Shown here one piece after another: positions 1-64,000 of a DNA stretch of 64,000 nt. A program made the translations under genes and the position numbers. The notes below the pieces were generated by a model. That model was given only the letters and a program-made list of their open reading frames with translations, did no database searches and was not told where the DNA came from. The stretch covers positions 249,529 to 313,528 of the forward strand of contig CANLMI010000002.1 of the NCBI GenBank assembly GCA_947492375.1, given 5' to 3'. The first letter of the stretch is position 1. Each line of letters starts with the position of its first letter. Source of the stretch: an uncultured Kordiimonas sp. Lineage in GTDB: Bacteria; Pseudomonadota; Alphaproteobacteria; Sphingomonadales; Kordiimonadaceae.

Positions 1-2
1 GC

Positions 3-83
3 AACAAAAACCAATACAGCTAACACCAAGAGCCCACTGTGGCTTTTGCTTAACCAAGACGACTTGTTATTAAGTGCCATCAT
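3..83 (-). CDS. Start of a membrane protein (partial, runs off the left edge)
   Basis: On the minus strand an ATG-ATG pair at 83-78 opens a frame that stays open to the window edge. The visible 27 residues begin MMALNNKSSWLSKSHSG and continue with a hydrophobic stretch rich in Leu and Val, so this is the N-terminus of a membrane or exported protein. It lies just downstream of, and in the same direction as, the VOC gene ending at 161. Nothing more can be said about function because the rest is outside the window. Confidence 0.45.
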   Translation of the reverse strand, partial: MMALNNKSSWLSKSHSGLLVLAVLVFV

Positions 84-160
84 TTATTCCCTTTAAAATC
101 TCAGCTTTGATGTTGTCAGTAGAATACTTTTTCATATTTTACTATCAAGAATACCGTTGG

Positions 161-574
161 TTATTTAGCAAAAATCTGCGAAAAGTCCTTGAAAGACTTC
201 ATTTCGAGCGCATTTCCAGCAGGATCACGGAAAAACATTGTTGCCTGCTCGCCAACTTCTCCCTCAAATCTAATGCATGGTTCAATGATAAATTCAATAT
301 CCGCTTTCGCAAGCTTTGCTGCCAAATCATGCCAGGCGTCCCACTCCAGGATCACACCATAATGGAAACTCGGAACAGCATCACCGTCAACGCCGTTATA
401 GTCAGGGTCTGCTATTGGCGTTCCCTTATGAACGACAAATTGATGACCAAAAAAATTAAAATCGATCCATTTATCGCTGGAACGCCCTTCAGAGCACCCC
501 ATAACAGCACCATAAAATTCGCGTGCAGCATCCAAATCATCGACAGGTACAGCAAGGTGAAAAGGCGTTACCAT
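161..574 (-). CDS. VOC family (glyoxalase/dioxygenase-like) protein
   Basis: A 137-aa cytosolic protein opening with [19 protein letters not shown], the typical first beta-alpha unit of a vicinal-oxygen-chelate module, with a candidate metal-ligand His. A second module follows ([19 protein letters not shown]), ending in [15 protein letters not shown], the usual VOC C-terminal motif with a Glu ligand. The length fits a single-chain two-module VOC protein. A ribosome-binding site AAAGGAAA precedes the ATG. It starts 12 nt after the M20 amidohydrolase stop, so the two are probably co-transcribed. The family covers glyoxalases, isomerases and ring-cleavage dioxygenases; the substrate cannot be read from the sequence. 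Confidence 0.85.
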
Positions 575-586
575 AATTGTTTCCTT

Positions 587-1912
587 TTATTTCTTCAAAA
601 GATCAAGAACAGCAACAGTCATTGCCTTAACACCGGCTTTAATTGATGGCTCAGGGGCAATTTTGAAAAGCGGGGAATGATGCCCTGCAACCACTGGCCC
701 ACCATTTTTTTCAGCATCAATATCTGCTTGAGGAGTTCCACCAACAGCAAAATAAAAACCCGGCACTGGTGGTTCTACATTAGTGAAATATGGAAAATCC
801 TCTGCCCCCATTGATTTTTGCTCATACTGCTGAATATTTTCTTCACCAATTTCTCGGCGTAAAGCCTTATCAAGTCTGGTAGTTAAATCAGGATCGTTTG
901 AAGTAGTCGGCGTTGCCTCAACAGACAAATCGACTTTGGGCAACATATCTTCAGGAAGTCCGGCAACACGCCCCATATTCTCAGCAATACGTTTAATACC
1001 AGCCAGTAATTTTGCCCGCACAGCTTCACTGTTAGAGCGAACAGTTAATTGAAGATCTGCATACTCTGAAATAATATTATGCTTGGTTCCTGCGTGAAAC
1101 GAACCAACAGTTACAACACCAGCCTGCAAAGGTGAAATTTCCCGCGCAACAAGCGTCTGAAGGGCCGTAACAATTTGAGAAGCTAACACAATCGGGTCTT
1201 TTCCCGTATGCGGTGCCGCCCCGTGGGCACCAATACCAAAAACACGAATATTCACACTATCTGAACTTGAATAGGTTAAACCCGATTTATAAATAACCTT
1301 ACCCGCTGGTTGGCGCGCAGCCACATGTAGTGCCAGCGCATAATCCGGCCTCCCAAAACGCTCATAGAGGCCATCCTCAATCATCGCCTTCGCGCCGCCA
1401 ATGCGTTCCTCAGCAGGTTGACCGATAAGCATCAAGGTGCCTTGCCACTTATCTCGCATCGCAACAAGGCGGCGGGCCGTTCCTATCAAGGAGGTAACAT
1501 GCATGTCATGGCCACACGTATGCATAACGGGCACCTCATCCCCGTATGTATTCACCTGCTTTACTTTTGATGCATATGCAAGGCCCGTGCGTTCCTCAAC
1601 TGGCAAACCATCCATATCTGCGCGAACAAGAACGGTTGGCCCGTCACCATTTTTCATCATCGCCACAACACCTGTGCCACCAACACCAAGCGTTACATCA
1701 AAACCTATTGCCTCAAGCTCAGTGCCCAAGCGCTTGGCTGTATTATTCTCAAGATAAGATAATTCGGGGTTTTGATGAAAATGCGTAAAAAGATCAGATA
1801 AATAGCTATAATCAGCAGCAATCTCATTTTGTAAATCATCGGCTGCAACATTGTTCGCAAAACCGACAACCCCCATAATAGCAGCGATTGCCAACATACT
1901 TGATGTTTTCAT
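587..1912 (-). CDS. Secreted M20 family amidohydrolase (hippurate hydrolase/IAA-amino acid hydrolase type)
   Basis: A 441-aa metallopeptidase-fold hydrolase that would cleave amide bonds of N-acyl amino acids. The metal-binding motifs are visible: MHTCGHDMHV, GQPAEER, and HHSPLFKI near the C-terminus. I start it at MKTSSMLAIAAIMG (1912) because this gives a classical signal peptide ending near NNVAA. The in-frame ATG ten codons upstream would place charged and aromatic residues before the hydrophobic core. It is therefore periplasmic, unlike many cytosolic homologues. The VOC gene follows within 12 nt. The exact substrate is not determinable; peptide or N-acyl amino acid scavenging is the family expectation. 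Confidence 0.88.
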   Translation of the reverse strand: MKTSSMLAIAAIMGVVGFANNVAADDLQNEIAADYSYLSDLFTHFHQNPELSYLENNTAKRLGTELEAIGFDVTLGVGGTGVVAMMKNGDGPTVLVRADMDGLPVEERTGLAYASKVKQVNTYGDEVPVMHTCGHDMHVTSLIGTARRLVAMRDKWQGTLMLIGQPAEERIGGAKAMIEDGLYERFGRPDYALALHVAARQPAGKVIYKSGLTYSSSDSVNIRVFGIGAHGAAPHTGKDPIVLASQIVTALQTLVAREISPLQAGVVTVGSFHAGTKHNIISEYADLQLTVRSNSEAVRAKLLAGIKRIAENMGRVAGLPEDMLPKVDLSVEATPTTSNDPDLTTRLDKALRREIGEENIQQYEQKSMGAEDFPYFTNVEPPVPGFYFAVGGTPQADIDAEKNGGPVVAGHHSPLFKIAPEPSIKAGVKAMTVAVLDLLKK

Positions 1913-2024
1913 GACCTGTATTCCCCTATAGTAATAACCCATTAAACGTCATACACCTTATATCATCCGCGAGTGAAGATCATCAAAACTCTTCGCCAAT
2001 CTTTCCCACATTGAATTCAGGCAA

Positions 2025-2276
2025 TCATACCATCCCGCCAACGAAGTGATGATGCGGTTTTTCAAGGATAACTGTAATATCGATATGATGCTGCCTGCAA
2101 CGGACACATGGTACAGAGGCATGTAATTCTGCAAGGTCCATATTGCGATGAATGTGCGGGTAGCGCAGTAAATCTTCCGGTTTTTCTACCCATTGGTGAT
2201 TGCAGTATTTTGTTTTGCATTTGAAACGCAAGATATGGCCATCATAATAATCGTGTAATCGTAAGTCACTATTCAC
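2025..2276 (-). CDS. Small zinc-ribbon-like hypothetical protein, SOS operon partner of the Y-family polymerase
   Basis: An 83-aa protein with two cysteine pairs (FKCKTKYCNHQW and PCVRCRQHHID) and many histidines, suggesting a structural zinc site. It starts with GTG inside the stop codon of the upstream polymerase gene (GTGA overlap), so translation is almost certainly coupled and it shares the LexA-box promoter at 3565-3579. No enzymatic motif is visible. A small zinc protein coupled to a lesion-bypass polymerase could be an accessory DNA-damage factor, but that is inference from position only. Confidence 0.65.
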   Translation of the reverse strand: MNSDLRLHDYYDGHILRFKCKTKYCNHQWVEKPEDLLRYPHIHRNMDLAELHASVPCVRCRQHHIDITVILEKPHHHFVGGMV

Positions 2277-3523
2277 CAGAAATCCTCCATATCAGGAACG
2301 CGGCTAAAGGCAATTTTTCCTCCTGCATACCCACCAGGTGGCGGCGTTAACGGCCCCATACTAACAATTGTTTTCGAATATCGCCGATTGAGATCATCAA
2401 GAGCTGCACAGGCAGCGCCCCAGCGTTCACGGCGTTCAGCGTCTGGTGCAAACATCGCCAGTTGATCATCATCAGAAACCGCTACAAGCGATGAAAAAGC
2501 AATATGAAGGTGCTTGATTTCTGAATTTGATGGCAGTTCCTGTCGTGCTTTAAACCATAGCGCTTGCAAGGCAACAATAGCCGCCTGATTATCACTGACA
2601 GCTTCCAATGGATATTCACCAGCCCACCGCCCATCAACCAGTCTCAGCCAAAGATTATAGCGCTTTGCAACAAACCCTGCGCGCCTTAGGCGCCACGCTG
2701 CCTTGGTCGTTAAAAAACGCGCGCACTCAAACCCATGGGCGAAGTCTCGCCACTCAGGAGGAAGAACCCGCCCATGGCCAAACATGGAACGCTTGGTAGA
2801 CTGTGATTGAACTTCATATCCGTGCAGAGCATACCAAAAACGCTCGCCGTTTACATTGCCCCATATTTTTCTGAGTTGTTTAGGCTGTGTTTTCCACAAA
2901 TCTTCAACCGAACCAATACCTGCAAGGTTTAAACGCGTACGCATACCGCGCCCCACTCCCGGTATATCATCAAGCGTTAAATCCAAAAGCCGCCCCGGTA
3001 ACTTGCCAGGGTGCAGTAACGTTACCCCATTCGGCTTATCCATTTCGCTCGCAATCTTGGCAAGTTGATGATTTGGCGCAAACCCAATAGAGCAAGTGAC
3101 ATAGGGACCAATAACGCCGCGGATACGTTTTTGAATACGTGCCGCAAGCTTTTCAGGTGCTTTTTGGTCTACTACATCAAGCCGACATGCAACTTCATCA
3201 ATCGAACAAACCGTTTCAATCGGGGCCTCCTGCTCGATCAACATTAACAGTTTCTGGTGATAGCGCTCATATGTTTCAGGGTTTTGCGGTACTAAAATCA
3301 GATTTGGGCAGCGTTTTTTCGCCTCCCGCACACTCATAAGCCCCTTGATTCCCAATCGCTTCGCCACCTTGTTAACAGCAATCAAACTGGTGGGTTTATC
3401 ATATTCAATCGGTACAACCCCCAAGGGTTTGCCGTGTTTTTTTGGATCTTCCTGCTCCTCTACAGAAGCAAAAAAACTATCAAAGTCGATATACGCAACT
3501 TTATATGTGTCAGGTAAATGCAT
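2273..3523 (-). CDS. Y-family DNA polymerase (DinB/Pol IV-like)
   Basis: A 416-aa translesion polymerase. The N-terminal palm motif YIDFDSFFASVEEQ carries the first catalytic aspartate and the steric residues of the family. CSIDEVACRLD corresponds to the SIDE catalytic motif. A helix-hairpin-helix stretch (DDIPGVGRGMRTRLNLAGI) and a C-terminal little-finger region follow. I start at MHLPDTYKVAYIDFDSFF (3523), because the extension up to 3562 is not family-like and would run close to the LexA box. The sequence departs from typical DinB in the finger region and could be a separate Y-family clade. It is coupled to the zinc-ribbon gene at 2025-2276 and is probably SOS-induced. Confidence 0.88.
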   Translation of the reverse strand: MHLPDTYKVAYIDFDSFFASVEEQEDPKKHGKPLGVVPIEYDKPTSLIAVNKVAKRLGIKGLMSVREAKKRCPNLILVPQNPETYERYHQKLLMLIEQEAPIETVCSIDEVACRLDVVDQKAPEKLAARIQKRIRGVIGPYVTCSIGFAPNHQLAKIASEMDKPNGVTLLHPGKLPGRLLDLTLDDIPGVGRGMRTRLNLAGIGSVEDLWKTQPKQLRKIWGNVNGERFWYALHGYEVQSQSTKRSMFGHGRVLPPEWRDFAHGFECARFLTTKAAWRLRRAGFVAKRYNLWLRLVDGRWAGEYPLEAVSDNQAAIVALQALWFKARQELPSNSEIKHLHIAFSSLVAVSDDDQLAMFAPDAERRERWGAACAALDDLNRRYSKTIVSMGPLTPPPGGYAGGKIAFSRVPDMEDFW

Positions 3524-3564
3524 TGAATGGCACCAAGAATTATTGAAACACATCCCTAGCACAA

Positions 3565-3579
3565 GAACAAAAAGAGAAC
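3565..3579 (-). promoter_or_regulatory. LexA (SOS) box upstream of the Y-family polymerase
   Basis: The plus strand reads GAACAAAAAGAGAAC, i.e. GAAC-N7-GAAC (GTTC-N7-GTTC on the coding strand). This is the direct-repeat LexA operator known from Alphaproteobacteria. It lies about 40 nt upstream of the polymerase start codon, where a promoter would be. The perfect match and the lesion-bypass function of the gene support each other. Confidence 0.8.
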
Positions 3580-3680
3580 AAATATTTTTACCGCGCGATC
3601 CAAATAGAGAAAGTCACTTAATTGCATTTTTTTTGAAAACAAGATTGACACAAAGAGGCCCCTCGCATAAACACGGCGAC

Positions 3681-3770
3681 GGAGACGTGGCTGAGTGGTC
3701 GAAAGCGCTCCCCTGCTAAGGGAGTATACTGGCAACGGTATCGAGGGTTCGAATCCCTTCGTCTCCGCCA
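3681..3770 (+). tRNA. tRNA-Ser(GCU)
   Basis: A 90-nt tRNA with acceptor stem GGAGACG pairing with CGTCTCC, an encoded CCA at 3768-3770, and a T-arm containing GGTTCGAATCC. The anticodon stem CTCCC/GGGAG encloses loop CTGCTAA, giving anticodon GCT at 3715-3717. The long variable arm is typical of class II tRNA-Ser. Mobile elements commonly integrate at the 3' end of tRNA-Ser genes, and the next genes to the right look like an integrated-element remnant. No second copy of the tRNA 3' end was noticed in this window. Confidence 0.97.
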
Positions 3771-3813
3771 CTAGACCAATAAAATCAACAACTTATAAGC
3801 AATCATAAAATCC

Positions 3814-3834
3814 AGTATACACCTGAGTATACAC
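3814..3834. repeat. Tandem direct repeat AGTATACAC x2 between the tRNA and alpA
   Basis: AGTATACAC occurs at 3814-3822 and again at 3826-3834, separated by CTG, giving a 12-bp period. The repeat sits between the tRNA-Ser 3' end and the end of the AlpA-like gene, where the attachment-site arm or excisionase binding sites of an integrated element would lie. Function is inferred from position only. Confidence 0.4.
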
Positions 3835-3858
3835 TTTGCATTTTATTGAATCACTTTC

Positions 3859-4041
3859 TCACTCAATACCCTCGGTTAAAACACGGTCCATTTCATCGGA
3901 ATGTAAGCCCGTCTTGTTGCCAATCTTTAATGGCTTAAGCTTGCCATCATTTATCCATCGGTGAAACGTTGCACGACTAATACAGAGTGTCTCCATAACT
4001 TCTTGAACAGGGATAAAGCGTGGAGCGTTAATATCCATCAT
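3859..4041 (-). CDS. AlpA-like DNA-binding protein (excisionase/regulator type)
   Basis: A 60-aa protein with one winged helix-turn-helix of the AlpA/MerR-like class: FIPVQEVMETLCISRATFHRW followed by INDGKLKPLKIGNKTGLHSDEMDRVL. Such proteins control excision or integrase expression of prophages and genomic islands. Its start codon overlaps the stop of the upstream 41-aa gene (ATGA), so it belongs to a three-gene operon. No integrase is present between it and the tRNA, so the element is incomplete. Confidence 0.85.
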   Translation of the reverse strand: MMDINAPRFIPVQEVMETLCISRATFHRWINDGKLKPLKIGNKTGLHSDEMDRVLTEGIE

Positions 4042-4163
4042 CCACTCTCCCCATTAAACCGATATTCGAAATCGTTAGGATCACTTAAGATCAATCCACC
4101 CAAGATTAAAGCTGCCCATATTGCGAATATTGTGAGAAGGATTATGCGTGTTCTTTTACTCAT
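4038..4163 (-). CDS. 41-aa single-pass membrane protein in the island operon
   Basis: A short frame beginning MSKRTRIILLTIFAIWAALI, with one transmembrane helix (about residues 7-26) and a short acidic tail ending in NGESG. It overlaps its upstream neighbour (J-domain fragment) and its downstream neighbour (AlpA) by ATGA junctions, which strongly supports it being a real translated gene although very small. The positive N-terminus suggests an N-in topology. I do not recognise the family. Confidence 0.6.
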   Translation of the reverse strand: MSKRTRIILLTIFAIWAALILGGLILSDPNDFEYRFNGESG

Positions 4164-4308
4164 TTCTTTAGCCCCTCATCTCTTGCAATGTTTAGAGCCA
4201 CCATATCCTCATGACAGCCGCCGCTATCAGGGTGAGTACCGCTCGCTAGCCTCATGTATGCTGCATTGATTTCTGCCCTTGAGGCAGTTTTAGGCACACC
4301 AAGAATCT
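4160..4308 (-). pseudogene. J-domain (DnaJ-like) protein, 5' part removed by the IS6 element
   Basis: Forty-eight codons remain. They begin ILGVPKTASRAEINAAYMRL, contain THPDSGG (the HPD motif essential for Hsp70 stimulation) and end ARDEGLKK before TGA. The frame is cut exactly where the left inverted repeat of the IS starts (4309), so only the second half of a J-domain survives. The stop overlaps the start of the 41-aa gene. No start codon or promoter is left on the operon unless the IS supplies one. J-domain proteins next to AlpA regulators are plausible cargo of an integrated element. Confidence 0.75.
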
Positions 4309-5131
4309 GGTGCTGTCAGTTTAATACTAACCAGTCTCAAATTACACTAAAATCGATGATTTTTATGCAGCTATTTCCACAAGCTGACGCCATTCTGAAA
4401 GTGCTTCAGATCGATATTGTTTGAAAATCTGTCGGTTGTTTATGTGTCGTTCTCCGTTGAAATGATTGTGCAGTGAGGCATGCATTGATGCGAATTTCTG
4501 TAAACTTCGCATTCGTCTGAACCTGAGCATTGCCCGTTCTCGTCGTCGGAAGGGTAAGTGTGAATTTTCGCATCGATTATTGATCCATCTTCCTGCTTCT
4601 TGGCGATGTTTGTTGCCAATATCTTTCATTGCAGCACCGTATGACTTCAGCCTGTCAGTGATGACCGTTTGAGGACTGCCATATCGCTTCATGGTTTTCT
4701 TCAGAAACTTCAAAGCCGCAGTTTTGTTGCGTTTCTTGGTAACATAAGCTTCGAGTACTTCACCTTCATGATCAACCGCTCGCCACATGTAATGGGTTTC
4801 GCCATTGATCTTGACGAACACCTCATCCAAATGCCATTTCCATTGAGTAAGTTGGCGCAGATAGTTTGATCTTTGTCGCCTGATTTTGCCAGCGAACAGC
4901 GTTCCAAAACGATCAACCCAAAGCCTGATACTCTCATGGCAAACATCGACGCCACGCTCATGAAGCAGGTCTTCGACATTGCGCAGCGAAAGTGGGAAAC
5001 GAATATACATCATCACTGCAAGTTGGATAACTTCGCATGATGTCTTAAAATAGCGGAATGGGTTTCTTGTCATCCAGAAAGCCTAAAATGACCACCGTTT
5101 TCAATCAAGTTAAGTTTAAACTGACAATACC
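4309..5131 (-). mobile_element. IS6-family insertion sequence (about 823 bp)
   Basis: The element is bounded by imperfect inverted repeats. The left end reads GGTGCTGTCAGTTTAATA and the right end, on the opposite strand, GGTATTGTCAGTTTAAAC. They enclose a single DDE transposase gene on the minus strand. Length and single-gene organisation fit the IS6 family. The 8 bases outside each end (AAGAATCT left, AATACGTT right) do not match, so there is no target-site duplication. This suggests that a deletion or rearrangement followed insertion, consistent with the cut J-domain gene on the left. Confidence 0.85.
4363..5073 (-). CDS. IS6-family DDE transposase
   Basis: A full-length 236-aa transposase. 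The catalytic triad is readable: WHLDEVFVKINGETHYMWRAVD (first Asp), VITDRLKSYGAA (second Asp) and NNRCENSHLPFRRRERAM (Glu), with the typical IS6-type RRRER tail. An N-terminal helical region (MMYIRFPLSLRNVEDLLHERG) precedes the catalytic core. No frameshift is seen, so the element may be active. It lies 58 nt inside the right inverted repeat, the normal spacing for this family. Confidence 0.93.
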   Translation of the reverse strand: MTRNPFRYFKTSCEVIQLAVMMYIRFPLSLRNVEDLLHERGVDVCHESIRLWVDRFGTLFAGKIRRQRSNYLRQLTQWKWHLDEVFVKINGETHYMWRAVDHEGEVLEAYVTKKRNKTAALKFLKKTMKRYGSPQTVITDRLKSYGAAMKDIGNKHRQEAGRWINNRCENSHLPFRRRERAMLRFRRMRSLQKFASMHASLHNHFNGERHINNRQIFKQYRSEALSEWRQLVEIAA

Positions 5132-5391
5132 AATACGTTGGTTGATGGATGAACGATCGAACTGAGAATTCTCACCTTGTGTTTCGGCGAAGGGTGCTAA
5201 CAATGAACAAATTCAGAAGCGATAAGACCTTGTAGGAACGCACCACAATCCAGCCTAAAATTCAAAATCATTTTAACGGAAAATGACACCCAATCAAACG
5301 ACATGGCTATCTCGACTTTCACATTCGGGCCTTACTTAAGCAGAAAGCTGTTATCGCCTGAGCTATCGCGCTATGAATGTGATTTCAAGCG

Positions 5392-5415
5392 AGTTAGCAT
5401 TAAACTGACAGCACT
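5392..5415. repeat. Solitary IS6-type terminal repeat (remnant of a second copy)
   Basis: The 24 bases here match the reverse complement of the left inverted repeat of the intact IS (4309-4332) at 21 positions. This is a better match than the intact element's own right end. It is oriented as an outward-facing end, as if an inverted relative once ended here. No transposase sequence is recognisable between 5132 and 5391, so the interval may be a decayed IS copy. Confidence 0.5.
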
Positions 5416-5427
5416 CAAGATAAGGCA

Positions 5428-5862
5428 TTATTCGTCTTCCATCACGAAGGTTTCAAAAAGAAACCCCGGACTAACGGAACAACTCACCAGCGTCCAGTCA
5501 CCAGCGCTTTTGGCGCGCTGCCATGTATTTTTTGGGGCCAACCTCTGAGGTTCCTCGCCGCGCGTTAAATCAGGGCCGAGGAAAAGCGGCACTACCCCAC
5601 CGTCCTCATCCTTAATTTCAAGCGTTAAGGGCGCGCCCGCGTGCCAGAACCAAAGTTCATCACCGTCTGTTTTGTGCCAGCGGCTAAAGTGTTCGCCTTC
5701 TGACAAATAATAAATCGCCGTAGCATAGCCGCGCGGTTCACCATTTGGCCCCTTTGGGCCTTCAGCACCTGCAACACTTTCAGCCTTGAACGTACGGCGG
5801 TAATAACCGCCCTCAGGATGTGGTGTGAGCATCAAGGATTTGATAATTTCTTCTTTTTCCAT
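5428..5862 (-). CDS. DUF985 cupin-fold protein
   Basis: A 144-aa cupin. It starts MEKEEIIKSLMLTPHPEGGYY, where the HPEGGYY motif marks the DUF985 family. A cupin core follows (YLSEGEHFSRWHKTDGDELWF, with His residues of a possible metal site) and the end reads SCSVSPGFLFETFVM. Start 5862 is chosen because homologues begin just before the HPEGGYY segment; the longer frame to 6000 adds an unrelated hydrophobic stretch. It lies 172 nt downstream of the peptide exporter gene in the same direction. The biochemical role of the family is not established. Confidence 0.82.
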   Translation of the reverse strand: MEKEEIIKSLMLTPHPEGGYYRRTFKAESVAGAEGPKGPNGEPRGYATAIYYLSEGEHFSRWHKTDGDELWFWHAGAPLTLEIKDEDGGVVPLFLGPDLTRGEEPQRLAPKNTWQRAKSAGDWTLVSCSVSPGFLFETFVMEDE

Positions 5863-6034
5863 AGACCAGATAGTAGTGGGGGCGACAAGAAATGCAATGG
5901 GCATTATCAAGGGAACCAGCTCTTGACCGGAAGAAAATATCGCCCTTCTTATATTAGAAAGATAAAAATCTAGTGTACAAACACACCCAAGCTGTATCAA
6001 ATTGAAGGCTAACTATCGCTACTAATATATTTGT

Positions 6035-8200
6035 TTATGCTGACTGATCTCTTACGCTAGGCAATTTGGCAACACCCTGTCGGGTACACTCATCGAGTGG
6101 CATCACTGAACCTTCTGTTATTTCTATCGCCCTGTCCGCTGAAAGTATAGTTTCAGGCCTGTGGGCAATGATAATGCGAGTAATACCAAGGTTTGCGATA
6201 GAGGTATTGACCATACGCTCGGTTTCGACGTCAAGATGAGCCGTCCCCTCATCCATAAAGAGGATTTTCGGGTTACGATATAGAGCACGTGCCAGCATCA
6301 AACGTTGTTTCTGACCACCCGAGAGGGTAGACCCCATATCACCAACAAGGCTTTCATAGTTCATTGGCATTTTCATAATATCCTCATGAACCATAGCAAG
6401 CTGTGCTGCGTTTATAATAGATTGCATATCAGCACTATCATCAAAGAAAGAGATATTTTCGGCGATAGAGCCTGCAAACAGATCATCATCCTGCATAACA
6501 ACACCAATCTGTTTTCTAAAAGCGGTCAATCCATATTCATAGATAGATCTACCATCAATAAATACTTTGCCTTCTGTTGGCTTGAAGAGGCCAGTCATAA
6601 CCTTCATCAAAGTAGTCTTACCACAGCCCGACTGCCCAACGATGGCAACACTTTCACCCGCTTTGATCTCCAGATTGATATTTTTCAAAACATCTGCACC
6701 GTCCATAGCATAACGATATTGAATATTATCACAGGATATAGCGCCTGAAATTTGCTGCTGATTGATCGCATTCGCAATCTCGCTCTGCGCCTCTTCTTCC
6801 TCAGCGTGTGCAATATCTGCGATCCGTTCCAAATGCAACCCAAGCATACGAAATTCTATCGCTCGCTCAACCAGCGCTGAGGCTTTCTCAGTAAAATTGC
6901 GCTTATAAGACATAAAAGCAAAAATCATCCCGACTGTAAAACCATCGCCAGCCAGTACGAGATGCACTGCAATATAAACAAGAATAATTATTTCAAGGCC
7001 GAAAATGCCCGCATTCGCACTCTCAAACCAGATGCTGAGCTTCTGGTATCTTGCATTCTGATTGATAGTCTCAGCGTAGCGGCTTTGCCAGAAACGCTGG
7101 CGTTCTTCCTCACCGCCGAAAAGCTTGAGGCTCGTAATACCGCGAACACTTTCCATAAAGGTCGTTTGTTCTTTTGCTTGCGCCACGATCACATCTTCCT
7201 GACGGGCGCGAAAGGGCTTATAGGCAATCATCCGTAAAGCAAAATAAAGCCCCCATGCCACTAGTGCGACTATCGCCAAAGTTGGGCTATATACAAACAT
7301 TAATATCAGGGTTGTAAGTGCCATCAAACCATCAATAATGGTCGCGATCAAACCCTCGGTTAGCATATTCTTGATCGGTGTCATCGACCCAAAGCGTGAG
7401 ACGATATCCCCGATATGACGCTTTTCAAAAAAATCTACGGGCAGCTTTAAAAGATGCCGAAACAGGTTTCCCACCATCTGAAAGGAGAGCATGCTGCCAA
7501 AATACAGAAGCACATACCCCCTTAACGTTTGCGCAAGTATATTAATAAGCGTAAAGCCACCAAACCCAAGCGCTAATACAAGCAGCAAATCAGTATCAAA
7601 GCTTGTCAGTACCTCATCAACTGCTATCTGAAGATAAAAAGGGCTGGCGAGCACAAAAAGCTGTAACACAAACGATAAAATAAGGACTTGAACCAAACTC
7701 CGCTTCAAACCAAACATGCGCCCCCAAAGGTCAGAAAGCTTGAGTGTTGTTTTTTCCTCGCGTTTCTGAAATTTCTCGGTTGGTTTTAATTCAAGGGCAA
7801 CGCCTGTAAAATGTTTGGAAAACTCTTCCGCATCATAAGTGCGCTCGCCTTGCGCTGGATCATGAATACTATATTTATTTCGGGAAACTGATTTGAGGAC
7901 AATAAAATGGTTCATATCCCAGTGAAGGATAGCCGGTAATCTGAGTTGTGAAACTGCCGCCAAGGGCAATTTGACAGGCCGCGTCGTTAAATCCAATTTT
8001 TCCGCAACCTGCATGACAGACTTAAGTGTCATACCTTGCATGGAGGTCGCATATTTTCGGCGAAGGGTGGCAAGATCAGTTTGGTATCCAAAATACCCTG
8101 CCACCATTGCAAGGCTTGCTAGACCACATTCTGCCGCTTCATTCTGGCGAATGATCGGAAGGCGCGATTTGCCCGATAGATTTAGAATATGGCCTTGCAT
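6035..8200 (-). CDS. Peptidase-containing ABC exporter (C39 bacteriocin-processing transporter, CvaB-like)
   Basis: A 721-aa inner-membrane exporter that would cleave a double-glycine leader and export the peptide. Residues 1-140 form a C39 cysteine peptidase with Cys25 (AAECGLASL), His98 (HWDMNHFIVLKSV) and Asp114 (IHDPAQGER), so it looks catalytically competent. A six-helix transmembrane domain occupies about 160-440. The ATPase follows with Walker A GQSGCGKTT, signature LSGGQKQR and Walker B ILFMDEGTAHLD (Gly where Ala is usual). It starts 9 nt after the double-glycine peptide gene, which is therefore its likely substrate. A HlyD-type adaptor lies upstream; a TolC partner is not in the window. 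Confidence 0.95.
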   Translation of the reverse strand: MQGHILNLSGKSRLPIIRQNEAAECGLASLAMVAGYFGYQTDLATLRRKYATSMQGMTLKSVMQVAEKLDLTTRPVKLPLAAVSQLRLPAILHWDMNHFIVLKSVSRNKYSIHDPAQGERTYDAEEFSKHFTGVALELKPTEKFQKREEKTTLKLSDLWGRMFGLKRSLVQVLILSFVLQLFVLASPFYLQIAVDEVLTSFDTDLLLVLALGFGGFTLINILAQTLRGYVLLYFGSMLSFQMVGNLFRHLLKLPVDFFEKRHIGDIVSRFGSMTPIKNMLTEGLIATIIDGLMALTTLILMFVYSPTLAIVALVAWGLYFALRMIAYKPFRARQEDVIVAQAKEQTTFMESVRGITSLKLFGGEEERQRFWQSRYAETINQNARYQKLSIWFESANAGIFGLEIIILVYIAVHLVLAGDGFTVGMIFAFMSYKRNFTEKASALVERAIEFRMLGLHLERIADIAHAEEEEAQSEIANAINQQQISGAISCDNIQYRYAMDGADVLKNINLEIKAGESVAIVGQSGCGKTTLMKVMTGLFKPTEGKVFIDGRSIYEYGLTAFRKQIGVVMQDDDLFAGSIAENISFFDDSADMQSIINAAQLAMVHEDIMKMPMNYESLVGDMGSTLSGGQKQRLMLARALYRNPKILFMDEGTAHLDVETERMVNTSIANLGITRIIIAHRPETILSADRAIEITEGSVMPLDECTRQGVAKLPSVRDQSA

Positions 8201-8209
8201 TTTATTTAA

Positions 8210-8356
8210 TTATACGTGACTAGTACCGCAATTACTACTGGCACCAGCGCCGTCGCCCGGAGGGAAAGTACCTGCACAACCGCCGGATACTTCTTCAATT
8301 TCAACATTATTTAGTTCAATTAATTCTGCTTCATACTCTAATTCAGAAATTTGCAT
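8210..8356 (-). CDS. Double-glycine-leader peptide precursor (microcin/class II bacteriocin-like)
   Basis: A 48-aa precursor starting at MQISELEYEAELIELNN, fixed by a strong ribosome-binding site (AAAGGAG, spaced 7 nt from ATG). The leader (residues 1-26) is acidic and ends NNVEIEEVSGG, the classical double-glycine processing site. The predicted mature peptide is 22 residues. It starts with Cys, has a second Cys near the C-terminus (SSNCGTSHV) and is rich in Gly, Ala, Ser and Pro. A single disulfide loop is possible. It sits between the HlyD adaptor and the C39 exporter, 9 nt from the latter. No modification enzyme or obvious immunity gene is adjacent. Antimicrobial versus signalling role is unknown. 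Confidence 0.8.
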   Translation of the reverse strand: MQISELEYEAELIELNNVEIEEVSGGCAGTFPPGDGAGASSNCGTSHV

Positions 8357-8477
8357 TTCTATCTCCTTTAAGGTTATTAATATACCCACTATTGGGCGGT
8401 TAATTCGGAAGCATTCGCTTCCTGCTTCACATCTTGAAAAGAAATCCCCAATCAACATGCAGAAGTTCTTGCTATTC

Positions 8478-9719
8478 TTATCTTCCCTTAACTGCTCTCA
8501 GAGGCTCTAACACCCAATCGATAAAACTACGGTCTTCCAGAATGATGTTGGCATCTAATTGCATCCCTGCCTGTAGGGCAATTTCATTGCCCGCAATTTT
8601 CAGAGCAGAACTCTCCAGCGACGCCGTCACACGGTATATTGGCTCCTGTAATTGAAACGGGGTTATCACTTCATTAGGTGACAGAATGGTTCCTGTGACT
8701 TTTGTAACCTTTGCAGAAAAAGAGCCAAACCTTTGATAAGGAAAAGCAGCATAAAGCAAGCGCACTTCTTGCCCTTCCTCCACAAAGCCAACGGCTCTAC
8801 TCGGAACAAATAAATCCGCTACCAACTCGCTATTTTCAGGCAAAATAGTAAGGATTGGTTGCTGCGGTAAAACCGTTTGGCCAATAGTGCTGCTCGTTAT
8901 CGATGCAACACGACCCGCAACAGTTGATTTAATCACATAAGATTGACGGCCTAGCAACTCTGCTTCACGAGTATCCATATCGATAAGCTGTGAGTTAAGT
9001 CGCGCAACACGGGCTTTAAACTCGTCAGGCATCTGAGCGCGGCGAATTTCAAGTTGTTCAAACCGCGCCTTGGCATTTTCCAGCTCCTGCTCTCTAAGTT
9101 TGCCTTGCGCCTGCTGGCTCAGCCAACTTTGACGGCGGCGTTCAGACTCTGCTTTTGAAATATATCCCTTACCCAATAATTCCTGAACATCAGCATAGGC
9201 AGTTTCAGCCGAAACAGTAATTTCTTTTTGGAGCTTAATCTGACTTTTAAGCGACGTCATTTCCAGCAAAACCGCGTCCATTTCGGCTTTTATCCGGCTT
9301 TGCTCAGATTCAAGCTGATTGTTTTCCAGAACAACCTGATTTTCCAAATTTCTACGCTGTTCTTCAAGAGCAATCAAAGAGCGTGCTTCAACCGAACTAT
9401 CAGCATCCGTCAACTGGGCAGCTTCAACTGATAAGAGTATATCGCCAGCTTTAACAATATCACCCTCGGCCACATTCAATGATTTAAGCGTGCCAAAACG
9501 ACCCGCTTGTATCTTCACTAACCCACTCGTTGGAACGAGATAACCAGGAACACGCTCAGTCCGGGAATAGGAACCTGTAAATAATACGACCAACATCAGT
9601 ATCAGGAGAACAAATAAAAGACCAGCAATCAACTGAAACGACATAGGATTAGTAAGAAATACATCACCGTGCAATTTCTGCTTACGTGCTTCTAATGCCT
9701 CTGTTCGAAATAAACTCAT
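8478..9719 (-). CDS. HlyD-family membrane fusion protein (CvaA-like) of the peptide exporter
   Basis: A 413-aa periplasmic adaptor linking the ABC exporter to an outer-membrane channel. After a short cytoplasmic N-terminus (MSLFRTEALEARKQKLHGDV) comes one transmembrane helix (about residues 27-50). Then follow a lipoyl half-motif (VKIQAGRFGTLKSLNVAEGD), a long coiled coil (about 110-260), the second lipoyl half and a beta-barrel domain. CvaA-type adaptors with C39 exporters have the same order. Start 9719 is preferred over an upstream ATG because LFRTEAL is the usual beginning of the subfamily. It is the first gene of the peptide operon, 121 nt before the precursor. Confidence 0.92.
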   Translation of the reverse strand: MSLFRTEALEARKQKLHGDVFLTNPMSFQLIAGLLFVLLILMLVVLFTGSYSRTERVPGYLVPTSGLVKIQAGRFGTLKSLNVAEGDIVKAGDILLSVEAAQLTDADSSVEARSLIALEEQRRNLENQVVLENNQLESEQSRIKAEMDAVLLEMTSLKSQIKLQKEITVSAETAYADVQELLGKGYISKAESERRRQSWLSQQAQGKLREQELENAKARFEQLEIRRAQMPDEFKARVARLNSQLIDMDTREAELLGRQSYVIKSTVAGRVASITSSTIGQTVLPQQPILTILPENSELVADLFVPSRAVGFVEEGQEVRLLYAAFPYQRFGSFSAKVTKVTGTILSPNEVITPFQLQEPIYRVTASLESSALKIAGNEIALQAGMQLDANIILEDRSFIDWVLEPLRAVKGR

Positions 9720-10060
9720 TAACCTAATACTTACTCTTAAATTCCTATCAAAGACATTATTTGAATCGCTTTGATGGATACCCTTAAAAGAAGTAAATAT
9801 AAATCTTTGATTTAAGTCAATAGATTTTAACACTCATTAGGTTTAAATTTATATTAAAGGGGGAAATCAAAAAACCGCTATATATAATGATTAGGTCTTA
9901 TCCTCATACAATAGATATATATAAGAAATAGCATACAATTGGATCATTAATCTACGCGAGTTCATTCCACCGAAACCGTAGAGAAAGTAATTCTAAAATG
10001 CCTACATTTACATAGAGTTCACAATATATATCAGACCTAAAATTAGGTGATTTAACATTA
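9720..10060. other. AT-rich intergenic region upstream of the peptide operon
   Basis: About 340 bases with no convincing coding frame. The segment just before the HlyD gene is very AT-rich and should hold the promoter of the leftward peptide operon, but I see no clear operator or sigma box. Confidence 0.4.
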
Positions 10061-10177
10061 GTCTATAGATGCATTAAGACCGCACCATTCATGAGCAAAC
10101 TTTAAAAGTTAAGGGCGAGCCGCATTAGCACCTCTGTTCTTCACCGTTAGCAATTATAAACGTCTTTTGATGATGGA

Positions 10178-10336
10178 TTAAACAACTGGAAGGTGCATAG
10201 TATCGTCATGAAAAGCTATATGATCTAACAATAAACAAGCACTGCTATCGTTAGTAACTGGTGCTTGAATTGCTCTCGTCCTTGCCGCTTTGCTAAAATT
10301 TAAGCTATCTGCCAAAGCCAAACAGTATCTGATTTG
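10178..10336 (-). pseudogene. Decayed LysR-type regulator fragment
   Basis: A 52-codon open stretch on the minus strand without a start codon reads QIRYCLALADSLNFSKAA, closely resembling the first helices of a LysR-family HTH (typically QLRYFLALAE-LNFTRAAE). RTRAIQ follows directly, as if the recognition-helix segment had been deleted. The following residues do not match the family and the frame stops at 10180. Upstream the reading is broken by TAG. It is interpreted as the remnant of a regulator divergent from the operon starting at 10556. Confidence 0.5.
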
Positions 10337-10555
10337 CTACATTTTCATATTCATTGATAATAACTGAAACATACTATCCACATAACTATTTAATATTACT
10401 GACCTTTTAATGCCTTTATACTAAATCCATAGTGCCATACAGGCACTGTTTTACTCCTCCGAATAGTATCGATTTATTTCTCGAAACCGCATAAGCCTTG
10501 ACATCAGCAGAAGATGATCAGAAAAGACGAATGTTTCAAACTTAAGGAAATCATA

Positions 10556-12070
10556 ATGACGATGGATCAAATTCCCCAATTGGTTATCGCTTTATTAGAG
10601 GCTCTCTCATTCCTGTTTATTACAGTTATAGGCCTTGGAGTTTTGTGGTTAGTCATCACTTACCTCAATGATAAAACGCAAACTGAAAGCACACTCCGTA
10701 GAAATTACCCTGTAATAGCGCGCTTTCGCTACCTCTTTGAACATTTGGGAGAGTTTTTTCGACAATATTTCTTTGCTCAAGACCGTGAGGAAATGCCATT
10801 CAACCGAGCAGAACGTTCATGGGTATACCGTGCAGCAAAAAATATCGACTCTACCGTGGCTTTCGGGTCCTCGCGGGACCTAAGGCCTGCTGGCTCGGTT
10901 TATTTTGTGAATTGCCCCTTTCCCACCCTGGACAAGGATGCACAAGACCCCGCCCCTGTTATTATCGGACCATATGCAGACAAACCTTATGAAACGGCCA
11001 GCACATTCAATATATCAGGAATGAGTTACGGCGCCCTCTCTATACCCGCAGTTCGTGCACTTTCTATGGGGGCCAAAAAGGCAGGTATCTGGATGAACAC
11101 GGGTGAAGGCGGCCTGTCACCCTATCATCTTGAAGGGGGTGCTGATATTGTTTTCCAGATAGGAACAGCGAAATTTGGAGTTCGAAAACCTGAAGGCGGA
11201 TTTGACGAAGCGAAATTACGCGAGGTTGCTAGACACGAGCAAGTTAAAATGTTCGAAATCAAACTTAGTCAAGGTGCTAAACCCGGCAAAGGTGGCATTC
11301 TACCGGGAGCAAAAGTGACCGAGGAAATCGCACGAATAAGAGGGATCAACGTTGGCGAATCCGCCATAAGCCCAAACCGCCACCCAGAAATTGATAGCGT
11401 GGATGATCTGCTTGATATGATAGAGTTTGTCAGAACTACATCAGGAAAGCCCGTTGGTTTTAAAATGGTGGTTGGTTCTCTAGGTTTTGTTGACGCCTTG
11501 TGTGTACGCATCCAAGAGCGCGGCGAAAAAAGTGCCCCCGACTTCATTACAATTGATAGTTCAGATGGAGGAACTGGTGCAGCACCAATGAGCTTAATTG
11601 ACAATATGGGCATGCCACTTAGAGAAAGTTTACCCCTCGTCGTAGATATACTTAAAAAATATAATCTGAGAAAGCGCATCAAAGTTTGTGCCAGCGGCAA
11701 AATGATTAACCCCTCAGAAGCAGCTTGGGCTTACTGCGCAGGTGCAGATTTTGTAAACTCTGCACGTGGCTTTATGTTTGCACTCGGATGCATTCAGGCC
11801 CTCCAATGCAACAAAAACACTTGTCCAACTGGTATAACGACTCATAATAAAAAGCTACAATATGGATTAGAACCCGTATCAAAAGCTGAACGTGTCGCCA
11901 GCTATGCAGCGAACATGCAAAAAGAAGTAGGTATAATTGCGCATAGCTGCGGCGTGCCGGAACCTCGTGGTTTGCGAAGACATCACGCAAGAGTTGTTTT
12001 GGACAATGGAACAAGTATCGCTATGGATGAGTTATATCCAGAAGGTAGTACCCAACCAACAGCAGCCTAA
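10556..12070 (+). CDS. FMN-binding glutamate synthase-family protein (GltB2-like, membrane-anchored)
   Basis: A 504-aa protein with one N-terminal transmembrane helix (about residues 8-32, LLEALSFLFITVIGLGVLW) followed by the FMN-binding glutamate synthase central domain. Readable motifs are GMSYGALSIPAVRALS, NTGEGGLSPYH, the FMN-site segments SSDGGTGAAPMS and GADFVNSARGFM, and a cysteine cluster IQALQCNKNTCPTGI matching the 3Fe-4S ligands. It lacks the glutaminase domain of true GltB. Start 10556 is set by AAGGAAA, 8 nt upstream of the ATG. It is followed by the TPP enzyme and aldehyde dehydrogenase genes. The physiological reaction of this stand-alone family is not known to me. Confidence 0.88.
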   Translation: MTMDQIPQLVIALLEALSFLFITVIGLGVLWLVITYLNDKTQTESTLRRNYPVIARFRYLFEHLGEFFRQYFFAQDREEMPFNRAERSWVYRAAKNIDSTVAFGSSRDLRPAGSVYFVNCPFPTLDKDAQDPAPVIIGPYADKPYETASTFNISGMSYGALSIPAVRALSMGAKKAGIWMNTGEGGLSPYHLEGGADIVFQIGTAKFGVRKPEGGFDEAKLREVARHEQVKMFEIKLSQGAKPGKGGILPGAKVTEEIARIRGINVGESAISPNRHPEIDSVDDLLDMIEFVRTTSGKPVGFKMVVGSLGFVDALCVRIQERGEKSAPDFITIDSSDGGTGAAPMSLIDNMGMPLRESLPLVVDILKKYNLRKRIKVCASGKMINPSEAAWAYCAGADFVNSARGFMFALGCIQALQCNKNTCPTGITTHNKKLQYGLEPVSKAERVASYAANMQKEVGIIAHSCGVPEPRGLRRHHARVVLDNGTSIAMDELYPEGSTQPTAA

Positions 12071-12114
12071 AACATGAGAAATATGTTTACAGGTTAAATT
12101 GTTAAAAATTTACA

Positions 12115-12160
12115 ATATTTAACAACGAGCATCATTGATATTTAACAACGAGCATCGTTG
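12115..12160. repeat. Two tandem 23-bp repeats, each with a CAACGA-N3-TCGTTG-type palindrome
   Basis: The 23-base unit at 12115-12137 is repeated immediately at 12138-12160 with one difference. The second copy contains the perfect inverted repeat CAACGA-GCA-TCGTTG; the first has TCATTG. The pair ends 32 nt before the start of the TPP-enzyme gene and 45 nt after the previous gene, so it is a candidate double operator for a dimeric regulator. Confidence 0.6.
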
Positions 12161-12192
12161 ATGCTTCTATGCCCCAAAAGTAAGGATAAAAT

Positions 12193-13851
12193 ATGAGTGT
12201 AAAATCAACAATGAAAGCATCGGATTTATTCGTTCGCGCTCTGGAAGCTGAGGGAGTAGAATATATTTTTGCTGTTCCCGGAGAAGAAAACCTTGATCTT
12301 CTGGAATCCCTTCGCGAGTCATCTGTAAAATTAATCCTTACTCGACACGAGCAAGGCGCCGCTTTCATGGCCGCAACATACGGCCGATTAACGGGCAAAG
12401 CTGGTGTATGTATGGCAACTTTGGGGCCAGGAGCAACTAATTTCGCAACACCTGCTGCCTATGCCCACCTAGGCGGAATGCCGCTTATTATGATTACAGG
12501 GCAAAAACCAATTAAAAAATCCAAACAAGGCCAGTTTCAAATTATTGATGTGGTCAGTTTATTTGATCCAATTTGTAAAATGTCCAAACAGATTGTGCAT
12601 GGCAACACAATACCAGCACTTGTGCGCGAGGCATTTCGTGTATCTGAAGAAGAGCGCCCCGGTGCCGTACTTTTAGAACTTCCAGAAGATATTGCCGCTG
12701 AAGAGACAGATGAGCCAATTCTTTTGCCACATGCCAGACGATATGCGGTTGCTGATGACCTTGTTTTGGATGAAGCAGCTTCCTTAATCCAGGAAGCAAA
12801 AATGCCGCTTATTCTTTTAGGCGCTGGTGCCAACCGAAAAGATGCGAGAGAAGCACTTAGTGATTTCATCAATCAAACAAAAATTCCTTTCTTTAATACA
12901 CAGATGGGTAAAGGCGTCGTTGACGAACGATCAGATCTGTTCCTGGGTACAGCCGCACTTTCTGACGGTGATTACCTTCACTGTGCCATTGACCGTGCCG
13001 ACCTCATCATCAATGTTGGTCATGACGTTGTAGAAAAACCACCGTTCTTTATGGAAGAAGGCGGTAAAAAAGTAATCCATATTAATTATAAAGCGGCTCA
13101 GGTTGATCAGGTCTATTTCCCACAAATTGAAGTGGTTGGCGACCTAACAAGGTCAATAGAACGCTTGGGGCAAAAACTTGGTGGTGTCGTATCTTGTGAC
13201 CAAACCTATTTTGACAAGGTAAAAACTGAGATTGAGAGCCACACTTCAGAACTATCCGATGATAGCAGGTTCCCGATTATTCCACAAAGATTTGTCGCTG
13301 ATACCCGTAAAGTTATGAGTGAAAAAGACATCATTGCACTCGATAATGGTATCTACAAAATATGGTATGCACGGAACTACAAGGCTTATCACCCTAATAC
13401 TGTCCTTTTGGATAATGCATTGGCAACAATGGGCGCAGGCTTACCATCAGCGATGATGGCGGCCATGCTTAATCCCGATCAACAGGTAATGGCGATATGC
13501 GGCGACGGAGGCTTCATGATGAATAGTCAGGAGATTGAAACCGCTGTCCGGCTTGGGTTGAATATGGTCGTCACTATACTGAATGATAATTCATACGGTA
13601 TGATCAGATGGAAACAAGCGCACGCAGGTTTTGAAGACTTTGGACTTGAGTTTAACAACCCTGATTTTGTTCAATATGCAAATAGTTATGGTGCAACTGG
13701 CCACAGAGTTGAAAGTACAGAGGATTTAATCCCGACATTTGAACGTGCCTTTGAAGCAGGTGGCGTTCATCTTGTTGAAGTGCCTGTTGATTATTCAGAA
13801 AACAAACGTGTCCTAATCGACGAACTTGCAGAAAAGGTATGTTTAATATGA
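12193..13851 (+). CDS. Thiamine-diphosphate-dependent enzyme, acetolactate synthase large-subunit-like
   Basis: A 552-aa member of the acetohydroxyacid synthase/benzoylformate decarboxylase superfamily. The catalytic Glu lies in LTRHEQGAAFMA. The TPP/Mg motif is GDGGFMMNSQEIETAVRLGL followed by NDNSYG, and the middle FAD/Rossmann-like domain spans about 185-330. No small regulatory subunit follows, so a housekeeping role in branched-chain synthesis is unlikely. Instead the aldehyde dehydrogenase gene overlaps its stop codon (ATGA). An enzyme that decarboxylates or ligates a 2-oxo acid and hands an aldehyde to the dehydrogenase is a reasonable inference. Confidence 0.85.
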   Translation: MSVKSTMKASDLFVRALEAEGVEYIFAVPGEENLDLLESLRESSVKLILTRHEQGAAFMAATYGRLTGKAGVCMATLGPGATNFATPAAYAHLGGMPLIMITGQKPIKKSKQGQFQIIDVVSLFDPICKMSKQIVHGNTIPALVREAFRVSEEERPGAVLLELPEDIAAEETDEPILLPHARRYAVADDLVLDEAASLIQEAKMPLILLGAGANRKDAREALSDFINQTKIPFFNTQMGKGVVDERSDLFLGTAALSDGDYLHCAIDRADLIINVGHDVVEKPPFFMEEGGKKVIHINYKAAQVDQVYFPQIEVVGDLTRSIERLGQKLGGVVSCDQTYFDKVKTEIESHTSELSDDSRFPIIPQRFVADTRKVMSEKDIIALDNGIYKIWYARNYKAYHPNTVLLDNALATMGAGLPSAMMAAMLNPDQQVMAICGDGGFMMNSQEIETAVRLGLNMVVTILNDNSYGMIRWKQAHAGFEDFGLEFNNPDFVQYANSYGATGHRVESTEDLIPTFERAFEAGGVHLVEVPVDYSENKRVLIDELAEKVCLI

Positions 13852-15242
13852 GCGGCCTTGGAAAATCCGTACAGGTTGTAAACCCTTATAATCAGGAAAT
13901 CATCGGTGAAGTTCAAACTGTAGAATGGTGCATAATTGATGAAATGCTCAATACGGCGTCAAACCTTCACCGAAACAGGGCAAACTGGCTTCCAGCCCAT
14001 AAACGAATTGATATTCTGAAACGTACCGCTGAAATCATGCAAGATAGAGAGCAAGAGCTTGCTTATCTAATTGCAAACGAGGGGGGAAAACCCCTTAAGG
14101 ATGCCCGCGTTGAAGTAACACGCGCAATTGGCGGCATTGAACTTTGTATCCATGAAATAAGCCAGCTAGCTGGCAAAGAAATCCCAATGGATTTAACTGA
14201 AGCTGGCTCTGGCCGAACTGCCTTCACTCAAAGAGAGCCAATCGGCCCGGTTTTTGCGGCTTCAGCTTTCAATCACCCTCTTAACTTGATCGTCCATCAG
14301 GTAGCACCAGCCGTGGCCGCTGGTTGCCCTGTAATTGTCAAACCAGCTTCAGATACACCGCTTTCGTGCAAAGCGTTTGTTGATATATTAACTGAAGCTG
14401 GTTTACCAGATGGCTGGTGCCATTTTACCTTATGTGACAATGCTACAGCGGAAAAGCTTGTCTCAGACCCTCGTCTTGGCTTTTTCTCCTTTATCGGCTC
14501 TGCCAGAGTTGGTTGGATGCTACGGTCGAAATTGGCGCCGGGCACACGCTGTGCTCTTGAACATGGCGGTGTAGCACCAGTTATCGTTGATGAAACAGCT
14601 GATATTACTGACATGATACCTCTACTTGCTAAAGGTGGGTTTTATCATTCAGGTCAGGTTTGTGTATCAGTACAACGGGTTTTTGTTCCCAACAGCATGA
14701 TGGACAAAATAGCGGCTGAACTAGGTACCGTTGCGGATACGCTTGTTGTAGGAAATGCGACCGATCAGGAAACTGACTGTGGCCCTCTAATCCGCCCAAG
14801 AGAGGTTGACCGTGTCGAGGAATGGGTTAATGAAGCCTTGGAAGAAGGTGCAAAACTAATCTGTGGTGGTAAAAAACTAAGTGACACCACATATGCGCCT
14901 ACAGTTCTTCTAAATCCATCCCAAAACTCTAAAGTATCAGCTCAGGAAGTCTTTGGGCCAGTAGTTTGTGTATATGGATATAGTGATATAAATGATGCCA
15001 TTGCTACAGCAAATAGCCTACCGTTTGCATTTCAGGCGTCAGTATTTACCAAAAACCTGGATACAGCAATGAAAGCATCAAGAGAGTTGGATGCAACTGC
15101 GGTCATGGTGAATGATCATACTGCATTTCGAACAGACTGGATGCCTTTTGCCGGCAGAAGGCAGTCAGGCTATAATACAGGCGGCATTGGATATACCATG
15201 CATGATATGACACAAGATAAGATGACTGTGATTAAAACCTGA
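13848..15242 (+). CDS. Aldehyde dehydrogenase family protein (NAD(P)+-dependent)
   Basis: A 464-aa class-3-like aldehyde dehydrogenase. The catalytic Cys is in HSGQVCVSVQRVFVP and the general-base Glu in ALEHGGVAPVIVD. The cofactor-binding segment is FNHPLNLIVHQVAPAVAAGC with VIVKPASDTPLS. I start at MSGLGKSVQVVNPYN (13848) because this ATG overlaps the upstream stop as ATGA, a normal coupled junction; an ATG 9 nt earlier is possible. It is the last gene of the GltB2-like/TPP enzyme/ALDH set and is followed by a long hairpin. Substrate unknown. Confidence 0.9.
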   Translation: MSGLGKSVQVVNPYNQEIIGEVQTVEWCIIDEMLNTASNLHRNRANWLPAHKRIDILKRTAEIMQDREQELAYLIANEGGKPLKDARVEVTRAIGGIELCIHEISQLAGKEIPMDLTEAGSGRTAFTQREPIGPVFAASAFNHPLNLIVHQVAPAVAAGCPVIVKPASDTPLSCKAFVDILTEAGLPDGWCHFTLCDNATAEKLVSDPRLGFFSFIGSARVGWMLRSKLAPGTRCALEHGGVAPVIVDETADITDMIPLLAKGGFYHSGQVCVSVQRVFVPNSMMDKIAAELGTVADTLVVGNATDQETDCGPLIRPREVDRVEEWVNEALEEGAKLICGGKKLSDTTYAPTVLLNPSQNSKVSAQEVFGPVVCVYGYSDINDAIATANSLPFAFQASVFTKNLDTAMKASRELDATAVMVNDHTAFRTDWMPFAGRRQSGYNTGGIGYTMHDMTQDKMTVIKT

Positions 15243-15264
15243 TCATTCAATGATATAAACAAAA

Positions 15265-15310
15265 CGATATGCCAATAGTCAAAACCATTATACTTGATAT
15301 TGGCATATCG
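15265..15310. terminator. Long hairpin between convergent genes (probable bidirectional terminator)
   Basis: CGATATGCCAATA (15265-15277) pairs perfectly with TATTGGCATATCG (15298-15310). Inside, TCAA/TTGA can extend the stem beyond a one-base bulge, leaving an 11-nt loop. It lies in the convergent gap between the aldehyde dehydrogenase and the purine permease operon. There is no long T run, so it may act as a transcript stabiliser as well. Confidence 0.6.
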
Positions 15311-15475
15311 GAAAATTTCATAAAATTAACGGTCGCTATCCGCGTTTACTGCATATAGGGAAACTTAAGTCCAAGACCTGCTAGCATTTGACAATAAATC
15401 ATACAAACGCTGTAAATTTTACAATTTCGATCAGCTATCTTACTTCAAAATATAATCACTAGAGATCACTTACCA

Positions 15476-16573
15476 TTACTGATCACCTGGCGACGAGTGC
15501 TCATAGGCTTCCCACCCATCAACCAGCGTGTTTACAACCTTACTACCAATCAGATAGGCTGATTCAAGCGAGGGTAAAAAACCAGCCGATGCAAGCTCTT
15601 TTGGAACACCATTTCCAAGCAAACTATCAACAGCTGTTGCGCCGTCATATTGCATTGTATAATTGCTTGCTGTCCTAAGCAGTAAAACTCGTTTGCTATC
15701 AACCTTGCCTAAAAGCCCCAGTTTTTCCAAGGAATGTAAGGTGCCGCTATCTTCCATAGCAGATGTAACAAACCTCGCTTTTCCTTCTGTCCAATATGGC
15801 ATCCATTCATTGGCCCAGTCATTAATTTTAGCGCCGTGCCAATATGTCATCGCCGATAGCTGATCACCTCTCAAAACAAAGGGGGCGCGCTGGGCATTCG
15901 GAAACCCCTTGTAACGCTGTCTAAATTTTTGCATTGAATTTGTATCGGGTATTTTAACATCTTTTGTTAAAGTATATGCCCAGTCTGTGAGCTTGGGATT
16001 TAATTGAAAGACAAATGTTCTATTAGTATCGGGGGCGGTTCCCTGAAATGGGCTCTGACGCGCCCTGGGGAAATACCCTGTTGACCAATCCTCTGGTATC
16101 TCACGAGCGTCAACCTGATGTAATAAATCACCGTCAACAACCCAATCTGTCCATACCGCAGAGCCAATCGAACCATCTGCCGGGTCAATACCAGCAATAC
16201 CTGCAATTACAAAGTACGCATTGCTTAAATCAAAGCGACTATCTAATCCCAGTGCCATTATCGTTGCAGCCGCCTTAATTGTTCCAATGCCCGTTACAAC
16301 ACCCAAAACACCCTTTTTACGGTTTAACCGAATTTCGCGATCACCAAGTGGAAACGCTAATTGCTCTGGCAACGGGAACCGCTCAACCCAATGCTGGAAT
16401 TCAGCAGGGTCATCCCCCGTACTTTCCCCGCGCTCAAACATGGTAACAACAACCACTTTTATAGGTATTTTATCGGTTACTACTGAATTATCGGCTACAA
16501 CACTTAAAGCGCTGAAAGGTAAAAAAATCAGCAAAAGAAGAACAAGAGAAATCTTACTATAAAGCTGTATCAT
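15476..16573 (-). CDS. Purine nucleoside permease-family protein (NUP), exported
   Basis: A 365-aa protein with an N-terminal signal peptide (LVLLLLIFLPFSALSVVA) and the NUP-family body: KVVVVTMFERGESTGDDPAEF, GVVTGIGTIKAAATIMALGL, FVIAGIAGIDPADGSIGSAV and LRTASNYTMQYDG. The fold resembles nucleoside phosphorylases although the family is named for nucleoside uptake, so binding or phosphorolysis of nucleosides in the periplasm is equally possible. It follows the NCS2 purine permease gene by 60 nt in the same direction, which supports a joint purine salvage operon. Confidence 0.85.
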   Translation of the reverse strand: MIQLYSKISLVLLLLIFLPFSALSVVADNSVVTDKIPIKVVVVTMFERGESTGDDPAEFQHWVERFPLPEQLAFPLGDREIRLNRKKGVLGVVTGIGTIKAAATIMALGLDSRFDLSNAYFVIAGIAGIDPADGSIGSAVWTDWVVDGDLLHQVDAREIPEDWSTGYFPRARQSPFQGTAPDTNRTFVFQLNPKLTDWAYTLTKDVKIPDTNSMQKFRQRYKGFPNAQRAPFVLRGDQLSAMTYWHGAKINDWANEWMPYWTEGKARFVTSAMEDSGTLHSLEKLGLLGKVDSKRVLLLRTASNYTMQYDGATAVDSLLGNGVPKELASAGFLPSLESAYLIGSKVVNTLVDGWEAYEHSSPGDQ

Positions 16574-16633
16574 GGCATGGTGCCCTTCTCTAACCTATCA
16601 AGAACCAACATTAAGGCTGGTTCACAATTATTG

Positions 16634-18028
16634 TTAAATTACAAAATATCTTAAAATGAACAAACCCGCGATTATTGCCGCCAAAGGGTGAATGGTGCTG
16701 AAATCGCGCTTGATTACTTTAATGAACACATAAGCTATTATTCCCATCCCAATACCATTGGCAATACTATAGGAAAATGGCATCAGAGCGATAACAAGAA
16801 AGGCAGGAACCGCCGTTTCAAGGTCTGAAAAATCGATCTTTGTGACCGCCCCAATCATAAGCACGCCAACCATTACAAGGGCTGCAGATGTGGCCGCTGT
16901 TGGTATTAGCGCCACAAGGGAACTAAAGGGAATAATCAAGAGAAACAACAAACCAACAACAACTGCCGTTAAGCCTGTTTTTCCGCCAGATGCGATGCCA
17001 CTACCGCTTTCAATATATGTTGTCGTTGTTGACGTACCCAGCAAAGCACCAGCTGTCGTCGCTACGGCGTCAGCCATCAAGGCACCTTTTATACGAGGTA
17101 ATTCACCATTTTCGTCAAGAAACCCGCCTTTATCCGCCGTGCCATATAGCGTACCGACGGTATCAAGAAGATCAACCATCGTGAAAGCAAGCACAATAAA
17201 AAAGACATCTAATATTACACCAATTGCAGACTCTTCATTCCCTCCGAACACATTAAAGTCCAGTTGTAAAAAGATCGGCGCAATATCAAAACTTGTTTGC
17301 AGTAAGTCATCAGGCAAACTCGTTCCCCCAATGATAAAACTAACGATACTAACGAGCACAATACCCAAGAGAATGGCCCCAGTAACATTCCACACGGAAA
17401 ACGCCACGATTAATGCTAATCCCAAAAAGGTTAGATAAACCTCAGAGTCCGCGAAATTACCAAACTCCAATATCTGCGGCGGAGCCTTCAAAACCTGTTC
17501 CACTAAATCAGCCGTTCCCGTTTGTGAATTAGCTGTAAGTATATCGATTATCGGCCCTTGATTAACATCAACAACGCCAGAGTTATTTAGCCCAATCAAG
17601 GCAATAAAAAGTCCGATACCGACAGGTATAGCCTGTCGAACATTAAGGGGAATTGCTTTTAAAATTGAGGCTCGCAAACCAGTTACTGTTAATAATATAA
17701 AAGCCAAACCAGACAGAAATACAATGGCAAGAGCCCCCTGCCAGGAATACCCACCACCAAGTACAATGCCGTATACGAAAAAGGCACTAAGACCAATACC
17801 TGGTGCTTGTGCAAAAGGATAATTTGAGAGGAAGCCAGACAACATGCAGCCGATAAACGCGGCCAGGCAAGTGGCAATTGTAACAGCCTGAAAATCCATA
17901 CCGGCCTGTGATAAAAGTGTGGGGCTAACCACAATAATATAAGCCATAGTAGAAAAAGTAGTCAGACCGGCAATAATCTCCTGCTTAACCGTTGTGTTAT
18001 TTTTTTTTAACTGAAAATACATATCCAT
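16634..18028 (-). CDS. NCS2-family purine (guanine/hypoxanthine/adenine) permease, AzgA-like
   Basis: A 464-aa inner-membrane transporter with about 13 hydrophobic helices. It has AzgA-family motifs: EIIAGLTTFSTMAYIIVVSP near the N-terminus, FAQAPGIGLSAFFVYGIVL, and DLLDTVGTLYGTADKGGFLD followed by GTSTTTTYIESGSGIASGGK. It should import purine bases by proton symport. It is the first gene of a two-gene operon with the NUP protein. The ATG at 18022 is an equally possible start. Confidence 0.92.
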   Translation of the reverse strand: MDMYFQLKKNNTTVKQEIIAGLTTFSTMAYIIVVSPTLLSQAGMDFQAVTIATCLAAFIGCMLSGFLSNYPFAQAPGIGLSAFFVYGIVLGGGYSWQGALAIVFLSGLAFILLTVTGLRASILKAIPLNVRQAIPVGIGLFIALIGLNNSGVVDVNQGPIIDILTANSQTGTADLVEQVLKAPPQILEFGNFADSEVYLTFLGLALIVAFSVWNVTGAILLGIVLVSIVSFIIGGTSLPDDLLQTSFDIAPIFLQLDFNVFGGNEESAIGVILDVFFIVLAFTMVDLLDTVGTLYGTADKGGFLDENGELPRIKGALMADAVATTAGALLGTSTTTTYIESGSGIASGGKTGLTAVVVGLLFLLIIPFSSLVALIPTAATSAALVMVGVLMIGAVTKIDFSDLETAVPAFLVIALMPFSYSIANGIGMGIIAYVFIKVIKRDFSTIHPLAAIIAGLFILRYFVI

Positions 18029-18116
18029 AAGCTGGCAATTCGCTCTAAGTTATTTAAAAATACACCAAAATCTACTGTGCAACGATTACTCTGACAATTC
18101 TATTGATTTATGTTTT

Positions 18117-18608
18117 CTATCCGAGAACATTATTAAATTTTTGCAAAATAACAGCTGAACCCAATTCAACATCACCCTCTTCAAGCACTTCAGCAGTTAC
18201 ACCGCCGTGGCCGCGTACTGCATTAAATCCGCCATGTCCAAAAACTTTTTCCATATAACTACACGGCGCGCACAAACCAGTTATCCTTAAAATCGCGGTG
18301 CCAAGCTTTACAGTATGGCTCCTTAAGGCGAGGATATTAATACCGGAAACTGCAATGTTTCTGCGTAGCATATGCGGCGAAACATCTTTTCGCTTAGTCA
18401 TGGCAGCAATAACAGGCAAATGTTCCCATTGTATTAGAGTAACCGCCCTCTTTCCCGGGTTTTCACGGTAATCACGCTCTAGGCCATTAAAACATATTCT
18501 GGCAGCTTCAACACTTTCCATAGCAGCCTTCTTGGCTGGCCGCAGACCAATCCATTCAATTTGCCCCGCTAAAGCGTGATTTTTCATCATTTCTTGCATT
18601 TTTGACAT
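18117..18608 (-). CDS. MOSC domain protein
   Basis: A 163-aa stand-alone MOSC domain. The conserved Cys is in GLCAPCSYMEKVFG, followed by FNAVRGHGGVTAEVLEEGDV, the usual MOSC ending. Further motifs are KRAVTLIQWEHLPVIAAM and NIAVSGINILALR. MOSC domains bind sulfur-carrier or molybdenum-cofactor ligands and occur in YiiM and mARC-type proteins, which reduce or detoxify N-hydroxylated compounds. It lies 88 nt upstream of the purine permease in the same direction; possible relevance to N-hydroxylated purine bases is inference. Confidence 0.88.
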   Translation of the reverse strand: MSKMQEMMKNHALAGQIEWIGLRPAKKAAMESVEAARICFNGLERDYRENPGKRAVTLIQWEHLPVIAAMTKRKDVSPHMLRRNIAVSGINILALRSHTVKLGTAILRITGLCAPCSYMEKVFGHGGFNAVRGHGGVTAEVLEEGDVELGSAVILQKFNNVLG

Positions 18609-18645
18609 CGAGCAATACCACCATTATTAAAAGCGAAAATTCAAT

Positions 18646-18798
18646 ATGAATATACTAATACAGCAATTGGCAAAATTAGAATTGCCGCAATTCAATCAAG
18701 CATTATCCACACTACCTTTTGAGGCAAGAACCATATCAAGTAATACAATATTCTTAAGTATACTATTCCTGGCATTCATAATAATTACCGCCAATTAG
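18646..18798 (+). CDS. Possible 50-aa tail-anchored small membrane protein
   Basis: A 51-codon frame starts ATG at 18646 and ends TAG at 18798. It begins MNILIQQLAKLELPQFNQAL and ends with a strongly hydrophobic segment (TIFLSILFLAFIIITAN). The ribosome-binding site is poor and I recognise no family. It lies in the divergent gap between the MOSC gene and the kelch protein. Apart from this frame, the interval 18609-18925 shows nothing clear. Confidence 0.25.
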   Translation: MNILIQQLAKLELPQFNQALSTLPFEARTISSNTIFLSILFLAFIIITAN

Positions 18799-18925
18799 CA
18801 GCAAATTTATATGATAGACATTCAAAAATGACAACGTTATCATAAATGCGAATAATAATAGTATTTCTTATGTAGTAGCATCTTGGCCGTCAAAGTAGCC
18901 ACTAATTTTAATCGAGGAATTCTGA

Positions 18926-21877
18926 ATGAAACAGTTACAGCGCCCGCATATTCACCGGCTCTTGTTTATTCTTGTTATTCTTTTTTCAGGATATCTTCCG
19001 ACACATAACGCGGTGATCGCTACTGTTCCACAAAAAGCCCCGATTTCCGAAGAACACCCCAGCGAGCAATGGGAACAACTGAGGGCACAAAGCCAACCCA
19101 CGGCTAGACATGAGGCTTCTCTAGTTGCATACAAAGACAATCTTTACCTCATTGGTGGCAGACGAATAAACCCCGTTGACGTTTTTAATACGCAAACCCG
19201 CACATGGACAGAGAAATCCAAACCACCACTTGAAATTCATCACTTTCAAGCTGTTACTGTTAATAATGTAATATATATATTAGGGGCAATGACTGGGCAA
19301 TGGCCCAACGAAAAACCGCTAGAACGGGTCTTGATTTATTACCCTGACACTGACGAATTTAAATTTGGCCCTGAAATACCTAAAGCACGTCGCCGAGGGG
19401 GAGCAGGTGCGGTATTTTACAATGAAAAGATATACCTCATTGGTGGCATTACAAACGGTCACATGGATGGTTATGTAAATTGGTTTGATGCTTTTGACCC
19501 CAAAACAGGTGCTTGGGAGGTTTTGCCCGATGCCCCCCACATGAGAGACCATTTTCAAACAGCAATTGCCAAGGATAAATTATATGCATTTGCTGGTCGG
19601 CATTCTGAATGGCGAGCAGAACTAGGGTTTGAACAAACGATTATTCCAGGTGACATATTTAACTTTAAAACTGGAAAATGGGAAAAAGGCCGCAAGTCAA
19701 CCAATATTCCCACGCCGCGTGCAGGGAACATGATAATCGCCAACGGTAACCATATCATAGTCGGCGGCGGCGAGAGCGGGACACAAACAAGATCACACAG
19801 TGAAATTGAGGCTTTCAACGTTACTGATGAAACGTGGACACGCTGGCCTGACCTTATAGAGGGGCGCCATGGTTCCGGCTTTGCAATCGTTGATGGCTAT
19901 CTTTACACAGCCTCAGGATCTGGCAATCGAGGCGGAGGCCCTGAATTGACAACAATCGAGCGCTTAAAGTTACCAAAATCAGTCAATACACCTGATGTAT
20001 CTTTGGCCGACGGCAGCGAACCTTCTGGCAATTCAAACAGGCATACAACAAGCCGGCCGATACAAATAAGAAACCAGCCTGCTCTTAATAAAATGAAATC
20101 ACAAAACACAATGCTTTGGCATACGGTTACGTTAGATTTCAAAGGGCCTGACACCTCAGAGGAAGCAGCAGACAATCCATTTACAAACTATCGGCTGTTG
20201 GTTGAATTCACTAAAGGGCAGAAACGATACCTAATACGCGGCTTTTATGCTGCGGACGGTAAAGCGGCATATACAAGTGCGACATCTGGCAATATATGGC
20301 GCGTAAGATTTACACCAGATGAGCTAGGAGACTGGCAGTATAAAGCAAGCCTGACAAAGGGAGAGGAAATCGCAATCAACGCCGACCCTGATTACGGTGA
20401 ACCCGTAAACATAATAGATTCTGAAGGCCACTTTAAGGTTACTAAATCCAATAAATCAGGCACAGACTTCAGGGCACCCGATCGCGGACATCTTTATGCC
20501 AATGGCAAGCTTTTTCAATTTAGAAAATCTGGAAAATACTGGCTCAAAGGCGGAGCTAATAGCCCTGAAAATTTACTAGGGTATGTTGATTTCGATAACA
20601 CTTACCGTCTCAAAAAGGAAACCCGCAGCGGAGAAGCAAGTACAGAAGGTAAAATCCACAGCTTTGCCCCCCATAAGCAAGACTGGGAACCGGGTGATCC
20701 ACTATGGGGAAGTGAAGCAACAAAACTACGTGGCCACACTATAATTGGCGCCATGAATTATCTGGCAAATCAAGGAATGAATGCCGTCTATTTCCTTGTC
20801 AATAATATCGCAGGAGACGGTAACGACGTATGGCCCTATGTGAACCCCAAAGAATTTGACCGCTTCGATGTTAGCAAACTGGCACAGTGGAACATTGTTT
20901 TTGATCATATGCAATCAAAAGGCATTTTATTGCATATGGTTACTCAGGAAACTGAAAATGAATTAACGCTAGATGGTGGTAACACCGAATTTATGCGTTC
21001 GCTTTACTACCAAGAGCTTATTTCACGATTTGGACACCACCTTGGCCTTATATGGAATTTGGGCGAAGAAAACGGTCCTGCTCACTGGATCAAACGCGGG
21101 CAAAATGATCAACAGCGTAAGGATATGGCTAAGTTTTTCGCACAAAATGACCCTTATGACCATCCTATCCTGTTGCATTCCCACGCACATCCAGATGACA
21201 TAGCTAAAACCTTCACGCCTTTACTTGGGGGTGAAGCTCTTGATGGCATGTCCTTACAGGTTGATAATGTTGGAGATGTCTTCAGCCTTACAAAAGAATG
21301 GCACTCACGCTCAGAAAAAGCAGGCCGCCTTTGGACAATTTCACTTGATGAGATTGGCAAATGGTATAACGGTGCCCTACCTGATGATATTGATCCTGAT
21401 CATAACATTCTTCGCAGGCATGTTCTTTGGGGCCACTTATTAGCAGGCGGTGCAGGGGTTGAATGGTATTTCGGCGGAAAATATCATTCCAATGATATCT
21501 CCACCGAAGATTGGCGCACCCGCCATAACCTCTGGACACAAACACGCCATGCACTCAATTTTTTTGAAAGATACATACCATACTGGAAACTAAAGGGTTG
21601 CGGTAATTCTATCGATCGTATTGATGTTTATTGCGCTGGTATTGAAGGCGAACTTTATGTGTTTTATATACCAGGAAGAGGAAGCTCTTTCATTAATTTA
21701 CCAGAAGGTACTGCGAACTATTCAGTCACATGGTTTGACCCAAAGAACGGTGGCCCCTTACTGAATGGAAGCGTAACGACTTTAGGATCGGGCAAAAGCC
21801 ATTTTATTGGTCATGCCCCCCATAAAGAATCCGACGGGTGGGTTGTGCTTATACGCAAAACACCCGAGCCAAGTTAA
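18926..21877 (+). CDS. Exported kelch-repeat + DUF5060 + glycosidase-like multidomain protein
   Basis: A 983-aa exported protein. A signal peptide occupies about residues 8-30. Kelch beta-propeller repeats span about 55-350 (LYLIGGRR, IYILGAM, IYLIGGI, LYAFAGR, IIVGGG, LYTASGS). A DUF5060 beta-sandwich lies at about 390-480 (TVTLDFKGPDTSEEAADNPF). A TIM-barrel region of putative glycoside hydrolase type spans about 510-850, with candidate acidic residues in IWNLGEENGPAHW and TISLDEIGKWY. A C-terminal beta domain ends DGWVVLIRKTP. DUF5060 with a barrel is typical of apiosidase-like enzymes acting on plant or algal polysaccharides. A kelch propeller in front is an unusual arrangement. Confidence 0.8.
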   Translation: MKQLQRPHIHRLLFILVILFSGYLPTHNAVIATVPQKAPISEEHPSEQWEQLRAQSQPTARHEASLVAYKDNLYLIGGRRINPVDVFNTQTRTWTEKSKPPLEIHHFQAVTVNNVIYILGAMTGQWPNEKPLERVLIYYPDTDEFKFGPEIPKARRRGGAGAVFYNEKIYLIGGITNGHMDGYVNWFDAFDPKTGAWEVLPDAPHMRDHFQTAIAKDKLYAFAGRHSEWRAELGFEQTIIPGDIFNFKTGKWEKGRKSTNIPTPRAGNMIIANGNHIIVGGGESGTQTRSHSEIEAFNVTDETWTRWPDLIEGRHGSGFAIVDGYLYTASGSGNRGGGPELTTIERLKLPKSVNTPDVSLADGSEPSGNSNRHTTSRPIQIRNQPALNKMKSQNTMLWHTVTLDFKGPDTSEEAADNPFTNYRLLVEFTKGQKRYLIRGFYAADGKAAYTSATSGNIWRVRFTPDELGDWQYKASLTKGEEIAINADPDYGEPVNIIDSEGHFKVTKSNKSGTDFRAPDRGHLYANGKLFQFRKSGKYWLKGGANSPENLLGYVDFDNTYRLKKETRSGEASTEGKIHSFAPHKQDWEPGDPLWGSEATKLRGHTIIGAMNYLANQGMNAVYFLVNNIAGDGNDVWPYVNPKEFDRFDVSKLAQWNIVFDHMQSKGILLHMVTQETENELTLDGGNTEFMRSLYYQELISRFGHHLGLIWNLGEENGPAHWIKRGQNDQQRKDMAKFFAQNDPYDHPILLHSHAHPDDIAKTFTPLLGGEALDGMSLQVDNVGDVFSLTKEWHSRSEKAGRLWTISLDEIGKWYNGALPDDIDPDHNILRRHVLWGHLLAGGAGVEWYFGGKYHSNDISTEDWRTRHNLWTQTRHALNFFERYIPYWKLKGCGNSIDRIDVYCAGIEGELYVFYIPGRGSSFINLPEGTANYSVTWFDPKNGGPLLNGSVTTLGSGKSHFIGHAPHKESDGWVVLIRKTPEPS

Positions 21878-24434
<2,557 letters not shown>

Positions 24435-24446
24435 CAATATCATAAA

Positions 24447-24480
24447 TCTGGACAGGTCAATGGCCTGTCCAGACTTTTTT
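24447..24480 (+). terminator. Rho-independent terminator of katG
   Basis: A perfect 10-bp stem, TCTGGACAGG (24447-24456) with CCTGTCCAGA (24464-24473), a 7-nt loop, and a run of six T at 24475-24480. It begins 12 nt after the katG stop. Confidence 0.93.
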
Positions 24481-24568
24481 CCTGTTCCAGTCATTGCTAT
24501 TCAAGCACCTACAAATTGGCTTTATATACAGCGATGGATTGCTGCCCAACACGCACCCAAAAAAGTTA

Positions 24569-26287
24569 TCAATCAGCTACAGATTGCAAACTTTGTAATA
24601 AATCCTTTGCAGCCCCTAGAGATTTAACATCACAACCGCCTTCAAGGTCCATGTAAATTGCTTTAATCTTATCAGCTCTTGGATGAACAAAGCTTCCAGC
24701 AAGTCCACTTAATTTATGCATCTGTAAAACGAGTTCACCAATATTATTCGATTGTAAAGCATACAAGGCGGCCTCTAAACACTCGGCAAAATCTTTCTGG
24801 AACTGCAACATGATAGCGTCAAAAGTATTATCAGTTCCCATATGCGTATCACTGATACTCTCATCCGCGAGCTTCTCAAAAAGCTCGGATACAACATATT
24901 CAAGCTTTCCCCGGTCGATTGGTTTTTCAAGGAAAGCATAAATTCCGGCTTCTAGAGCCTTATTTCGCTCATCACTGGCTACATGGGCGGAAACTGCTAT
25001 GATAGGGATATCTGCGCGGCCATCACCCAAACCTTTAATTCTATTGCTTGCTTCATATCCATCCATAATAGGCATGGCAATATCCATAAGAATAAGGTCA
25101 TAAGGCCTGTTAATCACGGCTTCCACGCCTTCTGCGCCATTATTTGCAAGGTCAACACGAAACCCCAGCGTTTTCATGTATCTTTCTAAAATCAATTGGT
25201 TAGTTGCTACATCTTCAACAATAAGAGCACGTAACTTCCTTTGCCCGGCGACGATTTGAGGCTTACCGGATGAAGTTTTTACAAGCCCTTTTTTCACAGT
25301 TGGGATTACCTCAAGACTAGCCCCTAGCTCAACAGGAATACTCAATTGGAACATATTACCGGAACCATCAGGCGCAGGTATACAAGCCAACTTACCACCC
25401 ATTAACTCGACCAGTTCAAGGGAAATAGTTAAACCTAATCCTGCCCCGCCACCAACATCATTATGGCCTTCATTTTTACTGCGTTTATATATATCGAACA
25501 GTATTTCTCGCTCTTCAACAGGTATAACTTTACCTCTATCTGTAACTGACAGCGATAATACCGCTGTCTTTTCACTGACACTGTGTATGGCTGCTGAAAT
25601 TATAATATCTCCAGCTTCCGCATATTTAATGGAATTCGAAAGCAAATTATTCATTACTTGCTGTAAATGACTAGAGTCAGCAATAACTTTAGTGTCTAAT
25701 TTATTTTTATAATCGACCGAGATTGTCTGCTGGTTCAACATTGCAGCGCCAGCCCAGAAATCACTTAAATCATCCAACCATTGCGTCAGATCGAACTCAG
25801 CGGTTTCCAACTCCATTGCCCCTTGCTCTAATTTCGCAAGGTCAATCGCGTCATTCAACACTGACCTTAATACTTCAGAGCTCGTTAATGTAAGCCCTAG
25901 AATATCTAATTGCTCTGGATTCAAATCTGTATCAGACAAAAGATTAAGCGTTCCCAAAACACCATTTAAGGGCGTTCTAATCTCATGGCTTAACTTGGCA
26001 AATGCCGTAGTTTTTCCTTCACTTTCAGCGCGGGCTCTATCACGTTCAATTCTCAAATCACGTTGAATTTCTTCAAGCTGAATAACTTTGTCGTTCAAGT
26101 CACGCGTTCGTTCTGAAATTGTAACTTCAAGTTGCTCTTGATGATCAAGTAATCGCTTATTAGCGTCATATAACTCAGCGCTTTTCTTCTCAAGCAAGTC
26201 TTCAGCTTCAAGCCTAGCTGCTTTCATACGCCGCAATGCGGAGCGAAGGGTATTGATTTCATTTTGAAGCTCATCGATAGCTGTCAT
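24569..26287 (-). CDS. Hybrid histidine kinase with receiver and Hpt domains, partner of the H-NOX sensor
   Basis: A 572-aa soluble kinase. An N-terminal coiled coil (1-90) leads into HisKA with His101 (AKLSHEIRTPLNGV). The HATPase has an N-box (NNLLSNSIKYA) and G-box (GGGAGLGL). A receiver follows, with phospho-Asp in LILMDIAMP and Lys in FLEKPID. A C-terminal Hpt domain carries its His in QMHKLSGLAGSF. There are no transmembrane helices or own sensor domain, typical of kinases controlled by a stand-alone H-NOX protein. It starts 6 nt after the H-NOX stop. A phosphorelay from Hpt to a separate response regulator is expected; the NtrC-type protein at 28447-29849 is the nearest candidate. Confidence 0.93.
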   Translation of the reverse strand: MTAIDELQNEINTLRSALRRMKAARLEAEDLLEKKSAELYDANKRLLDHQEQLEVTISERTRDLNDKVIQLEEIQRDLRIERDRARAESEGKTTAFAKLSHEIRTPLNGVLGTLNLLSDTDLNPEQLDILGLTLTSSEVLRSVLNDAIDLAKLEQGAMELETAEFDLTQWLDDLSDFWAGAAMLNQQTISVDYKNKLDTKVIADSSHLQQVMNNLLSNSIKYAEAGDIIISAAIHSVSEKTAVLSLSVTDRGKVIPVEEREILFDIYKRSKNEGHNDVGGGAGLGLTISLELVELMGGKLACIPAPDGSGNMFQLSIPVELGASLEVIPTVKKGLVKTSSGKPQIVAGQRKLRALIVEDVATNQLILERYMKTLGFRVDLANNGAEGVEAVINRPYDLILMDIAMPIMDGYEASNRIKGLGDGRADIPIIAVSAHVASDERNKALEAGIYAFLEKPIDRGKLEYVVSELFEKLADESISDTHMGTDNTFDAIMLQFQKDFAECLEAALYALQSNNIGELVLQMHKLSGLAGSFVHPRADKIKAIYMDLEGGCDVKSLGAAKDLLQSLQSVAD

Positions 26288-26293
26288 GCCTGT

Positions 26294-26842
26294 TCAATCT
26301 GATTTTCGACTTAGCGATAATATCATCTGTTTAGCATCTTCAGAAACCGACTGGGTTATAACTTCCCACATTCCTCCAAAAGCCTCTACACTTCCAACAG
26401 CGAGACCACGAGCAACCAAAGCAAGTGGGCGATGAGAATTATAATGCAAAAGATATTGCTCCTCATCAATCTTTTTCAAAATAACGCTGGGAGGCACAGC
26501 ATCCGGATACAATTTTCGAACCTCCGTGTGGATATGTTCATCAATTGTGGAAAGAAACGTGATTGCATCTGAATGCCCATCAAAGAATTGCGCATATTTA
26601 TTCTGAAAACTGGCCGCAAGCCATTTACCAAACGCAAACAGAGCATCATTTAATGATATACTGCCAGCCTCTTCGACCACTGCAACCAACACTGTTTCCA
26701 GCTCTTTGTATGGATAATTACCGACAGCCGTGTAGGCCCCTGAGCTATTCAATAGCAATTTATCAAGTACTGATTGAACAAGAGACATACCAAACTGCTC
26801 TTCAGCAAAATCCAGGAACTCTGTGAAAATAATACCTCGCAT
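26294..26842 (-). CDS. H-NOX heme nitric oxide/oxygen-binding sensor
   Basis: A 182-aa H-NOX (HNOB) protein starting MRGIIFTEFLDFAEEQFG. The proximal heme ligand is His105 within TIDEHIHTEVRKLYPDA. The Y-x-S-x-R heme-propionate motif is Tyr134-Ser136-Arg138 (HYNSHRPL). Facultative aerobes use NO-selective H-NOX proteins to inhibit a partner kinase and so control biofilm formation; the kinase gene lies immediately downstream. A GGGAGG ribosome-binding site fixes the start at 26842. The gene follows the dehydrogenase-like gene by 53 nt and so may be expressed from the sigma-54-like promoter at 28325-28340. Confidence 0.95.
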   Translation of the reverse strand: MRGIIFTEFLDFAEEQFGMSLVQSVLDKLLLNSSGAYTAVGNYPYKELETVLVAVVEEAGSISLNDALFAFGKWLAASFQNKYAQFFDGHSDAITFLSTIDEHIHTEVRKLYPDAVPPSVILKKIDEEQYLLHYNSHRPLALVARGLAVGSVEAFGGMWEVITQSVSEDAKQMILSLSRKSD

Positions 26843-26895
26843 AGTTTCCCTCCCTGAAATCAAACGTATGCTAAAATCGTTAACAATGTATAGCT

Positions 26896-28293
26896 CTAAT
26901 TAAACGGCATAGTTGTTAAATTACTCATATTCTCTTTTAGTAAACCACCGCATAGGTCAATGACTGGCTTGGTGGCTGTCATCTTTTTCACAGCACTCAC
27001 ATAAGACGGCCTGTTTGAACATAAAAGAATAGCATCATGCGCATCCGTAACGTCTTTAGCTTGATTAAATCGGTTATTTTCCAAGAAAAATTTTGTATCG
27101 CCGTTCAACAACCCCGGAACGGGAGAGAGATTGGCATCCAAGGATTGAACATGGCAATCAGCTAATCCACTATCGCAGTATCCCGTAATTTTACCAGTGT
27201 CTCTCAACATTACCATTAACGCTAAAAACGGGCTTGAAGAAAGCGAACGATCACCCGCCCGATCTCGAATGCCAAGAAACCCTATTCTACCAACTTCCAA
27301 CTTTTCAAGAAAGGCCAATGCCTCAAGTATTTGCGAATGGGCAGCACTAACAACGGCGCGTAAAAAGGGAAAATTTGCTATTTCAGGCCCAACTATTGCC
27401 GATATTTGCTTCGCTTTGGTTTGCGATGTTTCCCACCCTGAAGCAACACTGTTGATCCGATCAGGCCCATCTTTACAGTGACGATCTAATATTTTTACTA
27501 TTGCTCTCGCAGCTCCAGCTTTATCGTACATATTACCCATACGGCAATATTCACTCAAAAACGAAACCCGCATCATCTGCCATAACGCTGTGCCTTGCTG
27601 CAACATTTGCAATTCTTCAAGGCTTGAAACAGAAACCCGCTCAATAATCGGTTTGAAGAATTCTTTTAAAAGGCTATTGGTGACGCTGTCACTAACACCT
27701 AAATCAACTTCGCCAGCTTGCCAAAAATCTTCATAAGCACTACCGACAAACATAGGGATTGAAAGAACCGCAAAACCAAATTCCTGTCCACATAACTTGC
27801 CAGACAGCTTTTCCAACGTATTTTGTAATTTTGTAAACTCAACGATATCGCTTGAATTAGAGATCAATACGATGGGCAAAAAACTTGACCGCAAACGCAG
27901 TGCTTCGGCTATCGCATTCAATGTATCCTCGTTAAAAACTACATCATCTGTATATTTCTCTACACAGGCATGTTTGGTCAGAAAAAGAATATCCGAATTC
28001 AATACCTGTGACTTCAGGTCACTACCAAATCGTAACCTGCGAGCAGACTGATTGCGAACGAGAGAGCTACCTAAAGCGTATTCATCGGTAACAAACAAAC
28101 CTGCGCTCGCGGTACGCGCCTGTGCATCTGATTTGCCAATAGCATAAACACAATGTCCGATTTCTGCGAAAAAAGCTGCGGCCGCTAATCCAATGGTATC
28201 AATACCAAGCACACTAATAAGTTTTTTCGCACTTTTATTTGTAAGCTGAGGCTTAGATACTTGATTGCCAAGATTAAAATCATCCACGTTCAT
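26896..28293 (-). CDS. Degenerate UDP-glucose/GDP-mannose dehydrogenase homologue (probably non-catalytic)
   Basis: A 465-aa protein with the family layout. The N-terminal Rossmann domain reads ISVLGIDTIGLAAAAFFAEIGH. A central helical segment and a C-terminal domain follow (FLRAVVSAAHSQILEALAFL, GRIGFLGIRDRAGDRSLSSS, DAILLCSNRPSYV). Key catalytic residues are missing. The region that normally reads GGSCLPKD with the nucleophilic Cys has no match (INSVASGWETSQTKAKQI). The central Lys/Asn motif (ALKVTFANE-like) reads MMRVSFLSEYC. It therefore may bind a nucleotide sugar or act as a structural or regulatory protein. It has its own sigma-54-like promoter and leads into the H-NOX/kinase genes. 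Confidence 0.75.
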   Translation of the reverse strand: MNVDDFNLGNQVSKPQLTNKSAKKLISVLGIDTIGLAAAAFFAEIGHCVYAIGKSDAQARTASAGLFVTDEYALGSSLVRNQSARRLRFGSDLKSQVLNSDILFLTKHACVEKYTDDVVFNEDTLNAIAEALRLRSSFLPIVLISNSSDIVEFTKLQNTLEKLSGKLCGQEFGFAVLSIPMFVGSAYEDFWQAGEVDLGVSDSVTNSLLKEFFKPIIERVSVSSLEELQMLQQGTALWQMMRVSFLSEYCRMGNMYDKAGAARAIVKILDRHCKDGPDRINSVASGWETSQTKAKQISAIVGPEIANFPFLRAVVSAAHSQILEALAFLEKLEVGRIGFLGIRDRAGDRSLSSSPFLALMVMLRDTGKITGYCDSGLADCHVQSLDANLSPVPGLLNGDTKFFLENNRFNQAKDVTDAHDAILLCSNRPSYVSAVKKMTATKPVIDLCGGLLKENMSNLTTMPFN

Positions 28294-28324
28294 AAAAAAC
28301 TCCTACCGTTGTCGGTTAGAGTAT

Positions 28325-28340
28325 TTCAAATATCGAGCCA
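28325..28340 (-). promoter_or_regulatory. Sigma-54-like promoter of the dehydrogenase-like/H-NOX/kinase genes
   Basis: The minus strand reads TGGCTCGATATTTGAA: GG at -24 and GA in place of GC at -12, separated by exactly 10 bases. The predicted start site is about 28314, 21 nt before the ATG, with AGGAG in between. A TTTGCA-N3-TGCAAA palindrome lies about 95 bp upstream. Confidence 0.6.
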
Positions 28341-28401
28341 TATATTTTTATATATAAAACAATTACTTAGATGATTTTAAGATACACTAAAATGATACAT
28401 T

Positions 28402-28416
28402 TTTGCAGAATGCAAA
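28402..28416. promoter_or_regulatory. Palindrome TTTGCA-N3-TGCAAA (copy 1), candidate enhancer site
   Basis: TTTGCAGAATGCAAA, a perfect 6+6 palindrome with a 3-nt spacer, centred about 95 bp upstream of the predicted sigma-54 start site at 28314. A half-site with AATGCAAA lies at 28429-28436. The same palindrome recurs upstream of the other exopolysaccharide promoters. Confidence 0.65.
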
Positions 28417-28446
28417 GTTTTATATACAAAATGCAAATCCCATCCT

Positions 28447-29849
28447 TTATTCATTTACCCAGTTTTCCTGCTTACGATAAATTGTCGATGGACTAACATC
28501 CAGAGAAGCTGCCGCTTTAGGGATACTGCCATTTAGTTCGATACGTTTTTCAATAATCATACGTTCAAGCTTTGCTAATTTTTCATTTTCAAACGCATGA
28601 GACAAAGAACTATCATGTTGTATAGCTAATGAATCATTCGCGTCAGCAGTGTTTATAGTATGATTACCCTCGCTAGCGTTTAATAAAGCATTGACTTCAG
28701 CAGGAATATCAAGCCCGCTAACCTCACCACTCTCTCGCATTACTGAAATCTGACGAATAGCATTTTGTAATTCACGTACATTCCCGCTCCACCGCCGTGT
28801 CCTGATAATTTTTTTGCCTCAGTATCAAAACCATCAAATTGTTTTTGCTCTAATTCGCCGTAATAATTTAAAAAATGTTCCGCAATCGCAAGCGCGTCCT
28901 CTCCGCGCTCACGAAGTGGGGGCAATTCAATAGGAATAACATTCAACCGATAAAATAAATCTTCCCTAAAACGCCCTGCCCGAACCTCTAACAATGGGTT
29001 TCGATTGGTTGCACAAACGACCCTAACATCAACTTGCTCTGTCTTGCTCGCCCCAACAGGCTGAATAGTCTCAGTTTGAAGAAAACGAAGTAATTTGGTT
29101 TGCAGGTCCAACTCCATTTCACAAACCTCATCAAGGAACAATGTGCCCCCATGCGCGCGCCTTGCTGCCCCTGCATAATCAGCAATAGCACCCGTAAAAC
29201 TACCTTTCTTATGACCAAACAATTCTGACTCAAATAACTCCCGTGGTATTGCACCGCAATTCACTGCAACGAAAGGGGCAGATTTTCCGCGGCCTGCATT
29301 ATGAATAGCCTCAGCAGTTACCTCTTTACCAGTACCAGACTCTCCTGTGATAAAAACTGTGGCTTTCGATGCTGAGACATTATTAATAATATTATATACA
29401 GCCTGCATCGCCGTTGAACTTCCAACAAAGCCCTCAAATTTCTTTTTAGGTAAGGCCCGTTCAATCCGAGTAATTTTCTGTGATAAGCTATGTTTTTCAG
29501 CGGCGTTTTTTGCCGTCGTTACTAATCGTTCCTCGCTAAACGGTTTAACCAAATAATCCGCTGCACCTAGCCGCATTGCTTCGATAACACGTTTGAGCGA
29601 AGCATCAGCCGTCGTAATAACAGCCAGCCCTGCTTTACCAACACCTGCAAGATATTCAAGAATTTCGAGGCCATCCATATCAGGAAGCCCAAGATCCAAC
29701 AGGATTATCGAATAATCCCGCATCGCCAATTCTTCAAGCGCAGCAGCCCCGGTGTCACGGATTTCAGTTTGAAAACCATTTTTCTCTAATTGCGCTTTAT
29801 AAAGCATAGCAAGAGAGAGCGTATCTTCAATAACGAGTGCGTTTAGCAT
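28447..29849 (-). pseudogene. NtrC-family sigma-54 response regulator, split by a -1 frameshift at an A7 run
   Basis: Frame 1 (29849-28740) encodes a receiver with Asp52 ([11 protein letters not shown]) and an AAA+ domain with Walker A GESGTGKE (169-176), GSFTGA instead of GAFTGA (216-221) and Walker [10 protein letters not shown]. It then runs into 20-odd foreign residues and stops. The missing continuation [17 protein letters not shown] plus a Fis-type HTH (GSIPKAAASLDVSPSTIYRK) is encoded in the -1 frame, open to 28447. The junction is the run of seven A at 28815-28809 (minus strand). Its phase, A-AAA-AAA, is that of a classical -1 slippery heptamer, so a full 467-aa protein could still be made. 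One missing A by mutation or sequencing error is the simpler alternative. Confidence 0.8.
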
Positions 29850-29900
29850 AGTGGCCTAGCCTATCTTCATAGCGATTTGCAAAACAGCATAAACATATCA

Positions 29901-29917
29901 TTATGCAAAATGCAAAA
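29901..29917. promoter_or_regulatory. TGCAAA-type palindrome (copy 2) upstream of the regulator gene
   Basis: TTATGCAAAATGCAAAA is one base from the full palindrome TTTTGCA-N3-TGCAAAA. It is centred about 60 bp upstream of the NtrC-family start codon, just after the ligase stop codon. No GG-N10-GC promoter is visible here, so autoregulation from another promoter type is possible. Confidence 0.5.
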
Positions 29918-29926
29918 ATAGGCCTT

Positions 29927-31231
29927 TTAGGTTACATCTTTCTTAACAGAACCCATCATATTACTTAAATCTGTGCGCCTTCTCAGCGCGCATCCGATTA
30001 AAATCATTGCAGGCCAGAAAAGATAAATCAGCATCTCCAGGTTTTCCCCGAAACTATATAAGAACATCATTAGCATCATCGAAAGCGCCACACGTCCAAC
30101 CGGAAACACCTGAGCTTTCACTAAACATTCCAGAAAACTCGTCACCATGGGTACAGCCAAGCCAATCACACCAATGATACCTTTAACAAACAGCAATCCA
30201 TACCAACTGTGATGGCTGCCAATCGGCATATATTCAACCAGATGCGGCCCACGTTCTACAATACCATGACCAAATATTGGTGCCTCATTATACCAACGAT
30301 CAAGTGCGATACGCTCAAGGGTATCTCTAACACGGGTACTATCCGCACGTGCCGCACGCATAGCTGATAACCCCGTTAGGGCCATATCCCGAAGCGGCGC
30401 AAAGATAACACCCAAAACAGCCGCTGATGCAGAGGCTATCATCCATATACGAAGTGTCAATAAATTAGCTGCACACCAGGCAACAGGCCATATAACGGCC
30501 AGTGCTACAAGCGACATTCTAGACTTTGAAAATAAGATCATTACGATCCCGGCAAATATTCCCGCAAATCGCCAGGCTTTATTGTTATCCTCAAGACCGC
30601 ACAACAACATTACAACTCCCATCATGCCGGCTGCTGGCGCCCAAGGGGAGAAAAATTGCCAACGAAAACCACCTGTGCCAGGCTCTGTAATATACAAGAT
30701 AACACTGAAAAATTCAGGCCCTGGCCCACCCACGGCTTTAACCGGAGAAATATACAACAATTCAGGCATGCCAATATAGGGTGCAACCAAAAGAAATGGT
30801 AAAATGAAAAGCGTTTGCAAACCTAGCTGATTGTAGGCCCGGTAAATAATTTGAGGTCTAATTTTCAGGCAAGCGCCGGCAAGTGGAAATAACGCCAGCA
30901 AAGCCCAACCTTTCGCCCATCCAATAGATGACTTGATAGTTTGGCCAATACTTAGACCATAATCCATATGCCCGATCAAAAGAGTGATCAACATAACGAC
31001 CATTCCAATGATCCACAGCCAAACACCCGCAGGAACTGATATTGCGTGCCATCTGGCGTCAATTGATGGCCCTAAATACAATCCAAGAAATACCAATCCC
31101 GCGAGTGTCCACCCCAAAACAGGGCCCACAACATACAAAGCACCCAAGAGATAAAACACCCACGTCAGGCGGATGGCTCCGCCGACTAAGCGTTCGGCAG
31201 GAGTTTCGCTAAAATCGGTTGTCTCAACCAT
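29927..31231 (-). CDS. O-antigen ligase/polymerase-family membrane protein
   Basis: A 434-aa polytopic membrane protein with about 11 helices. A large periplasmic loop contains the family signature region: RVRDTLERIALDRWYNEAPI, FGHGIVERGPH and GSHHSWYGLLFVKGI. It should polymerise or ligate the exported polysaccharide at the periplasmic face (Wzy/WaaL superfamily). The 46-nt overlap with the Wzz-like gene upstream supports co-translation within the wza-wzz-ligase operon. The sequence cannot separate polymerase from ligase. Confidence 0.85.
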   Translation of the reverse strand: MVETTDFSETPAERLVGGAIRLTWVFYLLGALYVVGPVLGWTLAGLVFLGLYLGPSIDARWHAISVPAGVWLWIIGMVVMLITLLIGHMDYGLSIGQTIKSSIGWAKGWALLALFPLAGACLKIRPQIIYRAYNQLGLQTLFILPFLLVAPYIGMPELLYISPVKAVGGPGPEFFSVILYITEPGTGGFRWQFFSPWAPAAGMMGVVMLLCGLEDNNKAWRFAGIFAGIVMILFSKSRMSLVALAVIWPVAWCAANLLTLRIWMIASASAAVLGVIFAPLRDMALTGLSAMRAARADSTRVRDTLERIALDRWYNEAPIFGHGIVERGPHLVEYMPIGSHHSWYGLLFVKGIIGVIGLAVPMVTSFLECLVKAQVFPVGRVALSMMLMMFLYSFGENLEMLIYLFWPAMILIGCALRRRTDLSNMMGSVKKDVT

Positions 31232-32640
31232 GCTAATCCCAATCCGGCAAAGAGGAAAATTGTAGCGGCAACACCGCCGATAACTGCAAATATACGCTTT
31301 GGACCTGACGCTTCTTGTGGTCGCTTTGCTCCTTCAAAGGTTTGCGCAAGGGGGTATGACGCAAAAATGTCAGATTTATTTGTATCCAACCGCGCCAATG
31401 CACTTGAAAATACTGCTTCTGCAACCTGTAAATCTCTCGCCAACGTATCCAGCTTTGAAGCATCATCTGCGAGACTAGAAACCCGGCTTTCAGCGTTTGA
31501 TATCTGTTTGCCAATCGTTTTGATTTCCGCAAACAAACCAGCCCGCTCTGCTTCCTTACTAATTAGTTGTACAAAAAGTTTTGCCCGCTGTTCAGAAACC
31601 GTTAAATCTGTCAAAGACATCAAACGTGTTCCTGTTAGGCCGGTAAGTTGCTCACCTCGGCGCTCTACCGCTAGCCGAATTCCTTTATAGTCACTGCGGG
31701 CAGTTACTAATTTAGGGTGGCGCTTACCGAACCGTACGGTCATTTCTTCAACTTTACTGGAATTCACTGAGAGACGCTTCAATAAGTCCTGAAACAAAGT
31801 GTCAGACTTCAAGATAAAAGCTCTCGTTGCTTGTGGCACATCTATTTCAAGAGCCTTACTCAAATTGTCAATCTCACCGACAAGCTTAGAATGATTTGCC
31901 TGTAGAGCCAGATGATCATTTTTCATTGTATCTAACGACTGAATTTTATCTTCAAATTGCTTACCTGACTGTAATCCACTTTCAGTTTGCGCCTGTAACA
32001 GATCAGCTCTCGCGGAAACGACTTTACCCTGAAGGTCTTCAATAATTGTTTTTTGAGCCTTTTCACGTTCCTGCGTCTCATTACGGCGCAACCTTACAAG
32101 TTCGCGATCAAAAGCCTTATGAAGAGCATCTGCCCGTTGAAACGCTGCCTCCACTGACGGGCCATCAAGGATTACAATTATAAGCTCGGTTTGATCAATT
32201 AGTTTGATGCGTGGCGCTGGAAAGTCCTTTGCGTCCATATCGAGTGATTTTGCTGCGATTTCAAGCGTACGCTCTGCAACCAGCAATCGTTTGTATTTCT
32301 GGGTTGGAGACAAGGTTGAACTGGAATACGGCGACGCTGTTGCCGTAGTCGCCTGCCCTAGATCATTCAAATTTATTGATGACCCTACACCTGCGCCGGG
32401 CAAGATCAGTGTGAAGCCGCTCGTGTAAACAGCTGGCGCTGTAAGAGTATACATAATCACCGGTGTCCAGATAATCAGCATCGCCGTTGCGATAACGCCA
32501 GAATACCTTCCATACCTGCCTGCAGGTTGAAAGCCATGACGGATCCAAAGCCATACTCTCAGTAAAAAACGGTCCTTTTTTTCATGGCTTACATTAACCT
32601 TCTGATCATCGTGAGTGGTATGTGAACTAGCATCAGTCAT
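31186..32640 (-). CDS. Wzz/GNVR-type polysaccharide chain-length or co-polymerase protein
   Basis: A 484-aa inner-membrane protein with two transmembrane helices, about residues 48-68 (GVIATAMLIIWTPVIMYTL) and 455-475 (FAVIGGVAATIFLFAGLGL). They flank a long periplasmic region with coiled coils (about 190-260 and 340-420) and the conserved QKYKRLLVAERTLEIAAKSL segment. There is no cytoplasmic tyrosine kinase domain. It overlaps the Wza-like gene before it by 8 nt and the ligase gene after it by 46 nt. It should set chain length or couple polymerisation with export through the outer-membrane channel. Confidence 0.85.
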   Translation of the reverse strand: MTDASSHTTHDDQKVNVSHEKKDRFLLRVWLWIRHGFQPAGRYGRYSGVIATAMLIIWTPVIMYTLTAPAVYTSGFTLILPGAGVGSSINLNDLGQATTATASPYSSSTLSPTQKYKRLLVAERTLEIAAKSLDMDAKDFPAPRIKLIDQTELIIVILDGPSVEAAFQRADALHKAFDRELVRLRRNETQEREKAQKTIIEDLQGKVVSARADLLQAQTESGLQSGKQFEDKIQSLDTMKNDHLALQANHSKLVGEIDNLSKALEIDVPQATRAFILKSDTLFQDLLKRLSVNSSKVEEMTVRFGKRHPKLVTARSDYKGIRLAVERRGEQLTGLTGTRLMSLTDLTVSEQRAKLFVQLISKEAERAGLFAEIKTIGKQISNAESRVSSLADDASKLDTLARDLQVAEAVFSSALARLDTNKSDIFASYPLAQTFEGAKRPQEASGPKRIFAVIGGVAATIFLFAGLGLAWLRQPILAKLLPNA

Positions 32641-33874
32641 ATAAACCTCCTGCTACAGCACCCGTAACTACAGTATTAACAACACCTTCTGTAATGCCAC
32701 TTACTACATCCTGAATATTCGTAAACACGCTGTCATAACAAGCTATTGCATCATTAGGTAGCAGGTACGGATTGAAAGAATCGCGGTCTTTACGCCTTAC
32801 CAAGGCCTCGATAGGACATGAAATTACTTCACTTTCACCCGTAAGAGGGTTTTGGCTGATTAAAACAGCATGACGGTTCGCATTCGTTGCCTGTGTTCCC
32901 CCTACGCAGTTTGCCGAAACAAGCGCTTGTAAGAACCGTGTTCCATAAGGAAGAGACCACGCATCTTTACCAATCGCAGATAATGCATTTGCAGGCGCTG
33001 GCTTGGTCAAGTTAGATAAAAATACGCGAATTCCAGGAAGCGTAATTGCGCTTGGACGCATTAATACCGCCTGAAAGCACCCACGACTAGGTATAACAAG
33101 CTGATCACCGGCAATTAAAGGCACATCAGCAAACGGCGCACCTTCCATCGCCCCAGACAAATCTAAAACACGGCGCATACCGCCTCTGATCAACATTACA
33201 TTTCGAATATCGGCATCGGGCCTAACACCTGAAGCTGCCCTAATTGCACCAGATAGCCTGCGCCCACTGGCCGCGTCACCAATGGCCTCTATTCTGGACT
33301 TAACCTGATCTGAGGCCTTACGGTTATTAATTGAGACCATACCAGCTTGAAAAACTGCGCCAGAAACAAAAACCTGTGCCGGAGCATAATCAATAACTTC
33401 GAGGCTTAACCGCATTGGACTAGGCTGATACAACTCTTCAGCAACCAAAGCTGCAGCCAGCATAGCTTCCAGATCATTGGCCGTGAACCCTGCCGCATTC
33501 AAGGGAGGAATATGCGGCAGGGTCAAACGTCCGCCAGGTGAGATTTCATAAATGCCTGAAAAAATGTCATCATCTTCGATAATGACACTTACCAAATCAC
33601 CTGGTGACAGCGGAATTTCTAAAGAGGAAGCAGACTGGCCGGGAGTATACACCAACTGTTGCATATAAATTGATGTGCCAGTGTCGTTACATTTACTTGC
33701 ATTTAAATTGTCTGCATCTGTTGGCTTTGCACGTACTCCTGCGAGCAATGCTCTGCGCTCCGCCATGTAACCATTTGCTTCCTCTATCTTTGTCCAGTTA
33801 TCTGGGGCATGCATCGCTGATGAGCATGCGGCCATTACCCAGACACTGGATATCATTGTTAATTGCTTTAACAT
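32633..33874 (-). CDS. Wza-type outer-membrane polysaccharide export lipoprotein
   Basis: A 413-aa exported lipoprotein. The lipobox WVMAAC places the lipidated Cys at about residue 17. The polysaccharide-export domain reads LSPGDLVSVIIEDDDIFSGI, followed by SLBB-like repeats (QVFVSGAVFQAGMVSI and DQLVIPSRGCFQAVLM). Start 33874 is chosen because AAGGAGA lies 6 nt upstream and the predicted sigma-54 transcript would start only 14 nt before it. It is the first gene of the operon and should form the outer-membrane channel for the polysaccharide. Confidence 0.88.
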   Translation of the reverse strand: MLKQLTMISSVWVMAACSSAMHAPDNWTKIEEANGYMAERRALLAGVRAKPTDADNLNASKCNDTGTSIYMQQLVYTPGQSASSLEIPLSPGDLVSVIIEDDDIFSGIYEISPGGRLTLPHIPPLNAAGFTANDLEAMLAAALVAEELYQPSPMRLSLEVIDYAPAQVFVSGAVFQAGMVSINNRKASDQVKSRIEAIGDAASGRRLSGAIRAASGVRPDADIRNVMLIRGGMRRVLDLSGAMEGAPFADVPLIAGDQLVIPSRGCFQAVLMRPSAITLPGIRVFLSNLTKPAPANALSAIGKDAWSLPYGTRFLQALVSANCVGGTQATNANRHAVLISQNPLTGESEVISCPIEALVRRKDRDSFNPYLLPNDAIACYDSVFTNIQDVVSGITEGVVNTVVTGAVAGGLYD

Positions 33875-33898
33875 TTCCGTTCTCCTTACCATTACAAT

Positions 33899-33915
33899 CG
33901 CAAACGAAATGCCAA
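33899..33915 (-). promoter_or_regulatory. Sigma-54 promoter of the wza-wzz-ligase operon
   Basis: The minus strand reads TTGGCATTTCGTTTGCG. GG and GC are separated by exactly 10 bases, close to the consensus TGGCACG-N4-TTGCA. The predicted start site is near 33888, leaving a 14-nt leader that begins with the ribosome-binding site. A perfect TTTGCA-N3-TGCAAA palindrome lies about 126 bp upstream. Confidence 0.75.
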
Positions 33916-34006
33916 GCCTGAATTTTATTTTTTCATTTATTTACAACGACTTAAATGAATTCACCTTTGTACGAATTTGATACACAATACCTAAAATGCG
34001 AAAAAC

Positions 34007-34021
34007 TTTGCATTTTGCAAA
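34007..34021. promoter_or_regulatory. Palindrome TTTGCA-N3-TGCAAA (copy 3), candidate enhancer of the wza operon
   Basis: TTTGCATTTTGCAAA, a perfect palindrome in the gap between the wza promoter and the preceding convergently spaced terminator. It is centred at about -126 from the predicted sigma-54 start site, a normal distance for an NtrC-type activator site. Confidence 0.7.
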
Positions 34022-34055
34022 AGCTGGCAGAAAGACACAACCAATATTGACACAA

Positions 34056-34094
34056 GAAAGAGAGAGTGCAGATACACCGCGCACTCTCTCTTTC
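34056..34094 (-). terminator. Terminator of the WecG/sugar-transferase fusion gene
   Basis: A perfect 14-bp stem, GAAAGAGAGAGTGC (34056-34069) with GCACTCTCTCTTTC (34081-34094), and an 11-nt loop. It begins 26 nt downstream of the minus-strand stop codon at 34120. The tail is only weakly U-rich. It insulates the downstream wza promoter. Confidence 0.8.
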
Positions 34095-34119
34095 ATCCAA
34101 CCGGAGACGGTAGTTTAGT

Positions 34120-35538
34120 TCAATAAGCTCCGCGCCCTGTAAGAACAGCAGGGATGGTCAATAAAATAAGCTTCAGATCAAGCCATAATGACTGCTTTTT
34201 TAAATAGTGGATATCCATTTCCACCTGACCTTCAAAGCTGATATCAGCACGGCCAGAAACCTGCCATATACAAGTAAGGCCCGGTTTACCTTCTAAGCGG
34301 CGCATCGCATATTTGTCATAGTTTGCCACTTCATCAGGAAGCGGCGGCCTTGGCCCTACAATCGACATGTCACCACGTATAATATTAATAAGTTGTGGTA
34401 ATTCATCCAAAGATAACCTTCTCAGTATACGTCCGATCCACGTTATTCGCGGATCATTTTTCATTTTAAAGCTAGTATCGCTTCCACGCTCATTTACTTT
34501 ACGTAATTTTTGCTTGAGGTCTTCTGCGTCAATTACCATTGAACGAAATTTGAATATCTGAAAAGGGGTTCCATCCATACCAATCCGTGTTTGAGAGAAA
34601 AGAACCGGCCCCTTGCTATCAAATTTAATAAGCGCGGCAATCATTAGTAACAAAGGCGCTAACATAATCATCCCCAACCCTGCGCCAACAATGTCGACCA
34701 CGCGCTTGGTAAATCTGGAAATATTTGACTTTGCTTGACCGGCCCTGAGTGAAAAGGCAGACATTAGCGCCCGGCATAAAAATTCAGGGTTACCCAATAT
34801 ATAACGGGTGAATAACCGAACTGGCTCTTGATACAATCGATAAAGCCACTCCATACCAACTTTACGCATTATTTTTGGGGCACGAGGAACATTGCCGGAA
34901 AAAAAGTCAAACAACCCGCCAACACCCAGAACAACCGGAATAGAAATACGGTGCTGGTTTTCTGCAAGCCAACAATCTTGTAATGGCACCCCCCTCGCTA
35001 CAAATAAAATACCTGCACCAGATTGATTGATTTCTGCAATAACGCTCTTTTCCTCATCTTTTGTAAAAAAACCATCACGAAACCCCGCAACCTTGATAGA
35101 AGGCACCTCTTTTTGCACCGATTTTGCCACTTTTTTTGCTATATCTGGTTTAGCTCCAAGTAAATAAATAGGTACACCCAGCCTGGCAGCTTGCTGGCAC
35201 AGTGGTATAAACAGGTCTGTACCGTTTAAGTTATGGCCCATTTTTTCACCACAAATTTTGGACGCGATCTTAACACCAGACCCATCTGGTAATAACATTT
35301 GTGCTGTATCGAGGCTCTTTTTATATTTTGGGTCTCTGGCTGCCACATTGACACAATGCGCATTAATAAAGGCGATCCTGCGCCGTTGACCATAATTGGC
35401 CCAAGTCGCAATATCTCTGGCGGTTTCATCAATGGAAGAACGAACTAGATCAAACCCAAAAAGCTTAAATGTAGCTTCACGTCTAAATAACTCTGATTTT
35501 TCAGTGTCATATTCCGTAAAAAATAAAGAACCATCCAT
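34120..35538 (-). CDS. Fusion of a WecG/TagA glycosyltransferase and a polyprenyl-phosphate sugar-1-phosphate transferase
   Basis: A 472-aa protein with two enzymes. Residues about 20-235 are a WecG/TagA/CpsF glycosyltransferase (GFDLVRSSIDETARDI, AFINAHCVNVAARDP, LLPDGSGVKIAS, PIYLLGAKPDIAKKV, VGGLFDFFSGNVPRAPKIMR). Residues about 270-472 are a bacterial sugar transferase with one N-terminal membrane segment and motifs KFRSMVIDAEDLKQKLRK, LRRLSLDELPQLINIIRGDM, SIVGPRPPL and PGLTCIWQVSGR. Together they could attach the first sugar to the lipid carrier and add the second. Start 35538 is chosen because AGGAG lies 6 nt before it; the ATG at 35544 abuts the ribosome-binding site. It is transcribed divergently from the flippase gene. 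Confidence 0.9.
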   Translation of the reverse strand: MDGSLFFTEYDTEKSELFRREATFKLFGFDLVRSSIDETARDIATWANYGQRRRIAFINAHCVNVAARDPKYKKSLDTAQMLLPDGSGVKIASKICGEKMGHNLNGTDLFIPLCQQAARLGVPIYLLGAKPDIAKKVAKSVQKEVPSIKVAGFRDGFFTKDEEKSVIAEINQSGAGILFVARGVPLQDCWLAENQHRISIPVVLGVGGLFDFFSGNVPRAPKIMRKVGMEWLYRLYQEPVRLFTRYILGNPEFLCRALMSAFSLRAGQAKSNISRFTKRVVDIVGAGLGMIMLAPLLLMIAALIKFDSKGPVLFSQTRIGMDGTPFQIFKFRSMVIDAEDLKQKLRKVNERGSDTSFKMKNDPRITWIGRILRRLSLDELPQLINIIRGDMSIVGPRPPLPDEVANYDKYAMRRLEGKPGLTCIWQVSGRADISFEGQVEMDIHYLKKQSLWLDLKLILLTIPAVLTGRGAY

Positions 35539-35570
35539 AACCATCTCCTTTTGGTGTATCGGATGGCAAG

Positions 35571-35589
35571 GGGCATATGCTGTGCCGAA
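35571..35589 (-). promoter_or_regulatory. Sigma-54 promoter of the WecG/sugar-transferase fusion
   Basis: The minus strand reads TTCGGCACAGCATATGCCC: GGCAC, then GC exactly 10 bases after GG. The predicted start site is near 35561, 23 nt before the ATG at 35538. Two TTTGCA-type palindromes lie about 109 and 150 bp upstream. Confidence 0.7.
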
Positions 35590-35662
35590 GTTACAAAATA
35601 ATTTTAAGGCTTTGATTTTATTGAACTTTATATTTCACACAATAAATTGCAGTATGAATAAA

Positions 35663-35677
35663 ATTGCATATTGCAAA
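35663..35677. promoter_or_regulatory. TGCAAA-type palindrome (copy 4) in the divergent promoter region
   Basis: ATTGCATATTGCAAA matches TTTGCA-N3-TGCAAA at all but one position. It lies at about -109 from the leftward and about -154 from the rightward sigma-54 start site, so it could serve both. A weaker copy, ATTGCA-GTA-TGAATA, lies at 35646-35660. Confidence 0.6.
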
Positions 35678-35703
35678 TAAAAATATTAGCAAAAAGCCAT
35701 GAC

Positions 35704-35718
35704 TTTGCATTATGCATA
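35704..35718. promoter_or_regulatory. TGCAAA-type palindrome (copy 5) in the divergent promoter region
   Basis: TTTGCATTATGCATA matches the palindrome with one altered position in the right arm. It lies at about -113 from the rightward flippase start site and about -150 from the leftward one, mirroring copy 4. Confidence 0.6.
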
Positions 35719-35797
35719 AATCAATCAACATGCACACAATTCATACTAAGCAATTGAAATACATATATTTTATTTGAATTTTTCAAAATATCCAGAA

Positions 35798-35813
35798 TGG
35801 CACTCCTTTTGAA
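35798..35813 (+). promoter_or_regulatory. Sigma-54-like promoter of the flippase/glycosyltransferase operon
   Basis: The plus strand reads TGGCACTCCTTTTGAA: a perfect TGGCAC -24 box and GA in place of GC after exactly 10 bases, the same -12 variant as at 28325. The predicted start site is near 35824, 18 nt before the chosen ATG. An apparent in-frame ATG at 35797 lies inside the promoter and cannot be the start if this is correct. Confidence 0.65.
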
Positions 35814-35841
35814 ACAATCACTGCGACAAACGGAGACCCAT

Positions 35842-37146
35842 ATGTTTTATCAATACAACAGGCTAACAGAAAAAATAGACGTTACTTTTCTTCGTAAAGT
35901 AACTGTACAGTTGTCTGCCTTCATGGGCGGTGAAGCCTTGACACGTGTAACCCGAATAATCGCAACAATTGCCATTGCACGAGTTTTAGCCCCAGAATTT
36001 TGGGGTATTGCAGCCATGGCAATTGCAACATCAGAAATTATAAAAACAGCGGCCAGCGGTGGTATCGGCCCCTATATTGTTGCCGTTTCAGAAAAACATT
36101 TAGCTGCAACCCTTGAAACCGCAAAAAAAATCATCTGGATTTTATGTTCTATATTAACCGCCCTTCAACTAGCGGTTGGCTGGGTATTATCACTTTATAC
36201 AGATACCCCAATCATATTTGATCTAATGGCAGCACTGTCAACGATATACCTGATCATGGCACCAGGCCTGATCCCATGCTTTTTAATCATGCGTGCAGGC
36301 CAACTCACAAAAACAGCTCAAATTGCCGCAACACAAATGGTTTTAGATAATATACTGACAATAGTATTGATCACTATCTGGCCAAACATTTGGGCAATTG
36401 TCTTACCTAAGATAATAGTGGCTCCGGTTTGGTTGATATTAACTATCAAATATGCACCGACAACGCCCAAGACTGACAGTCAAACATTTAATGCGGTTGG
36501 CAGCCAAACGCAAAACGCATCATTTCGAGAAATCATTAAACACGGCACGCATGTTTTAATTTCTGATCTTGCTATTGCTGCCAAAACGCAAGGCGATAAA
36601 ATTATACTTGGCTTGTTCCTCGGCAGCCACGCACTCGGTATTTATATTTTTGCCTTTAACACAGGCCTTGGTATCGCCCTAGCCATCACCAACGCCTACG
36701 CATTGATCAGTTACAGTCATTTATGTAATGCGCAGGATATTTCTGTAGAATTCAGGAAATGTCTTGCCTTAGGGCTTGCTATCATCATTCCGTTTGTCCT
36801 CGTTCAATTGATAGCAAGCCCATACTATATTCCTTATATATTCGGCTTAAAATGGGAAGAAGCAATTCCTGTTCTTTCCATTCTTGCTCTTGCAGCCATC
36901 CCCAGAATAGCTGCTTCCATAACGAGTATAACCCTAAGAGCATCATCAAAAGCCGGCATCGAAGCCAAATGGGCCACTGGCTCTACGATTGCAGTTTTAA
37001 TGGCGATCGCAGCAGCAAGCTTAAATGGTTCACCTGTCACAGCAGCATGGGCATATGTAGCCGCAACTTATATCACCGACGTCAGTTTTCTTGCTGCTTA
37101 CAACGCCCGTTCACCCATTTTGAATAGAGGACAAAGCTATGACTAG
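35842..37146 (+). CDS. Wzx/MATE-type lipopolysaccharide flippase
   Basis: A 434-aa polytopic protein with about 12 hydrophobic helices and the polysaccharide-flippase N-terminus (GGEALTRVTRIIATIAIARVLAPEFWGIAAMAIATSE, given here as a region at residues 30-66). The middle part (VLISDLAIAAKTQGDKIILG) fits the Wzx family. It should flip lipid-linked repeat units across the inner membrane. Start 35842 is set by GGAG 8 nt upstream and by the promoter position. The next glycosyltransferase gene overlaps its stop by 8 nt. Confidence 0.87.
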   Translation: MFYQYNRLTEKIDVTFLRKVTVQLSAFMGGEALTRVTRIIATIAIARVLAPEFWGIAAMAIATSEIIKTAASGGIGPYIVAVSEKHLAATLETAKKIIWILCSILTALQLAVGWVLSLYTDTPIIFDLMAALSTIYLIMAPGLIPCFLIMRAGQLTKTAQIAATQMVLDNILTIVLITIWPNIWAIVLPKIIVAPVWLILTIKYAPTTPKTDSQTFNAVGSQTQNASFREIIKHGTHVLISDLAIAAKTQGDKIILGLFLGSHALGIYIFAFNTGLGIALAITNAYALISYSHLCNAQDISVEFRKCLALGLAIIIPFVLVQLIASPYYIPYIFGLKWEEAIPVLSILALAAIPRIAASITSITLRASSKAGIEAKWATGSTIAVLMAIAAASLNGSPVTAAWAYVAATYITDVSFLAAYNARSPILNRGQSYD

Positions 37147-38080
37147 TTTCCATATCATCATGCCTGCTTTTAATGCGGAACATACCATTAAAGCATCAAT
37201 CGAGAGTGTAATGGCACAAAGTTATGTTAGCTGGAACCTTACAGTTATAGACGATGGCTCGACCGATAAAACCGTTAATATTGTCGAGAAATTAGCAAAA
37301 AAAGACAGCCGAATTAGTATTATAAAACAGGAAAACTCCGGCCCCTCTATCGCAAGAAATAACGGGTTAAGTTTTTTACAACATCATAACTATGTTGCGT
37401 TTTTAGACGCTGACGACCTGTGGCATAAAGATAAATTAATCAAGCACATCGTCTTTTTTTCTAACAAACCAAAAGCGGATATTGCCTATGCAAAAGTACA
37501 GTTTTTCAATGATAAAATTTCACCGTCGAACACACATAGCACAATTCGCTCCAGACCTGTAAATATTGAACAGGCCCTCGCGGAAAATCCGGCCTGTACG
37601 ACATCAAACATAATTGTTCGCAGCCAAGTATTCAAAAATATCGGCGGTTTTTCGAACGAACTGAGATTTGCAGAAGATCAAGAGTGGATAGTCCGGGCAA
37701 TTGCATATGGCTTTAGAATGGAAGCCATCAATAAAACACTCGTCTATTACAGAAATTCCTCAGACGGTCTCTCCTCAAACTTGAGCGCAATGCGCTGCGG
37801 ATGGAAAAATATGATTTCCATCCTTAACAAATCTCAGACACCCATTTCAGATGAGACAATCAACAGAGCAAACGCAATCAATAATAGATACTTAGCCCGG
37901 AGAGCCCTTCGCCTTGGGCTACCTAATGCTGTTACCGCAAAGTTCCTAAGAAACGGTTTGCGCGCAAGCGTTTCTGGCTTTTTTGACACATTCGAACGAG
38001 GCGCATTCACACTTGCCGCTGCCCTCATTTCTTTTGTTTTACCCAAAAGCATTCAACGTCAGTTGTTTTCTGAAAAGTAA
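37139..38080 (+). CDS. Family 2 glycosyltransferase
   Basis: A 313-aa GT-A enzyme. The nucleotide-binding start is FHIIMPAFNAEHTIKASIES with VIDDGSTDKTV; the DXD-type motif is AFLDADDLWHKDKLI; the acceptor-site region is FAEDQEWIVRAIAYGF. It should transfer a sugar from a nucleotide donor to the growing polysaccharide. It is a close paralogue of the next gene, which shares its architecture up to the C-terminus (YLARRALRLG here against YLARRATRMS there). It overlaps the flippase stop codon. Confidence 0.92.
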   Translation: MTSFHIIMPAFNAEHTIKASIESVMAQSYVSWNLTVIDDGSTDKTVNIVEKLAKKDSRISIIKQENSGPSIARNNGLSFLQHHNYVAFLDADDLWHKDKLIKHIVFFSNKPKADIAYAKVQFFNDKISPSNTHSTIRSRPVNIEQALAENPACTTSNIIVRSQVFKNIGGFSNELRFAEDQEWIVRAIAYGFRMEAINKTLVYYRNSSDGLSSNLSAMRCGWKNMISILNKSQTPISDETINRANAINNRYLARRALRLGLPNAVTAKFLRNGLRASVSGFFDTFERGAFTLAAALISFVLPKSIQRQLFSEK

Positions 38081-38091
38081 GGAGAAACCTC

Positions 38092-39080
38092 ATGCCTAAA
38101 GTGTCAGTAATTATGCCAGCCTACAATGTTGAAAAAACAATAGCAGACTCTATCAAATCAGTTTTGAAACAAACATTCACAAACTTTGAACTGATTATCG
38201 TTGATGACGAATGCAGCGATGGTACGCTCGATATTATCGCCCGGTTTGATGATGCCAGAATCATAGTATATTCACAGAAAAACCGAGGATTGGCAGGAGC
38301 AAGGAACACCGGAATTCGTCACGCAAAAGGGGAATTAATAGCATTTTTAGATAGCGATGACTTATGGCACAAAGACAAATTACTCAAGCACGTCCGGCAC
38401 CTTAATATACGCCAAGAAGTTGATGTAAGTTATTGCCCCTCCTTAATGATTGATGATGATGGGAAATCACTAGGCATCTTTCAATCACCAAAACTGAAGA
38501 ATATCACAGCGCAACATATTATCGCGCGCAATCCAATAGGTAATGGCTCTGTTCCAGTTATTCGCAGAACTGCCCTTAACCAAATCGCTTTTTATGCGCC
38601 GAACCTTGGCCGTCGAATATGTTATTTTGACGAAAGTTTTCGTCAAAGCGAAGATATTGAGTGCTGGACACGATTGGCACTACAAGCAAAAGCTAAATTT
38701 GAAGGCCTTGCCGACACCTTAACTTTCTACCGAATAAATGCAGGGGGTTAAGTGCAAACATTGAAAAACAATATGAAAGCTGGAATCGCTTTATCTCTAA
38801 AACACATACCTATGCACCACATCTTGTCAGAGATGCCGCACCTCGTGCGCGGGGATATCAACTACGATACTTGGCCAGACGCGCAACACGCATGAGCAAC
38901 CGCATAGCCGCAACACAATATATGTGGAAAGCGCTTAGGTCATATCCAAAAATGTTTTCCGAAGAGCCCAAAAAAACAACAATCACCGCTATTTCTGCTC
39001 TATTAATAGCGATATTTGGCTCCAATTTTTATCGAAAGATAGAAAACTTTGCCCTCTCAACACTTATGAAAGGGGCATAG
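38092..39080 (+). pseudogene. Family 2 glycosyltransferase, split by a frameshift at a G5 run
   Basis: The first frame (38092-38751) has intact GT2 motifs (SVIMPAYNVEKTIADSIKS, IVDDECSDGTL, AFLDSDDLWHKDKLL, SEDIECWTRLALQ) but ends at TAA right after FYRINAGG. Continuing in the next frame from 38748 gives LSANIEKQYESWNRF and then about 100 residues to 39080. These include GYQLRYLARRATRM, colinear with the C-terminus of the paralogue at 37139-38080. Restoring one G to the GGGGG run at 38743-38747 gives a 329-aa protein. So it is a recent inactivation, a phase-variable tract or a sequencing error. The catalytic domain is complete before the break. Confidence 0.8.
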
Positions 39081-39082
39081 AA

Positions 39083-40066
39083 ATGAGGCATGTTATTCAT
39101 TTAATAGAAGACCAATCCTTCGGCGGTGTTACCAACATGCTCGACACCATGATGAAAACACCCTCTCTCAGGGCAATAGAGCAGAAAATAGTTCCTGTTA
39201 ACCTCAAAAACCCAGCACCTAAAAGCTATAAAAGCGATACAATAATTGTTCACTTCACAGTTTCATGGTGGTCACTGCCTTATTTGTATGCCCTGAAAAG
39301 GGTAAACCCTAAAACTAGCATGATCCTTGTCGAACATAGCTACACAGAAGGCTTTGAACACCACAAAGTCCCCTCAAAAGCGCGCTTTCGAATGATGCTA
39401 AAACTAAATTACATGATATTTGATCATATTGTTGCCGTTAGTCACGGACAGAAAAATTGGATGCAACATATCGGCCTTGGCAAGCACAATTCTAATATTA
39501 TGGTTATCCATCCGCTCAAGAACATCCAGCCATTATATCACTTACCCCTAAAGGACAACAGGCCAGGTAAAACCCCTTTGAAACTAGGCGCATTTGGACG
39601 TTTTGCCGAAGGTAAAGGGTTTGATACGCTCATTCAAGCAATGACAAAGCTTGACACCCAGCAGTTTCAACTCCGGCTTGGTGGTTTCGGCGAGGAAGAA
39701 AAAAAACTTAGGGCGCTGGCAGCACATACAGACAATGTTAAATTCATAGGCAAAGTTACTGATTTGGCAAACTATCTAAAATCAATCGATGTCTTAGTGG
39801 TCCCCTCTCAACATGAGGCATTTGGTTTGGTTGCCTTGGAAGCAAGAGCCGCAGGTGTACCACTGATTGTAAGTAACGTTGACGGACTGCCTGAACAAGC
39901 TACGCGCTCTGAATTAATTTTTCAGCCCAACAGTTCGAACTCGTTGATAAAGTCAATAAATGCCATCTATACGTCGTCCCTTAAAACTCTTGCAAAAGAA
40001 GGAAGAAACTCAACTATTGGCTATATGGATACACAAGTGGCAGCCTGGAAAAACCTCTTAACATAA
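39083..40066 (+). CDS. Family 4 (GT-B) glycosyltransferase
   Basis: A 327-aa GT-B enzyme. The C-terminal donor domain shows LKLGAFGRFAEGKGFDTLI, VKFIGKVTDLANYLKSIDVL, and VPSQHEAFGLVALEARAAGV, which contains the conserved E-x7-E pattern. It starts 2 nt after the end of the frameshifted GT2 gene. It is the last glycosyltransferase of the rightward operon. Donor and acceptor cannot be read from the sequence. Confidence 0.9.
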   Translation: MRHVIHLIEDQSFGGVTNMLDTMMKTPSLRAIEQKIVPVNLKNPAPKSYKSDTIIVHFTVSWWSLPYLYALKRVNPKTSMILVEHSYTEGFEHHKVPSKARFRMMLKLNYMIFDHIVAVSHGQKNWMQHIGLGKHNSNIMVIHPLKNIQPLYHLPLKDNRPGKTPLKLGAFGRFAEGKGFDTLIQAMTKLDTQQFQLRLGGFGEEEKKLRALAAHTDNVKFIGKVTDLANYLKSIDVLVVPSQHEAFGLVALEARAAGVPLIVSNVDGLPEQATRSELIFQPNSSNSLIKSINAIYTSSLKTLAKEGRNSTIGYMDTQVAAWKNLLT

Positions 40067-40186
40067 CACGAAATGGTTATTCACAAGCCAAACATTATGA
40101 GGTGAATATACCTATCCAAAACTGATAAATCATTGATAGTATGTTTAATAAAGCATCTTACAGTGATTTATAATAAAGGGCCAAAA

Positions 40187-41032
40187 GTGAAAACCAAATT
40201 TATATTACCTTTTATCATGCTAAACTTCCTGTCAGGTATTGGTTCTAGCATAATGTTTTGGCATTCAAACTGGAATCCTATCTGGATCAGCCCATTCTTG
40301 GCAACATTTCCTTTACCCTTCTATTTACTAATAATGAGCCAAATTTTCAGCCTCGCCCGCACCTCAAAAAACTTACCTTTCTTTCAACTTATAAGCATAA
40401 TCGCTGTGATAATAGCAGCATATACCTGTTACACTCGCCAAAACCCTTCATATGCACTTGACTATATCGCGTTTGGATTAACCCTTTCGGGCGCCCTTTC
40501 TTATCAATGGTATATTCGTATTTTTTCCTTATATAATCGCAAAAAAAGCGAAAACCTTGTTAAAGGCCAAACGCTTCCAGACATACGCTTTCAGCGGCTT
40601 GATGAAACCACAATAAACTCTTCAACTTTCAAAGGCACCAAAACACTTCTTATTTTCTTCCGTGCAAACTGGTGCCCGTTCTGTGTCAATCAACTTAAAG
40701 AAATCATAGACCGCGCCCCTCAACTCAAGAATGCTGGCGTACAAGTTAAATTCATCTCTAATCAAGGCCAAAAAAACTCAAAGAAACTGGCTAAAAATCT
40801 TAAGTTACCGGAGAATTTCGAGCTTTTACAAGACGAAGACCTTCAAGCTGCCAAAAAGCTTGGCATCGAAGATATTGACGGCACCCCTTCAGGAATACCA
40901 GGTTATCCAGCCGACACAGTGATGGCGACTGTTATTGCACTTGATGCGGAAAGCAAAGTGATGTTCGGTGATGAAACTGATAATTACCGCGCACGCCCTC
41001 ACCCTGACTCGTTTTTACATGTATTTAATTAG
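40187..41032 (+). CDS. Membrane-anchored peroxiredoxin/thioredoxin-fold protein
   Basis: A 281-aa protein. Residues 1-125 hold four hydrophobic helices. Residues about 135-281 form an AhpC/TSA-like thioredoxin fold with the redox motif RANWCPFCVNQL and the conserved IPGYPADTVMATVIALD end. The start is set at GTG 40187, preceded by AAGGG at a 6-nt spacing; an upstream TTG at 40133 lacks a ribosome-binding site. It lies 120 nt after the last glycosyltransferase. The CxxC motif suggests a disulfide reductase or thiol peroxidase at the cytoplasmic or periplasmic membrane face; topology is uncertain. Confidence 0.78.
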   Translation: MKTKFILPFIMLNFLSGIGSSIMFWHSNWNPIWISPFLATFPLPFYLLIMSQIFSLARTSKNLPFFQLISIIAVIIAAYTCYTRQNPSYALDYIAFGLTLSGALSYQWYIRIFSLYNRKKSENLVKGQTLPDIRFQRLDETTINSSTFKGTKTLLIFFRANWCPFCVNQLKEIIDRAPQLKNAGVQVKFISNQGQKNSKKLAKNLKLPENFELLQDEDLQAAKKLGIEDIDGTPSGIPGYPADTVMATVIALDAESKVMFGDETDNYRARPHPDSFLHVFN

Positions 41033-41317
41033 GAGTTAGAAGAAGTGGCATGAGCGTAATGCAGATATAGCAAGATAAAAAACCACCTCCTGCTCCCATA
41101 CCAAACACAAGCCAAGCTAAATCCTGACTTGTGAAAAATTTTAAGAGAAAAGATAAGCATATTCGCAATTAGCATACGGAAATGCACAAATATATTTGTT
41201 CCGTAAATACATCAAGCTAACAACCATAAAATCAGTATCCTTCCCTAAAAACAGACGTTATAAGGCTGATATCAACCAATAGACTTAAGCACCTTTGTTC
41301 AAAGAGGGAGAATTTGA

Positions 41318-42751
41318 ATGTCAGAATATCAATATGACGTAGCAATTTTAGGCGTTGGCACAGCCGGCATGAGCGCCTACCGCGAAGCATCACAATATAC
41401 ACAACGAATTGCCCTGATCGACGGTGGCCCTCTAGGTACCACATGTGCCCGTGTCGGATGTATGCCATCAAAGCTTCTGATCGCTGCCGCAGATGCTGCT
41501 CATCACATGCGCCACACAGACAAATTTGGCGTAAAGTCTACCGACCCTGAAATTGATGGCAAAGCTGTCATGCTAAGGGTACGGTCCGAACGAGATCGTT
41601 TCGTTGGATTTGTAAAAGAAGCCGTAGAAGAGTTCGATAAAGCTGATTTGATCCGCGAATATGGTGAATTCGTTGATGATCATACAATTCGACTTTCAAG
41701 CGGTAAAACTTTGACAGCAAAAACAATTATTATCGCTACAGGTTCACGCCCGAATATCCCAGCACCTTTCGAAGCTGCAGGTGACCGTCTTATCGTCAAT
41801 GACGATGTTTTTGAGTGGGAAACACTACCTAAATCTGTCGCGGTCTTCGGTGCTGGTGTCATAGGGCTGGAGTTAGGACAGTCTTTAAGCAGGTTAGGTG
41901 TTAGAGTTAGATTATTTGGCCGGGATAACTTGGTAGGCCCCCTCTCAGACCCTGACGTTCAAAATTATGCAGCGAGAGCATTCGAAACAGAATTTCCTGT
42001 CGTATGGCACGCAGATACACAGATATCGCGCGAAGGTGATGAAGTTGTAGTTCGTTGGTCAGATAATGCAGAGGATGAGGAACGTTTCGACTATCTGATT
42101 GCAGCAACCGGACGCCGGCCAAACCTAGACAAGATTGGCCTTAACAACACATCATTGCCATTGGATGAGCGGGGAACACCGTTATACGATCCATTATCTG
42201 GTCGTATCGGCGAAACGCATGTCTTTGTTGCAGGTGACGCGACTGTTGACCTACCCCTTCTTCATGAAGCGGCAGACGAAGGCCGAATTGCAGGTGAAAA
42301 TGCTGCACGTTACCCCCATTCCTATCGCAGAAAACGCAGAACGCCACTGGGTGTTGTTTTCTCTGACCCTCAGATTATGGTCGTCGGTGCCAGCTATCGT
42401 TCTCTCGTGGAAAAAGCCGGATGTGATTTTGAAATTGGCGAGGTATCGTTCGATGACCAAGGGCGCGCCCGTGTTATGGGAATCAACAAAGGCCTTTTGA
42501 GGGTTTATGGAGAAAAAGAAACTGGCCGTTTTCTTGGTGCAGAGATGATTGGCCCTGCTGCAGAGAATATTGCCCACCTACTAGCCTGGTCAATAGAGAG
42601 CAACGAAACAGTTGACGATATCCTCAACAAACCATTTTATCACCCTGTCATTGAGGAAGGTGTTAGAACCGCGTTCCGTAATCTTAATCATGCATTAGGC
42701 TTTGGCCCCAACCCTCCACTACGCTGTATTGATTGTGGCCCTGGTGCATAA
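41318..42751 (+). CDS. Dihydrolipoamide dehydrogenase-like FAD pyridine nucleotide-disulfide oxidoreductase
   Basis: A 477-aa flavoprotein. The FAD-binding start is YDVAILGVGTAGMSAYREAS. The redox-active pair lies in GTTCARVGCMPSKLL. The NAD(P) Rossmann motif is VAVFGAGVIGLELGQSL, the second FAD motif is HVFVAGDAT, and the interface His is in NKPFYHPVIEEGVRTAF. It is not next to 2-oxoacid dehydrogenase subunits, so it may be a stand-alone disulfide reductase acting on another thiol. The C-terminal CIDCGPGA adds an extra CxxC, which is unusual for the family. GGGAG precedes the ATG. Confidence 0.88.
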   Translation: MSEYQYDVAILGVGTAGMSAYREASQYTQRIALIDGGPLGTTCARVGCMPSKLLIAAADAAHHMRHTDKFGVKSTDPEIDGKAVMLRVRSERDRFVGFVKEAVEEFDKADLIREYGEFVDDHTIRLSSGKTLTAKTIIIATGSRPNIPAPFEAAGDRLIVNDDVFEWETLPKSVAVFGAGVIGLELGQSLSRLGVRVRLFGRDNLVGPLSDPDVQNYAARAFETEFPVVWHADTQISREGDEVVVRWSDNAEDEERFDYLIAATGRRPNLDKIGLNNTSLPLDERGTPLYDPLSGRIGETHVFVAGDATVDLPLLHEAADEGRIAGENAARYPHSYRRKRRTPLGVVFSDPQIMVVGASYRSLVEKAGCDFEIGEVSFDDQGRARVMGINKGLLRVYGEKETGRFLGAEMIGPAAENIAHLLAWSIESNETVDDILNKPFYHPVIEEGVRTAFRNLNHALGFGPNPPLRCIDCGPGA

Positions 42752-43063
42752 CCAATAATTCCACCTCTTATCTTTTGGATGGCTCACCTTTGAGCTATCC
42801 AAAAGCTCGTTTTGGTGAATTTTATTACTACCGTGATAGCCTCGCAGCAACACCCAACTATCTGCTCAATAACTATATTGCAACTCGCCTAAATCAAAAG
42901 TCGAAGCGTTAATTTAAAGCTTCAATAGCGTATGTTGAATTCTTTTCGAAAAATCCAGATTTATTAAAATATTTGCCATAGTATTGTTCTCATTCAAGGT
43001 ACAACATATACACATAGTCTCGTGCTGTAGAAGAAACGGCGGCAATAGCCCTAGGAGAAGGTT
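42752..43063. other. Intergenic region holding a terminator and the next promoter
   Basis: Beyond the hairpin at 42772-42805, no gene is supported. AT-rich sequence before 43064 should contain the promoter of the flavoprotein fusion gene, and GGAGAAGG precedes its ATG. Confidence 0.4.
42772..42805 (+). terminator. Rho-independent-like terminator after the dihydrolipoamide dehydrogenase-like gene
   Basis: CTTTTGGATGGCTC (42772-42785) pairs with GAGCTATCCAAAAG (42792-42805), 14 bp with one G-T wobble, and a 6-nt loop. CTCGTTTT follows. It starts 21 nt after the stop. Confidence 0.75.
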
Positions 43064-45139
43064 ATGACTAACTTAGGTGAATGGGGTAAAGATACGTCAC
43101 CAATGCATTCGGGCGAACGTGAAGCTCAAGCAAAACTTGGCCGTGAAGAGCAAATGGAAAAGATTGGCCGCTCTGTTATCAGACCATATATGCCAGAACA
43201 GCACCGAGAGTTTTTTAATCAATTACCGTTTGTTGTGGCTGGAAGTGTTGATAAAGATGGCTGGCCTTGGGCTTCTATATTATTTGGCGAACCTGGCTTC
43301 ATAACAACCCCAACTGATCGCAAGTTAGTTTTTAACGCAGCCCCCACACACGGCGATCCATTATTGGAAAATATCACTAAAGACGCTCCAATTGGTCTTC
43401 TGGGCATTGAATTATCAAATCGTCGTCGTAACAGAATGAACGGATTGATTGAAATAATGGAAGACGGCAAATTCGCCGTTAATGTAATTCAATCATTCGG
43501 GAATTGCCCTCAATACATTCAAACTCGTTCTACAAACTTTATTCGCGACCCCAAAATTCCATATGTAGCTACCCAAGAAAAGTTTGACACGTTTGACCAG
43601 CCTGCAATTAACCTGATTGAACATTCAGATACTTTCTTTGTCGCAAGCCACAATAACCGTGACAACACCCATGACACAGGCGGCGTTGATGTCAGCCACA
43701 GAGGTGGGCAGCCTGGCTTTGTAAAAATAGAAGGCAATAGCCTTACAATCCCTGATTTCATTGGTAATTTTATTTTCAACACTTTTGGAAACTTTATACT
43801 TAACCCAAAAGCCGGAATAATTTTTGTTGATTTTGAAACAGGTGACCTACTCATGCTTACAGGCACCGTCGAAATTATCTGGGACAAGACACCCGAAATC
43901 GAGGCATTCAAAGGCGCCGAACGGGCATGGAAGTTCACATTGGATCATGGTATTCGCCTGAAAGACGCTAGCCCTTTTAGGTGGTCCTTTGATGAAACAT
44001 CACCAAACACACTACAAACCGGAAATTGGACTGAAGCAAAGACATTGCTTGAAACAGAAAAGTTACGCAAATCATGGCTACCATATCCGGTAAACCGCAT
44101 TGTCGACGAAAGCGAGACAATTCGGTCATTTTACCTCGAACCATCAAGCGAATACGCTCTATTCAAGCATCAGCCTGGTCAATATTTAACCATACGAATA
44201 CAGCCTTATGATAAAGATACTCCCTTAATTCGCACATACACACTATCATCAGCACCGTCTGATCCAATGTACCGGCTATCAATCAAGCGTGACGGGGAAG
44301 TCTCAAAATTCTTACACAATAATATTAAACCGGGTGACATAATAGAAGGGCGTGCCCCACTTGGTGACTTTGTGCTCAATTGCGAAGAAAAGCGCCCTGC
44401 GGTTTTGATCGGCGCGGGCGTTGGTATAACACCAATGATTTCAATGACACGGCAAGCCATCAATGAAGGTATCAGCAAACGCCGTATCCGTCCCCTCACA
44501 ATAATTCATAGTGTACGCACAGTCGCAGAAAGACCATTTTGCAATGAATTTGCGAAACTTGTTGATGAGGCAAAAGGCAAAGTCAACTATATATCACTCG
44601 TCAGTCAACCCGAAGAAACTGCCAAAGAAGGGATAGATTATGACAAATGCGGACGGATCACACCGCAAGCTCTACAACAATATCTGGCAATCGACGATTA
44701 TGATTTTTATCTTTGTGGCCCGAACGGCTTTATGCAAGCAACATATGATATGTTACGCGACCTTGGTGTAAACGACGTCCGCATATTTGCAGAAGCTTTT
44801 GGCCCATCAGCACTGAAACGTCGCATAGATACTGGTCTAGTTTCTGACACCGGGCATATCGCGCAAGAAGCGGAAAATGCAATCGTCACATTTACAAAAG
44901 CCAAATTCGAGCAACCATGGACACCCGATCAAGGAACACTCTTAGAATTCGCAGAAAGCCACGGATTAACACCTGCGTCAGGGTGTAGGTCGGGTGGTTG
45001 TGGAAGCTGTGCTATACGCCTGAATTCAGGGAAAATCGTATATCGAACACAACCAAAATTTGATCCCGAAGAAGGGGAAGTTTTAATTTGTTGCGCAGTG
45101 CCTGCCGCAGATAGCGAAGCTATAGAACTAGACCTGTAA
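43064..45139 (+). CDS. PNPOx-like flavin domain fused to ferredoxin-NAD(P)H reductase and 2Fe-2S ferredoxin
   Basis: A 691-aa three-part protein. Residues about 45-310 are a pyridoxamine-phosphate-oxidase-like split barrel (FVVAGSVDKDGWPWASILFG, PKAGIIFVDFETGDLLMLTG). Residues about 330-570 are an FAD/NAD reductase (RTYTLSSAP, GAGVGITPMISM, YDFYLCGPNGFMQATYDML). Residues about 600-691 are a plant-type ferredoxin with cysteines C-x4-C-x2-C in ASGCRSGGCGSCAIR and a fourth in LICCAVP. Electrons would pass from NAD(P)H through FAD to the 2Fe-2S centre, with the N-terminal flavin or heme-like pocket as a further acceptor. The substrate is unknown. Confidence 0.88.
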   Translation: MTNLGEWGKDTSPMHSGEREAQAKLGREEQMEKIGRSVIRPYMPEQHREFFNQLPFVVAGSVDKDGWPWASILFGEPGFITTPTDRKLVFNAAPTHGDPLLENITKDAPIGLLGIELSNRRRNRMNGLIEIMEDGKFAVNVIQSFGNCPQYIQTRSTNFIRDPKIPYVATQEKFDTFDQPAINLIEHSDTFFVASHNNRDNTHDTGGVDVSHRGGQPGFVKIEGNSLTIPDFIGNFIFNTFGNFILNPKAGIIFVDFETGDLLMLTGTVEIIWDKTPEIEAFKGAERAWKFTLDHGIRLKDASPFRWSFDETSPNTLQTGNWTEAKTLLETEKLRKSWLPYPVNRIVDESETIRSFYLEPSSEYALFKHQPGQYLTIRIQPYDKDTPLIRTYTLSSAPSDPMYRLSIKRDGEVSKFLHNNIKPGDIIEGRAPLGDFVLNCEEKRPAVLIGAGVGITPMISMTRQAINEGISKRRIRPLTIIHSVRTVAERPFCNEFAKLVDEAKGKVNYISLVSQPEETAKEGIDYDKCGRITPQALQQYLAIDDYDFYLCGPNGFMQATYDMLRDLGVNDVRIFAEAFGPSALKRRIDTGLVSDTGHIAQEAENAIVTFTKAKFEQPWTPDQGTLLEFAESHGLTPASGCRSGGCGSCAIRLNSGKIVYRTQPKFDPEEGEVLICCAVPAADSEAIELDL

Positions 45140-45296
45140 TAAAATATCAATTGATAGCAGTACCTTTAGAAATGATTAAAAACATACACGTTTGGCATTG
45201 CTAAATGTGCCTTACTCCATGCAATGAAATTTCTTCTCGACCGATCAGGATACTTCTTTTTTACACCCACAATCTATCGGGAAAATCATACTGCTA

Positions 45297-47006
45297 TTAT
45301 ATTTTGCTATGCTCACTTTGCCTGAATAGAAATAGCCAAGCCATAACATTAGCTATAACTAAAGCGCCTATTATTAGGAAAAAGCCTGTGCCAAATTCGC
45401 CGCTCGCGATACCTATAGGGGAAAACAACACATAGGTTCCAACAACGGCTGATAAAAGAGTGAATGTAACAGGGCGGCCAAAACGCCAAGGTGTCAAGTC
45501 AACGACGTCCCGTCGTTTAAAAGTCCAAGGGTTTGACATAGGCTGAACACGTCCAGCCACGAGCATTATAGCAACCTCAATACCGAACAAAATCGCATAT
45601 AAATGCAGGAAATGTATTGTAACGATATCATCAAATACAAATTTCAAAAGTCCATAAGCGATAACATGAAAAATTATAACAATCTTTGCCCCAAGCGCAG
45701 GAACATAATTTGTAAACAAACCAACAATCACAATGGCAACAATGGGAATATTATAAAAACCCGTAAAAATCCGAATAATTTGCCAAAGTCCCTCGGGGGC
45801 AAAAAACAATAATGGAGCCACGATAAATGAAAAAATGGCAGTGATAACACTAACAATCATTGCAACCTTGACCGTTTGCTTTTCGCTAACCTTTCCCCCT
45901 TTAAGCGGTGTATAAATATCCATACAAAAAAGAGTGGCAGCACTATTCAAAAGTGAATTGAACGAACTAAAAACAGCCCCTAACAAAACCGCCAGAAAGA
46001 AACCCATAAGCCACGTTGGAAACAAATCCCTGATCAATTGAGGGTATGCAAGGTCTATCGAGGCTAATCCCGGGCCATACAAATGATAAGCAATCACCCC
46101 CGGCAGCATCATAAAAAATGGAACTAGCAGTTTCAGAAAACCAGAAAGTAAAACACCTTTTTGCCCTTCTGCAAGGTTTCGTGCAGCAAGTGTGCGTTGA
46201 ATCACATACTGGTTAGTACACCAATAAAATAAATTGGCCATCACCATACCGGTAAAAATAGTCCCAAATGGCGTTGGGTCGCTTGCACCCCCAATTGCAT
46301 TTAATTTTTCAGGATGAACCGTTGTTATTGTTTTTAATCCAGCAAGAATATCACCGCTTCCAAGCGCATAAAGCCCAAGTGTGGGAACCAGCGCACCAAC
46401 AACAAGCAAACCAACACCGTTTAATGTATCGGAAACCGCAACTGCTTTCAGCCCGCCAAAGATTGCATAAACTGATCCAATACTTCCAATAATCAAGATC
46501 GTGATTACCAGTGCTTCAAATTGGGTAACACCCAACAATGCAGGCACATCAAAGAGCTTAATAACCGCAATTGAACCTGAGTATAAAACCGATGGGATCG
46601 TCACCAAACCGTACCCAAGCATAAACAAAACAAGGGCCATCTGTTGTACTTGTGGGTCAAAGCGGTCTCGTAAGAATTCAGGAAGCGTTGTAAAAGCACC
46701 AGCAAGATAACGCGGAAGGAAAATCATTGCCATAGCTACGGTTGAAACAGCGGCGGTCACTTCCCAAGCCATACTTGAGAAATTAAATCCGTATGCGGAA
46801 CCATTCAGCCCTATAAGCTGTTCTGCCGATAAATTAGTAAGCAATAATGAGCCGGCAATAAACAATCCACCCAAGTTACGGCCAGCAAGAAAATATCCAT
46901 CTTTGGAGTCAACACTGCCCTTGGTCATTGCATATGAGACCCAGGCTACAAACGCCATCAAAGCTACGCATGTCACAAGTGTAAGCATTAGCTCAGTGTC
47001 AGTCAC
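45297..47006 (-). CDS. Sodium:solute symporter (SGLT-like), probable sulfoquinovose/sulfo-sugar importer
   Basis: A 569-aa SLC5-type symporter with about 14 helices. Motifs of the sugar branch are readable: LLTNLSAEQLIGLNGSAYGF, YAIFGGLKAVAVSDTLNGV, and NQYVIQRTLAARNLAEGQKG. The last is characteristic of SGLT-like members. It starts with GTG, preceded by GGGGAG. It is the fourth gene of the leftward monooxygenase operon, 57 nt after the flavin reductase. A sugar-type importer next to a sulfonate monooxygenase and an aldo/keto reductase points to uptake of a sulfonated sugar; this substrate is inferred. Confidence 0.85.
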   Translation of the reverse strand: MTDTELMLTLVTCVALMAFVAWVSYAMTKGSVDSKDGYFLAGRNLGGLFIAGSLLLTNLSAEQLIGLNGSAYGFNFSSMAWEVTAAVSTVAMAMIFLPRYLAGAFTTLPEFLRDRFDPQVQQMALVLFMLGYGLVTIPSVLYSGSIAVIKLFDVPALLGVTQFEALVITILIIGSIGSVYAIFGGLKAVAVSDTLNGVGLLVVGALVPTLGLYALGSGDILAGLKTITTVHPEKLNAIGGASDPTPFGTIFTGMVMANLFYWCTNQYVIQRTLAARNLAEGQKGVLLSGFLKLLVPFFMMLPGVIAYHLYGPGLASIDLAYPQLIRDLFPTWLMGFFLAVLLGAVFSSFNSLLNSAATLFCMDIYTPLKGGKVSEKQTVKVAMIVSVITAIFSFIVAPLLFFAPEGLWQIIRIFTGFYNIPIVAIVIVGLFTNYVPALGAKIVIIFHVIAYGLLKFVFDDIVTIHFLHLYAILFGIEVAIMLVAGRVQPMSNPWTFKRRDVVDLTPWRFGRPVTFTLLSAVVGTYVLFSPIGIASGEFGTGFFLIIGALVIANVMAWLFLFRQSEHSKI

Positions 47007-47063
47007 TTATTTCTCCCCAAGTTCATCAACCTATTGCCCAAGGTTATTGCTCCATGGCAATTA

Positions 47064-47573
47064 TTATGATTGGCGCGGCGATACCCCTATGACACCATTT
47101 TGAAATATTAACGCGTCCCCGTCTCGTTCTTGTACACGTTCTACCTTGCCAACAATTATCGTATGATCACCAGCATCGTGCAGGGCCGTTCGCTCGCATT
47201 CAAAAACAGCCAAACAGCCCTGTATAATGGGCACAGAAAATTCGTTACCCAACGCGGCAACACCCTTAAAGTTACTCATGTGTTTAACAAAAGTATCGCA
47301 AACTATTCTCTGATCAGATGAAAGCACATGAACTGCAAAGTGCTTCGCCTCGACAAAATAGTCATGCCTGCCAGAATCTTTCGCCGGCGCCCACATAATT
47401 AAGGCAGGATCAAGTGATAAGCTAGTAAAGCTATTTACTGTTATACCAATCGGGCCTTCACTGCCCACTGCCGTCACAACAGCTATACCGGTTGCAAATC
47501 GGCCGAGTGCTTTTCTATACGCTTTGTGATCCATAACAGGTGTAAAACTTGATGCGTTCGGAGACACCGACAT
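47064..47573 (-). CDS. Flavin reductase supplying FMNH2 to the monooxygenase (SmoA-like)
   Basis: A 169-aa flavin reductase-domain protein (YRKALGRFATGIAVVTAVG, PIGITVNSFTSLSLDPALIM, HDAGDHTIIVGKVERVQ). Two-component flavin monooxygenases need such a partner. The ATG is 1 nt after the aldo/keto reductase stop, and the monooxygenase gene is next in the same operon. In the oxidative sulfoquinovose pathway of Agrobacterium, a reductase, an aldo/keto reductase and a monooxygenase (SmoA, SmoB, SmoC) occur together. The longer frame to 47666 overlaps the neighbour and is rejected. Confidence 0.85.
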   Translation of the reverse strand: MSVSPNASSFTPVMDHKAYRKALGRFATGIAVVTAVGSEGPIGITVNSFTSLSLDPALIMWAPAKDSGRHDYFVEAKHFAVHVLSSDQRIVCDTFVKHMSNFKGVAALGNEFSVPIIQGCLAVFECERTALHDAGDHTIIVGKVERVQERDGDALIFQNGVIGVSPRQS

Positions 47574-47574
47574 A

Positions 47575-48471
47575 TCAAGGCACCTCTTTACCGATTGCTG
47601 CGGTGTATAGTTCGAACCAAGTTTGTCGGTCCATTTCAATTTCAGTTGCTTTACTGAAAGTCGCAATTCTTTCCAGACGGTTTGTTCCCATTACCGGAAT
47701 AATCGAAGCCGGGTGCGCGAGTAACCATGCAACAGCGACAGAGGCCACATCCGTTTCATACCTAGCCGCAACATCATTTATCACCTTGATCAGTTCCTGA
47801 TTAGAGCCATCAAATAGCCCCCCTCCCCCAAGAGGAGACCAAGCCATAGGCGGTATATTTCTCTCTTGTAAATACGCAATATCACCATTTGTGAAAGCGT
47901 CAGGCGCCGTTAAACTGATCTCTATCTGATTTGTGACCAGTTTTGAGGTCATTGCGCTAGAAAGCAACGACCAATCATGCGGTTTAAAATTAGAAACCCC
48001 AACAGCCTTCACCTTACCTGAGGCTATCATTTCATCAAGAGCCTTGCCAGTTTCACCATGGTCCATAAAAGGGTCAGGGCGGTGAATAAGCAATAAATCG
48101 ATTTGCTCTATCTTCATTAAACGAAGCGAATGTTCCACAGACGAAACAATATGTTTCCGGCTGGTATCATAATATTTCACACGCCGGTCAGAATACCGCC
48201 CAATAGGGGCGACAATATCGCATTTAGTAACAATCTCAAGCTTCTCACGAAGCCCAGGAGCAGAAGCGAAGCAATTACCCAATAATTCTTCAGCCTCATA
48301 TCCGCCGTAAATATCAGCCTGATCAATTGTGGTAATATTCTGTGCTAAACAGGCTTCAATCTTGGCCTGAATATGCGCAGGCGATGTATCTGCATCATCG
48401 CCAACACGCCACATACCATATACTATTTCAGAAAATTCCAAATTCTCAGAAAGCTTTATACGCTCTACCAT
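47575..48471 (-). CDS. Aldo/keto reductase (SmoB-like, candidate 6-oxo-glucose reductase)
   Basis: A 298-aa AKR barrel. Catalytic Asp and Tyr appear in TTIDQADIYGGYEAEELLG, the Lys in KLEIVTKCDIV and the His in LLIHRPDP. The C-terminal cofactor region is SIIPVMGTNRLERI. In the sulfo-SMO pathway such an enzyme reduces 6-oxo-glucose, released by desulfonation of sulfoquinovose, to glucose. Its position directly between monooxygenase and flavin reductase matches. Start 48471 is set by AAGGAAG; the longer frame overlaps the monooxygenase. Confidence 0.87.
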   Translation of the reverse strand: MVERIKLSENLEFSEIVYGMWRVGDDADTSPAHIQAKIEACLAQNITTIDQADIYGGYEAEELLGNCFASAPGLREKLEIVTKCDIVAPIGRYSDRRVKYYDTSRKHIVSSVEHSLRLMKIEQIDLLLIHRPDPFMDHGETGKALDEMIASGKVKAVGVSNFKPHDWSLLSSAMTSKLVTNQIEISLTAPDAFTNGDIAYLQERNIPPMAWSPLGGGGLFDGSNQELIKVINDVAARYETDVASVAVAWLLAHPASIIPVMGTNRLERIATFSKATEIEMDRQTWFELYTAAIGKEVP

Positions 48472-48481
48472 TACTACTTCC

Positions 48482-49636
48482 TTAAACTCGTTCACCAACA
48501 CCCAGAGGCGTATCAGGTATAGACGCCGGCACTCTGCCATAAGCTTCTGGCAAAGAACAGGTTTTTAAGCTTGGCATTACTCTTGAGCCAAAGCTTTTAC
48601 ATTCATCAATATGAGGATAGCCTGAGAGAATAAATGCTTTAATTCCCATTTTTTGATAGTTTTCCAACTCAGACAGTACCTGATCTGTTGACCCAACAAT
48701 GGCAGCACCGCACCCAGAACGCGCCCGTCCAACACCCGTCCATAAATGGGGTTCCACGTACCCGAATTTATCGGCAAGTTCACGCGCTTTGGCCTGATGT
48801 GATACCCCAAGACTAATACTGTCGTGGGCCCGGTCACGGATCAGCTGGCCATACTCATCATCAAGTTTACTTACAATATAATCCGCATATTCTCTGGCTT
48901 CTTGCTCTGTATCTCGGACGATCACATGTGCTCTTAAACCATAGTCTATGGTACGATTATACTTCTCAGCAACTGCATGCACCGCTTTCATACGATCCGC
49001 CAAATTTTCCTTTGTTTCTGGCCACATCAAATAAACATCACAATGCTCGCCGCACAGGTCAAGCGCTGCGGGTGAATATCCACCAAAATATAATAGTGGC
49101 CCACCAGACTGATATGGCTTTGCCGGACCTGCCGGAACCTTTTCATAATGATAAACTTCACCCTCAAGTGTAATTTCATCCTGTGTCCAGGCCTGCTTTA
49201 AAATCTGTACGACTTCACGGGACCTCTGATAGCGATAATTGCTGTCAGCAACTTCCCCTGGAAAATCAGAACTTATGACATTAAGTGTCAGGCGCCCCTT
49301 CATCATATGGTCTAATGTTGCAACAGTGCGTGCCAGCATAATTGGTTGCATTTCGCCGCAGCGAATAGCTGCCAACATATTTATTTTCGATGTTAAGGGA
49401 GCGCACCCAGCAACAAAACTTAATGTGTCTTGCCCCACTTGATATGAACTCGGGCACAGAATATTCCTAAACCCCTGCTGTTCAGCTTCCAGCAAAATAT
49501 CCCGACAGTGCTCCCAACTTGATCTAAGGTTGCCATCAGGCACCCCTAAAAATTCATAATCATCTGAACAAAGTGCTGAAAACCAGGCGATTTCGATAGA
49601 ATCCAGATCAGCAGATTTTATTGGAACAACTGTCAT
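48482..49636 (-). CDS. LLM-class flavin-dependent monooxygenase, candidate sulfoquinovose monooxygenase (SmoC-like)
   Basis: A 384-aa TIM-barrel protein of the alkanesulfonate monooxygenase type. Motifs include FRNILCPSSYQVGQDTLSF, AAIRCGEMQPIMLARTVATL, GRLTLNVISSDFPGE, YRYQRSREVVQILKQAW and PLLYFGGYSPAALDLCGEHC. It should use FMNH2 and O2 to cleave a C-S bond, releasing sulfite and an aldehyde. The neighbours (flavin reductase, aldo/keto reductase, sugar symporter, sulfite dehydrogenase, sulfate exporter) strongly support a sulfonated sugar substrate. It is the first gene of the leftward operon, divergent from the GntR regulator. Confidence 0.87.
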   Translation of the reverse strand: MTVVPIKSADLDSIEIAWFSALCSDDYEFLGVPDGNLRSSWEHCRDILLEAEQQGFRNILCPSSYQVGQDTLSFVAGCAPLTSKINMLAAIRCGEMQPIMLARTVATLDHMMKGRLTLNVISSDFPGEVADSNYRYQRSREVVQILKQAWTQDEITLEGEVYHYEKVPAGPAKPYQSGGPLLYFGGYSPAALDLCGEHCDVYLMWPETKENLADRMKAVHAVAEKYNRTIDYGLRAHVIVRDTEQEAREYADYIVSKLDDEYGQLIRDRAHDSISLGVSHQAKARELADKFGYVEPHLWTGVGRARSGCGAAIVGSTDQVLSELENYQKMGIKAFILSGYPHIDECKSFGSRVMPSLKTCSLPEAYGRVPASIPDTPLGVGERV

Positions 49637-49689
49637 TTGGCACCCCTTGACCTAAGTAAAGATAGGGTTTGCTTATCATGTCTTTTTGT

Positions 49690-49710
49690 GTATATCAATA
49701 GTATATCAAT
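49690..49710. promoter_or_regulatory. Direct repeat GTATATCAAT x2 in the divergent promoter, candidate GntR operator
   Basis: GTATATCAAT occurs at 49690-49699 and 49701-49710, an 11-bp period that places both copies on one helix face. It lies in the 96-nt gap between the divergent monooxygenase and GntR genes, 23 nt before the GntR start. A regulator encoded next to its operator is the usual arrangement. Confidence 0.5.
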
Positions 49711-49732
49711 TTTATAAACAGGATTTTCAGTT

Positions 49733-50431
49733 ATGTCACGTCAAAGTATTTTGACGAAGCATGCGCAGCTTAGCGAAATGCTAATCAGAGAAATTATTTC
49801 AGGTCACATACAAGATGGCTCGCGCTTGCCGTCAGAGCGCCAAATGGCTACTGAGCTTGATGTTGCTGTCGGAACACTTAGAAAAGCACTGGCTATTTTA
49901 GAAAAAAAAGGACTTCTGGAGCGCATTCAAGGCTCAGGTAATTATGTCAGGCATCGTAATGATGTAACAAGCATATACTCATTTTTCCGGCTTGAACTTC
50001 TGGGCGGCGGTGGCTTACCTACCGCAAAGGTCTTAAACGTTTCTAAGCTAATGAAACCCCATGATGCTCCTTTTTTCGGAGACTCAGCTTATGGCCACTG
50101 TATTAAAAGGTTAAGGTTTCTTAATGACCAACCTATTGCAATAGAAGAAATATGGCTGGACACCAGGTTTACAGACAAAATAACAGCGATAGACCTTAGC
50201 GATTCGCTTTACCTGTATTATAAAGAAAACCTAAATTTGATAATTTCACGTGTTCAAGACCTAGTAAGCGTAAATAATATACCAGATTGGTGCCCGTTAG
50301 AATCGCAAATGACATATGGGGATACTGTCGGTTATATTGAACGCACCAGCTGGGATCAGGAAGGCCACCCAGCAGAGTTTTCAAAAACATGGTTTAATCC
50401 TAAAATTGCGCATTATACCGCGCGCCTTTAA
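49733..50431 (+). CDS. GntR-family (HutC-type, UTRA domain) transcriptional regulator
   Basis: A 232-aa repressor-type protein. The winged HTH spans about residues 10-75 (SGHIQDGSRLPSERQMATEL, VGTLRKALAILEKKGLLER, IQGSGNYV). The UTRA ligand-binding domain follows (APFFGDSAYGHCIKRLRFL, PIAIEEIWLDTRF, YIERTSWDQEGHPAEFSKTW). It probably senses a sugar or sulfo-sugar inducer and controls the divergent operons. AGGA lies 8 nt before the ATG. The next gene starts 13 nt downstream. Confidence 0.9.
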   Translation: MSRQSILTKHAQLSEMLIREIISGHIQDGSRLPSERQMATELDVAVGTLRKALAILEKKGLLERIQGSGNYVRHRNDVTSIYSFFRLELLGGGGLPTAKVLNVSKLMKPHDAPFFGDSAYGHCIKRLRFLNDQPIAIEEIWLDTRFTDKITAIDLSDSLYLYYKENLNLIISRVQDLVSVNNIPDWCPLESQMTYGDTVGYIERTSWDQEGHPAEFSKTWFNPKIAHYTARL

Positions 50432-50444
50432 GTGAGACTAAAAT

Positions 50445-51548
50445 ATGAACAACAAAAAATATGGTATCATTGGATGCGGCATGATGGGTATAGAACACAT
50501 CAAGAATATCGCCTTGCTGGACGGCGCAGAAGTAAACGCAGTATTCGATCCAGTTAGTACATTAGCGGCAGAGGCTGCAAACCTTGCAGGAGGTGCGCAT
50601 ATTGCCCCAACATTTGACGCAATGATCGAAGACGAAACGCTGGACGCATTAGTTATCGTCAGCCCAAATTTTCTCCATGTTGACCAGTTAGAAGCGATTT
50701 ACAATGCGCGCTCTATTCCGGTTCTTTGTGAAAAACCACTTTTTACAGACCCCAATGATGAAGCCCGGGTGCAAAACCTCATACAAACCTGTTCTGAAAG
50801 AATTTGGGTTGCTATGGAATATCGCTATATGCCTCCAATAAAAGCACTGAGAGAAGAAGCATACGGCGTTACTGACAAGATCGAACTGTTAACCATTAGA
50901 GAACATAGATTTCCATTTCTTGAAAAAATAGGCGACTGGAACCGTTTTAATGAAAACACGGGCGGTACAATGGTCGAAAAATGCTGCCATTTCTTCGATC
51001 TCATGCGATTATTGCTGGGCGCTGAACCCGTGCGAGTATCCGCAAGCGCTGGCCAAATCGCCAATCACCTGGATGAAAAATATGATGGACGCACTCCTGA
51101 TATATGGGATGGTGGCTATGTAATATTTGATTTTGATAACGGCGCGCGCGCAATGTTGGAATTATGCATGTTTGCCGACGGGTCAAAATGGCAGGAAGAG
51201 ATCACAGCTATCGGTCGCAAAGGTAAAATTGAATGCCGCCTACCGGGGCCGCACAGGTTTTGGCCGCACAATATAGGACCACAACCAGAGCCCGAGGTAT
51301 CTATACACCCCCGCCACCCCATAAACCCGACAACACGTACGATCAAAATCGACGAAACCCTCTTGAAAGCAGGAGACCATCATGGGTCAACTTTTTACCA
51401 ACATCAACGTTTCCTTGAGGTGGTCAGAGGGATAACCAAACCAGAAGTTTCATTAAGTGACGGCCATATTGCCGTTATAATGGGGCTAGCAGCCCAGCGT
51501 GCGGCATCTGAAAAACGTGTCGTGGAACTTTCTGAATTTAAACAATAA
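50445..51548 (+). CDS. Gfo/Idh/MocA-family NAD-dependent protein, candidate sulfoquinovosidase
   Basis: A 367-aa protein with an N-terminal Rossmann fold (KYGIIGCGMMGIEHIKNIAL) and the family EKP motif (VLCEKPLF). The C-terminal alpha/beta domain includes NTGGTMVEKCCHFFDLMRLL and a late DHHGSTFYQHQRFLEVV. Ordinary members are sugar dehydrogenases. An NAD-dependent glycosidase branch that hydrolyses sulfoquinovosides (SqgA, GH188) has been described in sulfoquinovose gene clusters. No other glycosidase is present in this cluster, so this gene is the best candidate for releasing sulfoquinovose from its glycosides. Sugar dehydrogenase is the alternative. Confidence 0.8.
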   Translation: MNNKKYGIIGCGMMGIEHIKNIALLDGAEVNAVFDPVSTLAAEAANLAGGAHIAPTFDAMIEDETLDALVIVSPNFLHVDQLEAIYNARSIPVLCEKPLFTDPNDEARVQNLIQTCSERIWVAMEYRYMPPIKALREEAYGVTDKIELLTIREHRFPFLEKIGDWNRFNENTGGTMVEKCCHFFDLMRLLLGAEPVRVSASAGQIANHLDEKYDGRTPDIWDGGYVIFDFDNGARAMLELCMFADGSKWQEEITAIGRKGKIECRLPGPHRFWPHNIGPQPEPEVSIHPRHPINPTTRTIKIDETLLKAGDHHGSTFYQHQRFLEVVRGITKPEVSLSDGHIAVIMGLAAQRAASEKRVVELSEFKQ

Positions 51549-51579
51549 AACTGTTGCTAAATAATTAAGAGCCAAACAC

Positions 51580-52596
51580 ATGGTTTTCAAAACGGTCAGC
51601 CGTAAATTCAATGATATATATAGCGGGATTATACTCGCTGGTATTATGGCCCTTGCCGCACGTTATGTCGCCGAACATTACGGTGCCCCTGCTATGCTTA
51701 TGGCGCTCTTATTTGGCATGTCGATCAGCTCCTTAAGCTGCGAGAAAACAGCAGTTTCTGAGGGTATTCAATTTACAGCCAGTCATATTTTAAAACTCGG
51801 CATTATCTTGTTGGGGAGCCGAATAAGCGCAGATATTATCACTATCCTTGGCTGGAAAACCATAACACTCATTGTAACCGCAATGCTGGGAACACTTATT
51901 TTTGGGTATATAATAGGTAAAAGCTTGGGCCGAACAGCAGGCTTTGCCATTTTAACTGCTGGTGCAGTGTCAATCTGCGGCGCATCAGCCGCTATTGCAA
52001 TCTCCAGCATATTACCACCAGACAAGGATAATGACCGAAACCTCTTATTCACTATTCTCTGCGTTACGATACTTTCAACAATAGCGATGATTGCCTATCC
52101 GGTGCTGATGGACGGGGTTGCCCCCTCAGAAATTGAAGCCGGTATCTTCATCGGCGCAACCATACACGATGTTGCACAGGTAATAGGAGCAGGCTTTTCG
52201 GTCTCTGACGAAGTTGGCGAAACTGCAACATTGGTAAAACTGATGCGCGTTTCCTTATTAGTGCCTGTTGTTATCGGCATTTCTATTCTCTTTCGAACAC
52301 AAAAATCTGATATTCCTGCAAATACAGTCAAATCAAATCGGCCAGTTTTTCCTATCTTCATACTAGGTTTCATTGCGCTTGCCACACTGAATAGCTTGGC
52401 TTTACTGCCTGAATATATAGTCGAATTTATGAATGAACTTTCATCATGGGCACTCCTAACCGCAATTGTTGCAGCAGGTGCTAAAACCAACCTTAAAGAA
52501 ATCTTGGCTTTTGGATATATACCCATCTTATTGCTTATATTAGAAACCTTATTCTTGGCTGCTATCGTTATAGCGGGGCTAGTTATCTGGTACTAA
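51580..52596 (+). CDS. YeiH-type putative sulfate/sulfite exporter
   Basis: A 338-aa polytopic protein with about 9-10 helices. Family motifs include LKLGIILLGSRISADII, LTAGAVSICGASAAIA, IGATIHDVAQVIGAGFSV and a C-terminal AIVAAGAKTNLKEIL. The family (UPF0324/PSE) is predicted to export sulfate or related anions. In this cluster it would remove sulfite or sulfate produced by desulfonation. It follows the Gfo/Idh gene by 31 nt in the same direction. Confidence 0.87.
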   Translation: MVFKTVSRKFNDIYSGIILAGIMALAARYVAEHYGAPAMLMALLFGMSISSLSCEKTAVSEGIQFTASHILKLGIILLGSRISADIITILGWKTITLIVTAMLGTLIFGYIIGKSLGRTAGFAILTAGAVSICGASAAIAISSILPPDKDNDRNLLFTILCVTILSTIAMIAYPVLMDGVAPSEIEAGIFIGATIHDVAQVIGAGFSVSDEVGETATLVKLMRVSLLVPVVIGISILFRTQKSDIPANTVKSNRPVFPIFILGFIALATLNSLALLPEYIVEFMNELSSWALLTAIVAAGAKTNLKEILAFGYIPILLLILETLFLAAIVIAGLVIWY

Positions 52597-52885
52597 TGCG
52601 AGCATTTGACCTCACATTACCCGATACATCACCTTGCCTGTAAACTTCAATTGATCCCCTGTTTCGTTTCAGAGCAAGTGCCAATTACAAACATTTAACC
52701 ACTTGAAAGTAAATATTAAAAATACTTCCTGCATCAAATTGAAATAATACCCATTTCATGATTGATATACAATTCATTCATTTAAGTAGACGTTCATAAA
52801 ATGCTTTGTCATAGTTGTGATATCCAAATGTTGACTGCTGCAACTCTATTATAATGCTGCATCACTTTTAGAGGAGGGGAATTTA

Positions 52886-55393
52886 ATGAACAAAACACTT
52901 GTTTCATCAACAAGCTTAATAGCGCTTGCCTTAGGCTTATCGGTCCAAGCCCACGCTCAAGACACACAAGATAACGACGATGGCTGGGAACTAGAAGAAA
53001 TCATCGTTACAGCACAGAAAACAGAGCAAAGCCTTCAGGATGTTCCGACGGCTGTTTCTGTGTTAAGTGCAGATGCAATCGAAAAGGCTTTTCCCAGCAA
53101 TAATCTGGAAAGCTTAACAACTTTAATACCCTCGGTTAGTTTCCGAAAAGGTTCAACTAATGCAAACTCTGCTATTACCATCCGCGGGATTGGTACAATT
53201 TCATTTTCAGACGCCGCTGAACCAAGTGTCGCAACAGTTGTTGACGGTGTTGTTCTAGGGCGCTCGGGCCAAGCATTTGGCGATCTGTATGATATTGCCC
53301 GTATTGAAGTATTACGCGGCCCTCAAGGCACTCTATTTGGAAAAAATGCATCAGCAGGTGTTGTTAATATCGTAACACTTGAACCAAATCAGGAAGAACT
53401 GGAAGGCTATATTTCCGCATCATACTTTGAAGACCAGGAATATCGCCTCAAAGGTAGAGTGTCCGGACCTATCACTGATACAGTCGCAGCCAGCCTTACC
53501 GTTAGCCGTAGTGAATTTGATGGCTTCATTAGAAACCTTGCCAACAATCGTGATGTCAATGGCTATGATCGTTGGGGCGGCCGGGCACAAGTCCTATGGC
53601 AACCTGACGACAGTTTCAGAGCATTATTCACCTACGAGCATAACGAAACAGACGATGATTGCTGTGCAGACATTCCTGCCTTAGCGGCAAATAATGGCAG
53701 GTTTGCAGATTCACTTGCACCTCCCGGAGGGCAAGGCATTGTATCAAACGGTAACGAGCGTCCTATCGCTGATATTCAACTCGATACTCGCGTTATTGAT
53801 CAAGATTTTGAAACACGTACCATCAATAATTTTGATGCTTTCTCAATCAATTTGGAAAAAGAAGCATTTGGCGGCCATATCCTAACCTCAATTACATCTT
53901 TCCGCGAATGGTCAAATACTGAATTCCGTGAAGGTGATTTTACATCAACAGGCGGGCAATCGGACCAGTCGGTATTTGGTGTCCCGTTTCTTCTTCATGA
54001 TGTCGGAACACGCGATAATAGCCAGTTCAGTCAGGAACTCAGAATACAGGCACCTGAAGACTCTGCCATCAATTATCAACTAGGCGCTTATTATTTTGAC
54101 CTTCAGATTGAGTCAGACTTTACACGCGAAGCAAGCTGCCAAAACAATGGCGGTCAAAACCAACCTATTCTGGATGCGAACCCGGGCCTAACCTGTAATG
54201 CTAACGATATCGTATCAGCAACCAACTTTGCATTTGTAGATTTTGACAACTTTGCCCTATTTGGACAGGCTGATTACGATATAATCGAAGGCCTGAATAT
54301 TTTTGCGGGTGCGCGCTGGACAAGAGATGAGGTTTCTTTTGTTAACAGCCGCGTCAATAATGACCCGTTCGGGCGCCAAGGTGTTGGTGTGCGACCTGAT
54401 TTACCAAACAGCCAATTTGGCTTTGGCTCTGGTGGGTTCGCTGTTCCCAATACCAATGTTCCAACCGGCGAATTAGATGCCGATGGTAATCCAATATTAA
54501 TTAGTGTTCCTGCGTTTTCAGGTGAGACAACAGAGAATGACTTTTCTGTTCGTGCCGGTTTACTGGCTGACCTGGGCCAGCTGTTTGAAGCAGACGAAAA
54601 CTACGGGAGTATATATTTTACCTACGCACAAGGCTATAAAGGTCCTGCGTTCAATGTATTCTTTAACCAAGGTGTAAATGATACTGTTCCAATCGGCCCT
54701 GAAACTTCTGATCATTTTGAAATCGGCTATAAATATGCTGGATCGCGCCTTGCATTTAATCTTGCCCTTTATCACACAGATATATCGGGTTTTCAGGCAA
54801 ACTCATTTGATAACTCAACGGGCGTTACCATTACGCGGCTTACAAACGCTGGTGATGTGCGCACGCAAGGTATTGAATTTGATGCAAGTTGGGCAGTGCA
54901 CGAATACTTAACCGTTTCAGGATCATTCGCCTTAAACGATGCTGAAATTGTGGCTTTTAATTCTCCGATTGATCCCACCACTGGACAGCCTGAGTTTCCA
55001 GACGGCGTATTCAGCGGCGTAGATTTGTTATTCTCACCGGATTTCAACTGGAATATCGGCGGTGACTTCCATTACCCGGTTAATGATGAGTTAGAGCTGA
55101 ACATTACAACGACTTTCTCACATGTGGATGAACAAGAAAGCTTCCTGCCAGGTGGCAATCCTGACCCAACTATCAATCCGTTTCCTCTTCCTGCCCAAGG
55201 TTTGCTACCGGATTATAATCTATGGAACTGGACTGTGGGCGTGACTTACAAAGAAAAATACTCCTTAACGGTTATTGTTAATAACCTGTTGGACGAATCT
55301 TTTGTAACGACCAACTCAGGTGATGTATTTAGATTCCAAATTCCACGTGAAGCAGACAGATATTTCGGGGTAAACTTCCGCGCAGACTTTTAG
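52886..55393 (+). CDS. TonB-dependent outer-membrane receptor
   Basis: An 835-aa receptor with a signal peptide (SLIALALGLSVQAHAQ). A TonB-box-like segment (LEEIIVTAQKTEQSL) and a plug domain follow (DVPTAVSVLSADAIEK, ITIRGIGT, IEVLRGPQGTLFGKNASAGVV). A 22-strand barrel ends YFGVNFRADF with the terminal Phe. The strong ribosome-binding site GAGGAGGGGA precedes the ATG. Position between the sulfo-sugar genes and sulfite dehydrogenase suggests uptake of a glycoside such as sulfoquinovosyl glycerol; this is inference, since the barrel gives no substrate. Confidence 0.93.
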   Translation: MNKTLVSSTSLIALALGLSVQAHAQDTQDNDDGWELEEIIVTAQKTEQSLQDVPTAVSVLSADAIEKAFPSNNLESLTTLIPSVSFRKGSTNANSAITIRGIGTISFSDAAEPSVATVVDGVVLGRSGQAFGDLYDIARIEVLRGPQGTLFGKNASAGVVNIVTLEPNQEELEGYISASYFEDQEYRLKGRVSGPITDTVAASLTVSRSEFDGFIRNLANNRDVNGYDRWGGRAQVLWQPDDSFRALFTYEHNETDDDCCADIPALAANNGRFADSLAPPGGQGIVSNGNERPIADIQLDTRVIDQDFETRTINNFDAFSINLEKEAFGGHILTSITSFREWSNTEFREGDFTSTGGQSDQSVFGVPFLLHDVGTRDNSQFSQELRIQAPEDSAINYQLGAYYFDLQIESDFTREASCQNNGGQNQPILDANPGLTCNANDIVSATNFAFVDFDNFALFGQADYDIIEGLNIFAGARWTRDEVSFVNSRVNNDPFGRQGVGVRPDLPNSQFGFGSGGFAVPNTNVPTGELDADGNPILISVPAFSGETTENDFSVRAGLLADLGQLFEADENYGSIYFTYAQGYKGPAFNVFFNQGVNDTVPIGPETSDHFEIGYKYAGSRLAFNLALYHTDISGFQANSFDNSTGVTITRLTNAGDVRTQGIEFDASWAVHEYLTVSGSFALNDAEIVAFNSPIDPTTGQPEFPDGVFSGVDLLFSPDFNWNIGGDFHYPVNDELELNITTTFSHVDEQESFLPGGNPDPTINPFPLPAQGLLPDYNLWNWTVGVTYKEKYSLTVIVNNLLDESFVTTNSGDVFRFQIPREADRYFGVNFRADF

Positions 55394-55425
55394 GGTGGCG
55401 AATACGAATAACCACTAAATATTTT

Positions 55426-55459
55426 AAAAGACTTGTAAATATTGTTTTATGAGTCTTTT
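55426..55459 (+). terminator. Probable terminator after the TonB-dependent receptor
   Basis: AAAAGACT (55426-55433) pairs with AGTCTTTT (55452-55459), followed by further T residues. The loop is long (18 nt), so efficiency is uncertain. It starts 33 nt after the stop. Confidence 0.55.
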
Positions 55460-55501
55460 TTATTTTCAAAGCTTCTCTAACTCAGAAAAGAAAACATAGA
55501 C

Positions 55502-56713
55502 ATGCCGACAAATCATAGCAGAAGACATTTCATGGCATCAATGGGAGCTGCGAGCGCTCTATTACCCGCCTCCTCTTTGCTGGCAGACGCTATATATAGC
55601 CAACAAGGGGAAACCATTGACCCGGCGCAATCCAAACCTGGCCTAACCCTTTTAGGGGACCGACCAGTCAACATGGAAACACCGCCACACCTGCTGGATG
55701 ATGATATCACGCCCTCAGAGCGATTATTTGTACGCAACAATGGCCTGCTTCCCGACGAAAAAGATATAAACATTCACGATTGGACACTTGAAATAGACGG
55801 CGAAGTAGAAAACCCGCTTTCCCTGTCTATTAATGACCTGAAGTCGCAATTTAAAGTTGTCACAAAACGCATGGTTATAGAATGCGGCGGCAATGGCAGG
55901 CGCTTTTTCACTCCGGGCGCATCAGGCAATCAATGGACATTTGGCGCTGTTGGCTGCCCAGAATGGACCGGCGTTAGGCTGCGCGATGTTCTAAACGCTG
56001 CCAAACTCAAACCAAGCGCCGTTTATACAGGGCATTACGGTGCTGATATTCACCTTTCTGGCGACCCGGAAAAAGCACCTTTGTCCCGCGGGGTACCAAT
56101 ATCAAAGGCTATCGAAGAACATTCGATGATTGTTTGGGCGATGAACGGTGAAGACCTTCCGCTTCTTAACGGCTATCCTTTACGTCTTATCATCCCCGGT
56201 TGGCCCGGCTCTTGCTCACAGAAGTGGCTGACACGTATCTGGGTCCGCGACCAGATACACGATGGCCCCAAGATGGGCGGAAAATCATATCGGGTTCCCG
56301 CATACCCTGTCCCGCCAGGTACCAAAGTGCCAGATGAAGATATGAAAATTATCGAAAGTATGCCGGTAAAGTCACTGATTACCTATCCTAAAACAGGCAC
56401 AAAAATAAACCGCGCAGAAACTACAACCATTCGCGGCCACGCTTGGGCCGGCGATATTGCAGTTCAATCCGTTGATATTTCGCTGAACTTTGGTGCAACA
56501 TGGATTCCCACCAAACTTTCCCCCGCTGTTAACAAGTATGCATGGCAACGTTGGAGCGTGGAAATCCCTCCTCTTCATCAAGCTGGTTACTATGAAATAT
56601 GGGCGCGGGCTACCGATAATAACGGGGTTGCTCAACCCCCAACAACACCGGGATGGAATCCAAAGGGATACCTCAATAATATGCAACACCGTATCGCAAT
56701 GTTTGCTCTATAA
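55502..56713 (+). CDS. sorA: Tat-exported sulfite dehydrogenase molybdopterin subunit (SorA-like)
   Basis: A 403-aa molybdoenzyme of the sulfite oxidase family. It has a Tat signal (SRRHFMASMGAASALLPA). The molybdenum-ligand Cys128 is in MVIECGGNGR. The pterin-binding segments include PLLNGYPLRLIIPGWPG, and a C-terminal Mo-co dimerisation domain follows (IRGHAWAGDIAVQSVDISL). It oxidises periplasmic sulfite to sulfate and passes electrons to the cytochrome encoded next. In this cluster the sulfite comes from the monooxygenase. Confidence 0.92.
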   Translation: MPTNHSRRHFMASMGAASALLPASSLLADAIYSQQGETIDPAQSKPGLTLLGDRPVNMETPPHLLDDDITPSERLFVRNNGLLPDEKDINIHDWTLEIDGEVENPLSLSINDLKSQFKVVTKRMVIECGGNGRRFFTPGASGNQWTFGAVGCPEWTGVRLRDVLNAAKLKPSAVYTGHYGADIHLSGDPEKAPLSRGVPISKAIEEHSMIVWAMNGEDLPLLNGYPLRLIIPGWPGSCSQKWLTRIWVRDQIHDGPKMGGKSYRVPAYPVPPGTKVPDEDMKIIESMPVKSLITYPKTGTKINRAETTTIRGHAWAGDIAVQSVDISLNFGATWIPTKLSPAVNKYAWQRWSVEIPPLHQAGYYEIWARATDNNGVAQPPTTPGWNPKGYLNNMQHRIAMFAL

Positions 56714-56743
56714 CCCCTTAACCTCAGATGAGGAACAATTGTT

Positions 56744-57226
56744 GTGAAACTATATTTAGTGTCAGTTATTATAAGTCTCATCCTTATTAGCGCTTGCTCT
56801 GAGAAAAATAGCACGTCTATTAATAAAAAAACCGGTAAACACCCGGCACCAACAACAGAGCAGCTCTCGGCTCAACAATTTGCGCGCATAAAAAAAATTG
56901 CTGATACCTGGCAATCTCAACCGCTATATTCGGTCCCGTACGATACAATCGACCCCAACATTAGCGTCAGTATAGAAGCAGCTAGTTCCAGATTTAATCC
57001 AGATGATGAATACTGGGGGCTTCCGCGCGATAATGGAACGGAAGAGTTAGTCGCTGCATATTGTAGCGCTTGTCATAGCCTCAGAATAGTTATGCAACAA
57101 CATGCGTCTCAGTCTCGTTGGGACGAACTTCTCAACTGGATGGTAGAAAAACAAAATATGCCCCCTCTCGAAACAGAAGACCGCGACCATATATTAAATT
57201 ACCTAGCTAAACATTTTTCCAACTAG
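56744..57226 (+). CDS. sorB: Cytochrome c lipoprotein subunit of sulfite dehydrogenase (SorB-like)
   Basis: A 160-aa lipoprotein with lipobox LISAC (Cys18) and one heme c site, AYCSACHSL (Cys107, Cys110, His111). A likely axial Met is in KQNMPPLETEDR. It starts with GTG, preceded by GAGGA, 30 nt after the SorA stop, so the two form an operon. It accepts electrons from the molybdenum centre and passes them to the respiratory chain. Confidence 0.88.
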   Translation: MKLYLVSVIISLILISACSEKNSTSINKKTGKHPAPTTEQLSAQQFARIKKIADTWQSQPLYSVPYDTIDPNISVSIEAASSRFNPDDEYWGLPRDNGTEELVAAYCSACHSLRIVMQQHASQSRWDELLNWMVEKQNMPPLETEDRDHILNYLAKHFSN

Positions 57227-57375
57227 TAATATCCTTCAGATACTGAAAATTTAGATATGTAAATATTTTGAACATTGAGTAAATTTATTCTTAATATTCC
57301 ACCTGCATTCAGCGCTCTACCTTAAGACACGAGAGCACCAAGAATATACGGTTTCTCAGACTAACGGGGTTACAT

Positions 57376-57945
57376 ATGCCACAATTCCCACCCGTCATTA
57401 TCTTAGCAGGCGGTAAAAGCGAACGCTTCGGCGTTCAAGATAAAGCAACAGCAAAACTGAACGGTCTTGCTCTTATTAACCACATGATCAGCCGGTTAAA
57501 GTTACAAACCAATACAATATGTATTTCTGGTTCCAAGGCCTATGGAGCAAATCTTACGGTCATTCCAGACACGCAAGCTTTCAACGGACCCGCAGCCGCC
57601 TTACATGCTATCGCAGAGCATTTTCAAGACATACAATATTTTATAACCGTCCCTGTCGATGCACCGTTTATCCCAAATGACTTAGTACCAACTTTACAAG
57701 CGCACGGCCCAACTACAATCGCCAAAACACAAGAGGACATCCATCCAACAGTAGGTATTTGGTCTACCGATACATTACGCCAATATTTTTCCAGCCTCGA
57801 CACAGGGGCAAACCCTTCACTTCGAAAAATCGCAGAGGTCTGTAATTGCACCTATGCTGATTTCCCTAACGCAGGCCAATTCCTTAATATAAATTCTAAA
57901 GCCGATTTAAAATTAGCAGAGAGCTATTTATCAAAGAGCCAATAA
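57376..57945 (+). CDS. mobA: Molybdenum cofactor guanylyltransferase MobA
   Basis: A 189-aa nucleotidyltransferase. The GTP-binding start is PVIILAGGKSERFGVQDKAT, with VIPDTQAFNGPAAALHAIAE and the metal site VPVDAPFIPNDLV. It converts Mo-MPT to the MGD form. Its location between two molybdoenzyme loci is meaningful mainly for the nitrate reductase, which needs bis-MGD; SorA uses the non-guanylylated cofactor. It is convergent with the nasS gene. Confidence 0.9.
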   Translation: MPQFPPVIILAGGKSERFGVQDKATAKLNGLALINHMISRLKLQTNTICISGSKAYGANLTVIPDTQAFNGPAAALHAIAEHFQDIQYFITVPVDAPFIPNDLVPTLQAHGPTTIAKTQEDIHPTVGIWSTDTLRQYFSSLDTGANPSLRKIAEVCNCTYADFPNAGQFLNINSKADLKLAESYLSKSQ

Positions 57946-57967
57946 GGTTAACTCGCCAACCATAACT

Positions 57968-59233
57968 TTATCCGCTCCAGCCAAAGTCCTGTAGGTCAAT
58001 TTTGAAGTTATGACGCATAAAACTTTCCATATACGATGTAAGTTGCCTCGGGTTGAAACAATGGCCATCAAAGAATATTGTGTCAGCAATCTCAATATCA
58101 TCGCTTAGCTTACCCATTATATTGGAACGCGCGCCGTCTAATCTGTAATCTTCTTCCGGATATGGAATATTAAGCTCGTTTGCTGCGTCACGGTAAACTT
58201 CAGGCAAATAGGCGTGCTCAACAATTGTACGGGCATTGATCGGTTGATCAATCTGCCCCCAACGAGCCATTTGTGTCAAAAACCATAATGCATGTGATCG
58301 CCAAGGGAAATTAGCATGATTTTCTTGAAATATCAGTGAACGACTACCTTCCATAATGTTGGAAGCAACAGGGCCGGCTCTTTGTAGCAAACTGCTAGCA
58401 ATAACGCCCACATCTAATCCAAGATACGATGTTGATGCTAAAATATCTATGGCTTCTTCCAAATGATCAGCTCGCGTCAGCCAATTCACCGCCAATAGCA
58501 GGCTTTTCACCATAGCCCTATGGGTTCTTGGGTTTTGTTGTGCCCAACCATGCCCAACAGCTAGAACCTTTTCCGGCATATGGGTCCAAATATCTCGCGA
58601 CCTTAAAATCGGATAACCAACATCTTCAGCCATTGCAATCGTATTCCAAGGCTCTCCAACGCAAAAAATATCAACTTTACCATTCCGCATTTCTTCTACA
58701 AGCTGATCTGGATTAGAAACAAGAATTCGAACATCACGGTCAGGATCAATGCCTTCGCTTGCAAGCCAATAACGCATAGCATAATTGTGCGATGAATAAG
58801 GAAAAACCACGCCAATTTTCAAGGCTTCTGCCTGAGTTAGAATACGCTCTCGAATTATAGACTTTAGGGCCTTGGCAACATTTTTTGCATTATAAGGTGC
58901 CGTGTCTAATTGTTCGTGTATTTGCTGGCGCAACAATTTTGATACTGTAATTCCATTGCCATTTAGATTTATCGAAAACGCAGTCACAAGCTTTTCTATA
59001 GAAAATGTATTTGCTAGCCAACTTGCAGGCACCATGGGCGCCAGAACATGACCTGCCTGTAATCTACCACCCGCGAGCTTATCACGCATAACAGCCCATG
59101 ATCTTTCACGCACCAGTTCCACATCCAGACCGTTTTGAGCAAAAAAGCCTTTCTCTTTGGCTATAATAATCGGCGCCGCATCACTTAATCGCATAAAACC
59201 AATGCGCAATTTATCAGAAACATACCCACCCAT
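57968..59233 (-). CDS. nasS: NasS-type nitrate sensor (NrtA/CmpA-like binding protein)
   Basis: A 421-aa protein of the nitrate/bicarbonate-binding family (LRIGFMRLSDAAPIIIAKEK, GVVFPYSSHNYAMRYWLASEGIDPD given as residues 142-166, VDIFCVGEPWNTIA). It has no signal peptide, which marks the cytosolic NasS sensor rather than a transporter subunit. Its start overlaps the nasT stop (TAATG). NasS sequesters NasT until nitrate or nitrite binds, so it is the off-switch of the nas operon. Confidence 0.88.
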   Translation of the reverse strand: MGGYVSDKLRIGFMRLSDAAPIIIAKEKGFFAQNGLDVELVRERSWAVMRDKLAGGRLQAGHVLAPMVPASWLANTFSIEKLVTAFSINLNGNGITVSKLLRQQIHEQLDTAPYNAKNVAKALKSIIRERILTQAEALKIGVVFPYSSHNYAMRYWLASEGIDPDRDVRILVSNPDQLVEEMRNGKVDIFCVGEPWNTIAMAEDVGYPILRSRDIWTHMPEKVLAVGHGWAQQNPRTHRAMVKSLLLAVNWLTRADHLEEAIDILASTSYLGLDVGVIASSLLQRAGPVASNIMEGSRSLIFQENHANFPWRSHALWFLTQMARWGQIDQPINARTIVEHAYLPEVYRDAANELNIPYPEEDYRLDGARSNIMGKLSDDIEIADTIFFDGHCFNPRQLTSYMESFMRHNFKIDLQDFGWSG

Positions 59234-59844
59234 TACAATCCCCCTTCACCATCGAAAAGGCTTGCAACTTCGAGCATACTTTCAGCAATTTCCTTAATGG
59301 TTTTGCTTTGCTTCATTGCCATTTTTCGCATTGCAACATACGCGTCATTTTCAGACAAGCTTCGCTTTTGCATCAAAAGGCCTTTAGCCCTCTCAATAAC
59401 TTTACGCGCCTCAAGGTCTGCTTTCGACTTTTCGAGATCTTGCCAGAGCGCATTGAACATTTTGAAGCGCTCAATTGCGATTTCAAGCACTGGCAAAACC
59501 CGCTCGCGTGAGAGGCCATCCACGATATAGCTACTAACACCAGCCCTCACCGCTTCCTTTGCGAGAGCACCATCACCTTTTTCAACAAACATCACAATTG
59601 GTCGGGGATTATTGCGCGCAACAATTTGCAAGTTCTCAATCGTATCCCGTTCAGGGCTTTCGCAATCAATTATGATTGCGTCAGGTTGGGATCGTTCAAT
59701 TTTGTCTAAAAGGTCGGCACCGGATTTCAGTGCAACATGTTGCACAACCGCAGCGCCCTGAAGCCCTGCTTCTACAATTTTAGCGCGCTCCATATTGCTA
59801 TCAAGCAACAAGACAAACAATGGTGGTTCATTCAGGATATTCAT
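59233..59844 (-). CDS. nasT: NasT-type ANTAR antiterminator response regulator
   Basis: A 203-aa protein. The receiver-like domain spans about 1-120 (FVLLLDSNMERAKIVEAGL, DAIIIDCESPERDTIENL). A C-terminal ANTAR RNA-binding domain follows (ARKVIERAKGLLMQKRSLSE, with NDAYVAMRKMAMKQ). It would bind a two-hairpin leader RNA upstream of the nitrite/nitrate reductase operon and prevent termination. That leader is outside the window to the right. The start at ATG 59844 is preferred; a TTG at 59883 would extend it by 13 residues. Confidence 0.9.
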   Translation of the reverse strand: MNILNEPPLFVLLLDSNMERAKIVEAGLQGAAVVQHVALKSGADLLDKIERSQPDAIIIDCESPERDTIENLQIVARNNPRPIVMFVEKGDGALAKEAVRAGVSSYIVDGLSRERVLPVLEIAIERFKMFNALWQDLEKSKADLEARKVIERAKGLLMQKRSLSENDAYVAMRKMAMKQSKTIKEIAESMLEVASLFDGEGGL

Positions 59845-59941
59845 GTCAGTATCAAAACTAGAGTTAGAGCCTATGTTAATCAAATTATCTTAGAGGCAAT
59901 TGCGTGACTTTCCAGATGTTTCTTTAATTCTGTTTGCCGCA

Positions 59942-60799
59942 TCAGGCCGCAGCATCAATTGCATACTGTTTACTGACCGTTCCATGCAAAACACTGCTAC
60001 ACCTGAATACATCACCGACTGCTATTAAAACAGGGTTATCTGTTATAATCTCCAGAGTGCACAGTGATGTAAGCGTTTCCCGGTGAAACATCTGTCCTTC
60101 ACGTGCGATCGCTTCACCAATGATTACTGGTGTTGCCGGATCCATACCGCTCATAATTAAGGTTTTCCCAAGTTTCCTCGCCATTCTACCCCCCATATAT
60201 ATCATTAATGTTGTTTTGCCGTCCGCATATGCCTCCCAGTTCTTATCGGGCATAGCGCCTTTTGAACCATAAGCAGTGACAAATTTCACACCATGTGCAT
60301 GCTTGCGGTGAGTAAGTGACATTTTGATCTCTGATGCCATTGCAGAAGCGGCAGTAATACCGGAAACAACATCAACCTCTACACCAGCCTGTTCAAGTTT
60401 TTCAATCTCTTCGCCAGTACGACCAAATATCATTGGATCACCGACTTTCAAGCGAACAACATGCTTACCTGCCTTTGCAAGGTCAATTATTAACGATGTA
60501 ATATCCTGCTGGCGGCATGACGCTTTCCAGCCACGCTTACCCACTGAAAAAAATTGTGCTTTAGGATTACCAAGCTCTAAAATTTCGCCTGTTACTAGAT
60601 CATCAAATAGAATAGCATCAGCTGATTGGAGCGATTTAATAGCACCAAGCGTTAGATAATCCACACTACCGGGGCCAGCTCCCACAATAGATACTTTGCC
60701 TTTATCCCCAAGATTAGTGCCTCTGGTCAAATATCGCCAAACTCGACTTAAGGGTTGTCCACGCTCTATACGCCCCCCCATATTTACAGGTTTACGCAT
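59942..60799 (-). CDS. cobA: Uroporphyrinogen-III C-methyltransferase (siroheme synthesis)
   Basis: A 285-aa SUMT. Motifs are VSIVGAGPGSVDYLTLGAIK, LFDDLVTGEILEL, VRLKVGDPMIFGRTGEEIEKL and VVSGITAASA. It makes precorrin-2, the precursor of the siroheme needed by the NirB nitrite reductase. It lacks the CysG dehydrogenase/chelatase half. Its ATG lies inside the end of the nasA gene (8-nt overlap), so it is part of the nitrate operon. The unusual 35-residue N-terminal extension before the first motif might mean a later start. Confidence 0.92.
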   Translation of the reverse strand: MRKPVNMGGRIERGQPLSRVWRYLTRGTNLGDKGKVSIVGAGPGSVDYLTLGAIKSLQSADAILFDDLVTGEILELGNPKAQFFSVGKRGWKASCRQQDITSLIIDLAKAGKHVVRLKVGDPMIFGRTGEEIEKLEQAGVEVDVVSGITAASAMASEIKMSLTHRKHAHGVKFVTAYGSKGAMPDKNWEAYADGKTTLMIYMGGRMARKLGKTLIMSGMDPATPVIIGEAIAREGQMFHRETLTSLCTLEIITDNPVLIAVGDVFRCSSVLHGTVSKQYAIDAAA

Positions 60800-63521
60800 G
60801 TATTTTCTCCCTTAAAAGCCGCGTGATATCCGAGCGACAGGATCCGCAATTCGTACCGGCACTGGTTTTATGGCTGACTGCGTCAACAGTCTTACAGCCG
60901 CTAGCCAACGCCGCTGTAATCTGGTTCACTCCTACATTCATACAAGAGCATACAATGGCACCAATATCCGGCATATCACTGCTTGAAGTGCCAGCCAGTA
61001 CCGACAATTTGGATAATCCCTCATAAGCTTTCCCAATACGACTAATTGCCCAAGACCTGGAAACAAGAACAGGCTCGTTGGCAACATAAAACAGACCAAG
61101 CAAGAGGCCTCCCTTGTAAAACCCAAACCTACGATTACCAGAGGCACTGTCAGAGTATTCAAGGCATTCAATTGCCGCCTCAAAATTTACAGCACTGTCA
61201 CTAATCAAAGAGGTAATACGGTCACAAAGGGCACTAATCTCAAGTGTTTCTCCAGCAACTTCTAACCGTACACCCTGATCACCAGCAGGTGCCTTAACCC
61301 AATACCCTGCAAGGTCATCTAAAACTATCGCATTAATATTAGATGCATTAAAAACGGCAAAGCCAAATACCCTAGCATCATATTTTTCAACGTTGGCATA
61401 GGTCGATTTCAACGCAGGCTGACCAGATACAGGGTCTATGACTGGTGCAACAAGAGTATCAACGCGGGCTTTTGCAGCAAACTGATTATTCCAGTGGATA
61501 GGTACAAAAATATTACCGTCTTCAACCTTATCAGTGATTAGCACCCGCACGATAATCTGACCATATGGAGAGCGTATTCTAGCCAAATCAGCGTCTTTGA
61601 GGTTAAGGGTTTTTGCGTCATTTACCGACACTTCCACAAAGGGCTCACTGATATGATCGCTTAATTTTGGCGCTTTGCCTGTCCTTGTCATGGTATGCCA
61701 ATGGTCGCGGATGCGGCCTGTATTTAATATAAATGGATAACCCTCGACAGGGTTTCTTCTATTAATTGGTTGTTTAAAGGCCGCCGGTACAACGAAGTTT
61801 GCCCGCCGATTATGTGTATAGAAATCACCATCAGCAAACAGGCGTTTATTGCGCGCGTGCCTAGATTTTTCATGCTGGGCACTGATTGGCCATTGAAGCG
61901 TTTCAACCTCATTATAGCTCTCAAGATCGAATGCATCTAAATCGGTAAAATCAAGCGCACGAGTATTATTGTTTTCAAACGAACTTAAAGCTGTGTATTC
62001 GTTAAATATCTCATGAGGTGCCCTATAGTTAAAAGCATCACCCCACCCCATTGCTGTCGCAACATTACAAATCTGTTTCCAGTCTGCCCTCGCTTCACCA
62101 GGAGCGGCCATAAAACTGCGTTGACGTGACATGCGCCGCTCAGAATTGGTTACCATGCCGTCTTTTTCCCCCCACCCAAGTGATGGTAAAAGAATATCGG
62201 CACATTCTGCGGTGTCCGTAAAAGGGGTTACATCAGATACAATAACAAGGTCACAGGCTTTTAAGGCTGCTTTTACTCTATCAGCATCAGGCATACTCAC
62301 GACCGGATTGGTTGCCATAATCCATATCGCTTTAATGTCGCCGCGTTCAACAGCGTCAAACAGGTCAACAGCTTTCAAGCCTTGCTGATCAGCAACAGTT
62401 GGTGCATTCCAAAACCGTTTCACACGGTCACGGTCTTCGACACTTTCAAGCGACATATGGCTTGCAAGTTGATTTGCAAGCCCGCCAACTTCACGACCTC
62501 CCATTGCATTTGGTTGGCCAGTGATTGAAAATGGCCCCATGCCCGGCCGGCCAATACGGCCCGTCATTAAATGGCAATTAATGATGCAATTAACCCGGTC
62601 AGTACCATCAGTTGCCTGATTAACCCCTTGTGAGTAAACAGTGACTGTTTTTTCTGTTTTGGAAAAAAGCTCAAAAAACGCTTCTAGTATATCAATAGAT
62701 ACCCCTGTAGCCTCTACTGTCGTTATCAAATCCCAGTTTTCACTAGCGCCCACAAGGCTTTCATAATTATTCGTATGATTATCAATGAACGTTTTATCAG
62801 TGCAGTCATTTTCCAAAAGATAACGCGTCAAGCCCATGAAAAGATCAACATCGCTGCCACTTTTCAATTGAATATGCATATCAGCAAGTTCAGTTGTTGC
62901 AGTTTTACGAGGATCAAGAACAACAATTTTCATTTCCGGACGCGCTTCACGGGCTGCTAGAAGGCGTTGAAATATAACAGGGTGACACCATGCAAGGTTA
63001 GAACCTACTAAAACAACAACGTCAGCCAATTCAAGGTCTTCATAACAACCCGGCACAATATCTCCGCCAAACGCACGTTTATGCCCAGCTACAGAGGAGG
63101 CCATACATAATCTGGAATTAGTATCGATATTTGCTGTCCCAATGAACCCTTTCATTAGCTTGTTAGCAACATAATAATCTTCAGTAAGAATTTGCCCTGA
63201 AACATACAAAGCAACAGCCTCGGAACCGTATTTATTGATAGTAGCAGTAAATTTATCTGCAATCGTATCAATCGCTGTATCCCAAGATGCTCTCTCGCCA
63301 GAGATCATCGGGTACAGAAGGCGATCAGTCGTACCGAGCGTATCAGCAAGCGTAGACCCTTTAGAACATAAACGTCCATAATTTGCCGAATGCTCAGGGT
63401 CGCCCATTACTGTTGGCTTGTTACCTTCCTGTGTAACAAGGACACCGCAACCAACACCACAATAGGGACAAGTGGTTTTAACGGTACGTTTTATGACACC
63501 AGGCTCGTTCAATGTTCGCAA
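60792..63521 (-). CDS. nasA: Assimilatory nitrate reductase catalytic subunit NasA
   Basis: A 909-aa Mo-bisMGD enzyme. The N-terminal 4Fe-4S ligands lie in TTCPYCGVGCGV and YGRLCSKG. The molybdopterin oxidoreductase core spans about 55-500 (TNSRLCMASSVAGHKRAFGGD with the Mo-ligand Cys). A molydopterin-binding domain follows (LNTGRIRDHWHTMTRTG). A C-terminal BFD-like 2Fe-2S domain has VCSCMNVGVNQI and GTNCGSCRSDI. It reduces nitrate to nitrite in the cytosol. The start is a TTG at 63521 overlapping the nirD stop by 13 nt; a later start is possible but no better one is visible before the iron-sulfur motif. Confidence 0.95.
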   Translation of the reverse strand: MRTLNEPGVIKRTVKTTCPYCGVGCGVLVTQEGNKPTVMGDPEHSANYGRLCSKGSTLADTLGTTDRLLYPMISGERASWDTAIDTIADKFTATINKYGSEAVALYVSGQILTEDYYVANKLMKGFIGTANIDTNSRLCMASSVAGHKRAFGGDIVPGCYEDLELADVVVLVGSNLAWCHPVIFQRLLAAREARPEMKIVVLDPRKTATTELADMHIQLKSGSDVDLFMGLTRYLLENDCTDKTFIDNHTNNYESLVGASENWDLITTVEATGVSIDILEAFFELFSKTEKTVTVYSQGVNQATDGTDRVNCIINCHLMTGRIGRPGMGPFSITGQPNAMGGREVGGLANQLASHMSLESVEDRDRVKRFWNAPTVADQQGLKAVDLFDAVERGDIKAIWIMATNPVVSMPDADRVKAALKACDLVIVSDVTPFTDTAECADILLPSLGWGEKDGMVTNSERRMSRQRSFMAAPGEARADWKQICNVATAMGWGDAFNYRAPHEIFNEYTALSSFENNNTRALDFTDLDAFDLESYNEVETLQWPISAQHEKSRHARNKRLFADGDFYTHNRRANFVVPAAFKQPINRRNPVEGYPFILNTGRIRDHWHTMTRTGKAPKLSDHISEPFVEVSVNDAKTLNLKDADLARIRSPYGQIIVRVLITDKVEDGNIFVPIHWNNQFAAKARVDTLVAPVIDPVSGQPALKSTYANVEKYDARVFGFAVFNASNINAIVLDDLAGYWVKAPAGDQGVRLEVAGETLEISALCDRITSLISDSAVNFEAAIECLEYSDSASGNRRFGFYKGGLLLGLFYVANEPVLVSRSWAISRIGKAYEGLSKLSVLAGTSSSDMPDIGAIVCSCMNVGVNQITAALASGCKTVDAVSHKTSAGTNCGSCRSDITRLLREKIHA

Positions 63522-63853
63522 ACCTCGCCATTTTCATCGATCAGCAAATGGACATACTCATCGATAATTTTTGTTGCCTTGGTGGCGGTTTTGCCCTCAT
63601 CCAAGCCTTGTGCTTTTCCTGTTTTCAAGGAAATTACCCAATTATGTAGTGGGCAAGTTACAGAAGCATCATGAATAATACCCTGACTTAGAGGCCCCCC
63701 CTTATGCGGGCATTGGTCATCAAGCGCATATATATCACCATTTGCTGTTTTAAAAAGCGCTACACAGCCACCACGTGTTTTAATAATCCGTGATCCACGG
63801 ACCGGAATATCACTCGTATGGCAAACCTTGGTCCAAACCTGATCTATGACCAT
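63509..63853 (-). CDS. nirD: Nitrite reductase small subunit NirD (Rieske type)
   Basis: A 114-aa Rieske-like protein with the 2Fe-2S ligands DQCPHKGGPLSQG and VTCPLHNWVIS. It partners NirB for NAD(P)H-dependent reduction of nitrite to ammonium. Its ATG overlaps the nirB stop (TAATG) and its end overlaps the nasA start, so the genes are tightly coupled. Confidence 0.95.
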   Translation of the reverse strand: MVIDQVWTKVCHTSDIPVRGSRIIKTRGGCVALFKTANGDIYALDDQCPHKGGPLSQGIIHDASVTCPLHNWVISLKTGKAQGLDEGKTATKATKIIDEYVHLLIDENGEVCEH

Positions 63854-63999
63854 TATACTTCCTCCAACACTGCGGGTGACGGCGCAACAACTTCAATTGG
63901 GATAAATTCTTTCTTGCCTTCTCCCTGAGTTCGTTCTTCCCATGGATCTGTTTGGAAGAATGTCTGAGAGAAAACAAACCGATCATAATAAGCCCGCCT
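63853..63999 (-). CDS. nirB: Nitrite reductase large subunit NirB, C-terminal end (partial)
   Basis: The last 48 codons are visible at the right edge: RRAYYDRFVFSQTFFQTDPW, then a charged stretch and EFIPIEVVAP, ending VLEEV before TAA. This is the usual C-terminus of the siroheme/4Fe-4S NirB subunit. The catalytic cysteines lie outside the window. Confidence 0.88.
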   Translation of the reverse strand, partial: RRAYYDRFVFSQTFFQTDPWEERTQGEGKKEFIPIEVVAPSPAVLEEV

Positions 64000-64000
64000 T

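Follow-up and report, generated by a model that had tools for sequence, protein, structure and literature searches.

A mosaic island of predicted sulfoquinovose-degrading genes with its own candidate importers in an uncultured Kordiimonas sp.

Plants and algae build their sulfolipids on the sugar sulfoquinovose (SQ), of which roughly 10 billion tons are made annually (PMC10755693). The Agrobacterium sulfo-SMO pathway (sulfo-ASMO) employs SmoA, SmoB, and SmoC, with an ABC importer and a GH31 sulfoquinovosidase (SQase). Sulfo-SMO with GH188 is already known and common in Roseobacters (Kaur 2023, PMC10755693). In most of the Roseobacter-type loci surveyed here, as in the island, gntR-sqgA is divergent from smoC-smoB-smoA. 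In the sphingomonad-type sulfo-SMO loci examined (as in Novosphingobium), the monooxygenase SquD is about 50% identical to SmoC, the regulator is of the LacI and not the GntR type, an MFS importer and a GH31 SQase are common, and GH188 occurs in other loci. A further pathway, sulfo-SDO (sulfo-ASDO), is represented by SqoD of Marinobacterium. The passage of SQ or SQ-glycerol through the outer membrane is little described in the literature searched: “outer membrane” and “porin” are both absent from the main text of a 2026 review (PMC12890257), and “porin” is absent from a 2022 review (PMC9594981).

We analyzed 64 kb of DNA, referred to as the window, from an uncultured Kordiimonas sp. Judged from its sequence, the island within it is a mosaic SQ-degrading gene set with enzymes of known kind (Table 1). 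All ten genes that an earlier note had placed between positions 45297 and 57226 are present, and nine of them have the Pfam families it had named (SSF, flavin reductase, AKR, LLM, GntR/UTRA, Gfo/Idh/MocA, PF03601, TonB receptor, and sulfite-oxidase-type molybdenum protein). The letters at the gene junctions and the extent of the alignments indicate that smoB and smoA probably start inside the listed open reading frames. The locus is very probably best explained as a sulfo-SMO island equipped with an import system of its own.

Table 1. Positions of the island's features in the window
Feature	Position	Strand	Basis
SGLT/YidK-type sodium:solute symporter, proposed SQ/SQ-glycerol importer	45297..47006	-	PF00474; NF007790; vSGLT match; R428
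SmoA-like flavin reductase	47064..47573	-	PF01613; probable start 47573, listed ORF begins 47666
SmoB, 6-dehydroglucose reductase (AKR)	47575..48471	-	7bbz match; probable start 48471, listed ORF begins 48540
SmoC, FMNH2-dependent sulfoquinovose monooxygenase	48482..49636	-	7olf and 7oh2 matches; tree
Conserved operator-like element between smoC and gntR, holds AAAATTGATATACTATTGATATAC	49690..49716	-	Matrix from 74 other loci
GntR/UTRA regulator	49733..50431	+	PF00392 and PF07702; relatives divergent from smoC in survey loci
SqgA, GH188 NAD+-dependent sulfoquinovosidase	50445..51548	+	8zn9, 8qc3, and 8qc2 matches; active-site residues
YeiH-family putative sulfite/sulfate exporter	51580..52596	+	PF03601; TIGR00698 below cut-off; 51% relative in L008
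Operator-like site before receptor gene	52853..52872	-	Operator matrix; genome-wide pattern count
TonB-dependent receptor, SQ-associated family	52886..55393	+	Plug and barrel domains; co-location surveys; tree
SorA-like molybdenum sulfite dehydrogenase, twin-Arg-type signal	55502..56713	+	PF00174 and PF03404; 2blf match
SorB-like c-type cytochrome, lipoprotein-type signal (CSACH)	56744..57226	+	Sequence; weak NCBIfam SorB match

Sequence comparison identifies the core enzymes, and the sulfo-SMO identity put forward by the earlier note is supported. The monooxygenase scores 698 and 677 bits against the solved SmoCs 7olf and 7oh2, to which it is 77.3% and 75.2% identical, as opposed to 31.5% and 30.9% for two SsuDs. 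Its phylogenetic placement, proposed beforehand as a check, is in the SmoC branch (support 100, tree of 115 rows) together with 7olf and 7oh2, and not with SsuD, the grouping that the note had named as counting against its reading; this tree and that of the receptors were calculated by a quick method and carry SH-aLRT support only. An assignment as SsuD was rejected on the same tree and identities and on a TIGR03565 score of 232 bits (cut-off 518). One published criterion for the sulfo-SMO pathway asks for the SmoC and SmoB genes inside a stretch of 10 ORFs (PMC13372026), and the two genes are adjacent in the island; SmoB matches 7bbz with 437 bits and 66.2% identity. The SmoA-like protein belongs to PF01613 (120 bits), as expected of the flavin reductase partner, and its relatives occupy the same position in most of the SmoC loci surveyed.

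The earlier note assigned the product of the gene following gntR to the correct family, Gfo/Idh/MocA, and overlooked its specific role: its sequence is that of a GH188 NAD+-dependent SQase. SqgA scores 456 bits against 8zn9, 345 against 8qc3, and 331 against 8qc2. Of the active-site residues of ArSqgA (PMC10755693), it keeps Arg166, Leu170, and Lys172 of the sulfonate site, Lys107, Tyr136, Glu189, His193, and His321, and also a ninth, the glutamate at 164 in alignment numbering (163 in the paper). An inositol-dehydrogenase role was set aside in favor of GH188 on the basis of the structure matches, a curated-profile search, and these residues. The enzyme set might instead act on another sulfonate, such as an alkanesulfonate, methanesulfonate, or a different sulfosugar, since LLM enzymes are broad and the deposited names of 7olf and 7oh2 are “Methanesulfonate sulfonatase” and “Alkanesulfonate monooxygenase”. 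The identity of the monooxygenase to SmoC (77% versus 31% to SsuD), its score far under the SsuD cut-off, the 66% identity of SmoB to its solved counterpart, and the adjoining GH188 gene with the SQ sulfonate triad make such a substrate very improbable.

The island shares SmoC, SmoB, a flavin reductase, and the predicted chemistry with the Agrobacterium system (PMC9594981). In place of the ABC importer and the GH31 SQase, it has GH188, an SSF symporter, a TonB receptor, and YeiH-type and SorAB-like genes; a motif scan of window positions 42000–60000 found no ABC ATPase ORF. The earlier view that the receptor and symporter replace an ABC importer holds against Agrobacterium only. The Roseobacter-type loci are the nearer comparison. 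Of the 73 such loci that include 4 kb or more downstream of the smoC gene, 52 have a TRAP importer, one has the symporter, and 20 have neither. Of 55 long loci, 8 have an ABC ATPase close to smoC (motif scan). The flanks of 80 Roseobacter-type loci contain no SorA match and one unrelated receptor match. In the SmoC tree, the window groups with the same-genus relative G058, Parvularcula, and Henriciella (support 99), and among the SmoC-type loci of the sample the symporter was found only in this group.

The symporter contains the SSF domain and scores 703 bits against NF007790 (cut-off 401), in agreement with membership in the SSF/SGLT family, to which vSGLT and YidK also belong. It keeps eight of the compared vSGLT positions (Asn64, Glu68, Gln69, Glu88, Asn260, Tyr263, Trp264, and Lys294), whereas Tyr87 is replaced by Trp, Ser91 by Ala, and Gln428 by Arg. 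The arginine at position 428 (R428) is present in all 27 relatives fetched from the same order (61–72% identity), 19 of which are located beside GH188 and a TauD-like dioxygenase. In contrast, all 13 distant symporters (38–44% identity) have Gln428, and none has an SQ enzyme marker nearby. The survey comprised 46 genomes, of which 40 were fetched, G000, G058, and G012 came from an earlier sample, and G045, G084, and G095 were left out; the symporter of the Parvularcula locus L008 ends before position 428 and was not scored. In a plasmid survey, which covered 6 of 35 records with a symporter match and 8 of 37 with a receptor match, two Burkholderiaceae symporters adjoining a GH31 SQase-type gene have R428 as well.

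The symporter may alternatively import a neutral sugar, glucose or galactose, with R428 marking nothing but descent. All R428 forms could have a common ancestry, 8 of the 27 close copies have no SQ marker in the 18 kb retrieved, and R428 also occurs in a symporter on a Staphylococcus plasmid that has no recognizable SQ cluster around it. Against this, R428 recurs at only 49–50% identity in the Burkholderia and Paraburkholderia copies beside the GH31 SQase-type gene, Vibrio and Cetobacterium copies linked to galactose genes (40–43%) have Gln, and an E. coli copy adjoining a sulfatase-like gene has Lys. We regard neutral-sugar import as rather unlikely, and favor SQ or SQ-glycerol as the ligand.

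The TonB receptor belongs to a family that appears to travel with SQ genes. Of 56 loci selected solely for the similarity of their receptor, 53 hold an SQ-type enzyme marker, the exceptions being L163, L184, and L185; none of six control receptor loci does. The tree places the receptor of one control (L199) among the family's outer members. The family's loci span sulfo-SMO, apparent sulfo-SDO, and sulfo-EMP-like clusters. Some of the markers (TauDsdo, AKRb, GH31b, SqIsom, and SuyB) were derived from the receptor loci themselves, and others (SquD, AKRsq, and GH31sq) from G038, which was detected through SmoC similarity but is itself one of the receptor loci. Stricter markers, comprising the SmoC-type LLM with the window SmoC as a query, YihQ-type GH31, and GH188, were found in 50 of the 56 loci, five of which depend on distant GH188 homologues (172–189 bits; residues checked in L135, L140, and L144). 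The GH31 of L134 was not supported as a YihQ SQase, with 149 bits to YihQ 5aed and 366 to 5f7c. L143 (G269), which was left out of the 61-locus table, has receptor, LLM, AKR, GH188-like, and SorA genes. Two gammaproteobacterial relatives of the receptor adjoin a different LLM enzyme, and the receptor of the Henriciella locus L002 (31%) was discarded as a further SQ receptor because it groups with the controls.

In 50 of 53 genomes, less than 10 kb separates the best receptor match from that of SmoC/SquD (median distance 5.3 kb); the fragmented or distant exceptions are G120 (other contig), G232 (54 kb), and G267 (15 kb). The Fisher p of 1e-37 obtained with these genomes is an overstatement, as the genomes are related. 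The closest receptors (54–60% identity) come from clusters of same-family relatives with a TauD-like dioxygenase (putatively SqoD), TRAP, and GH188-like or GH31 genes; the island shows no dioxygenase of this kind. In the sphingomonad-type loci, the receptor belongs to the same family, a YeiH-family gene is frequent, and SorA occurs in some.

The operator matrix, built from 74 of the 81 available loci outside the window (L039, L056, L068, L069, L075, L076, and L077 were left out), describes an element present in all 74 tested Roseobacter-type sulfo-SMO loci. Its best match in the window is the element between smoC and gntR, where the exact ATTGATATAC occurs twice. The second-best, weaker match ends 13 bases ahead of the receptor start codon, which suggests that the operator conserved before smoC recurs in front of the receptor gene. 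A common operator for the SorA gene was rejected, no matrix match of at least 9 being found before its start at 55502.

Could the receptor and SorAB be chance neighbors of a system consisting of the divergent smo and sqgA operons, with the receptor binding, for example, a siderophore? In G058, which has the symporter, SmoC, SmoB, and GH188, there was no receptor match at E 1e-60 among 17 of 28 first-look candidates scored, and a distance of about 177 kb separates SorAB from smoC; neither the receptor nor SorAB is thus an essential part. L008 has neither beside its smo genes. Absences in the genome searches are not firm, since up to 17, 3, or 2 first-look candidates per genome were scored, depending on the search. 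Furthermore, the gap between the yeiH and receptor genes is 289 bp, most genomes examined yielded between about 20 and 126 first-look candidates for the receptor, and the top NCBIfam match of the receptor, with a score short of the cut-off, is to a siderophore subfamily. Nevertheless, the co-location of the receptor family over several cluster types, negative controls included, the operator-like site, and the presence of SorA no more than 15 kb from the SmoC/SquD match in 14 of the 24 other genomes with SorA (among those with SmoC/SquD) render chance proximity quite unlikely.

Import by the receptor and symporter, as the earlier note envisaged, gains from the independent ties of both families to SQ genes elsewhere, the transport itself being putative. 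They are candidate SQ carriers, which can be tested. What the surveys suggest as new is the link of the receptor family to SQ genes, the R428 pattern among the SGLT-type symporters, and the recurrence of the operator before the receptor gene. In the proposed mechanism, the receptor would bring SQ-glycerol (or SQ) across the outer membrane, and the symporter would import it together with sodium, with its Arg428 contacting the sulfonate as a charge partner. SqgA would cleave the glycoside via transient C3 oxidation, SmoA would supply FMNH2, SmoC would split the C–S bond to give sulfite and 6-dehydroglucose, and SmoB would reduce the latter to glucose. Sulfite may be exported by the YeiH-family protein and oxidized to sulfate in the periplasm by the SorA/SorB-like pair, and the GntR regulator may control the divergent operons, with the receptor gene probably included. 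There is about an even chance that these parts represent pathway-independent sulfosugar uptake, in which a TonB receptor family for SQ glycosides, shared by sulfo-SMO, sulfo-SDO-like, and sulfo-EMP-like clusters, is combined with an SGLT branch turned to sulfonated sugars by the Gln428-to-Arg change in the sugar site, and that in the window both are linked to an enzyme core of the Roseobacter type under a single GntR operator. If the assignments hold, the receptor and symporter provide two pathway-independent transport markers for metagenomes, and position 428 offers a one-residue test of SGLT-type selectivity for an anionic sugar.

The genes for sulfite disposal are less certainly assigned. 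The names YeiH and SorA hold at the superfamily level only, because the scores are under the curated cut-offs: the exporter matches PF03601, with 132 bits against TIGR00698 (cut-off 233), and the SorA-like protein reaches 254 of 600 bits for NCBIfam SorA and 178 bits against 2blf. The molybdenum-binding and dimerization domains, together with the adjoining c-type cytochrome gene, are consistent with a SorAB-type pair. Sulfite oxidation by this pair is putative, and so is the link of the island to algal sulfolipid. The 160-residue SorB-like protein has no Pfam match and a weak NCBIfam SorB match (29 bits, cut-off 93), contains the CSACH heme-binding motif, and has a 43% identical relative beside SorA in G058. 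The SorA-like protein has an asparagine where 2blf aligns a histidine (His57).

The ten genes of the island (table; families by Pfam and NCBIfam) include the symporter, flavin reductase, aldo-keto reductase (AKR), LLM monooxygenase, GntR regulator, YeiH-type protein and TonB-dependent receptor that the earlier note had described as one block. The island is a mosaic version of the sulfo-SMO pathway of sulfoquinovose (SQ) degradation: its enzymes and regulator are of the Roseobacter type, its symporter is common to a small SmoC lineage, and its receptor is of a kind seen in apparent SQ clusters of the host's own family. The pathway itself is already known; the receptor and symporter are strong candidates for SQ importers, a role that would be new and can be tested.

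Coordinates of the features in the window and in fetched loci
Stretch	Feature	Position	Strand	Arrangement
Window	691-aa protein	43064-45139		
Window	Island, ten genes	45297-57226		
Window	smoC	48482-49636	-	First of four genes tightly spaced by junction letters
Window	smoB		-	Second of the four
Window	smoA		-	Third of the four
Window	Symporter gene	45297-47006	-	Fourth of the four
Window	gntR, Gfo/Idh/MocA gene, yeiH-family gene		+	Divergent from smoC
Window	TonB receptor gene	52886-55393	+	Downstream of yeiH-family gene
Window	Sulfite-dehydrogenase-like pair		+	After receptor gene
Window	MobA-like to molybdopterin enzyme genes	57376-63521		
Window	Copy of ATTGATATAC	62687-62696		Outside island
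L002	smoC, symporter, gntR, GH188 genes	7288-13026		
L134	GH31 gene in TauD-like cluster	11350-13437		
L209	Symporter and sulfatase-like genes	5986-9191		
L217	Receptor relative and flanking genes	128-11361		
L249	Symporter, YeiH-like, receptor-like genes	5565-15579		In this order

SmoC scores 698 and 677 bits against PDB entries 7olf and 7oh2 (77.3 and 75.2% identity), versus at most 186 bits against SsuD structures (31.5 and 30.9%), and SmoB matches 7bbz with 437 bits and 66.2% identity. We take 7olf and 7oh2 to be SmoC structures and 7bbz to be SmoB; their PDB names are generic. Phylogenetic placement, which the earlier note had proposed as a check on the monooxygenase, puts it inside the SmoC branch with both solved SmoCs (support 100; 115 rows, quick method). 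In the same quick-method tree, the nearest rows, from a genome of the same genus (G058) and from one MAG each of Parvularcula and Henriciella, group with the window (support 99). The flavin reductase is assigned by family match alone. The host genome contains one SmoC match and one SorA match at E 0.001.

The Gfo/Idh/MocA protein belongs to the family named in the earlier note, which overlooked that it is a GH188 enzyme. It scores 456 bits against 8zn9, with 345 and 331 bits against the SqgA structures 8qc3 and 8qc2, and is 47% identical to ArSqgA. Lys107, Tyr136, Arg166, Leu170, Lys172, Glu189, His193, and His321 of ArSqgA are all conserved, as is the catalytic-site Glu (164 in our numbering, 163 in the paper). 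This residue set is defined in Kaur et al. 2023 (PMC10755693), and the sulfonate triad occurs in 96–98% of GH188 sequences according to PMC11465081. The pairing of GH188 with sulfo-SMO is already known, because Kaur et al. (PMC10755693) report GH188 in sulfo-SMO clusters and as near-universal in Roseobacters.

The surroundings of smoC were surveyed in the 80 best loci from a genome-contig search with SmoC, most of which have gntR-GH188 divergent from smoC-AKR-flavin reductase. The symporter is present in two of the 80 (L002 from Henriciella, L008 from Parvularcula) and in G058. Of the loci, 73 extend 4 kb or more 3' of smoC; 52 of these carry a TRAP importer, one (L002) the symporter and 20 neither; L008 has too little sequence for this count. 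Only L008 has a YeiH relative adjoining GH188 (51%), a 40% match in L030 being more distant, and the 80 loci yielded no SorA match. Their sole receptor match, in L002 (31%), clusters with control receptors, the second-ranking receptors of the sampled genomes. In L002, an SDR gene adjoins GH188, and the 21-kb locus contains no SmoB or SmoA match.

In vSGLT numbering, the symporter conserves Asn64, Glu68, Gln69, Glu88, Asn260, Tyr263, Trp264, and Lys294, and departs at Gln428 (Arg), Tyr87 (Trp), and Ser91 (Ala), all of these being positions with a functional role in vSGLT. Position 294 is Ala in the printed 2xq2 chain and Lys in the 3dh4 chain. In the order survey, all 27 fetched relatives of 61–72% identity have Arg at 428, and for 19 of the 27 the fetched stretch also encodes GH188 and a TauD-like dioxygenase. 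All 13 relatives of 38–44% have Gln, with SQ enzyme markers at none of their 13 loci. Only two of 385 genomes in the class sample, the host's and G012, have the symporter at E 1e-150; the G012 protein (68%) has Arg428 and GH188-, AKR- and TauD-like neighbours. Six plasmid copies were examined out of 35 matching records. Arg428 occurs in Burkholderia, where the annotated cluster resembles sulfo-ED (lactonase, dehydrogenase, alpha-glucosidase, dehydratase, aldolase), in Paraburkholderia beside a GH31 SQase-type gene, and in Staphylococcus without recognisable SQ genes; the Vibrio (galETK) and Cetobacterium (alpha-galactosidase) copies have Gln. The YidK-type symporter of E. coli locus L209 has Lys at 428 and adjoins a sulfatase-like gene. 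A positive charge at this position may thus mark SGLT relatives for anionic sugars. In L249 (genome G183), an Arg428 symporter gene is followed by YeiH-like and receptor-like genes, and the fetched stretch has no SQ enzyme marker.

The sample of 296 genomes from the order gave a SmoC/SquD-like match in 55 (E 1e-100) and a receptor match in 57 (E 1e-95). Excluding the host, the receptor is present in 47 of 54 SmoC/SquD-positive versus 9 of 241 negative genomes (Fisher p = 1e-37, without correction for relatedness). In 50 of 53 genomes, no more than 10 kb separates the best receptor match from the SmoC/SquD gene (median 5.3 kb); G058, the 54th positive genome, has no receptor match. At least one SQ-type enzyme marker is present in 58 of 61 fetched receptor loci, and in 53 of the 56 chosen solely by receptor similarity; the exceptions are L163, L184, and L185, the last a contig of 3.6 kb that includes a TRAP gene. 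No such marker was found at six second-ranking receptor loci of the same genomes, one of which has an MFS match. Control receptor L199 falls among outer family members in the tree, near a Zymomonas row.

The closest receptors (54–60%, blastp) belong to seven genomes of the host's family in which SmoC has no match, and they group with the window's receptor (support 100). Their neighbours encode a TRAP importer, TauD-like dioxygenase, and GH188-like or GH31 enzymes. By sequence, these look like candidate clusters of the sulfo-SDO type, because the distant GH188-like proteins of three loci (L135, L140, L144; 28–29% identity) retain all nine residues. The GH31 enzymes within TauD-like clusters of L134 and L142, the former closer to GH31 structure 5f7c than to YihQ, possibly represent an unrecognised sulfoquinovosidase subgroup. 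In G031, the receptor adjoins an aldolase and an SQ isomerase relative (280 bits, cut-off 700). The family is patchy in distribution, because the host genome alone reached E 1e-90 among 385 class genomes (two candidates scored per genome). SQ markers accompany six of eight plasmid receptor loci examined out of 37 matching records, including Zymomonas pZZM402 (isomerase relative and GH188), and are absent from the Azotobacter and Acinetobacter loci. Locus L217, from this small Z. mobilis plasmid, has genes for an aldolase, an epimerase, an isomerase, a GH188-like protein and a dehydrogenase around its receptor relative, and resembles a sulfo-EMP2-type cluster. The Azotobacter and Acinetobacter relatives (L214, L215; 33–34%) each lie next to genes for an AKR and for another type of LLM enzyme, in Azotobacter also for a sulfonate-binding protein and TonB-ExbBD, and perhaps take up some other organosulfur compound.

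Judged by title and abstract opening, none of the open-access papers found on SQ together with TonB receptors, symporters or SGLT is about SQ uptake, and 'TonB' is absent from the main texts of reviews PMC9594981 and PMC12890257 and papers PMC13372026 and PMC12421959. The novelty of the importers is therefore claimed relative to the open-access literature.

The sequence AAAATTGATACActATTGATgtAC precedes smoC in a single orientation in all 74 loci tested (of 81). A matrix derived from these 74 loci, with the window excluded from training, scored best at 49697 (23.8), second at 52853 (17.3) and third at 52755 (10.9) over the 64-kb window, the latter two inside the 289-bp gap preceding the receptor gene. 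For comparison, 100 random windows matched in composition gave 0.12 hits of at least 17 and 1.75 hits of at least 10 per 64 kb, so the third match is weak. A pattern composed after viewing both main sites occurs exactly at those two sites in the genome, with two one-mismatch places elsewhere. Since the site at 52853 has a poor second repeat, the link between the smoC operator and the receptor gene is suggestive only. A fourth exact copy of ATTGATATAC, inside the large molybdopterin gene, is probably due to chance.

Of the SorAB pair named in the earlier note, the SorA domains are present, but SorA and SorB both fall below their curated cut-offs (Pfam, NCBIfam). Of the 55 SmoC/SquD-positive genomes, 24 other than the host's have SorA at E 1e-20, within 15 kb of SmoC/SquD in 14 of the 24. 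In G058, SorA (67%) lies with SorB-like and YeiH-like genes about 177 kb from smoC, near genes whose opening letters, read by eye, resemble an aminotransferase and sulfoacetaldehyde acetyltransferase. The simplest reading is that the pair is a general sulfite module.

The C-terminal part of the 691-aa protein resembles flavohemoprotein or NADH oxidoreductase, and no family exceeds its cut-off for this protein. The stretch at 57376-63521 encodes a MobA-like protein (107 bits, cut-off 152), two unclassified proteins and a uroporphyrinogen-III methyltransferase, together with a large molybdopterin enzyme that comes closest to the FdhA and NasC models, short of both cut-offs, and looks like a nitrate assimilation block.
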